Shown here: positions 1 through 33,946 of the stretch, piece by piece
Numbering within the stretch: position 1 is the stretch's first letter
How the letters are laid out: every line of letters starts with the position of its first letter
Origin: a virus
Virus record (IMG/VR): IMGVR_UViG_3300028025_004714
Location: 1 to 33,946 of that record
Direction: 5' to 3' (one strand)
DNA: 33,946 nt
Position numbers and translations under genes: made by a program
The notes under the pieces: model-generated
Told to the model about the DNA's origin: nothing
The model's input: the letters and a program-made list of their open reading frames with translations, nothing else
Databases searched by the model: none

Positions 1-52
1 AGTTGTGAATATGTAACGTAAGTTGAATTTTAAAACTAAAGGATTTCACAAA

Positions 53-289
53 ATGAGCAATCAAAAAACTAAAGGAACTGCAAACGAATTTGATATTTTT
101 ATCGGCAACCGAGTCCGCGAAATTCGCCGCGAAAAAAATTTTATACAGCAAGAAATTGCTGATCATCTTGGCATTTCTTTTCAGCAAGTTCAAAAATATG
201 AGAACGGAAAAAACCGCATAAGCGCGGGAAATCTTTATAAGCTTTCAAAGGCTATCGAAGTTCCGCTGTCTGAATTTTTCCCAAAATAG
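53..289 (+). CDS. Cro/CI-type helix-turn-helix regulator (78 aa)
   Basis: Probable DNA-binding transcriptional regulator of the xenobiotic-response/Cro-CI HTH family. The HTH lies at about residues 30-56 and includes the string SFQQVQKYENGKNRIS, a pattern I know as typical of alphaproteobacterial regulators of this family. The protein ends at FFPK, the usual end of the HTH fold, so it has no oligomerisation or cleavage domain and resembles Cro rather than a full CI repressor. The ATG at 53 is chosen because AAAGGA precedes it at a good distance; the upstream TTG at 23 has no visible ribosome site. It is the first gene of the plus-strand arm and probably controls it. Its operator and promoter are not visible because only 52 bases precede it. 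Confidence 0.85.
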   Translation: MSNQKTKGTANEFDIFIGNRVREIRREKNFIQQEIADHLGISFQQVQKYENGKNRISAGNLYKLSKAIEVPLSEFFPK

Positions 290-301
290 GAGTTTTAAAA
301 A

Positions 302-619
302 ATGTCGATGCAAAAGAAATTTGTAATTAAATTCGAGCCTGTTCTAAAGCGGGATTGGCAAGTTGTTTTTATGGATTATGACACAACGCATGAAGAAAGC
401 CTTATCGGGGCGCATAAGTGCATGATCGACGCTTTGGATGATTTGATTTCAGAAGGCTTTGAACCGATTTATTATACTTTGGAAGAAGTAGCAACCCGCG
501 CAGAATTTGAAGCCGGGCAGTGTATGATTTCCTTCAAAGACTATGAATGGTCATGGTTTTTCGTTGAGTCGGATGATCCGCAGTGGATTGAGAAATCGCA
601 ACAAATTGAGGTGCAATAG
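302..619 (+). CDS. Hypothetical phage protein (105 aa)
   Basis: I do not recognise this acidic soluble protein. It is rich in aromatic residues, with a WSWFF stretch near residue 80, and has no signal peptide or membrane helix. AGGAG lies nine bases before the ATG, and an alternative ATG two codons in is possible. It sits 12 bases after the HTH gene, so the two are probably cotranscribed. The coding call is secure from the frame, the ribosome site and the tight spacing; the function is unknown. Confidence 0.7.
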   Translation: MSMQKKFVIKFEPVLKRDWQVVFMDYDTTHEESLIGAHKCMIDALDDLISEGFEPIYYTLEEVATRAEFEAGQCMISFKDYEWSWFFVESDDPQWIEKSQQIEVQ

Positions 620-699
620 TGAAAAATTCACCTGATTATATTTCTTTAATGATTGCTACTTTAGCTTTTATTTTAGCAATGATTTCTCTTTTTTTGTAA
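619..699 (+). CDS. Possible 26-residue membrane peptide
   Basis: A GTG start overlaps the last base of the preceding stop and opens a 26-codon frame. It encodes one hydrophobic helix (residues 8-26, ending ISLFL) after a short polar start. Translational coupling would suit expression of such a small peptide, but there is no independent ribosome site and the frame is short, so it may be chance. Confidence 0.35.
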   Translation: MKNSPDYISLMIATLAFILAMISLFL

Positions 700-729
700 C
701 AATTTTTTAAAGTAGAAAGTGAAAATATT

Positions 730-1317
730 ATGAAATTTAAACTTACATCAGAATATATTGAAAAATACGGAAGAAAAGCTTTTAAAATTGAAGCCACATG
801 CGATTTTGATCTTCCTTTTCCTTTTGGAAAAGTTAAAAAGGGAGACAAGGGCGGGTATGTCGAAAAAGAGGAATTTCTTTCGCAAACTAACAAAGGTTGG
901 GCTTTCGAGAATAGCGAAATCTGGGGCGGCGTAATCTATGACGGCGTAATCAGGGGCGGCGAAATCTGGGGCGGCGAAATCTGGGGCGGCGTAATCTATG
1001 ACGGCGAAATCTGGGGCGGCGTAATCAGGGGCGGCGAAATCTGGGGCGGCGTAATCTGGGGCGGCGTAATCTGGGGCGGCGAAGATATATTTTTTATTGG
1101 TCACGTGGGTTCTAAAAAAAGAATATTAACCGCCACAAGACAAAAAGACGGATCGTATTTGATTTATCGCGGTTGTTTTAAGGGATCTTTAGAAGATTTT
1201 AAAAGTTCTGTGGTAAAAAAATATAAGGATACGGACGCGGGAACCCTTTATTTAAAAATCGCGGATATTATTGATTTTCATTTTTCAGTTTTACACCCAT
1301 ACAAGGAAAGAAATTAA
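730..1317 (+). CDS. Pentapeptide-like repeat protein (195 aa)
   Basis: A three-part phage protein. The N-terminal part (about 1-60) has the pattern KAFKIEAT ... VKKGDKGGYVE, which I recognise from phage proteins that continue into repeat-built beta-helices. Residues 63-117 are eleven perfect-length five-residue repeats of consensus [EV]-I-[WYR]-[GD]-G. With glycine two places before the central isoleucine, the repeat mimics the small-x-Leu/Phe logic of pentapeptide-repeat beta-helices, although the A(D/N)LXX consensus is absent. A non-repetitive domain of about 75 residues follows (IFFIGHVGSKKRILTATRQ onward). The role is unknown. The near-identical DNA repeats suggest copy number can change by slippage. 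The ATG has a GAAAGTGAAA site upstream. Confidence 0.75.
   Translation: MKFKLTSEYIEKYGRKAFKIEATCDFDLPFPFGKVKKGDKGGYVEKEEFLSQTNKGWAFENSEIWGGVIYDGVIRGGEIWGGEIWGGVIYDGEIWGGVIRGGEIWGGVIWGGVIWGGEDIFFIGHVGSKKRILTATRQKDGSYLIYRGCFKGSLEDFKSSVVKKYKDTDAGTLYLKIADIIDFHFSVLHPYKERN
916..1080 (+). repeat. Eleven tandem 15-bp repeats inside a coding region
   Basis: Eleven in-frame 15-base units run without interruption. The types are GAAATCTGGGGCGGC, GTAATCTATGACGGC, GTAATCAGGGGCGGC and GTAATCTGGGGCGGC. They encode EIWGG, VIYDG, VIRGG and VIWGG. The order E, VIYDG, VIRGG, E, E, VIYDG, E, VIRGG, E, VIWGG, VIWGG (E = EIWGG) shows block duplication. Units of the same type are identical at the DNA level, so the array expanded recently. 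Confidence 0.95.
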
Positions 1318-1318
1318 A

Positions 1319-1732
1319 ATGTCTAAAAAACCAATTATCGTTAAAAACGCATACTATCGGGATATGAAAGCAAAGCAAGGGGTAGCGCGTAAAAAGCAGC
1401 TTGCACCTGTGACGGCTATCTTTGACGTAGTGTGCTGCGCGGCTGTGACTTATGGCTTCTGTGCAATCATTATCGCAGCGTATCCGAATGGCAATCAGGC
1501 GGCAATCAAAGGCGATGCACTTCCGGATGCTGAATACATGGACATGACCGGCATAGATCAGGGCGTATCGGATGCAGGGCTTGAATATTTTCCTCCGGAG
1601 TACGAAGAAAAGGAAATTCCGGTACCGCGTGAAATGCCTGAAGAAATTAAGCTTAAACGTGAAATTCATGCGGATAACCGAGAATTTGCCGCGCAACTCG
1701 AAGAAGCTCTGACAACGAAAGGGGCTGAGTGA
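1319..1732 (+). CDS. Single-pass membrane protein sharing a motif with an ejection protein (137 aa)
   Basis: The protein has a basic N-terminus (residues 1-29, many Lys/Arg), one hydrophobic segment at about 30-54 and an acidic tail to residue 137. By the positive-inside rule the tail should face the periplasm. Residues 65-88 contain GDALPDAEYM, then GVSDAGL. Almost the same pair of blocks occurs in the late 409-residue ejection-type protein at 14822-16051. The ATG at 1319 is chosen for the AAGGAAAG ribosome site; an upstream extension of the frame overlaps the previous gene and lacks one. It overlaps the next gene by one base (TGATG). I know no family for it; superinfection exclusion is only a hypothesis. 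Confidence 0.75.
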   Translation: MSKKPIIVKNAYYRDMKAKQGVARKKQLAPVTAIFDVVCCAAVTYGFCAIIIAAYPNGNQAAIKGDALPDAEYMDMTGIDQGVSDAGLEYFPPEYEEKEIPVPREMPEEIKLKREIHADNREFAAQLEEALTTKGAE

Positions 1733-1893
1733 TGACCGATCAGGACTTAATTGCAAAAATGAAAGATTTAGAATCTGCGCTCGAAAAAAAGATACAAAAA
1801 TCAGCAGAAAATCAAGAAATCTGCGAACTTTTGGAGTGGATTCTTACCGATCTTAATACTGCTATTTTAATGATGGAGAAGTACAATGTTTAA
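1732..1893 (+). CDS. Small helical protein (53 aa)
   Basis: The ATG overlaps the stop of the previous gene, and the frame runs 53 codons into the start of the next, overlapping it by eight bases. The product is predicted to be almost entirely helical with heptad-like leucines and alternating Lys/Glu, ending TAILMMEKYNV. No domain recognised. Coupling on both sides supports a real gene. Confidence 0.6.
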   Translation: MTDQDLIAKMKDLESALEKKIQKSAENQEICELLEWILTDLNTAILMMEKYNV

Positions 1894-2104
1894 ACCTGAA
1901 AATGACGATAACGCGCTTGCAGCAATGGCTGGTTTACCGAAAAAACAAGGGCTTTCCAAAGAAGATCGTGACTGCCGAGATATGTTTGCGGCGGCGGCTT
2001 TGACTGGGCTTTTGGCTTCTTTGGAAGACACAGAAGAAGTAAAAATTCTTGCAGCAGCATCTTTTATTTTAGCCGATGAAATGCTGAAAGCGAGCAAAAA
2101 ATAA
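1886..2104 (+). CDS. Conserved small phage protein (72 aa)
   Basis: The centre DMFAAAALTGLLAS and the tail ILADEMLKASKK follow a pattern I recognise in many small phage proteins of the type RDYFAA-ALxGLLA ... A-ADAMLxAR. That family has no established function. No signal or membrane helix is present. GGAGAA lies upstream of the ATG, and the stop overlaps the next ATG by one base. The family match supports the reading frame strongly. Confidence 0.75.
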   Translation: MFKPENDDNALAAMAGLPKKQGLSKEDRDCRDMFAAAALTGLLASLEDTEEVKILAAASFILADEMLKASKK

Positions 2105-2337
2105 TGGATTTTATATTGCTATTTTGGCTTTGCGGTTTTTGGATGAATTTGCTTTGGCTCTGCATTTCAAGAGATCAACTTTTCGAGATTATCGAAGGAA
2201 TGGAAAGCGATATTTCAGAAAGATATTCAGGTCAAGAATGGAGTCCCGATCATTTTTTCATCATTGTTGCGTGCTGTTTTTTGTTTTGGTGGATTTTTTT
2301 ACCTTGTTTAATCGTTATTAAAATTTTGGAAGGATGA
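2104..2337 (+). CDS. Small two-helix membrane protein (77 aa)
   Basis: Hydrophobic segments at about residues 2-21 and 50-73 flank a polar acidic loop (EGMESDISERYSG). A small inner-membrane protein with both ends on the same side is expected. It is rich in Trp and Cys. Its start overlaps the previous stop (TAATG). No family is recognised; small two-helix proteins in this position of phage genomes sometimes act in exclusion or membrane physiology, but nothing here shows it. A shifted frame inside it is a shadow. Confidence 0.6.
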   Translation: MDFILLFWLCGFWMNLLWLCISRDQLFEIIEGMESDISERYSGQEWSPDHFFIIVACCFLFWWIFLPCLIVIKILEG

Positions 2338-2338
2338 C

Positions 2339-2641
2339 ATGAAAATTACGAAATGTAACAAGCTTCACGCAGAAAAATGCCGGGAAGATTTTATGAAATT
2401 TTGCGAAAACACAGGAATAAATCCCTGCGCTATTGTTGGCTATAAACGGTCAAAATCATTAAGTATAGATAGGGCATTGGTTTATAAATATTTACGCGAA
2501 CAGGGGTATTCTTTTCCCGTTATCGGTGAAACCTTAAACCGCGATCACAGCACGATCCAATATTTATTGTTTCCGATCGAAATCCGCAGGGAAAGGGCTT
2601 TGAAAGCAAAAATTCGATTCGCATTGAAAAACGGGGTTTAA
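2339..2641 (+). CDS. Stand-alone DnaA domain IV-like DNA-binding protein (100 aa)
   Basis: Residues 46-77 match the helix-turn-helix of the C-terminal DnaA domain, including VIGETLNRDHSTIQYLL. Compare the DnaA signature IG..L.RDHSTV..A, in which the Arg-Asp-His-Ser-Thr contacts the DnaA box. The AAA+ ATPase and other DnaA domains are absent, so it could bind DnaA-type sites but not initiate replication alone. It may control phage replication or transcription, or compete with host DnaA. A GGAAGGA site lies before the ATG. A convincing DnaA-box cluster was not seen in the window. Confidence 0.8.
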   Translation: MKITKCNKLHAEKCREDFMKFCENTGINPCAIVGYKRSKSLSIDRALVYKYLREQGYSFPVIGETLNRDHSTIQYLLFPIEIRRERALKAKIRFALKNGV

Positions 2642-2643
2642 AC

Positions 2644-2823
2644 ATGAAGCCTAAAAAATTTATGAAAGCCCAGCAAAGAAAATGCAGAAAAAAGAAGAAA
2701 TATTTAACTGAGGAAAAAGCCGAAGAACAAGCATATTTGTACGAGAAAAGCAGCGGTTTAAGCCTTAATACTTATGAATGCAATCTTTGCGGGTTTTATC
2801 ATTTATCGTCAAATAAGAAATAA
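2644..2823 (+). CDS. Small zinc-ribbon-like phage protein (59 aa)
   Basis: The strongly basic N-terminus (residues 1-20) is followed by YLTEEKAEEQA and a terminal YECNLCGFYHLSS. The layout of basic start, alanine-rich helix, then Y-x-C-x2-C-G-x2-H-L-[ST] is one I recognise in many small phage proteins with a half or full zinc site; Cys14 may supply another ligand. No function is established. It starts three bases after the previous stop. Confidence 0.7.
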   Translation: MKPKKFMKAQQRKCRKKKKYLTEEKAEEQAYLYEKSSGLSLNTYECNLCGFYHLSSNKK

Positions 2824-2826
2824 AAC

Positions 2827-2855
2827 TTGCTTTTTAAAAATTAAGTTTCTATAGT
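2827..2855 (+). promoter_or_regulatory. Candidate sigma70-type promoter
   Basis: TTGCTT (2827-2832) and TATAGT (2850-2855) are separated by exactly 17 bases in one of the few real gaps of the plus-strand arm. They match the consensus in 4 of 6 and 5 of 6 positions. It would start a transcript about 20 bases before the gene at 2880, which has AAGGAG upstream, and so drive the recombination genes. Confidence 0.55.
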
Positions 2856-2879
2856 GATTTTATAAATTAAGGAGATGAA

Positions 2880-3164
2880 ATGAAATCCGAAGAACAGTTA
2901 TTACTTGATTCGTTAAGCGAATTAAAAACTGAAACCGAAGAGTACAAAGCCAAGATTTTTGACTTTGTAAGATGCGTCAATGATGTTCAATTTTTGGAGC
3001 GTGTTCGGGAATTTTCAGAGCAAATTGACAAAAAAATAAAAGAATTAAAAGCTGAAATCGGAACTGAATATGTATGGTGCGCTGGTTGCGCCGTGGTTCC
3101 GGTAAAAAAAGATTCTTTCAATAAATGCTGCAGCGGATCGTGCGAGCGTGATTTTTACAATTAA
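2880..3164 (+). CDS. Coiled-coil protein with C-terminal cysteine cluster (94 aa)
   Basis: Residues 1-62 are charged and heptad-like. The tail has C-x2-C (WCAGC) and CCSGSC, a plausible four-cysteine zinc site. It is the first gene after the candidate promoter and lies 27 bases before the exonuclease gene, so it may belong to the recombination or replication unit. The family is not recognised. Confidence 0.7.
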   Translation: MKSEEQLLLDSLSELKTETEEYKAKIFDFVRCVNDVQFLERVREFSEQIDKKIKELKAEIGTEYVWCAGCAVVPVKKDSFNKCCSGSCERDFYN

Positions 3165-3191
3165 CCATTAAAACATAAGGAGAAAAATGAA

Positions 3192-3914
3192 ATGTCTATC
3201 AAATATCACTACGATCTGGTTCAAGGCACTGAAGAATGGTTTAGGGAAAGGCTTGGAAAATTAACGGCGAGTGAGATGAAAAACATTATAACCCCTTCTA
3301 AATTTGAGGTTGTTAAGGGTGTTAAAGATGGTACGCACCCATATATTTATGAGATCGTGGCGCAACGTATTACTGATTTTGTTGAGCCGCACTACGAAGG
3401 TTTTGACATGCAGCGAGGCAAGATTGAAGAAGTTTATGCACGTCAAATTTATTCGGAAAATTACGCCCCTGCAAGTGATTGCGGCTTTGTTACCAATGAC
3501 AAGTGGGGATTTACAATCGGGTACTCTCCTGATGCTTTAATTGGCGATGAAGGGCTTATTGAAATCAAGTCACGCAATCAAAAACATCAAACAAAAACGA
3601 TCATTGAAAACGTACTGCCCGATGAATTTTCTATACAAATTCAAACGGCGTTGCTGATTACAGAGCGCAAATTCTGCGATTTTATTTCCTACTCAAACGG
3701 CATGCCTATGTTTGTCTTGACCGTTTTGCCGAATGAAGAAATTCAAGAGGCAATTATCAAAGCGGCAAGTGAATTTGAGGAAAAAGCAAAGATTGCAATC
3801 GAAAAATATCACGCGAACTCTGCCAATTTTTTCAAAGCAGAACGCAGGGAATTTTCAGACCTTGGAATTTCTTCAAGCGAAGAAAAAAACGATAACTTTA
3901 TTTTTGGAGTTTAA
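3192..3914 (+). CDS. YqaJ/lambda-exonuclease family recombination nuclease (240 aa)
   Basis: Predicted 5'-3' double-strand DNA exonuclease that resects ends for single-strand-annealing recombination. The N-terminus has QGTEEWFRERLGKLTAS, the usual opening of the family. RGKIEE at 75-80 supplies the helix glutamate. The PD-(D/E)XK core is clear: Asp114 in GYSPDAL and Glu124/Lys126 in LIEIKSR. Length (240) is close to lambda exonuclease (226). Such enzymes normally pair with an annealing protein, and the next gene three bases on is the candidate. The ATG at 3192 is preceded by AAGGAGAAAAATGAA; AAGGAG is within usable distance. Confidence 0.93.
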   Translation: MSIKYHYDLVQGTEEWFRERLGKLTASEMKNIITPSKFEVVKGVKDGTHPYIYEIVAQRITDFVEPHYEGFDMQRGKIEEVYARQIYSENYAPASDCGFVTNDKWGFTIGYSPDALIGDEGLIEIKSRNQKHQTKTIIENVLPDEFSIQIQTALLITERKFCDFISYSNGMPMFVLTVLPNEEIQEAIIKAASEFEEKAKIAIEKYHANSANFFKAERREFSDLGISSSEEKNDNFIFGV

Positions 3915-3917
3915 AAC

Positions 3918-4526
3918 ATGGATGACATGGCAAAGGCACTGCAACCAAAATCAGATCAGCTCAACGCGGATGATTTGATCGGGCAATCATTAACAATAAA
4001 AATCACAGGCGTTAAAATTACTCCTGATGTTCAGCAGCCTATATCAATCAGCTATGAAGGCGACAACGGCAAGCCCTATAAGCCCTGTAAATCTATGGGG
4101 CGGGTGCTGCGTACAATATTCGGCGGCGATGGTAATAAGTGGATTGGGAAGCATGTCACGCTGTATCGTGATAATAACGTGACATGGGGCGGCGTTGCTG
4201 TCGGAGGTATTCGGATAAGCCATGTATCAGGCATTGAAACACCGTATTCTATGGCTTTAACTGCCTCGAAAACGGTACGCAAAACATATACAGTCCAGCC
4301 TATTATAATTTCCGATAAATATCATTTTACGCCTGAAGTTTGGAAAAGATACACAGAGCGCATGGACGTGGCGCAGACAACCGCAGAAATTAACGCAATA
4401 GCTCTTGAATTTCAGGATGTCAAAGATAGATATTTTGATGAAGATATTGCAAAATTCCAAGCCTATTACCGTGATCGGCTGGCAACGATTAAAGGGCTTA
4501 ACACACAAGAGGGAGGCTCGCTGTAA
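3918..4526 (+). CDS. Conserved phage protein paired with the exonuclease (202 aa)
   Basis: I recognise the block CKSMGRVLRTIFG-GDGNKWIGKHVTLYRD and the following WGGVAVGGIRISH as conserved in phage proteins found beside RecE/RecT-type genes, usually left unnamed. It does not show Redbeta, ERF, RecT or Rad52 motifs that I can see. The beta-rich middle (about 20-120) followed by a helical tail would fit an OB-fold single-strand DNA-binding or annealing partner, but that is inference from position. It lies three bases after the exonuclease, almost certainly in one operon. Confidence 0.8.
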   Translation: MDDMAKALQPKSDQLNADDLIGQSLTIKITGVKITPDVQQPISISYEGDNGKPYKPCKSMGRVLRTIFGGDGNKWIGKHVTLYRDNNVTWGGVAVGGIRISHVSGIETPYSMALTASKTVRKTYTVQPIIISDKYHFTPEVWKRYTERMDVAQTTAEINAIALEFQDVKDRYFDEDIAKFQAYYRDRLATIKGLNTQEGGSL

Positions 4527-4718
4527 ATGGAGAGCAAAGCATTCAAAACGGGGCAAAGAATACGCTGCACGGTGCAAGGAGAGTATTCAATAAATGTCAC
4601 GATCGAAGCGGAAATAAAGGAAATCTGCGACAAAGTTCAAGGGGATTTGCGGCTTGTCGTAAAAACAAGCTTAGGGCAAAAATACCTAGTGCATGCCGCT
4701 GATTGTGAAATAATTTAA
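4527..4718 (+). CDS. Small beta-rich protein (63 aa)
   Basis: The ATG abuts the previous stop with no gap. The protein alternates charged and hydrophobic residues (RIRCTVQGEYSINVTIEAEI) as in a small beta-barrel, and ends HAADCEII. No family recognised; the position suggests the recombination operon. GGGAGGCTCG lies upstream as ribosome site. Confidence 0.65.
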   Translation: MESKAFKTGQRIRCTVQGEYSINVTIEAEIKEICDKVQGDLRLVVKTSLGQKYLVHAADCEII

Positions 4719-4743
4719 ACCAAAAAAAGAGAAAGATTTTAAA

Positions 4744-4917
4744 ATGAAAATTACTTTAATTGCAATATTCGGGCTTTGGATTAACCCCGTGAATATCGCC
4801 TATATGCGCCCTGTTGGTAATGAATGCAAGATCGTTTTTACAGATCAAAAAAGCGTTACAGCCCCCGCAAAATGCCATGACGTGAACGAGCAAATAAAAA
4901 AGAAGTTAAAGGAATGA
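4744..4917 (+). CDS. Small protein with hydrophobic N-terminus (57 aa)
   Basis: Residues 1-20 (MKITLIAIFGLWINPVNIAY) are hydrophobic and may be a weak signal or anchor. Two cysteines, Cys28 and Cys44, follow in a short polar domain; if exported they could form a disulfide. AAAGAGAAAG lies upstream, and the stop overlaps the next start (ATGA). Not recognised. Confidence 0.5.
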   Translation: MKITLIAIFGLWINPVNIAYMRPVGNECKIVFTDQKSVTAPAKCHDVNEQIKKKLKE

Positions 4918-5162
4918 TGGTGAGTGATATGATTTTAGCTTCAATCATTATTTATATTTGTGGATTTATAGCCGTGTTTTCGCAGCTTGAGCGAACCCTG
5001 CAAGCACAACCAGTTCTCAAAGGCACGGTGCTTGTGCCGAAAGAGCCGACAGAGGAGATGATAAGCGTCGCCTACTCAAAGAAACATACAGCTTGGCAAA
5101 ATGGTCATTCAAACTGCGAGCTTTATCATGCAATGATAGCCGCAGCACAGAAGGGTGAGTGA
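4914..5162 (+). CDS. Membrane-anchored small phage protein (82 aa)
   Basis: One membrane helix at about residues 5-24 is followed by a soluble module with VLVPKEPTEEMIS and LYHAMIAAAQKGE. That VP-EPTEEM ... Y-AMIAA pattern recurs at the ends of many small phage proteins without a known role. Three ATGs are possible (4914, 4917, 4929); 4914 overlaps the previous stop. Helix and module together suggest a membrane-tethered partner. Confidence 0.65.
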   Translation: MMVSDMILASIIIYICGFIAVFSQLERTLQAQPVLKGTVLVPKEPTEEMISVAYSKKHTAWQNGHSNCELYHAMIAAAQKGE

Positions 5163-5163
5163 T

Positions 5164-5352
5164 ATGGATGAGATACCAACCATAGTTCTTGTATTTCTTG
5201 TATTGTTTACTGGAACTTTTATGGGAGCAGCTTTCGTGCTGATTACACATCCGAGTATCAATCAAGGAATGGCAGCCATAGAAGCCTGTGAAGCATCCCT
5301 ACCCCGCGATAAATCCTGCGAGGTGGTTATAACTGCGAAAGTGAGGGAATGA
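5164..5352 (+). CDS. Small inner-membrane phage protein with PRDxxC motif (62 aa)
   Basis: An N-terminal helix (about residues 6-28) is followed by ACEASLPRDKSCEVVITA, a CE--LPR---C pattern I have seen in small phage membrane proteins of unknown function. The two cysteines flank the motif and could pair in the periplasm. The ATG at 5164 is chosen over the GTG at 5155 because AAGG then sits at a workable distance. The stop overlaps the next ATG. Confidence 0.65.
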   Translation: MDEIPTIVLVFLVLFTGTFMGAAFVLITHPSINQGMAAIEACEASLPRDKSCEVVITAKVRE

Positions 5353-5495
5353 TGGAAACCGCTAAAGAAAAATTAATAGCACTTTTAACAGACACGTCCG
5401 ATGGTATAGAGCTTGTTGATTTTAAGTGTTCTTTAGGATGTGACGTAAAACGGCTACTAAACGAGAAAAAGGAAGAACATGATGGAAATTACTAA
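5352..5495 (+). CDS. Small hypothetical protein (47 aa)
   Basis: ATG overlaps the preceding stop (TGATG), and the frame ends 17 bases inside the next gene. The protein is mixed-charge with Cys26 and Cys30 (KCSLGC). No family recognised. Coupling to both neighbours is the main support. Confidence 0.5.
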   Translation: METAKEKLIALLTDTSDGIELVDFKCSLGCDVKRLLNEKKEEHDGNY

Positions 5496-5676
5496 AAAGA
5501 TATTAAGTATTATTTTGTTATTACTCATGATTATTTTCGTAAGTATAAGAATTGCCGAAGACAATAGTTTATTAATGGGTTGTGGTGTAGCGGCTGAAAA
5601 AATAGAGCAATTATGTTCTTCATATCCCGACCATAGTGCATGTAGTGACGGTTTATTTTTAGGTGGGGCTGAATGA
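5479..5676 (+). CDS. Small exported or membrane protein with cysteines (65 aa)
   Basis: A strongly hydrophobic segment (IILLLLMIIFVSI, about residues 10-23) follows a Lys-Lys start, then a short domain with Cys35, Cys46 and Cys55. This fits an uncleaved anchor with a periplasmic disulfide-containing tail. It is one of four consecutive small genes of this design (4744-5676). Function unknown. Confidence 0.55.
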   Translation: MMEITKKILSIILLLLMIIFVSIRIAEDNSLLMGCGVAAEKIEQLCSSYPDHSACSDGLFLGGAE

Positions 5677-5677
5677 C

Positions 5678-6064
5678 ATGATCAAGATTGAGGAATTGAA
5701 ACCATGCCCGTTTTGTGGTCAAGCTCCAGAATGGAACAATAGCAAAACTACATTTTCAGCACAATGTTCTGGAAGTCCAGACGGTCCGTTTTACGGTGAT
5801 TATTCTTCGCAACATAGGTGCCTTGTTAGCCCATCATCGGGCGATTGGAAAACAGAAGAAAGTGCCGTAACCGCATGGAACACCCGCGCACCAGACCCAC
5901 TCCACACCATCGCGCAGGAAATGGCGGAGGCTTTGGAAGAATTTAACGAGGCGTTTGCTGGATTTGATATTAACGACTTCCGCAGCAGAAAAACAATGCG
6001 GCTTGCAATGGTTAAATCAGAGCAAGCCCTCACCAACTGGAATAAATACAAGGAGCAGGAATAA
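5678..6064 (+). CDS. Lar-like restriction-alleviation protein (128 aa)
   Basis: Residues 7-14 (LKPCPFCG) and 63-71 (AVTAWNTRA) are the two hallmark blocks of the Lar/Rac-prophage restriction-alleviation family, a small zinc ribbon with Cys10/Cys13 and probably Cys30 and Cys48. In Escherichia coli, Lar modulates type I restriction and modification. The C-terminal 55 residues are a helical extension beyond the usual Lar length. The ATG at 5678 is chosen for AGGTGGGG ten bases upstream. Whether it is active against host restriction cannot be told from sequence. Confidence 0.8.
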   Translation: MIKIEELKPCPFCGQAPEWNNSKTTFSAQCSGSPDGPFYGDYSSQHRCLVSPSSGDWKTEESAVTAWNTRAPDPLHTIAQEMAEALEEFNEAFAGFDINDFRSRKTMRLAMVKSEQALTNWNKYKEQE

Positions 6065-6441
6065 TGGGTGAAATGCCGAAAGAAATATGGTTAGCAGGTT
6101 CGCCGCACTTGGATATTAACGGTGCAAACGCGGTTCATTTAGCAATTTCTGGAAAATCATTCACGCAAGGCTCTGGTGCTACGCTCGAAAAATACCACCA
6201 CGACAGCATTGTGCAGGGGCTTAGGGATGAGGTCGCTGGACTTATCCGCTCCGATGATGCTGCGGTAAACAGAAATAATGAAATGCACGATATTATAACA
6301 GGGTTGAATGTCCGCATAGCCACCCTTGAGCGTCAAAATTTCTTATTAGAAACACAGCTCAATTTGTGGTCACGCAGAAAGCTGCAAGAGCGCATTAAAA
6401 CACTTGAGAAACAACTAGAGGGGAAGATACATGACTGCTAA
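6064..6441 (+). CDS. Hypothetical protein with C-terminal coiled coil (125 aa)
   Basis: The first half is soluble and unremarkable. From about residue 80 to 120 there are continuous heptads (IATLERQNFLLETQL and RIKTLEKQLEG), indicating dimerisation. It starts on the previous stop and overlaps the next gene by 11 bases. No family recognised. Confidence 0.65.
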   Translation: MGEMPKEIWLAGSPHLDINGANAVHLAISGKSFTQGSGATLEKYHHDSIVQGLRDEVAGLIRSDDAAVNRNNEMHDIITGLNVRIATLERQNFLLETQLNLWSRRKLQERIKTLEKQLEGKIHDC

Positions 6442-6871
6442 AACATTGGAAGAATATTTTACAGACTGGGAATCTCATGTATTTGGGTTTGGCTATGGAA
6501 CAGGAGAAATGCATACTATTCCCGCACTTAAAACCCTTTTCAGCAACCTAAAGGACGACCGTTCTTACGATTATAAAGAATTAGAAAAATCTTTCGGAGA
6601 ACTATCCGCTTGGTTGCTTATAAATATTATGTGCCGCGCTGATATTTTTGAATATGGCACATCCCCAAGATATGGGTGGTTAACAACAAAAGGGGAGAGG
6701 TTAAGAGATTTTATAAAAAGAAAGTCAGCGCAAGAGCTTTATACACTTACATGCTGTGACGAAAACAATAATATTTGTTATCCTGATGCATGTAATTGCG
6801 GTGAACACGGTTATGAAGAAGGCAAGGTTTGTCAAAATCCATTCTGGTTGGATAAGTTAGGTGAAGCATGA
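6431..6871 (+). CDS. Conserved phage protein of unknown function (146 aa)
   Basis: The blocks FGFGYGTGEMHTIPALK, ELSAWLLINIMCRADIFEYG and SPRYGWLT form a pattern I recognise from many phage and prophage proteins of similar length with no assigned role. A cysteine-rich tail (CC, C, CNC, C between about 118 and 137) may bind zinc. No signal peptide. It is coupled on both sides: an 11-base overlap upstream and ATGA downstream. Confidence 0.75.
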   Translation: MTAKTLEEYFTDWESHVFGFGYGTGEMHTIPALKTLFSNLKDDRSYDYKELEKSFGELSAWLLINIMCRADIFEYGTSPRYGWLTTKGERLRDFIKRKSAQELYTLTCCDENNNICYPDACNCGEHGYEEGKVCQNPFWLDKLGEA

Positions 6872-7014
6872 GAAAGCTACTACACTCAACGGCACTTTGC
6901 ACAACAATGAAAATTCCTGATGTTTGGAAAGCGATAAAGCATGATGGAACGGTTACAGTACCAAAAGGTAAGAAAATTATTGTCCAAGGGGGTTACTATA
7001 TGGTGATGGAATGA
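6868..7014 (+). CDS. MRKLL microprotein 1 (48 aa)
   Basis: First of three consecutive small genes that each begin with ATGAGAAAGCT and encode MRKLL. This one continues HSTALCTTMKIPDVWKAIK and has only one cysteine. It overlaps the upstream stop by four bases (ATGA). The rest (TVTVPKGKKIIVQGGYYMVM) looks beta-rich. Its shared start, but different body, suggests recombination at the 5' end. Confidence 0.55.
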   Translation: MRKLLHSTALCTTMKIPDVWKAIKHDGTVTVPKGKKIIVQGGYYMVME

Positions 7015-7148
7015 GAAAGCTACTATGTTGGGCAGGCATAAGAAAATGTCCAAGACTTTGTAGAATATTCGACCACCCACCAAAAAAACTATCTATGAAA
7101 AGATGGTTTTGGATATGTGACTGTAATTGTAGAAGAGTTAGAAAATGA
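7011..7148 (+). CDS. MRKLL microprotein 2, cysteine-rich (45 aa)
   Basis: Begins MRKLLCWAGIRKCPRLCR and ends WICDCNCRRVRK: six cysteines in 45 residues and strongly basic. The MRKLLC-W start resembles the small prophage proteins of the DUF1660 type (MKRLLC--GHKW ... C-RCG), which look like miniature zinc fingers. Starts on the ATGA of the previous gene and ends on the ATGA of the next. Confidence 0.6.
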   Translation: MRKLLCWAGIRKCPRLCRIFDHPPKKLSMKRWFWICDCNCRRVRK

Positions 7149-7267
7149 GAAAGCTTCTATGTTGGATGGGGTGGCATGATTGGCATTTGAACTTATGCGA
7201 TTGTAAACGATGCCTTAATAGAGGATGGTGCAAACACTGCGGAAAGGAAAAACTATGCAGAAAATAA
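7145..7267 (+). CDS. MRKLL microprotein 3, DUF1660-like zinc knuckle (40 aa)
   Basis: Begins MRKLLCWMGWHDWHLNLC, followed by C-x2-C (CKRC) and C-x2-C-G (CKHCGKEKLC). This is the closest of the three to the DUF1660 pattern of a tryptophan/histidine start and paired zinc knuckles. It overlaps the following gene by 13 bases. Function unknown; nucleic-acid binding is plausible from charge and zinc ligands. Confidence 0.65.
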   Translation: MRKLLCWMGWHDWHLNLCDCKRCLNRGWCKHCGKEKLCRK

Positions 7268-7545
7268 ACCGTGATAATCTTAAAGATAGCCTTGTTAGAG
7301 CTGAAATATGGAGACCTTCTGAAAATGCAGGTGTTACAAGGCAAGATTATGATCGTTTTGTGGAAGCAGCACAAGCGTTCTACGATATAACCGCGCCTGA
7401 TTATGTGCCAACGCAAGAAATGACAGAAGCTACATCAGATATATTGACTGGTTTTGATTGTGATTACGGAGAGTTTAATTGCTATGATGCCCCAAAGTAT
7501 GCTGATGATATTTTCCGCGCAATGATCGGGGAGCTGGTGGAGTGA
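7255..7545 (+). CDS. Hypothetical acidic protein (96 aa)
   Basis: Soluble acidic protein, helical in the first half (DYDRFVEAAQAFYDI), ending FRAMIGELVE. The ATG at 7255 is chosen for the GGAAAGGAAAAACT ribosome site. A start at 7225 is possible but lies deep inside the previous gene. The next gene's GTG overlaps its stop. No family recognised. Confidence 0.65.
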   Translation: MQKINRDNLKDSLVRAEIWRPSENAGVTRQDYDRFVEAAQAFYDITAPDYVPTQEMTEATSDILTGFDCDYGEFNCYDAPKYADDIFRAMIGELVE

Positions 7546-7733
7546 TTGACGATTATTTACATGATGCACACGATATATTGTGGAACTACCTTGACCAAGA
7601 AAAAGACCTGACCTTTTGCGAACGTCAATTATTAAAAGCAAGTTTTGCCGCGCTGGATAAAGCTTTGTCTTTAATAGAGAAGCGTAAGAAAAAATTGTAT
7701 GGAACTGATCCCGCTAATCGCAAATCGGATTGA
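7542..7733 (+). CDS. Small helical protein, last of the plus-strand arm (63 aa)
   Basis: GTG start overlapping the previous stop. The product is a helical hairpin type (CERQLLKASFAALDKALSLIEKRKKK) with a basic end. Its 3' end overlaps the convergent Rz1 gene by 20 bases. No family recognised. Confidence 0.6.
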   Translation: MIDDYLHDAHDILWNYLDQEKDLTFCERQLLKASFAALDKALSLIEKRKKKLYGTDPANRKSD

Positions 7734-7911
7734 CTTTTTTCTTTGCACATCTGCAATCGAACTTACGCAGCCCCTTAATGTTTAAGTCATCGGGCTGCGT
7801 GACGATACAATAATCACGGATCAACTTTATACTTGGCGCGCAATTCGTCATCATAAGAAGGATCGGAAGCAGCAATATTGACTTTTTCAAGCTCTTCGAG
7901 AAATTTGTCAT
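7714..7911 (-). CDS. Outer-membrane spanin lipoprotein, Rz1-like (65 aa)
   Basis: Starts at MTNFSKSLKK inside the Rz gene in another frame, has a hydrophobic stretch SILLLPILLMMTN and then Cys24 followed by APS, which fits a lipoprotein signal (the -1 Asn is unusual). The mature part is short with YCIVTQPDD and a final NPICD, the type of end common in Rz1 proteins. With Rz it would bridge the two membranes to fuse them after endolysin action. The overlapping-frame arrangement, as in lambda, strongly supports the call. An upstream extension of the frame to 7989 lacks need. Confidence 0.78.
   Translation of the reverse strand: MTNFSKSLKKSILLLPILLMMTNCAPSIKLIRDYCIVTQPDDLNIKGLRKFDCRCAKKKVNPICD
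7765..7800. other. Perfect 9-bp hairpin near the convergent gene ends
   Basis: ACGCAGCCC (7765-7773) pairs with GGGCTGCGT (7792-7800) across an 18-base loop that itself contains CTTAA/TTAAG. It lies just beyond the end of the last plus-strand gene and inside the Rz1 coding region. No run of T follows on either strand, so it is not a textbook intrinsic terminator, but it could slow or protect converging transcripts. Confidence 0.4.
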
Positions 7912-8038
7912 AGGCTTGCACATCCTTTTCTTTCTGCTTGAGGTTTGCTCTGTCTTTACCTGCTTGATACGCAAACCATGTCCTAACACCGGCGAACGTG
8001 GTGACTATGAAGGCTAAAATCACATAAGCGTATGTCAT
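7814..8038 (-). CDS. Inner-membrane spanin, Rz-like (74 aa)
   Basis: One N-terminal membrane helix (about residues 3-20) is followed by a charged coiled coil (DRANLKQKEKDVQAYDKFLE), the usual i-spanin plan. It is short for an Rz (lambda 153). It is encoded just after a small conserved gene and the holin candidate and contains the start of Rz1. Its ATG follows directly on the stop of the upstream gene. Confidence 0.78.
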   Translation of the reverse strand: MTYAYVILAFIVTTFAGVRTWFAYQAGKDRANLKQKEKDVQAYDKFLEELEKVNIAASDPSYDDELRAKYKVDP

Positions 8039-8308
8039 TTAATCAACCTGCCTCATCATAAAAAGATTGCCACGAGAGAACATGAAAGCAGTTTTCTCTA
8101 TGCGCCCGCTACTAGAAGCTACATATTCTTCACCGTTAGCATCATAACCGAATACAACAACCTCTTTTAATCCAGCTTCCCATGCGCCTTTTATAACATT
8201 GTCTACGGGAATATCTTTATTACTCTCACTTCTTATGGTGACCACGTTTTCAGCTAATCCGCCGTTTTTCCAAGTAACAGAATGAAGTTTAGGAACGCTG
8301 GTTTTCAT
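8039..8308 (-). CDS. Conserved small phage protein (89 aa)
   Basis: The second half, with VVVFGYDANGEEYVASSS and FMFSRGNLFMM, resembles a small family seen in alphaproteobacterial phages with a GYD-DGE-Y-ASS strand and a helical end; no function is established. It is soluble, without signal peptide. It sits inside the lysis cassette between the holin candidate and Rz, which may mean only cotranscription. Confidence 0.65.
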   Translation of the reverse strand: MKTSVPKLHSVTWKNGGLAENVVTIRSESNKDIPVDNVIKGAWEAGLKEVVVFGYDANGEEYVASSSGRIEKTAFMFSRGNLFMMRQVD

Positions 8309-8311
8309 CGG

Positions 8312-8566
8312 TTACTTCAAGCTCTTGAAAATTGAACTGGTTGTAATTGTGCGAAGCCATGCGCCAGCAAAAGACATTCCCGCAACGAAATAACCTGAAT
8401 ATTTAACAATTTTACCAGTGCATTCATCCGCGACAATCTGTGCGTCAACAGGTGCATGACAAACCATTTGAAGTGCAATTTCTTTTACAGGAACTCCCTC
8501 AAGAGCAGTTACCAGCCCCAAAAGACCTGTTATCGTAAAGAACGCTATTGTTTTCCATCCTTGCAT
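8312..8566 (-). CDS. Holin candidate, two membrane helices (84 aa)
   Basis: Begins MQGWKTIAFFTITGLLGLV, a start I recognise in small putative holins of proteobacterial phages. Hydrophobic segments lie at about residues 5-23 and 56-74, separated by a loop with two cysteines (Cys36, Cys49). It directly follows the endolysin gene with GAAAGG upstream of the ATG. Holins are defined by context more than sequence, so the call rests on topology and position. Confidence 0.65.
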   Translation of the reverse strand: MQGWKTIAFFTITGLLGLVTALEGVPVKEIALQMVCHAPVDAQIVADECTGKIVKYSGYFVAGMSFAGAWLRTITTSSIFKSLK

Positions 8567-8571
8567 GATGA

Positions 8572-9132
8572 TTACCTTTCGTTTGTTGATAATATTTCGC
8601 CTGTCGGCTTTATAAAAATTTGGCGCACATTTTCAGGCTGCTTCACCTTCCAAATACAACGCCTTGCACTTATTATTCTATCCTTATTTATGGGAACAAT
8701 GCAAACCTTGTCGCTTTGGTTGCCCCCAAGCACGTAGAAGCTTGTCTCGTCCTCTGCGATGTATAATCCTACATGTCCGCCTTGAGGCCGCTCAAAAACA
8801 AGAATATCGCCAAACATTGGAGTATCAACATCGCGCCCAAATTTAAGCCATGATTTCGCGCGCAGGCATATCGGAGGGGGATTGTAAAAGGCGCGTTTTG
8901 CACAAATCCCGATAAAAAGACCGCACCAAGGCATAGAGTCTGAATTGTATTCAATTCCAAGATAATTTTTTATTTCGTTTGCCCACATTAGGATTTGCGG
9001 ATTGCTGGCGTTGCCCTTGGTTTCTTTTGTGCCATAAAGTTTCAAAGCTTCGCGGAAGATCGCGGGCGCAGGCTCTTTTGAAATCCATTCATATTGCTTT
9101 GGAAGATTAAAATTCATTAATCCGCTATTCAT
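8572..9132 (-). CDS. Endolysin, TIGR02594-type NlpC/CHAP-like peptidase (186 aa)
   Basis: Probable peptidoglycan hydrolase. MPWCGLFIGIC places a nucleophile at Cys70, GGHVGLY gives His120, and GGNQSD supplies Asn138 as third residue. This Cys-His-Asn set and spacing match the TIGR02594 family of phage and secreted cell-wall hydrolases. There is no signal peptide, so it would need a holin. The ATG at 9132 is chosen because AGGGTG precedes it and it overlaps the end of the upstream 40-residue gene; the longer frame to 9180 would bury that gene. Confidence 0.83.
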   Translation of the reverse strand: MNSGLMNFNLPKQYEWISKEPAPAIFREALKLYGTKETKGNASNPQILMWANEIKNYLGIEYNSDSMPWCGLFIGICAKRAFYNPPPICLRAKSWLKFGRDVDTPMFGDILVFERPQGGHVGLYIAEDETSFYVLGGNQSDKVCIVPINKDRIISARRCIWKVKQPENVRQIFIKPTGEILSTNER

Positions 9133-9247
9133 TTTCACCCTGTTCCTGTTTGGCCTGATCTTTTTCCTTCTCCTTGCCAATAACTAAATCAGCAACGCCG
9201 AAAATTGCAAAAGAAACCACGGTAAACGCTACTAAGATTCCAATCAT
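9125..9247 (-). CDS. Small one-helix membrane protein in the lysis cassette (40 aa)
   Basis: The ATG overlaps the preceding stop (ATGA) and the frame ends eight bases into the endolysin gene. Residues 1-23 form one membrane helix (MIGILVAFTVVSFAIFGVA), and the tail KEKEKDQAKQEQGENE is highly charged. This one-helix design is typical of pinholins or holin partners, and the double coupling to the endolysin supports a real gene. Confidence 0.62.
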   Translation of the reverse strand: MIGILVAFTVVSFAIFGVADLVIGKEKEKDQAKQEQGENE

Positions 9248-9504
9248 TTGTCTGCCTTTCTGTCGAGCTTATCGTCAATGCTATCAAGTTTATTCATTAC
9301 CCGATCCGCCATGTCTTTGACGTCTGTCTTTGTCGCAAAAGTTTCCGCAGCATGAACTTTATGGGCATGAAAGCTTTTCGAAAGATGATCGACTCTATTT
9401 TCATTTTTTTCAATCTTCGCTAAAACCATGTTCAAAACCCATCCAGTTACGCCAAAACCCGCAGATATAATTATCCCCGCAGCCCACATTAAAACATTTT
9501 CCAT
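9244..9504 (-). CDS. Holin-like protein with one helix and coiled coil (86 aa)
   Basis: A membrane helix at about residues 4-28 (MWAAGIIISAGFGVTGWVL) is followed by a long heptad region to residue 86. First gene of the lysis cassette in transcription order. It could be a holin, antiholin or a membrane scaffold for the next two; there is no decisive motif. Confidence 0.62.
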   Translation of the reverse strand: MENVLMWAAGIIISAGFGVTGWVLNMVLAKIEKNENRVDHLSKSFHAHKVHAAETFATKTDVKDMADRVMNKLDSIDDKLDRKADK

Positions 9505-9513
9505 TTTTATTCC

Positions 9514-11736
9514 TTAACTTGGTGTTATAACGGTGTTCTGTAACCCGAGTGTGTATGTGTCGTTACCCACTGGATAATTAAGTAAATTAGTGATTGTCGT
9601 GGCTGTGTCTGTGGCTGGCGTTCCGGTGTAGCCGGCATCGGAAGATGTGATAAACAAACTTCCATATCCGACATAAACTTCTTGTTGCGGGGCTGTGCCG
9701 ACAGGCAAGCTTGCAAGAGTAGCCGTGATATTACCAGCAGAGTAGGCAACGCTTGATAAGGCAATTTCCGAACCGTTATCAAAGTACCTAATCCCGTAAA
9801 TAGAGCTTGTGGGCGTTAATGCCGTCATTCCCGATGGGAATGTAACAGGAAGCGTCAAAGCCGTACCAACTCTTGTTGCTGTAAGAATTTCAGGGGAATC
9901 AACCGCACCTGTGACAGTCTCACCAAGTACAGAAAGCGTTTTTCTAGTCGCGATAGTACCAAGAACGCTGTAACTCGCGCCTGATGGGTGAATATTATCG
10001 CTACCGAATGTAATGTCATTTTGAGACGGAGCAAGGTGAACATAAGCCAAATCATTAGCCAAATCTTCATGTACACGCTTGACCATGTTGTAATTAACAT
10101 ACGAAGCATCAACCCTAGAAGCAATAGGGCGAATGATGATAGGAACATCCCCTACATGCGCTCTTATTTTAGTGAAATCAAGCAAAGTGTTGTCATAGAA
10201 GTTTTGATATGTGTCAGAAGCATCAGACGCCCCTTGATCCCACATAATCGCTTCAATATTTGCCACTCCAAAAGCTGAACAAATAGCTTTGAATTTTGTC
10301 ATCATCGGACCATCAGATTCATCCGCTGGGTCTACCCAATAAAGCGTCGCATTGTTATCACGACTAACCGCAGAACCATCAACACCAGTATTTAATAACC
10401 AGTTTTCACTTGTTGTCCAAATTCCATCCATAACTGAAACCGCTGCAATTTCCCCTGCATTTTCTTTTGTTTCCGTTGACCTATGTAATCCTCGAGCATT
10501 GCTTTGCCCTGCCGAAACAATACCCTTGTATGTAGCTCCTGCAGGGAACATATCGGGGGCAATTTGTGAAAGTGTGCGATACCTATTATAAACTTTTAGC
10601 GATTTAATCCAGCCACAAAAGCCATCACTTGCGGAGTTTGCCCTACTGCCGAAATATAACCTATTTAACCCCGTAGGAAGACCTGTAAACGCTGTCTCAT
10701 TAGGTTCATAGGACATAGCCCCCGCCATTGTCAGAGCTTCACTGTCACGCCAAGAAATAGCTACAGGGAAACGCTTATTGCGAATAGGCATATGAACGTC
10801 ATTATTTGTCTTATTCGCGCTGGAAATAGCGACACGTCCTCTTGCTTGCCCTTTAGAGGAGCTTTCAAAATACATCCCTATTGTTTCCGCTGAGCTGCCG
10901 CTTGCGTTCAAAACAAACGCGTACTGGTCGGCAGTCGCTGCAATTCTTCCTTGAATAATCTCGGCTACAATACAACCCTGTGAAGCGTTGTAATTCGGAA
11001 TATTAGACGTAAGAACATACCCATAATCCGCCGCGCTTGTCGCGCTTGCGCCTGCAACTTTAATCGGAGGGCTGCACACAGTTTGTTCCTCAAGCTGATT
11101 TAGTCTGAAATAGATATCCCCACCATTTGAGACACTAATACGCATAGTGCGCGCGCTGTTTGTCGGAGTGAAATTCTCTATTTTAATTTCGCCGCTTTCG
11201 CCCGATGTGTGGTTAGAGTCACCTGTAACACTAGACATTGCCCCCGAACTATCATTTAAAAACGCATTAGCCCCCGTTCCAGCAGCAACATAATATTGGA
11301 CTTGCATAGAATGCGGGTTTGTATTTGCAAACGTTCCCCCAATATTAGCAAACTTTGTGCCGCCACCGCCTGAATTGTTAATTCTTATACAAGGTCTTCC
11401 GTCAACGGGGTGATTTTCAATCGTGACCAACCCCACAGACGAACCTGTTACGGTTAAATTTGTTAAATCAGTAGGATTCCAGTTGTAATTCGTACATTTG
11501 TTCGTGACGGGAAGCCACATACGAACGCCAAGATAATCCCCATTCGCGTCATGGTCTTCGATTATTGTATTTGCTGCCGCGTTCTGCCATACACCATCAG
11601 AATCACGGTACATCGAAAGCGCGTCATTACGGGAATAAGTCGCGCTTAAAAGCAAGCCGGTCGAGTCAAAGACGTCCGTGTAAACAGCCACCGCGCCGCT
11701 TTTACTTAACCCTAATCCCAAACCTAATCCCAGCAT
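9514..11736 (-). CDS. Tail fiber or spike with SGNH/SASA-type esterase domain (740 aa)
   Basis: Three regions can be seen. The N-terminus is MLGLGLGLGLSKSGA, a short Gly-Leu repeat. About residues 50-390 are beta-rich and look like concanavalin/LamG-type sugar-binding sandwiches (GFCGWIKSLKVYNRYRT is a typical last strand). Residues 404-605 have the blocks of carbohydrate acetylesterases: AGQSNA with Ser412, IMWDQGASDA at 497-506 and DNIHPSG with Asp580/His583. The last 130 residues look like an Ig-type sandwich. It probably removes acyl groups from a surface polysaccharide during adsorption. It is the last structural gene before lysis. Confidence 0.8.
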   Translation of the reverse strand: MLGLGLGLGLSKSGAVAVYTDVFDSTGLLLSATYSRNDALSMYRDSDGVWQNAAANTIIEDHDANGDYLGVRMWLPVTNKCTNYNWNPTDLTNLTVTGSSVGLVTIENHPVDGRPCIRINNSGGGGTKFANIGGTFANTNPHSMQVQYYVAAGTGANAFLNDSSGAMSSVTGDSNHTSGESGEIKIENFTPTNSARTMRISVSNGGDIYFRLNQLEEQTVCSPPIKVAGASATSAADYGYVLTSNIPNYNASQGCIVAEIIQGRIAATADQYAFVLNASGSSAETIGMYFESSSKGQARGRVAISSANKTNNDVHMPIRNKRFPVAISWRDSEALTMAGAMSYEPNETAFTGLPTGLNRLYFGSRANSASDGFCGWIKSLKVYNRYRTLSQIAPDMFPAGATYKGIVSAGQSNARGLHRSTETKENAGEIAAVSVMDGIWTTSENWLLNTGVDGSAVSRDNNATLYWVDPADESDGPMMTKFKAICSAFGVANIEAIMWDQGASDASDTYQNFYDNTLLDFTKIRAHVGDVPIIIRPIASRVDASYVNYNMVKRVHEDLANDLAYVHLAPSQNDITFGSDNIHPSGASYSVLGTIATRKTLSVLGETVTGAVDSPEILTATRVGTALTLPVTFPSGMTALTPTSSIYGIRYFDNGSEIALSSVAYSAGNITATLASLPVGTAPQQEVYVGYGSLFITSSDAGYTGTPATDTATTITNLLNYPVGNDTYTLGLQNTVITPS

Positions 11737-11739
11737 ATC

Positions 11740-13245
11740 TTAATACTCATATTGAATGTTGACGTTACCCGCATCGAAAGTATCAGGCGTGACCGATGTG
11801 ATACTGATTATATCAGCAACGCCGGCTAAAGCTATATGCCCGTTGCCGGTTGTGACGCTATCAACCGTCCCGGTGTTTGAGGCTGACCAAGTCGCGCTCC
11901 AAAGGAATGTAGCGGCATCGGATAAGGTTAATATCATCGCGCCGTCTACTGTACCTGCCGCCAGAACGCCTACAGCCATATTAAAGCCGTTTGTCTGTGG
12001 CGCACTACCTGAAACACCGATAGCCTGCGCGTAGCCCACATATCCGCTTGTGGATACCGTTGTGACCCCGATCCGGACTAAAAGATTGCTTGTGCCGTTC
12101 GTTGAAACGCCGATAGGTGTAATGATGATTTTCTTTACGCCTGCAGGGATTGCAAATGTCTTGCTTGTGCCGCTTGTCGTTGCCTGCATCGTTCCGTTAA
12201 TCGTTCTAGATTTTGTGGCTTCCTGATCGACATATTCCTTTGTGGTTCCGTCAAAAAGCACAACGTTCTTTGAAAGAGTCGCGTCATAAATAGAGCCGAC
12301 AAATCTTTGTGTGTCGCTAAGCGTAATGTCCAGAGCTTGTGGCACGAAGAAATTGCCTGTGTTGTGTTTAACAACCACGTCACGGCTGGAATTTGCCGCG
12401 CGCAACAAGAGCATTTGACCGCTTTCAATGCCCGCCGTTGTGTCCAGATCGTCCGTTGCCGCAGCCGCTTGAGTGTCAACCGTGTGAACCGTCCCCGTGG
12501 GTGTTATAATCCCCGTGGCGATCGTCAATGCGCCGTCATCCGGGTATTTTACACGCCCATTAAAGACGACCGAACTTGAAAAGGTGTTTGTATTTGTGAA
12601 CGTGTTGGCTTGAGTGAGTTTGACGGTCTGTTCAAGCAATGTGATCCAGTTTGTGCCATCGGAAAACAGAATAACGCCCTCGCCCTGTTCAACCGTTTTT
12701 GTGCCTGCGCCGTCAATCGTTTCTGCTCCGTCCGCGTCAAGTGTCGTTGTTCCGCTGTCTGAATTTTTGACCGCGAATGTAAATCCTTCGCCTGCCTGCG
12801 CCGCCGATAAAAGCGATAATGTTGGGCTTGCAGTTGTGACAATAAGCTGATTTTCATAGGCTGTTGTGATTGTGGTGTTCGTGGAAATATAGACAACTTC
12901 ATCGCCGAAAGCATTGGCGCGAGTTCCTGAAATGTCGTCCAGCGTCCAGAATGTCGCGCCGTCCGCGTCTTTCAAAACAAATTTATATGAGCCATCGCCA
13001 AGCCACACATTACCGTAGCCTTCACTGTCCAGCACAATCGGGTTTGTATTGGATACAGTTTCCGCCGCCGTGGTGTATGTCGTCTTGTTTGTTGTCGTTT
13101 GCGCTTCATAGGTATAGAGCTTGCAGCCTGTGCATGGATCGCCGTTATCATCAAACGCGCGGAACGGTCCTTGCGGCGCAAGCTGGCCGGCATAAGCAGG
13201 AAGTGCGGCAAAGATTAAGAAAAGTGCGAGTAAGATTTTTTTCAT
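11740..13245 (-). CDS. Tail fiber-like protein with N-terminal signal peptide (501 aa)
   Basis: Residues 1-19 (MKKILLALFLIFAALPAYA) are a textbook Sec signal with an AYA cleavage site before Gly20. The next 90 residues contain GCKLYTYEAQTTT, NPIVLDSEGYGNVWL and WTLDDISGT, a module widespread near the start of phage tail fibers. Then follow beta-rich repeats with VILFSDGTNW, a coiled or triple-helix-like linker (TQANTFTNTNTFSSSV) and a C-terminal beta domain. The signal peptide is unexpected for a virion component. Overlaps the upstream ejection gene by four bases (ATGA). Confidence 0.78.
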   Translation of the reverse strand: MKKILLALFLIFAALPAYAGQLAPQGPFRAFDDNGDPCTGCKLYTYEAQTTTNKTTYTTAAETVSNTNPIVLDSEGYGNVWLGDGSYKFVLKDADGATFWTLDDISGTRANAFGDEVVYISTNTTITTAYENQLIVTTASPTLSLLSAAQAGEGFTFAVKNSDSGTTTLDADGAETIDGAGTKTVEQGEGVILFSDGTNWITLLEQTVKLTQANTFTNTNTFSSSVVFNGRVKYPDDGALTIATGIITPTGTVHTVDTQAAAATDDLDTTAGIESGQMLLLRAANSSRDVVVKHNTGNFFVPQALDITLSDTQRFVGSIYDATLSKNVVLFDGTTKEYVDQEATKSRTINGTMQATTSGTSKTFAIPAGVKKIIITPIGVSTNGTSNLLVRIGVTTVSTSGYVGYAQAIGVSGSAPQTNGFNMAVGVLAAGTVDGAMILTLSDAATFLWSATWSASNTGTVDSVTTGNGHIALAGVADIISITSVTPDTFDAGNVNIQYEY

Positions 13246-14822
13246 TGTGTTTGTCCTAACTGACGTGCTTTTTTTCTTGCAAGATAATCCATTGCTTTTT
13301 GTGTCAACGGCCCCACATTTCTTTGCTCTTCTGTGGCATTGAAAACAACGGATTGCGGAAGGACTGTACCCGTAATTTCTTTGGTTGCTGTTACGGCTGC
13401 TTGTGGAATACTTTGCGGCAATCTTTCGCCTATAGCTCTGGCTTTCATCATATTTGAAACTTCATTTGCTCTGGCTTTTTGCAAAATAACACTTCCCTCT
13501 CTTGCCCCTTCCCTCATAGCAAATGCTGGTGCGGCTGCCATTGCTGCTCCTATTCCACCGCCTGCGCCATACCCCGCGCCGCCAGCAATAAGAGGTGTTA
13601 AACCACTTCCTGTAAGTTTAAATGCGCGTCCTACTATACCATCTTTTGCGGCTTTGTTTATTGCAATACGTTCCTCGGAAGTATAGCCCTTCATGCGTTT
13701 AGGATCGTTTTTCAATGCTCTGAAGCCGTTTTTAATGACGGTTGCAGGCTGTTCCGCGCCTTCCGCTCTTTGCACAATACGCTCAACATCTCTTAATCTT
13801 AATGATGCTGACCAGTATTTTCGCGCCTCTTTGACTGTTTCAAAAGCTTCTTTCCCGCCGGTAAACATGTAATCAGGCGCAGATTCAAGTCGATCACGCA
13901 AAACAGCCTGCATTTCTACATATTGCTTGCCTGATGGGGTGAATTTTCCAAAATTATCAACATTTGAATATGCCAATTCTCCCAAAGTTTCATCTAAAGC
14001 CTTCAAATCTTCAAAAGACGATGATTTTTTAGTGTAATTTTTAAGAATATCGTATGTTTCGGCAAAGGCATCCTTATTGCCTGCTGTTGCTTTTAATTGT
14101 GAGATCATCGGGCTTTTTTGAATGCGCTTTTGTGTATACTTTGCAAAATCATCAAGAAAGGCAGGGTAAACCTTGCCGCCCTGTTGATCGGCTAACTTGA
14201 AAAGCTGCGAACCTCTATCGCGTATTTCATCCGAAGTAAGCTTGCTGATCTGCCATCTTTTGATTGGCGTTCTCAATAAATCCTTAGCCGCTGTGACAAC
14301 TGTTTCACCTGAACGTGCAGCGGGAACTAATGTTGTTGCAAGATTAACGGCCGAATCTATAGGTAAAGCAAGGCGTGGATTTTCCTGTGAGAATTTCTGA
14401 TATCCTTCTGCAAGTCCTTGTGCTTCATTCGGAACTGTTTGTGCAAGTGTTTTACCTTCGCCAGTGCCGGCAGGGAGGCTACCCACTGCGTTTGCTGCGC
14501 TTGAAAAGAGTCCAGCCCCGTAGCCGCCAAGAGATTTATCAAGACCAGAAGCAAAATCAAGACCGCTTTTAACAAATTCGCCGCCAACATCACCAACGAA
14601 TCCAGCCCCAACTTTACCAGTCAAACCGAAAATAGTTTCGGGCATTGTCAATTTTCCCTCTCTTCGCTGCGAGAGAATGTCTTCGGCCATGGCGCTCCGC
14701 GTTTGCGCGTCCTCTCCTATTCGTGAAGAAAGTGAGGCTTGAGCATCAGGCGCACTAGGTTCATCCAAAAATCTAATTTTAGAGGGCATTTGTTTTTCTT
14801 CATCAAGGAATCTTATCGCCAT
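13242..14822 (-). CDS. Putative ejection (internal virion) protein, gp16/gp20-like (526 aa)
   Basis: A large helical, alanine- and glycine-rich protein in the position of P22 gp20/gp16. Residues 408-436 are a Gly/Ala-rich hydrophobic stretch (GGAGYGAGGGIGAAMAAA), suited to membrane insertion during DNA ejection, and another Gly-rich region lies at about 65-125. The N-terminus carries a duplicated hexapeptide, IRFLDE, at 3-8 and 16-21. Starts on the previous stop (TAATG). No catalytic motif such as a transglycosylase signature is evident. Confidence 0.72.
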   Translation of the reverse strand: MAIRFLDEEKQMPSKIRFLDEPSAPDAQASLSSRIGEDAQTRSAMAEDILSQRREGKLTMPETIFGLTGKVGAGFVGDVGGEFVKSGLDFASGLDKSLGGYGAGLFSSAANAVGSLPAGTGEGKTLAQTVPNEAQGLAEGYQKFSQENPRLALPIDSAVNLATTLVPAARSGETVVTAAKDLLRTPIKRWQISKLTSDEIRDRGSQLFKLADQQGGKVYPAFLDDFAKYTQKRIQKSPMISQLKATAGNKDAFAETYDILKNYTKKSSSFEDLKALDETLGELAYSNVDNFGKFTPSGKQYVEMQAVLRDRLESAPDYMFTGGKEAFETVKEARKYWSASLRLRDVERIVQRAEGAEQPATVIKNGFRALKNDPKRMKGYTSEERIAINKAAKDGIVGRAFKLTGSGLTPLIAGGAGYGAGGGIGAAMAAAPAFAMREGAREGSVILQKARANEVSNMMKARAIGERLPQSIPQAAVTATKEITGTVLPQSVVFNATEEQRNVGPLTQKAMDYLARKKARQLGQTQ

Positions 14823-16051
14823 TATTCAACAACTGCCCTTCTTCCACCGATCATAAGGATTGTTCCTTTCGGAAGATTAGCGGCTTCCGCTTCTTGCAAT
14901 GTGCTATATGAATTTTGCTCTGATTTTGGCAATTCACCAAAGTTTTCTTTGTAATAATTTTCAAGCATATCCTGATTTTTTAGAAAGAAACCTTCAATAT
15001 TATTAAGCTCTTTTTCCAGCATTGCGGGGCTTGTAAATTGGTCAAGATTTGCCACGGAATTCTCAAGTGCGCTAAATTCTTGAAAGCTTGTTGAACCAAG
15101 ACCGGACGCTCCACTCGCAGAAAGATTTTTCAATTCTGACAACGCATTTAGTGCGCTTTTGCTTTTAAGCTTTGAAAGAGTGTTTGCAAGCGACCTTGCT
15201 TCCGACTCTGGCAATGCCTGCAAAGATGCGCCGTAACCGGTGCTGAAAGGAGTAATCAGGTTTTTAGCGTCAAGCACGTCTTTCATGACAGATTGAAGCT
15301 TTGCCCTACCGGATAAGATTTTGTTTTTCTCTACAGGTTGAGACTCATCTTTCTTGAGTGCGCTTTCACCCTTTTTTATTGTTAATTGCTTTGCAACATC
15401 AACATTCGCCGCGCCCACGTCTTTTTGACCTACAGGGCTTTGTGAATACGCATCAGAGGCAGGGGGGAGTGCGCTCGGCTCATTTGTTGCCAATCCGGCA
15501 TCACTTATGCCAGTGTCATCAAGCGTCATATATTTTGCATCGGGAAGCGCATCGCCGCCATTCAAAACCATATTTCGGAATTGATCGGGTTGCATTGTCT
15601 CATCTTGAACAGGCATTGAAAGAAGCTGTTCTCTTTTGCTCATTGGCGCAGATACAGGCTGCCCCGCGTCTACAGCAGGAACTTGCGCAGAACCGCCGAC
15701 ATCATTTGCATTCAAAAGTTGCGCAAATGGGTTTGCCGTTGTCCTCGGAACAAGATTTCCTAGCGCATCTTGCGAGTATTCAGTCTTGTTGCCTTCCATC
15801 GCCGCACGTGCTTTTAACCGCGCCAGAATGTTTGGGTCTTTGTTTCCTGCTTGGTATGCTTGAACGTCTCTCAAAGACTGCTCATCCATCGTTAAATCAG
15901 GATTTGCAGCCTTATGTGCTAACGTTTTATCGAATTGCTTCTGATCCTGATATTGCGCGGCAAGCTGCAACAGCATTTGCCTGCGGTTTTGATTTTCGTT
16001 CTGCATCAAAGCAGTTTTGTTCTGGATGATATCCGCGCCGAAATTAGCCAT
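14822..16051 (-). CDS. Putative ejection-machinery protein with shared GDALPDA motif (409 aa)
   Basis: Helical N-terminal half, low-complexity middle, and a C-terminal region (about 270-409) that I recognise from podoviral internal or DNA-transfer proteins: a GYGASLQALPESEA start, a central GASGLGSTSFQE block and a final LPKGTILMIGGRRAVVE. Residues 166-187 carry GDALPDAKYM ... TGISDAGL, nearly repeated in the early membrane protein at 1319-1732. The ATG at 16051 overlaps the stop of the homing endonuclease gene; a GTG three bases upstream is also possible. Confidence 0.72.
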   Translation of the reverse strand: MANFGADIIQNKTALMQNENQNRRQMLLQLAAQYQDQKQFDKTLAHKAANPDLTMDEQSLRDVQAYQAGNKDPNILARLKARAAMEGNKTEYSQDALGNLVPRTTANPFAQLLNANDVGGSAQVPAVDAGQPVSAPMSKREQLLSMPVQDETMQPDQFRNMVLNGGDALPDAKYMTLDDTGISDAGLATNEPSALPPASDAYSQSPVGQKDVGAANVDVAKQLTIKKGESALKKDESQPVEKNKILSGRAKLQSVMKDVLDAKNLITPFSTGYGASLQALPESEARSLANTLSKLKSKSALNALSELKNLSASGASGLGSTSFQEFSALENSVANLDQFTSPAMLEKELNNIEGFFLKNQDMLENYYKENFGELPKSEQNSYSTLQEAEAANLPKGTILMIGGRRAVVE

Positions 16052-16617
16052 CACACACGCTCCATCTTTAAAGATTCGCTGTATTCAGAATATCTTGCAA
16101 ACTCTTTATGATATTGAATTGACAATGATTTATATAGTTGAATAGCTTCTTTTAATGTCAACACTCTTTTTCTTATAAAGATATCTTTGAATTTAAACTG
16201 TACAACATATTTATTTCTTTTTTCATCATAAGATACGCCCTTTATCCCAAGTTTATTATCTGATCTTACGGGCTTATTGCATTCGTTTTGGCTTCTATCT
16301 GCCTCGCGCAAATTTAATATACGATTGTCCGATGCGTCCATATTCACATGATCTATTTCTTTTTCTGGTTCATACCCGTAATAAATTAACCATGCAATTC
16401 TATGAGCAGGATAAGAAATATTATCTATGCACAGAGTAATACTAATACACTTGTCATTTCTATAGTGTTTGTACCCCGTTTGTTTTCCAGCATGCTTTAT
16501 ATTCCATGATTTCCCATTTTTAATATTTTCTGATCTTTGTTTCCATGTAAAAATTCCAGAATCAGGGTTGTAATCTAAAACATCTAATATTCTTTGTAAT
16601 TGAGGTAATTTTCTCAT
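16051..16617 (-). CDS. Free-standing HNH homing endonuclease with AP2-like domain (188 aa)
   Basis: The HNH core is clear: AHRIAWL at 71-77 and EIDHVNMDASDNRILNLR at 87-104, with Asp89/His90 and Asn98 as metal and catalytic residues. An AP2-like DNA-binding segment follows (LGIKGVSYDEKRNKYVVQF, from 123). This is the usual HNH_3 plus AP2 plan of phage homing enzymes that cut intron- or gene-free alleles. The gene is visibly more AT-rich than its neighbours and sits between two ejection-protein genes, so it is probably a later insertion. Frame intact. Confidence 0.9.
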   Translation of the reverse strand: MRKLPQLQRILDVLDYNPDSGIFTWKQRSENIKNGKSWNIKHAGKQTGYKHYRNDKCISITLCIDNISYPAHRIAWLIYYGYEPEKEIDHVNMDASDNRILNLREADRSQNECNKPVRSDNKLGIKGVSYDEKRNKYVVQFKFKDIFIRKRVLTLKEAIQLYKSLSIQYHKEFARYSEYSESLKMERV

Positions 16618-16618
16618 T

Positions 16619-17479
16619 TTAAACCTTCGTCATTTCTAAGCCCAGCATTTCGTAGTTTACCATTTTATAGCCGTTTTTGTGTATTTTCACGGCGTCAGGG
16701 TCTGTTTTCTCAATTTCATCGGCAAGAACACCACGATAACGACCGCTACCATCCTTATAATCAAACTCATAAATGTTATGCCCTTTTTCTTTGCCTACAT
16801 GAATGATGTTTTCTTTTAGGCGCGAATCCGACAAAGCATAAGCCTTAGTTGCAAGTCCGCCAAGACTTATTAAATTGCTGAATGCGCTTTGACGTCTAGC
16901 TGCTTTATCAGCCTGCGCAGAAAGATTTATTTGCGATGCTTGAGAATTTAAATCTGTGACGGCATTTGCGTAGTTTTGACCTATTGCCGCCGTTTGACCC
17001 GCCGCGTTTTGTCCGCTTCCAGAAATACCTGCAAGCATGTTGTAGGTACGATCTTTGTTTTGAGCATCCATGTTGAACGCGTTTGAAAATTCGTTTGAAG
17101 CCAGACCTTGCGAATACTTTAAAAGATCTTGGATTGTCGATGGTGAAGAATAACGACCACCAGCCGCATTTGCGCGGTTTATAGCTTGTTCGCCTTGGTC
17201 AAGATTAAACTGGTAATTCGGGCTTTCCTGAAACTGATCTTGTGTGAACGGATCATTAAGCGAGCCGTATTCATTTGTTCCCGCGCCATTATCACCGATT
17301 CCCAAAAGCATCGAAAGCTTGCTTAAACCCTGTTTGCCCGTGTCCAGCCACGGCATAACATCCGCGCGGCTCTGGTCGTACATCTCTTTTTCAAGGCGCA
17401 ATGATTTATTGATCATCTCCTCGGAATAACCCGTGTTCATTTTACCGCCGCCGCCTAGTATTCCTGATAAAAAGCCCAT
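16619..17479 (-). CDS. Ejection-type protein with C-terminal S74 chaperone-like domain (286 aa)
   Basis: The start MGFLSGILGGGGK and the Gln/Ala/Asn-rich helices (about 30-200) resemble P22 gp7-like DNA-transfer proteins. Residues 215-286 have the peptidase S74 intramolecular-chaperone pattern: SDSRLKENI with Ser217 and Lys222 in the catalytic spacing of five, then GRYRGVLADEIE, DPDAV and MVNYEMLGLEM. S74 domains normally trimerise and release tail spikes by self-cleavage; here cleavage after Ala216 would leave a 216-residue virion protein. The domain is short for S74 and may have lost activity. Confidence 0.75.
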   Translation of the reverse strand: MGFLSGILGGGGKMNTGYSEEMINKSLRLEKEMYDQSRADVMPWLDTGKQGLSKLSMLLGIGDNGAGTNEYGSLNDPFTQDQFQESPNYQFNLDQGEQAINRANAAGGRYSSPSTIQDLLKYSQGLASNEFSNAFNMDAQNKDRTYNMLAGISGSGQNAAGQTAAIGQNYANAVTDLNSQASQINLSAQADKAARRQSAFSNLISLGGLATKAYALSDSRLKENIIHVGKEKGHNIYEFDYKDGSGRYRGVLADEIEKTDPDAVKIHKNGYKMVNYEMLGLEMTKV

Positions 17480-17491
17480 ATCAATCCTCTT

Positions 17492-17761
17492 TTAAGATAT
17501 TATAGCGCGATCTGTGCATCTACGCCAGTTTACACCATCAGAAAACGCGATAACAGCCCCGCCGCTTTCGTTTGACACATATATTATATTTCCCTCATAT
17601 AAAGCCGCGCTCGGTACAGCCGCAACCAAATACGATTTTAACGGAAAAGGCGCACCGCCGATAAGTCTTTGCAGATCCTGAAACCATGCCGCCCAAATAC
17701 TACCGCATGTTCCGTTTGCGCTAATTTGCTGCTTGAGTGGCGGGGGTCTAAATCCTGTCAT
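17492..17761 (-). CDS. Small structural protein with SDGxNW module (89 aa)
   Basis: The C-terminal 40 residues (LYEGNIIYVSNESGGAVIAF then SDGVNWRR) are a module found at the ends of many phage tail and head-tail proteins. The N-terminal half is short and proline-rich, with a Trp-rich helix. It lies between gp10-like and the S74-tailed protein genes and is probably a tail or collar component. The ATG overlaps the stop of the gp10-like gene. Confidence 0.68.
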   Translation of the reverse strand: MTGFRPPPLKQQISANGTCGSIWAAWFQDLQRLIGGAPFPLKSYLVAAVPSAALYEGNIIYVSNESGGAVIAFSDGVNWRRCTDRAIIS

Positions 17762-19164
17762 GTTCCGTACAACCCATGTATTGACACCTCTACAGGTTCA
17801 CTGATTGCAAATTTTAATACAAATCCACGCGGTGAACCTAAGCGATCCCACTTCACGCGCTTTCTGAATTCGCCCTGCTTGCCGATTGATTTCCAGCGTT
17901 CCGCGCCGTAAGTATTGCCTAAATCCTTTGAAACTTGCAAAACTATCTGCGGATCTTCGCATTCTGCGTTACCTACGCCCGTTTTCATGCTCAAAACAAG
18001 CTCGTTTATCTCTGTTCTATCCATTTCTTGCGATAAAACAGGACAAATACGCGTTCTATGTATCTTTTTCGTGCCGTCTTTGTAGTAGTTTAGTTTCATC
18101 TTATATATGTTTCCGTTCTCCCGATCACCAACAAGATGTGAACCGTTAAAGAACGTATGACACGATCCAAGGTGCAGCTCTTCACTATTTGTAACATCGT
18201 TGAAATATGTCCGTTCGTGCCAGATTTTCGTTGAGGCATCAAAAACCCATGTTGAATTAAGCCCTACGACTTGGAGCATTAAAAATTCATGCCCTACAGT
18301 TTTATAAGTCCAAATGTACGCGCGTGAAATATCAACAACGCTTGCAAGAGCTTCTTCAACAGCCGCATTCGATATGCGTACAGGGCGATAACCTTCGGAA
18401 ACCTGATAGACGTACCGCCCGCCTTCTTTGTCCTCACCAAGCCAAACCACGTTATTATCAAAGCTGCACCGTGCATGAGGGGCGGCAATACCGACTTGCA
18501 TGACCGCTTGAGAAATGCGCGTAAAAACAGGCGTTGAACCTGTGTTGTAATAGACCTCAACAGTGCTCGAACCGAATAAGAACAGTTCGCCGTGATCCGA
18601 AAGTAATGAAACAAGGCTATCAGGTGCGCTTTCGACTGCAATCCTATCCAGAGCCGCCCACGTGAACCCATCGCCGTTAGCTGAAATCATAAAGTCGCCC
18701 GTAGACGGATCATTCACAATGAAATACGTGTCTTGAAAATCGCAAACTGTCGCGCCGTTCGGGAAATCATTATCACTAATTTGTACAAAGGCATTGGTTG
18801 CCAGCGTCAAGATGTAACCATTCACGCCATCAACCATCATGACTTGCGTACCATTCGCAGCGAGAGAAACACGGGTAATCGCGCTGTTCAATGTGCCGCG
18901 CTCTGTCGCTACACCAAGAGCAGAAATTTCATAAAGCTTATTGCCGGATACGAAAAAGCAACGACCGCCTTCCGTTGTCAAGCATCCGCGATGCGGGCCA
19001 CCCCCTGCTACAGTGTAAGGCTCAAGCCCCGGCGTGCCGACCAATCGCGCAGGGGTTTTAGAAGAGCCGCTTTCAGATAGTTCGGCAAATAAGTTTACGC
19101 AACGCTGGGCATCGTATGAAAGGTCTGTCAGTGCATAACTCTGTCCAACAATCGGTATCTGCAT
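17758..19164 (-). CDS. P22 gp10-like packaged-DNA stabilisation protein (468 aa)
   Basis: Head-to-tail completion protein that plugs the portal after packaging. The start contains VGQSYALTDLSYDAQRCVNL and then TPGLEPY, the opening blocks of the P22 gp10 family. Length is 468 against 472 in P22. Internal strands with WLGEDKEGGRYVYQ and VFDASTKIWHERT fit its beta-propeller-like body. In P22, gp4 and gp10 are neighbours; here a tailspike-type gene lies between them. The ATG follows directly on the upstream stop (TAAATG). Confidence 0.9.
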   Translation of the reverse strand: MQIPIVGQSYALTDLSYDAQRCVNLFAELSESGSSKTPARLVGTPGLEPYTVAGGGPHRGCLTTEGGRCFFVSGNKLYEISALGVATERGTLNSAITRVSLAANGTQVMMVDGVNGYILTLATNAFVQISDNDFPNGATVCDFQDTYFIVNDPSTGDFMISANGDGFTWAALDRIAVESAPDSLVSLLSDHGELFLFGSSTVEVYYNTGSTPVFTRISQAVMQVGIAAPHARCSFDNNVVWLGEDKEGGRYVYQVSEGYRPVRISNAAVEEALASVVDISRAYIWTYKTVGHEFLMLQVVGLNSTWVFDASTKIWHERTYFNDVTNSEELHLGSCHTFFNGSHLVGDRENGNIYKMKLNYYKDGTKKIHRTRICPVLSQEMDRTEINELVLSMKTGVGNAECEDPQIVLQVSKDLGNTYGAERWKSIGKQGEFRKRVKWDRLGSPRGFVLKFAISEPVEVSIHGLYGT

Positions 19165-19485
19165 TTAACCCACCCGAAACCATTTAGCACTGCCGTCTGT
19201 GGTGTAAACATATCTTGCGAATCCACCAACTGCGAGCGTTGTGACCGCGCCTATAATTGTTCCATTTCCAAGTGTCAGAGCTGTTAATATCTGCTCTGAG
19301 GTAATAATAACTTCATCCCCATGTTGCGGGCTGGATGGCATATTCACTGTAAGTGTTGCCAGAGTTCCCGCCGGGCGAATAATAGCATAAACTACCTTTT
19401 CCCGCGTTAAATTAACTGTACCGCCTGTGCTTGGTACAGAAGTTTGAAATGATCTTGCTGTTTCCGAATCTACTGTTGTCGCCAT
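19165..19485 (-). CDS. Small beta-rich structural protein (106 aa)
   Basis: Starts MATTVDSETARSFQTS and is almost all beta, with a Gly-rich end YTTDGSAKWFRVG that resembles the SDG-x-x-W module of other proteins here. The ATG overlaps the tailspike stop by one base; the longer frame to 19500 has no ribosome site. Perhaps a small tail or receptor-binding accessory of the preceding spike. Confidence 0.65.
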   Translation of the reverse strand: MATTVDSETARSFQTSVPSTGGTVNLTREKVVYAIIRPAGTLATLTVNMPSSPQHGDEVIITSEQILTALTLGNGTIIGAVTTLAVGGFARYVYTTDGSAKWFRVG

Positions 19486-22400
19486 TATCCAAGCACCCAT
19501 GTTCCTGTTGAAGAAATAGCCATCCAGTTGGTTGTGTCGATAATAATCAATTCAATACATGAACCTATTGTGGTTGACTCAATGTACCCGCCTGAAGTAG
19601 ACGCAGATGAACCGTTATATATAAAATCACCTGATTGCGCTGTAATTCGTATTCCGTCAGCGTCAATCACACAGGCTTTATAGTTTGACACGCCGTCAGT
19701 CACACTTGCGCTTGGTAAAGTTATATTCGCTTTCGATGTTGAGCCTGTGTTGATGTAAGTATAGTTCGTCTGGTTTGCCAGCGTAGGTGTTGAAGCTACT
19801 CCACCCGTGTCAAGTGTCGTGAGAGGGTATTTCGTAACAAGACCATCGTCAAAACGCGCTATTCCGTTGTTAACAAAAATTGAATATGGATTTGTGATAG
19901 TGACATTCGCTCCTGCTTGCGGAGCATCATCTATGTAGAAAGATGCGGCATCCGTAATTGTACTTGCACCAACAGCAGAATGTGTCGAGTTAAGCATCCA
20001 GAAATCATACTGAGAGGCTAAAGCTCCTGTAGCATGCTCTCGTGTTGCAGAGAAGTCGAGCTTCCAAAGCGGGGCGTTTGTGGAAGCTGTAAGCCCAGTA
20101 TCTGCAGGGGCTGTGTAAGTGACATCAGCCGTTCCCGCTGTACCGTTCGTTGTTGGTGTTAAGGAGAAACTGTACGGCAGCATACGGAAGCGTGTCGTAC
20201 CATCAGAGCGGTCAGGCTGGAAGTTAATTCCGCGCGTTGCCCCGTAACCGCCCAAAACAAGATTACAAGTGCTGTCGGATGCGGTGCAGTAAATAGCCGC
20301 GTTATCCGTTGCGGCAGTCTGCGGCTGGATTGTGACACCAATATCAGATGAAGCAACGCTTGTATCAATATTGAACAGATTGACCGATGAACCCGCTTGC
20401 CGAACGCTGAATGCATTCGCTGTTGTCGCTTCAATCGCCTTCTTTCCTGAAATTCTTGAAACATCGGTTTTTAAATTAAGTGTCGATGCATTCGGGCTTG
20501 TCACTTGCGGCGCAATTGTCGCAACGCTGTTTGTATCCGTCCAGTCTCCGTAATCGTAATATTTCGCTGCCGTAGTATCAAATTCGGTGAATAGCGTACT
20601 AGGGAGGGCGCGATTTCGTATTGAATGCATTTTTTCGATCCGAACTGTTGCTCCGCCGTCATCAGCATCAGAGCCGAGTGTCACAGTTCCGAAATCTGCC
20701 TGAATGACCCAATCCGTGTAACTCCCCGAACCGCCTGTTTTTGAGACGGTAATATCAAGAACGCCTGTTGTACTATCATAATCCGTGACCGTTCCGAGCA
20801 TATAGTTTGAAGGGCTTCCCGCTGAATATGCGAGAACGCTCATTTTAACCCGATAGCGTTCCGATGACTGTGTTGTGAAACTCTTTGAACCTGTTCCGAC
20901 AGAAACGCTTGTAACGCTCGTTCCCTCCAGTCCTGAAACATTCATATTGCGGCGGTCATCAACCACACTTTCAAATTCAAAATTTGTTCCAGGACGTGCA
21001 TAAACCGGCTGTGTAATATCTTTAAACAAAACATTTTGCGCGTAAATTTCTGCGTCAGTTTCTCCGACAATCCCTGTAAACATACCCTCAAATCGCGCGT
21101 TACTAAGGTGTAATTTTGGTTTTTTTGTATTCGTATTGTCTTGAGTAATAAAACTTGAATTTGTATCAGCAATATAAATCCCGTTACTGTCGCTTGTCGA
21201 TTGCGTTGCTGCAACATCATCATTTATGTCATCCAGGCCGCGAATATCAACATTATTAAACCAATACTCGGGCTGCTGAGTTCCGTGATTTGTTGCAACA
21301 ATACGAACCCCTGAATTTCCTCCGTATTGTTTATAGCCGTCAACGTTCATGCTTAAACCGCGCACCTGAATGCAGCGTCCCTCGTATGATCCGAACTGCG
21401 GACCACGTTCCGGCGCAATACACTGGATATTCTTCATTGTCGCTTCTGCGTCCTCTTCGTGCGTATCAAACGCAACCCCGAAAGCCCCGATAGCAAGTCC
21501 GCCGTCAAGCATTGTGTAGACAGGCTGCCCTTTTTGAATAACCGAGCTTCCTGAAGTCAGTTTTGCATTCCAAGTCGCCGTTTGGGCATCAGACGTTCGG
21601 CAATGCCGCCCATTCACGCAAGTTACATTATACGCTGTTGATCCGAATGCTGTGCCGTAGTCAGAATAACCATATCCAAGACCCGTAACATTCGCAGTTT
21701 CTCCGGCTGTTGCTGTCCCCGAAAAAGCGACAAAACCATTCGCGCTCAAATAATTCCCGTAAGTGTCCTTGCATTGGAAAGTGTCGTTTGTTTTATCTGA
21801 CACACGACAAACAATATTATTAAGAGTTTCATATCCGGCAGGCATTCCGGAGAGATAAATCCCGTTTCCTCCGTTAGAAAATCCGTGTGCAACGCTGGTG
21901 AATACTGCAGGGTTTGTTGCAGAAATTGCAGTTATGGTTTTCGGTGTTCCGCTCGCATCATTCGTTCCCATGTTTTTGAGATTGATCGTGAAAAGATTTT
22001 CAATCTTGCTGAAAGGTGAAGATCTGCGAATAATGCACGCATCCCAGACGTCATCGCAGCGCACATCTTTAAACAAAGCATCGGGTATCCCGCGAATATC
22101 GAAAGTCGGATCAGAAACGGTTATTGAAACGTCTGAAGTATCACCGATAGCAATCCCTTTTATTCCCTCAAGAGAGAATTTACGGGCTTTTGTAAATCGG
22201 TAAAGCTGCGGCGATTGAGCGTAATATTCTGAATATTTCAGCGGGGCAGCTAAAAAAATGTAATTATTCGTGGTGTCAATTCCGACAATTTGATTTGCTT
22301 CGCCTGCCCACCCTGGGCTTGAAGCACTTTGCCCGCCGCTTGAATAAGTACCGGTATCGCAATTAACGTCCGTTCCTGCTGTTGTGTCGGTTGCATTATC

Positions 22401-23315
22401 CAAAGCCTGCAATGTGAGTTTTGTAGTCGTGCTTGCGCCTGATCCGTCTCCAAGCGTTACATTGTATGTGCGCCCTAAACCGTCTGATCCGTCAATATAG
22501 TCAATTTTAGTCCCCGCTACGGTTGCGGTCACACCCTTAATCATTATGCGAGATGTTGCAGAATAACCATGAGAACCCGTAAAAGTGACAACACATTTTG
22601 AATTTACGCCGTCCCATGCAACGCTTGAAATTGTCTTTTTTGTTATGTCGCTACTGTCAAAACGCGAAGCAATCGCAATGCTGTCGTGAATCTTTACAAT
22701 ATCTCCTATAGAATATCCTGATACGCTTGCAACGGTCAGGCGCGGCAAAATATCATCCAGATTAATATTCGCGGTAGTTACCGCCGTAATCTCAGTTTGA
22801 CTTCCCAGAACAACATTATCATCAGGATGATAAAGAATTGCCGAATCCGTATTGATATGCCCAAAATCACACCGCCCCGTTGCAGCACACTTGATTTGCA
22901 TATCCGTGGTGTTCTTTATGCCCGCACCAAGATCTGAAAGCTTTAAACAGCTTCCGGCAGGAATTGTCGCAAAGCCATCATGCGCGACGAGGAACGCTTC
23001 AAGCTCGTCTGTCATATCCGTGGTGCATGTGTCGTCTGTCGGAACGTAGTAATTTGGATCGCCGACAAAGGAAATTGCGTTTATTGCAGCATCAATATAG
23101 GGCTGCGCCAGTTCTTCAAGCTCATCAATCCAAACCGTTTCGTCTGCCTGTCTGTCGCGCAGCGCATTGTCAATATTCGCGGTGAATGAACCATCCGGAG
23201 CTGAATTTGTAAGAACCGCATCAAGGTCTGTTTTCCATTGTGTTCTGTCCGCGCTGGCTGCATAAACCTGCGTGGAAACCAAAAGAAGAAATAGGAATAA
23301 GAATTTTTTAATCAT
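19485..23315 (-). CDS. Giant tailspike-like protein with signal peptide (1276 aa)
   Basis: Starts at MIKKFLFLFLLLVSTQVYA, a strong Sec signal with probable cleavage after Ala19. The frame continues upstream to 23504, but that part overlaps the gp4-like gene without a ribosome site. The N-terminal part has ATIPAGSCLKLSDL, as in the caps of right-handed beta-helices. The middle, with SNARFEGMFTGIVGETDAEI and YAQNVLFKDITQPVYA, fits helix coils of a pectin-lyase-like spike. From residue 1140, TNPYSIFVNNGIARFDDG and the end IIDTTNWMAISSTGTWVLG are modules of phage fiber tips. No catalytic pair assigned. Confidence 0.78.
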   Translation of the reverse strand: MIKKFLFLFLLLVSTQVYAASADRTQWKTDLDAVLTNSAPDGSFTANIDNALRDRQADETVWIDELEELAQPYIDAAINAISFVGDPNYYVPTDDTCTTDMTDELEAFLVAHDGFATIPAGSCLKLSDLGAGIKNTTDMQIKCAATGRCDFGHINTDSAILYHPDDNVVLGSQTEITAVTTANINLDDILPRLTVASVSGYSIGDIVKIHDSIAIASRFDSSDITKKTISSVAWDGVNSKCVVTFTGSHGYSATSRIMIKGVTATVAGTKIDYIDGSDGLGRTYNVTLGDGSGASTTTKLTLQALDNATDTTAGTDVNCDTGTYSSGGQSASSPGWAGEANQIVGIDTTNNYIFLAAPLKYSEYYAQSPQLYRFTKARKFSLEGIKGIAIGDTSDVSITVSDPTFDIRGIPDALFKDVRCDDVWDACIIRRSSPFSKIENLFTINLKNMGTNDASGTPKTITAISATNPAVFTSVAHGFSNGGNGIYLSGMPAGYETLNNIVCRVSDKTNDTFQCKDTYGNYLSANGFVAFSGTATAGETANVTGLGYGYSDYGTAFGSTAYNVTCVNGRHCRTSDAQTATWNAKLTSGSSVIQKGQPVYTMLDGGLAIGAFGVAFDTHEEDAEATMKNIQCIAPERGPQFGSYEGRCIQVRGLSMNVDGYKQYGGNSGVRIVATNHGTQQPEYWFNNVDIRGLDDINDDVAATQSTSDSNGIYIADTNSSFITQDNTNTKKPKLHLSNARFEGMFTGIVGETDAEIYAQNVLFKDITQPVYARPGTNFEFESVVDDRRNMNVSGLEGTSVTSVSVGTGSKSFTTQSSERYRVKMSVLAYSAGSPSNYMLGTVTDYDSTTGVLDITVSKTGGSGSYTDWVIQADFGTVTLGSDADDGGATVRIEKMHSIRNRALPSTLFTEFDTTAAKYYDYGDWTDTNSVATIAPQVTSPNASTLNLKTDVSRISGKKAIEATTANAFSVRQAGSSVNLFNIDTSVASSDIGVTIQPQTAATDNAAIYCTASDSTCNLVLGGYGATRGINFQPDRSDGTTRFRMLPYSFSLTPTTNGTAGTADVTYTAPADTGLTASTNAPLWKLDFSATREHATGALASQYDFWMLNSTHSAVGASTITDAASFYIDDAPQAGANVTITNPYSIFVNNGIARFDDGLVTKYPLTTLDTGGVASTPTLANQTNYTYINTGSTSKANITLPSASVTDGVSNYKACVIDADGIRITAQSGDFIYNGSSASTSGGYIESTTIGSCIELIIIDTTNWMAISSTGTWVLG

Positions 23316-24072
23316 ATGTGTCACCGTATGTATCTCCATAAACGCCACCTCCGCCGCCACCATCGACCGCATCATCTCCGCCAATATAAAGCCCTCTGCG
23401 TCTGCGCCCCATAGGCACGCAAATTCGAGCCTCCATAAACTTGTTTTTTCTATTTGCCCTGCGTATATCGGCAAGTCCGCTTTCGGCAATTTCGATCTGC
23501 TCAACTGTCAATGACTTGCCGTAAATGCCTGCGATTCGCATGGCAAAATTATATTCTATCGTTTCTTCGTATCCGGGCGGCAACGATATAACCTGTGAAA
23601 GACCGGTGAACTCTGTCAAAGGCTGATTGACGTACATAAAAAGCGTTTCTGCGGCATTCGGTACACCCCAAAGATTTATAACGCCGACCGGATATGTCGG
23701 GTTGTAATAAAGATATTGCGGCGAAGCAGACGCATCTTTTCTGTAGATTCTCGCAAACTTCGCATTGTCGATTATTTCAACCGGTGTATCACTGCTCGCC
23801 GCATCACGGATATAAGCAACTTTAATACTTACAGGTCTCACGGTGTCAATGTCTGCGTCTGCGCCTATCGTGTAGCTTGCAACGCCGGCACTTAAAACAT
23901 GAGAAAGGAGCGTATCGCTGTAAATCATCGCATCGCGCGTCCCCCATGTCGAAATCATGCGGTTGAGGCGTTTAAAATGCCCCGCAATCTCTTGAGCGTC
24001 AATATCCTCTACAGGGTCAACAACCCTGATCAATTCTAAAGCAGCTCTGATTAAATCGCGGGGCGTTGTCAT
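23308..24072 (-). CDS. P22 gp4-like head-tail adaptor (254 aa)
   Basis: Tail accessory factor that binds under the portal. The N-terminus (MTTPRDLIRAALELIRV, then GHFKRLNRMISTWGTR) and the middle SLPPGYEETIEYNFAMRIAGIYG follow the P22_Tail-4 pattern. It is longer than P22 gp4 (166), ending in a Gly-rich tail with GGGGGG and a repeated YGDTYGDTYD. No transglycosylase signature was identified. Eight bases overlap the tailspike start. Confidence 0.85.
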   Translation of the reverse strand: MTTPRDLIRAALELIRVVDPVEDIDAQEIAGHFKRLNRMISTWGTRDAMIYSDTLLSHVLSAGVASYTIGADADIDTVRPVSIKVAYIRDAASSDTPVEIIDNAKFARIYRKDASASPQYLYYNPTYPVGVINLWGVPNAAETLFMYVNQPLTEFTGLSQVISLPPGYEETIEYNFAMRIAGIYGKSLTVEQIEIAESGLADIRRANRKNKFMEARICVPMGRRRRGLYIGGDDAVDGGGGGGVYGDTYGDTYD

Positions 24073-24078
24073 TTAAAG

Positions 24079-24348
24079 TTACGCCTTTGTCCAGCCGGCA
24101 GCTTCAAGGATTTTTGCAGTCGCCTCATTTTCAACGTACTTAATGAGGTTACCTTTCCCGTCAGAGCTTTTTTCGCCTTCAGCAGCGGACTTAGTGTATT
24201 TTACGCCACTAATCTTTTGCTTTGGTGCAGTTTTTGCAGCCAAAAGATCGGCTTCAGCTTTCGCCAGCTTTGCTTTCAGTTCTGCAATTTCTGGATTTTC
24301 CACAGCTGGTTCGATTGGTGCGGCTGGTTTTGCAGTTTCTTTCGTCAT
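24079..24348 (-). CDS. Small helical protein in the capsid operon (89 aa)
   Basis: Proline/alanine-rich start, a coiled coil at about 18-42 (EIAELKAKLAKAEADLLAAK), and a short folded end (YVENEATAKILEAAGWTKA). Such short coil-plus-terminal-domain proteins are common between coat and tail-adaptor genes, sometimes as head-completion factors. No family assigned. Confidence 0.6.
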   Translation of the reverse strand: MTKETAKPAAPIEPAVENPEIAELKAKLAKAEADLLAAKTAPKQKISGVKYTKSAAEGEKSSDGKGNLIKYVENEATAKILEAAGWTKA

Positions 24349-24365
24349 GATATTTCAGTCCTTTT

Positions 24366-24689
24366 CTAAGTTGTTACGCGAGTCGCGCCCGCAAGTCCTT
24401 CACGGCGGAACACCGTAACGGAGTATGTGCCTGCGGCGGGAGTTACCCCGCCAGCAGTCGGATTTACGAATTTGACAGATACCGTGTCAGCAGCGGTGAC
24501 TATTGCCCCCGTTATCGCCACTCCATCAACATAAGACGGAGGATCAACGCGAACGCTATCCCCGATCTTAACACCCCGCACAGTCAAAGACTGCGCGGGT
24601 GCCGTTACTGTCGCAACTTCCGCAGGTGTCCAAGCGACATCCACGATAGAAGCAACAATAACATTACCTGCAAGTATTGAGTTTCCCAT
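24366..24689 (-). CDS. Putative head decoration protein (107 aa)
   Basis: Starts MGNSILAGNVIVASIVDVAW and is wholly beta-rich. The pattern SLTVRGVKIGDSVRVDPP ... TAADTVSVKFVNPTAGG ... TYSVTVFRR is one I know from small proteins next to P22-like coat genes, probably capsid decorators. Start at 24689 is chosen for AAGGGAG upstream; the frame continues into the coat gene to 24779 without support. Lies 14 bases after the coat gene. Confidence 0.7.
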   Translation of the reverse strand: MGNSILAGNVIVASIVDVAWTPAEVATVTAPAQSLTVRGVKIGDSVRVDPPSYVDGVAITGAIVTAADTVSVKFVNPTAGGVTPAAGTYSVTVFRREGLAGATRVTT

Positions 24690-24703
24690 GGTTTCATACT
24701 CCC

Positions 24704-25951
24704 TTACGCTGTGACGCGAGTTGCGTGCTGCGGATAAACAGGAACAAGCCCGAACAGCGAATCCAGACGTGTGACCCATTTCCGAGTATTTCCATCGAAA
24801 TACTTAATCAAAGCCAAATTCAATCCGTTTTCATTTACCTGTTCCGCAAGCTCTGCGCTTGTTGGCATTGGCAATGGAACTGAAATAGCTCTGAACGCAT
24901 GTTTCTGGAACATTAGAGACTGCTTGTAAGTTGTAGAAGCTGATCCAACAACCGTTATAGCATCTTCATCCACAGGCAAGGCAACAACGTTTTGCAAGCT
25001 TCCTGACGCTGGCCCGTATATCGGTTCATTTAGCGTCAAAGTGACTTGACCCGATGCATTCGCCGTAACGTCTGCCCCAACATGAGAATATTGCTTCAAG
25101 AGGGGGGCAAGACTTTGCTTGGTTAACGGGTGCACAGCATAATGCCCTGCGATTGTGAACGCCGTACCTTTTGTCACAGTTCCCGTATTGGCGGTCAAAC
25201 CATCAACACCTAGTGTTGTCATGCCTTCCGTCAAAGCAACAACAGAAGCTTCAACCGCAAGCCCGGTAACATCGTTGCCGTTCGTGTGGCGATAGATAAG
25301 CTGGTTTTTATACCAGTCAAAGCCCAAAGCATTACCAATGATCGCTTTGTTATATTCGCCGCGCTCAAATGTGAACAAGTTTTTATTCGCATTCACTGCA
25401 TTTCTCATAGAGCTTGAGTCCATGAGAAAAATACGATCAGAATCAGGCGCAAGATACTCGTCCAGCTTTTCGCCGCCAGACATAACGGTATCAGGATCAA
25501 CGATCGTGCTCCCCGCTGTTCCTACCACGTTACCAGTGTATTGAGTTGCTTTTTTAATCATACGGCTTTCGATATTACTTGCCATTTGATTAATCATCGG
25601 CTGGATCAGTCTTTTATAGACTGCGCCAACATCAATATCATGCGCAAGTTGGCGTGTGTCGAGATCAAAAGGAATTGTCCCGCTCATGTCCAGTGCCAAA
25701 TTAACAGAACGTTCTTTTGCGTCCTGAATGCGGCCTGTAATATCAAAATCATCTTCTTGAACAAGCCAAGTTGTCGGGATTTTAATACTGACCGTATCGC
25801 CTGACGAATAGCCGTTAGCATCAGGTTTAAAAGCATTTTCTTCCACTTTTTCGACTTCACGGTAAAAATGAATTTTATCCATAAGATCAGCCGCTCCCAT
25901 TTTAAGCAGCTTTTTTGTATTTTCCTTAATGGTTTTGATTGCGTCAGCCAT
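24704..25951 (-). CDS. Major coat protein, P22 gp5-like (415 aa)
   Basis: Forms the capsid shell with the HK97 fold. KGTAFTIAGHYAVHPLTKQS at about 261-280 is the most recognisable block of the P22 coat family, and the length (415) is near P22 gp5 (430). The N-terminal helix (DAIKTIKENTKKLLKMG) and the VEENAFKPDANGYSSGDTVS block fit the N-arm and E-loop region. It follows the scaffold gene by 17 bases, with AGGAGATAAAA as ribosome site. An inserted domain as in P22 is probable in the 220-340 region. Confidence 0.9.
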   Translation of the reverse strand: MADAIKTIKENTKKLLKMGAADLMDKIHFYREVEKVEENAFKPDANGYSSGDTVSIKIPTTWLVQEDDFDITGRIQDAKERSVNLALDMSGTIPFDLDTRQLAHDIDVGAVYKRLIQPMINQMASNIESRMIKKATQYTGNVVGTAGSTIVDPDTVMSGGEKLDEYLAPDSDRIFLMDSSSMRNAVNANKNLFTFERGEYNKAIIGNALGFDWYKNQLIYRHTNGNDVTGLAVEASVVALTEGMTTLGVDGLTANTGTVTKGTAFTIAGHYAVHPLTKQSLAPLLKQYSHVGADVTANASGQVTLTLNEPIYGPASGSLQNVVALPVDEDAITVVGSASTTYKQSLMFQKHAFRAISVPLPMPTSAELAEQVNENGLNLALIKYFDGNTRKWVTRLDSLFGLVPVYPQHATRVTA

Positions 25952-25968
25952 GATTTTTATCTCCTATA

Positions 25969-26817
25969 TCATTTGACTTTATACTTTTTCAGCAAATCCT
26001 TGCCGCTCAAAGCATTGTCAGACTTAAAGCCTGATGTTTGAGGGACTCGGGAAGGCGGATTCGGTAACTGTTTTTGTTGAGGGGATGCTTGGGATTTTCT
26101 GATTTTCTCAAGCACACTGTCTATTTTTGATAGTCTTTCCGGAAACATTTCATCAGCAAGGGCGGGATCTTTGGCTAACGCATACAAAACTTGAGGGGCA
26201 TCTTTTCCCGTAATGATCTTGTTCAAAGCTCGTGCTACCGCAGGGGTTTGAGGCAAAGAATCATAAAGATCAGCTACCAAGTCATCGTAATCAGGGTTTT
26301 CAGCCGCGAAAGCATCTTCTTTTGCGCCTAATTCCTCAATAACTTTATTTGATGACTCTTGTTGTTTTTGTTGCGTTTGCTTCTTTTCATCGGCTGCTTT
26401 CGCATCATTCGCTTTCTTTTCGCGCTCAAAAAGCTTTTGATCCACTTTCCAATCGGTCAAAGCCTCATGGTATTCGTCATCAAAATCAAAATCTTCCTTT
26501 TTAGGGCGTGGCTTTTCAGCCGTGGCACTGGCAGAGGATTTCTTTTCCTGTTCGTTCTTCCACGCCTCAAATTCGGCAAGCTTTGCCTCTGCTGTTTTGG
26601 CGCGGTAAGTGAGTTGGTCAATGCGTTTTTCATAGCGTTTGGAAGCGTTACGATTTTCCTTTTTTGCTGGTTTCGGAGCTTGATCCTGACTTTCGTCACT
26701 ATCGTTTTCGCTCTCATCGCTCGCAGTGTCATCGTCATGAGTCGTATCCGATGGCGCGGCGTTGTCATCGGGCGTTAAAATTGTAGTGTCAATATTTTGG
26801 TTATCTTCATCAGACAT
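25969..26817 (-). CDS. Scaffolding protein (282 aa)
   Basis: Highly acidic N-terminal half (DDDTASDESENDSDESQDQ), central coiled coil (about 68-160), and a basic helical C-terminus (SGKDLLKKYKVK) of the type that in P22 binds coat protein. Length is 282 against 303 in P22. The location between portal and coat genes is the standard one. Overlaps the portal end by eight bases. It should leave the procapsid before DNA entry. Confidence 0.85.
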   Translation of the reverse strand: MSDEDNQNIDTTILTPDDNAAPSDTTHDDDTASDESENDSDESQDQAPKPAKKENRNASKRYEKRIDQLTYRAKTAEAKLAEFEAWKNEQEKKSSASATAEKPRPKKEDFDFDDEYHEALTDWKVDQKLFEREKKANDAKAADEKKQTQQKQQESSNKVIEELGAKEDAFAAENPDYDDLVADLYDSLPQTPAVARALNKIITGKDAPQVLYALAKDPALADEMFPERLSKIDSVLEKIRKSQASPQQKQLPNPPSRVPQTSGFKSDNALSGKDLLKKYKVK

Positions 26818-29014
26818 TTTGGATTCCTTGTTCGGGGATGTTCATCGCATTTTGTGGGGCTTGCGAAGGAATGCCCTCATCTTCACTAAGAAGAAGCTCT
26901 AAAGCGGTTCGTGCATCATTATTGCCCGCTTGCAGTTCCTGAATTGTAGATAAAATGTTCGGTAAAACATTCGCTGGCATTGTTCCTATTTCAGCTTGCG
27001 CTTTGTAGAACTCTAATTCCGCTTGGAACGCTTTTATCTTCACTTCCTGTTCTTTGATTGTATTTTGCTCTTTTTTGATCTCAAAGTCCATATTTTCCGC
27101 ACGCTCTTTAGAATCGAGCTGTTTTTGAAGTTCCACAAGCTGATTTTTAAAGAGGTCTACAGCCTGCTGCGCCTTCATCAATGCCATTTGTTCCGGCGTT
27201 TGTTCGTCATCAGCAACGCCAGGAGGAAGTGCTTTCTTAAGACGTTTAGCAATTTCCTTCATGCCAGGTGCATCAATATTTGAGGCAATCAAATCAGCCG
27301 CAACGCTCATGACTTCGGGCATAAGTTCGGCAAGCTGTAGCTGCGCCTCAAGGGATTCTTGGCGCTTCGATGCGTAGGACGGCCCCACCGTAACATGCGT
27401 GGTATACGTTCCTTTTTCCATGTCATAAACGCCCATTGTCTTTTTGCCGTCGCGCTTGATTTCTGTCGGCTGGTTAATGGAAATTCTTTCTTCTTTCCTG
27501 TCTTCGCCGACAACACGAACATTTTGCTTATCAACAAAAAGTTTACTGATAAGATCGTTCACAATATCGCCGACCGCGCACACTGATTTTGATTGATTAT
27601 CGATGTAGTGATAGCTTGCCGTATCGCCTTGGCGTTGGAGTGCCAGAATTGCTTTGCCTGATCTATCCTGATTTGTTTCCTTGCCTTGGCTGGCATCATA
27701 AATGCCTGTCACGCTTTTCATGTATTCGGAGGCGTTAAGCGCAGATTGAACCATAGCCATACTTGGCTGCGCGGGCGGTTGCCTCATTGGCGGCGGATCA
27801 GGAAATGCTTGCCCGTTTTTGATTGTTACTGTGGGTTTGTAAGACAATACAGGGTAATTTTTAGTATTAGCGTCTTTCCACATTTCTTGATATTCATCAA
27901 TTTGACCCTCTGCCACAACCCACGGAGATTTCGGCTGCAATGCGACAACTTCCGTGTGCGATGATTCCCAATAGTTCAGCATGATTTGCGGATCGCGCAT
28001 CACGGAGATAAGCCCTGAAATGTGACGCTTTCCATTGTTCCAAATTGTGTTTCCATACACTGGAACGATCGGGATACGTTCACCAAGCCAGTCAGTTTTC
28101 TCAAGAATTTCTTGCCCGTTCGTTTTGCACCATTTCACAAGATCAACTTTTTCATCCCTTGATCTGGTTATGTAGACACGTCCTGAAAACGGATCACCGT
28201 CTTTGAGCTTTTCCACTTTATACCCGAGCTTTTGTTCAAGCTCTTTTCGATCAGATTCGCGCAAAACGTCAAGCTGTCCGTTCATTGAAACTTCGTGAAG
28301 TTTTTCTATTTCACATTCAATGTAATAATATTCACAGACAACGACTTGCTTGTCCTTAACCCATGCCTTGCCGCCACCATCGAAGTCAATTACTTGCGCA
28401 TCGGGGTACTGCTCTTTGAACTGTTCTTTGCTCATGGCAGATTGAATAAATCCGTACCGCGCATCGCGCCCGTCAAGCTCAACAGAGGACGGATCAATCA
28501 AAATACGCGAAAAGTCATGGACGGTATCGATGATAATTTTTTGCTTAAAAGTGCCTCTAACCCAGTCTGTGCGGACTGTAATCCATCCCAAACCAGCGGT
28601 AACCTGAAACGCGGCGGCGACATCATACGCAGTATCAGCTTTAGAAGCTTTTTCAGCTTTCCTGATTATGCCAGCGCGGACTTCGCCTGTTTCTTCGTCG
28701 GCATCATCGTCATCTGGAAGAACGTGAATTGAAGGACGCGAAGCCCTCATTTCATTGATAATGTTGTTAACGAATGACGGGCATTTATTGATTACAAGCT
28801 TAACTTTGTTAGGGCAGTCCTCGGGGAGATCTTCCCAGTGACCCTCGCCCAAAGCAAAATCAATATCGGATTCCATTTGAGTATAAAACTCACCCCAATA
28901 GGTCTTTGCTGTTTCGTAGTTTTCACGAATTTGAGTCAACAGCTCTTCGTTTTCTTCGCTGTCTGTTTCTTTCTCTGTATTTTCGTTTTCGTAGTCGTTC
29001 ATGCTGCCTGCCAT
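26810..29014 (-). CDS. Portal protein, P22 gp1-like (734 aa)
   Basis: Dodecameric vertex ring for DNA packaging. Length is 734 against 725 in P22. Recognisable blocks include VVNKCP-like VINKCPSFVNNIINEMRASRP near residue 65-85, LIDPSSVELDGRDARYGFIQ and MLNYWESSHTEVVALQPKSPW. The C-terminal 130 residues are a long coiled helix (ALMKAQQAVDLFKNQLVELQ onward), matching the barrel of P22-type portals. The ATG at 29014 has only a weak AGGCG site; an ATG at 29002 is possible. Follows the terminase by 31 bases. Confidence 0.92.
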   Translation of the reverse strand: MAGSMNDYENENTEKETDSEENEELLTQIRENYETAKTYWGEFYTQMESDIDFALGEGHWEDLPEDCPNKVKLVINKCPSFVNNIINEMRASRPSIHVLPDDDDADEETGEVRAGIIRKAEKASKADTAYDVAAAFQVTAGLGWITVRTDWVRGTFKQKIIIDTVHDFSRILIDPSSVELDGRDARYGFIQSAMSKEQFKEQYPDAQVIDFDGGGKAWVKDKQVVVCEYYYIECEIEKLHEVSMNGQLDVLRESDRKELEQKLGYKVEKLKDGDPFSGRVYITRSRDEKVDLVKWCKTNGQEILEKTDWLGERIPIVPVYGNTIWNNGKRHISGLISVMRDPQIMLNYWESSHTEVVALQPKSPWVVAEGQIDEYQEMWKDANTKNYPVLSYKPTVTIKNGQAFPDPPPMRQPPAQPSMAMVQSALNASEYMKSVTGIYDASQGKETNQDRSGKAILALQRQGDTASYHYIDNQSKSVCAVGDIVNDLISKLFVDKQNVRVVGEDRKEERISINQPTEIKRDGKKTMGVYDMEKGTYTTHVTVGPSYASKRQESLEAQLQLAELMPEVMSVAADLIASNIDAPGMKEIAKRLKKALPPGVADDEQTPEQMALMKAQQAVDLFKNQLVELQKQLDSKERAENMDFEIKKEQNTIKEQEVKIKAFQAELEFYKAQAEIGTMPANVLPNILSTIQELQAGNNDARTALELLLSEDEGIPSQAPQNAMNIPEQGIQNV

Positions 29015-29045
29015 CGCCTATCAATATCACATAATACTAATATTA

Positions 29046-30545
29046 TCACCAATTGTAACTAAGTTTCTTTTTCGGCTTGTCATCACCAAAACCAATTTTG
29101 TCAGCATTGACTGCAAAAGTTCGGAAAGCTGACGCACCGTGGCTGGCTTCATCGTGCAGTTCTTCGTTCGTGAACATCGAATCTGCCTTGCTCCATTTTC
29201 GCGAATAATTATCAAGATGCAGGATTATCTTGTGGCATTTTTCCGCATCGAACCAGCAATTAGGCAAGGTAGGCTTGCAGAAATTCCGTATGTCGTGCCA
29301 AACGTCCGTTGAACGCGGCGTAATATCAATCGGGCGTATCCCGCATTGCTCCGCCATTTGCTTATCAGTGAAAAGTTCAGAGCCGCGCATCCGCGTATTA
29401 CCGTCATGCGGGAAATGGTGTCCGATGTAATTATAACCGCGTTCAAGCAGCATCTTTTGATAAAAGCTCCATCCTTCATCGCTTGACTCGTGGTAATCAA
29501 TGAAATGATGACGGCCTTCAACTTTTTGATAAAACAGGCATGACATAAGATCGTTTGTTCCCAAATCCCACCATGTATGCACGCCATGCGCCTCGTTATA
29601 CGGCACAGAGCAAATCTGCCCGCGCTCCCGTACCTTTTTCATTTCCTTTGTGTAGTACGCGCCTTTGAGCGAGCCTTGGAAAGCTTCCTCGGGCGTGGAC
29701 GGAAATTCGCGCTCCATGTCATCATCCTGTTGCTCTCGCTTGAGGATATACCAATATTTTTGTTGCTTGCTCAAAACTATTCCCTGCTCTTCCAGTTCAT
29801 CAAAATACTTTTCCATTTCGGGCGTAATGATTGCGGTCTCGCCTTCAAGTGTGGCGTATTTCGGATTGTTATGCCAAGCGAAAAAGAAAAACTTAGGCTC
29901 TGACCTGGCAAGGGGCTTACCGGAATCCCGTAACTTTCGCGCCCGTTCGGTAAGCTCAAAGAACTCGCCTTTCTTTCCTTCCGCCGTAGATTCGATAAAT
30001 ATCTGCTGCCCGTCTGCAACCGTGTTCAATGCGCCCGTCTTCACTTCTCGGGCTTTCTCGGGCGTCTTTGCCGAGATCTTGCCGTACTCGGAAACAAGCA
30101 ATTTCTGAAACGTGCCTGATCGCAAGGAGGTTCCAACAACAATACTGGATTTATTTGAAAATGAAAGCTTGCGCGCGCTGTCCTGTGCAGCAAATTTTAT
30201 AGCCTTCAACCATTCGGGCAGATTTTCGTATGCGAACCTGATTTTGTTATCGAATAGATCCTGCGCCACGTCTTGAGTTTGAGCAATGACCGCCGCCTTG
30301 TGGTTTGAATTGAACAGGCAGGCATCGAGAAAATAGATCATGATGAACGTGGTAAATCCAAGCTGCCGCGCTTTCAGAATGACATTGAAATAATACATTG
30401 AATTGTAAAGCGCGAGCTGCGCCGTATTCATGCGGAATTTGATTTTATTACCGTCCGCGTCTTGGATGTAATAGAGATTATTCAGCCGCCATCTGCGATC
30501 TCCGAGCTTACTCTTGATCTGTTGGTATGTCTGCTGATTGTCCAT
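29046..30545 (-). CDS. Terminase large subunit (499 aa)
   Basis: DNA-packaging motor and nuclease. Residues 58-66 (KARQLGFTT) are the deviant Walker A of P22 gp2-type terminases. LLVSEYGK at 149-156 is the Walker B region with Glu153, and IFIESTAEG at 183-190 is the coupling motif. The RNase H-like nuclease has Asp327 (WWDLGTND), Asp381 (PHDGN) and Asp465 (HDEASHGASAFR). Length equals P22 gp2 (499). The ATG at 30545 is chosen for GAGGA upstream; the TTG one codon earlier is less likely. Overlaps terS by 38 bases. Confidence 0.95.
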   Translation of the reverse strand: MDNQQTYQQIKSKLGDRRWRLNNLYYIQDADGNKIKFRMNTAQLALYNSMYYFNVILKARQLGFTTFIMIYFLDACLFNSNHKAAVIAQTQDVAQDLFDNKIRFAYENLPEWLKAIKFAAQDSARKLSFSNKSSIVVGTSLRSGTFQKLLVSEYGKISAKTPEKAREVKTGALNTVADGQQIFIESTAEGKKGEFFELTERARKLRDSGKPLARSEPKFFFFAWHNNPKYATLEGETAIITPEMEKYFDELEEQGIVLSKQQKYWYILKREQQDDDMEREFPSTPEEAFQGSLKGAYYTKEMKKVRERGQICSVPYNEAHGVHTWWDLGTNDLMSCLFYQKVEGRHHFIDYHESSDEGWSFYQKMLLERGYNYIGHHFPHDGNTRMRGSELFTDKQMAEQCGIRPIDITPRSTDVWHDIRNFCKPTLPNCWFDAEKCHKIILHLDNYSRKWSKADSMFTNEELHDEASHGASAFRTFAVNADKIGFGDDKPKKKLSYNW

Positions 30546-31005
30546 CAATTTCCTCGAAAAGCTGGATTAAAGACATGGAGAGTTCGCCTGTCAGGTTAAG
30601 ATGCTTTTCTTCTTTCCACTTATTGAGCTGGCGAATTTGCAGCCAAGACAGGGCGGCTTTTGTGTCCGGTGCGTATTTCTTTTTGATCGGCGTTATGATC
30701 GGCGTTCCTTCATAAACCGATATGTGAACATCATCGTGTTCATAGCCGATAGCACGTTCATAAAGGGCATTGGCTACCTCCGCGTCTGCGGTGAGCTTTC
30801 CTTTTTTTATTGCCGCTTTAAAAGTCGGGTGTTTGTTTTTCCAGTTGTTAAGAGTTCCCTCATCAACCTCGAAAAAGTCAGCCAATTCCTGATCGATCGC
30901 ACCAAGCAAACAGAGCTTATACGCCTGAACGTTATAAGCTCTGTTGTATTTTGTTGGTCTGCCATTTGGCAGTGGTTCCTTTTTTTTCGGCTTCTTTTTC
31001 GCCAT
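30508..31005 (-). CDS. Terminase small subunit (165 aa)
   Basis: Recognises the packaging site. Basic lysine-rich start, then an HTH-like segment (IDQELADFFEVDEGTLNNWK, residues 37-56) typical of small terminases, and a C-terminal region with YAPDTKAALSWLQIRQLNKWK, common in terminases of this group. Length is close to P22 gp3 (162). GAGGTGATGAT precedes the ATG. The pac site was not identified. Confidence 0.9.
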   Translation of the reverse strand: MAKKKPKKKEPLPNGRPTKYNRAYNVQAYKLCLLGAIDQELADFFEVDEGTLNNWKNKHPTFKAAIKKGKLTADAEVANALYERAIGYEHDDVHISVYEGTPIITPIKKKYAPDTKAALSWLQIRQLNKWKEEKHLNLTGELSMSLIQLFEEIDGQSADIPTDQE

Positions 31006-31043
31006 ATCATCACCTCAAAGGGGGTGCGCCCCGTGAATTATTA

Positions 31044-31646
31044 TTATGATGCAGTTGTGATTGTTGCGCCATCAAAAACAGATGTTTCGATTGTGACAAA
31101 CCATGATGTTCCGTCAGAAACCACACTCACAGAATCACCAACAACAGATTTTGCATCCACCAGCGAAATAGTATCTCCGCCTGATGCTTCAAAATCCGCA
31201 TCGGTTGCAGAGTTGACATCATTTGTCAAAACGTGTCCAACAATCACATTTGCGCTTGCGTTTGTAACAATCGTGTATGATGCACCAGAAGGAGCAGCTT
31301 TCACAAAAAAGCTAAATTTACAACCAGCAACGGGAGCTGGAAGCGTAGTAACAAATTCTGTTGCGCTGTTTAGGGTTAAAGTCTTTCCACATTCTGTGCT
31401 GGTTAGAATATTTGTTGCAGTTGTGTCTTCAAAGCTTGAGCCAAGTGAGCTTACAGGCACTAGGGCAGCGGCGTAAGTTGCTGTGCGGAACACTTTGACG
31501 TAATCTGTCGTAAGCACGTCAGCGGGTGTCATGATTGTTGCCTGCGACATATCGGACATGTCCGTATCGTATCCTGCAATTGCGACAAAAGGCAAAGCTA
31601 TGGCAAGTGCCGCCACGAGAAGAAAGTATTTTTTGATGTTTTTCAT
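31044..31646 (-). CDS. Exported beta-rich protein upstream of terminase (200 aa)
   Basis: Residues 1-24 are a clear Sec signal (MKNIKKYFLLVAALAIALPF, cleavage AIA before Gly25). The mature part has the strand pattern KTLTLNSATEFVTTLP ... GCKFSFFVKAAP ... ASANVIVG ... VSVVSDGTSWFV, which I know from phage structural or fiber proteins that normally have no signal. Its neighbour is the small terminase gene (38 bases on). It may be a virion decoration protein or an exported protein. AAAAAAGGAACT lies before the ATG. Confidence 0.72.
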   Translation of the reverse strand: MKNIKKYFLLVAALAIALPFVAIAGYDTDMSDMSQATIMTPADVLTTDYVKVFRTATYAAALVPVSSLGSSFEDTTATNILTSTECGKTLTLNSATEFVTTLPAPVAGCKFSFFVKAAPSGASYTIVTNASANVIVGHVLTNDVNSATDADFEASGGDTISLVDAKSVVGDSVSVVSDGTSWFVTIETSVFDGATITTAS

Positions 31647-31683
31647 TTCAGTAGTTCCTTTTTTAAAAAGTTGTTAAAAATCT

Positions 31684-31995
31684 CTAGGCAATCCGAGCAG
31701 CGATGTAGTTATTATCCTTCGCGTCTATGCCCCTGTCCATAATATATTCGCTTTGTGCCGCGTTTAGTTCATCGCTGGCGGTTGTCGCTGTTGCGGAATT
31801 CAGCCCGAAATCAAAATAAACCACAACGGTTGAGTCAGTCACAAGCTTGACGTAGCGTGTTCCTACGGGCAGGGCTGCACTCTGTGAAGTGCTGGAAAGC
31901 GTTGAAATTGTTACCTTTCCAAGAAACTTATCCCGAATAGGGTAGTTGCCGTCAAAGCCAAGATCACCGTAGCAAATAACTTTTAAATCCGACAT
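31684..31995 (-). CDS. Small structural-type protein, first gene of the late operon (103 aa)
   Basis: Beta-rich, beginning MSDLKVICYGDLGFDGNY and with RYVKLVTDSTVVVYFDFG in the middle, and ending YIMDRGIDAKDNNYIAARIA. Looks like a small capsid or fiber-associated protein but no family is recognised. It is the first gene after the terminator at 32084 and hence probably first in the late transcript. AAGGGCAGCGC precedes the ATG. Confidence 0.65.
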   Translation of the reverse strand: MSDLKVICYGDLGFDGNYPIRDKFLGKVTISTLSSTSQSAALPVGTRYVKLVTDSTVVVYFDFGLNSATATTASDELNAAQSEYIMDRGIDAKDNNYIAARIA

Positions 31996-32029
31996 GCGCT
32001 GCCCTTTTTATTTTTAAATCTCCAAAGAA

Positions 32030-32059
32030 AATCTAGCACGATTTTGCTTGACAGGTAAA
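32030..32059 (-). promoter_or_regulatory. Weak candidate promoter for the late operon
   Basis: On the minus strand TTTACC (32059-32054) and TAGATT (32035-32030) are 18 bases apart, with four of six consensus matches each. The site lies between the terminator and the first late gene, where a late promoter is needed. A phage-encoded activator could use a different sequence, so this is weak. Confidence 0.3.
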
Positions 32060-32083
32060 CAGAAATATATAGCGGAATGAAAA

Positions 32084-32119
32084 ACCCGCCGAGGTTTCTT
32101 CTCAACGGGTCTCTTTTTT
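32084..32119 (-). terminator. Intrinsic terminator, probably bidirectional
   Basis: ACCCG (32084-32088) pairs with CGGGT (32106-32110), with an inner GAG/CTC pair and a TTTCTT loop. A-rich DNA on the left gives GGGTTTTTC in minus-strand RNA, and CTCTTTTTTC follows on the plus strand. It would end the minus-strand transcript of the GapR/methyltransferase unit and insulate the late operon. Confidence 0.8.
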
Positions 32120-32170
32120 CATCGACAATTTTAAAACTTATGCGTCTTGGTCAGTTTCTTCAATAGGCGT

Positions 32171-32434
32171 TTATTCGCCATTTAAAGGCTCTGGGATAGC
32201 CTCTGAATTTTCAGGTACGGAATTAGCGTCTGATTCCGTTTGTGCCACTGGCTGGCTAAATTTGGACGAACACGCTACGGGATGAAGTATACCTACACCT
32301 AAACCTTGATTTTGCTTTTTGTAATAATCATTTTCAATTTTTCGTGATACGAAGCTCAAAGCCAGAGAAGCTTCGCTGTAATCCTCGTCTTTAACAATTT
32401 TAAGTACTTTTTCGTAAATTTGTATTGCTTCCAT
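32171..32434 (-). CDS. Hypothetical protein (87 aa)
   Basis: Helical N-terminal half (IQIYEKVLKIVKDEDYSEAS) and a low-complexity acidic, proline-rich tail (AQTESDANSVPENSEAIPEP). Last gene before the terminator and 99 bases downstream of the GapR gene. AAAAGGAATTGCCTC precedes the ATG. Not recognised. Confidence 0.6.
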   Translation of the reverse strand: MEAIQIYEKVLKIVKDEDYSEASLALSFVSRKIENDYYKKQNQGLGVGILHPVACSSKFSQPVAQTESDANSVPENSEAIPEPLNGE

Positions 32435-32533
32435 GAGGCAATTCCTTTTCGTTTGGGTTAAAGTTTGCGGCGTTTTTGTTTTAAAACAGCAGCCGCGCGC
32501 AGTTTTTTACGCAGAAAATTAAAGCAATACGCC

Positions 32534-32989
32534 CTACATACCGATTGCCGAAGCGTAAAGTTCCAAAAGCATTTTTTGTTCCTCCCGTTTTTCCCTATCA
32601 ATTTTTCGCAAGGTTACAATCTTCCGAATTGTCTTGGTATCGAAGCCAACGCCCTTTGCTTCTGCGTAAATTTCTTTAATATCCTCCGACAATTCAGCTT
32701 TTTCGCCTTCGATCCGTTCAATTCGATCAATGAAGCTCTGAAGTCTTTTCCCAGCAATTCCGCCAATATCTTGCATTTTTGCATCTATGACCGCGCCGAA
32801 TATGTCTTGAGCAACCTTTCCTTTTTCAAGATCATGTTTGAGCATAAATTCCGTTAATTTATCAGTAGATTCCTTGTTTTCTTGGTAAGCTTCTTCTGCC
32901 AAGCTATCAGGCAATCCTGCTTTTCTTGTGACTGCCAAATATCCCGCAAGAGATACGGCAGAAATTTTTTCTTGTGTTGTAGTTTCCAT
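32534..32989 (-). CDS. GapR/DUF2312-domain DNA-binding protein with N-terminal extension (151 aa)
   Basis: Residues 78-151 match GapR: SFIDRIERIE at 85-94, DIKEIYAEAKGVGFD at 103-117 and RKIVTLRK at 122-129, ending YASAIGM. GapR is an alphaproteobacterial chromosome-structuring protein that recognises overtwisted AT-rich DNA and helps topoisomerases; many phages of these hosts carry copies. GapR itself is about 90 residues, so the first 77 residues (helical, with SLAGYLAVTRKAGLPDSLAEE) are an added domain I do not know. It probably helps phage replication or transcription. GGAACTAAAACT precedes the ATG. Confidence 0.88.
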   Translation of the reverse strand: METTTQEKISAVSLAGYLAVTRKAGLPDSLAEEAYQENKESTDKLTEFMLKHDLEKGKVAQDIFGAVIDAKMQDIGGIAGKRLQSFIDRIERIEGEKAELSEDIKEIYAEAKGVGFDTKTIRKIVTLRKIDREKREEQKMLLELYASAIGM

Positions 32990-33003
32990 AGTTTTAGTTC
33001 CTT

Positions 33004-33618
33004 TTACTGGTTAAAAAATTGATTTTTGTAAAGTCTTTCGATGATCGTTCCGCCCTTGTGTCCGCGTTCAAAGACAAACCAAGCGTGATCGGTCGGAGTT
33101 TCGGCATATTTCTTGCCTGTTTCGATATTGATCCGCTTTCCCTTGTCGTTTACGGGAATGTCATGACGAAAACAGGTTGCACGTTCCGCGCAGAGATGAA
33201 TCCGAACAGGCGGGGTATTGTTCCAAAATTCGCGGCGATCCTGCGAACAGAAAAACGCCAAACGCTGAAAGCACAGAACTTTCTTTGCGCCTAGTTCAAA
33301 AGATTTTTCGACAAACTCAACCGCTTTTGAAAACGGCGGGTTCATGAAAACCGAAAATTCAAAGGGAATTAAGCCCAGCGTAATATCCTCTTTTTCAAGT
33401 TTGAGGTAGTCGGATATATTTACTGGAAACCCCCACGGGTGAATGTCGAAGGATTTGACAAGATACCCGCTCAAACGTGCCTCCTCGGTTAAAATACCCG
33501 TTCCCGCGCATGGGTCAATGACCATATGAGTTAAAATTTCTTTTTTCAAAATGGCTTCTGCTGCCCATTTCGGCGTAACGTAGTGTTCATATTTTTTTGC
33601 GGCTTCGGTTAAGTTCAT
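33004..33618 (-). CDS. Solitary DNA methyltransferase (204 aa)
   Basis: Amino-group methyltransferase fold: VIDPCAGTGIL (33-43) is the AdoMet-binding motif I, Asp58 in KSFDIHP the ribose acid, and MNPPFS (92-97) the catalytic motif IV. The order I then IV fits the gamma class or the related phage family with R-EFW--TPPVRIHL downstream. It probably methylates adenine N6 or cytosine N4; there is no obvious target-recognition domain and no restriction partner, so self-protection is likelier than a restriction system. Unit with the GapR gene, 14 bases apart. Confidence 0.8.
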   Translation of the reverse strand: MNLTEAAKKYEHYVTPKWAAEAILKKEILTHMVIDPCAGTGILTEEARLSGYLVKSFDIHPWGFPVNISDYLKLEKEDITLGLIPFEFSVFMNPPFSKAVEFVEKSFELGAKKVLCFQRLAFFCSQDRREFWNNTPPVRIHLCAERATCFRHDIPVNDKGKRINIETGKKYAETPTDHAWFVFERGHKGGTIIERLYKNQFFNQ

Positions 33619-33630
33619 GATCGTTGCTTT

Positions 33631-33819
33631 CTAAATTGTTGCGTACAAAGACGGTGAAATTCCGCCGTTTTCTTTCAAATATTTCTTGTAATCCTCCCAG
33701 CTTCCGTTTTTTTTATTTTTATATTCGGAATAGGTCAGCAAAGCGGATTTATTTTTCTGATTTTGCTGAGGTATTAAATTTTTGTCCGTTTTTATCGGCT
33801 TGTGATAGTCGTTTGTCAT
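33631..33819 (-). CDS. Small basic protein (62 aa)
   Basis: Lysine/asparagine-rich, with LLTYSEYKNKKNGSWEDYKK and a final ISPSLYATI. Twelve bases precede the methyltransferase gene. The start ATG overlaps the stop of the gene upstream. No family recognised. Confidence 0.55.
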   Translation of the reverse strand: MTNDYHKPIKTDKNLIPQQNQKNKSALLTYSEYKNKKNGSWEDYKKYLKENGGISPSLYATI

Positions 33820-33941
33820 TTCGGGGGAAGTCCTTTCGTTAAAGCTTTACACCAAGAAGCAAAAGCCGGACCGGGTTTATCAGGAGAAGAATATTCACCA
33901 TTCCGCACTTTCAGATTGTAGTGTTTAATTAAATAATCCAT
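33816..33941 (-). CDS. Small protein at the right edge, possibly partial (41+ aa)
   Basis: From an ATG at 33941 the frame encodes MDYLIKHYNLKVRNGEYSSP and ends LTKGLPPK. The frame stays open to the window edge, so this may be the C-terminal end of a longer gene. Its stop overlaps the next ATG. Not recognised. Confidence 0.5.
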   Translation of the reverse strand: MDYLIKHYNLKVRNGEYSSPDKPGPAFASWCKALTKGLPPK

Positions 33942-33946
33942 ATCCC

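Follow-up and report, generated by a model that had tools for sequence, protein, structure and literature searches.

Why does a small predicted membrane protein of a phage carry a segment that is almost repeated in an ejection-type protein of the same phage? The question arises from an uncultured phage known from a linear IMG/VR virus record, which was analysed here as a whole (33,946 bases, hereafter the window). A gene at the left of the record, in an operon of early type, encodes the membrane protein, and its partner belongs to the virion genes of the opposite strand. The reading that we favour, at a rough probability of 0.35, is that the early protein is a membrane-tethered copy of a docking motif of the phage's own ejection conduit, probably serving superinfection exclusion.

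The virion module is of the P22-like class, as indicated by a P22-like portal and a gp10-like head closure protein (Hc3), which show 31-41% identity with the portal and gp10 of known podophages. The genes between 0 and 7.7 kb are of early type and read rightward (among them an HTH regulator, a DnaA-type HTH protein and a YqaJ exonuclease), and the stretch from 33.6 to 7.8 kb, with terminase, portal, coat and tail genes, is transcribed leftward. The gene scan found no integrase, and most replication genes are absent as far as annotation goes, which suggests that the virus record may be incomplete. The features on which the argument relies are collected in Table 1.

Table 1. Position of the two motif copies, of the proteins that carry them and of other features of the window.
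Feature	Position	Strand	Basis or remark
Early membrane protein, 137 aa, orphan	1319..1732	+	Translation, hydropathy, single-sequence AF2
Early motif copy GDALPDAEYMDMTGIDQGVSDAGL, residues 65-88	1511..1582	+	Starts about 10 residues beyond the TM helix
Late motif copy GDALPDAKYMTLDDTGISDAGL, residues 166-187	15491..15556	-	Disordered linker
gp20-slot ejection (conduit-type) protein, 409 aa	14822..16051	-	Cassette position; C-terminal profile matches
gp16-slot ejection protein, 526 aa	13242..14822	-	Position; weak phrog_21712 match
gp7-like DNA ejection protein	16619..17479	-	phrog_598 E=3.3e-32
gp10-like head closure Hc3	17758..19164	-	phrog_578 E=6e-119; PF11134; anchors the P22-like virion module assignment
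P22-like portal	26810..29014	-	PF16510 E=2.7e-146
Proteins with Sec-signal-like N terminus	11740-13245; 31044-31646; within 19485-23504	all -	

Both proteins contain GDALPDA[E/K]YM followed by G[V/I]SDAGL, with 17 matched residues over 22-24; the near-repeat described in the first-pass annotation is therefore present, in sequence and in place. Compared as a pair alone, the two proteins give a BLASTP E value of 3e-7 (17/29 identical), and E=8e-5 is obtained against all ORFs of the genome. Their Smith-Waterman score is 77; 5000 shuffles that preserved composition averaged 32.7 +/- 5.0 and went no higher than 59 (Gumbel P=7e-6). After correction for about 1,200 protein pairs the significance becomes 4e-4 (BLAST) to 8e-3 (Gumbel). 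Among all proteins of the window this is the second-highest scoring pair, the highest being formed by two composition-biased structural-type proteins (11740-13245 and 31044-31646). In addition, GDALPDA is the only 7-mer that two proteins of the genome have in common. The likeness stops abruptly at the edges of the motif, and the extra residues of the gapped alignment are unconvincing. A low-complexity or common string, which had been named at the outset as the explanation to eliminate, is rejected: the entropy of the motif is ordinary (3.40 bits; 24-mers of the same protein average 3.34), and matches to its pattern elsewhere are few and outside phage context. The sharing is real and unusual, and it is from this sharing that we infer a function.

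The conservation had been placed at the protein level on the grounds that the codons differ, and codon statistics bear this out. Codon pairs for the same residue are identical in 6 of 14 cases, where the codon usage of this phage predicts 4.8 +/- 1.7, and nucleotide identity over the aligned same-residue codons is 31, with 31.1 expected. Since codon agreement is no better than usage predicts, synonymous sites are saturated if the copies are homologous. One serine is encoded by TCG in the early copy and by AGT in the late copy. The best DNA alignment covers the first block (25/30 nt), a value that codon-order shuffles reach in 0 of 400 cases; with codon identity at expectation, this identity is explained by the peptide. 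Within these first 30 bases, five nucleotide changes alter only one residue. In a neutral simulation, P is about 0.01 when the first block is taken alone and below 1e-4 when the two are taken together, for a pair that was chosen for its peptide similarity. Taken together, codons no more alike than chance, the TCG/AGT serine and the small number of residue changes indicate that the peptide has been under selection. Selection could equally have produced such sequences by convergence, and either way it would be the peptide, not the DNA, that matters.

Two other origins of the likeness were considered and rejected. For a recent DNA duplication, no DNA repeat linking the copies was detected with an 11-nt seed, and the synonymous sites are saturated. 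Antisense ORFs of 162 and 223 aa lie opposite the early and late genes, and one antisense frame is also alike (MYSASGSAS/IYFASGSAS), because the wobble positions coincide. The sense frames fit better (9/10 plus SDAGL 5/5, with the TCG/AGT serine) and are accompanied by a ribosome-binding site and an operon context.

The early protein owes this label to strand and operon position only. Its gene has AAGGAAAG upstream and overlaps the next gene in TGATG. Its description as a membrane protein agrees with hydropathy, which reveals one hydrophobic stretch at about residues 29-54 (maximum 19-residue Kyte-Doolittle value 2.27), and with the single-sequence AF2 model, in which residues 29-54 form a helix; both predict one TM helix, which would suit an inner-membrane location. 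The first 30 residues contain 9 K/R and 1 D/E, whereas the region after the TM helix contains 8 K/R and 20 D/E. According to the positive-inside rule, this charge distribution suggests an N-in/C-out orientation, which would place the motif just outside the inner membrane, on the periplasmic side to which it had been assigned. The motif itself lies in a segment without predicted structure. The AF2 models of the early and late proteins are single-sequence models with a mean pLDDT of 57-58, used only for the pattern of helix and disorder.

Other genes of the early operon have features of their own. Directly upstream of the early membrane gene, the gene at 730-1317 (+) contains a tandem pentapeptide array (EIWGG/VIYDG) in 15-nt units; a relative of it on contig L125 (L125:4950-5549) matches the YdcK beta-solenoid repeat. 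Four further small predicted membrane proteins are encoded in the operon (2104-2337, 4914-5162, 5155-5352 and 5479-5676, all +). They had no Pfam-type, NCBIfam or PADLOC match where searched, and have no strong segment in common with the ejection proteins.

The partner of the early protein, whose length of 409 aa and residue numbers are counted from the second ATG, had been called ejection-type, and its surroundings agree: in a P22-like ejection cassette it occupies the gp20 slot. This cassette lies downstream of gp10 and comprises three genes (gp7-like, gp20-slot and gp16-slot), and the late protein is encoded between the other two, after an HNH-type insertion. Twenty (20) other records whose gp10 is related show the same order, with ORFs of similar size after the gp7-like gene. 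The C-terminal region of the late protein matches phrog_25769 and phrog_27813, neither of which has a function in PHROGs. Its single-sequence model has helical N- and C-terminal domains and a disordered middle, with a pLDDT below 50 in segments 165-179 and 181-235. Slot, C-terminal profile match and predicted helical domains would be compatible with a putative conduit protein. The late protein is like P22 gp20 and the T7 gp15-type conduit proteins in occupying the gp20 slot, whereas its sequence similarity to P22 gp20 is weak (z about 3) and no other phage of the compared set has its middle region.

Two of these 20 related phages have an enzyme domain midway along the protein in the gp20 slot: a Peptidase_M23 domain at residues 276-366 of the 570-aa protein of L105 (L105:547-2256), and a phage lysozyme at residues 236-351 of the 597-aa protein of L132 (L132:6895-8685, -). 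The presence of a peptidoglycan hydrolase in mid-protein in two relatives suggests that the middle of gp20-slot proteins acts in the periplasm. Modules that act in the periplasm appear to be accommodated in this region, and a periplasmic role of the motif would agree with that. The L105 and L132 proteins are also, in their own right, an example of mural hydrolases moved into a tunnel protein. Elsewhere in the cassette, the gp7-like protein of the window ends in a Peptidase_S74 domain (PF13884, residues 217-265), an intramolecular chaperone better known from tail spikes and fibres, and a gene between the gp7-like and gp20-slot genes (16051-16617, -) is, from its translation, of the HNH/AP2-type homing endonuclease-like kind.

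In the exclusion reading, the motif of the conduit protein, located in a flexible linker, would be exposed in the periplasm after ejection, where it would be a docking element for the conduit subunits or for an envelope partner that they must reach. The tethered copy would take the docking site, and a second phage of the same type could then not build a working conduit. This would amount to superinfection exclusion at a SieA-like target, but through mimicry by a self-motif: the phage would display the docking segment of its own conduit on the inner membrane, and exclusion would automatically be matched to phages with the same conduit. We regard this last step as possible rather than likely. 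For the gp20 tube, a SieA study favours an arrangement of extended subunits whose equal segments lie side by side and hold them together through lateral contacts (PMC10883804); a tethered segment could join or cap such lateral contacts, or it could occupy the site on the envelope partner. As the copy would stand outside the inner membrane, it is proposed that the assembly of progeny virions in the cytoplasm is left undisturbed. The authors of the SieA study found it hard to understand how the interaction persists given the diversity of SieA and of the ejection proteins (PMC10883804). If true, copying a motif of the own conduit into an early membrane protein would be a simple specificity rule for exclusion, and it would indicate the part of a gp20-type conduit that, on the periplasmic side, is functionally exposed.

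SieA of P22 is an inner-membrane protein that blocks DNA entry; escape mutations lie in gp16 and gp20, the gp16/gp20 ejection conduit is its proposed target, and the motif FxRYPxEAxxFNK is conserved in it (PMC10883804). Like SieA types A-C, the early protein is a phage-encoded membrane protein (predicted) of a P22-like phage. However, the SieA types have several TM helices and FxRYPxEAxxFNK, and their gene lies between genes 16 and 9, whereas the early protein has one TM helix, lacks this motif, is encoded in the early operon and has a segment of 22-24 residues in common with its own conduit protein. That the early protein could itself be a SieA was rejected on similarity, motif, gene position and number of TM helices. 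Its alignment with P22 SieA scores 25 (shuffle mean 26), it has no Pfam, NCBIfam or PADLOC match, and FxRYPxEAxxFNK does not occur in the window, the one fragment match (TRYPLL) being in a non-coding frame. With regard to position, the early gene is at 1.3 kb, and tail-type genes follow the gp16-slot gene.

The idea that P22 SieA uses the same device was likewise rejected, as no segment is common to SieA and gp7, gp16 or gp20. The known case thus carries no segment of its targets, which counts against mimicry, and as a precedent it covers target and location. Two further systems are presented in the sections of PMC10883804 drawn on here: Ltp of the Streptococcus phage TP-J34 and gp15 of HK97, membrane-linked exclusion proteins directed at tape-measure or DNA-channel proteins. 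They belong to siphophages, Ltp is a Gram-positive lipoprotein, and the early protein is likened to them by description; in the same sections, no self-motif is described for either.

The distribution of the motif was surveyed with the pattern DALPDAxYM, with the leucine codon written as YTN, which Phe also fits. It gave 0 matches in viral contigs and five in 84,980 species genomes, none of which has phage surroundings: two are short frames and the others, by our reading, a long flavoprotein-like ORF and two PAS/kinase-like ORFs. Two-block patterns with either spacing had 0 matches in viral contigs, a tblastn search of phages with the motif segments retrieved none even at E up to 10, and the motif was not found in the other phage or plasmid proteins searched. 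The early protein had no family match, and no relatives of it were found in phages, plasmids, viral contigs or 43 gp10-related records, collections that may omit records very near the window, or in 398 genomes of one phylum taken as a guess at the host. Similarly, phmmer found no homologue of it at 64 YqaJ exonuclease loci or 80 gp10 loci, and contig L125, which has the relative of the neighbouring solenoid gene, has no matching membrane gene. A survey of all ORFs in 20 further P22-like genomes at E <= 0.05 brought up no early/ejection pair that is credible and comparable to this one. The motif pair is seen in one genome only, and the lack of matches elsewhere suggests that it is rare or lineage-specific.

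This restriction to a single genome, to orphan proteins and to one phage among its P22-like relatives argues against the exclusion reading, and other explanations have to be weighed with it. The motif may be a docking or processing signal that one envelope protein (a protease or chaperone of the periplasm, or an inner-membrane factor) reads in both proteins and that the early protein uses for maturation or host takeover, with no exclusion. A short linear motif in disordered regions of two proteins of the same predicted compartment would suit such a signal, a host enzyme may have to cleave gp20 of P22 (review PMC8954989), and the host inner-membrane protein YajC is required for P22 injection (PMC10883804). 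We consider this quite possible, if less likely than exclusion; against it, 17 matched residues over 22-24 are long for a protease site, and no further phage or plasmid protein carrying the motif was found, although a common host factor would lead one to expect some. It is rather unlikely that the likeness is a relic of module shuffling, in which a gp20-like fragment was captured long ago into the early gene, or both copies came from a third gene, and they have no joint function today. Ejection proteins are indeed highly mosaic (PMC10883804; PMC8954989), the motif has sharp edges and the identity of the first block lies above the codon-shuffled controls. However, saturated synonymous sites together with kept residues imply that both copies have been selected since they separated, and the search with the 11-nt seed yielded no repeat.

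Chance or convergent resemblance is unlikely, yet not negligible in one genome read for oddities beforehand, where correction leaves a significance no better than about 4e-4 to 8e-3. Against it stand the longest word common to proteins of the genome, the order of the two blocks, which is kept in both proteins, the E value of the pair and the lack of a comparable early/ejection pair in the 20 related genomes. The early protein could, finally, bind the parental conduit and seal the membrane or pace DNA entry, acting after expression of the first genes and not against a second phage. This is improbable in our estimation; the early position of the gene, the common compartment and the release of K+ upon P22 ejection (PMC10883804) are in its favour, but the same data equally allow exclusion.

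Two minor observations concern other parts of the window. Towards the end of the early operon, in sequence that appears to be non-coding, a 22-nt direct repeat (21 identical) occurs at 7010-7031 and 7144-7165, with its copies 134 nt apart. On the late strand, three proteins have N termini that resemble Sec signals (MKKILLALFLIFAALPAYAG..., MKNIKKYFLLVAALAIALPFVAIAG... and MIKKFLFLFLLLVSTQVYAA...), which is unusual for virion-type genes.
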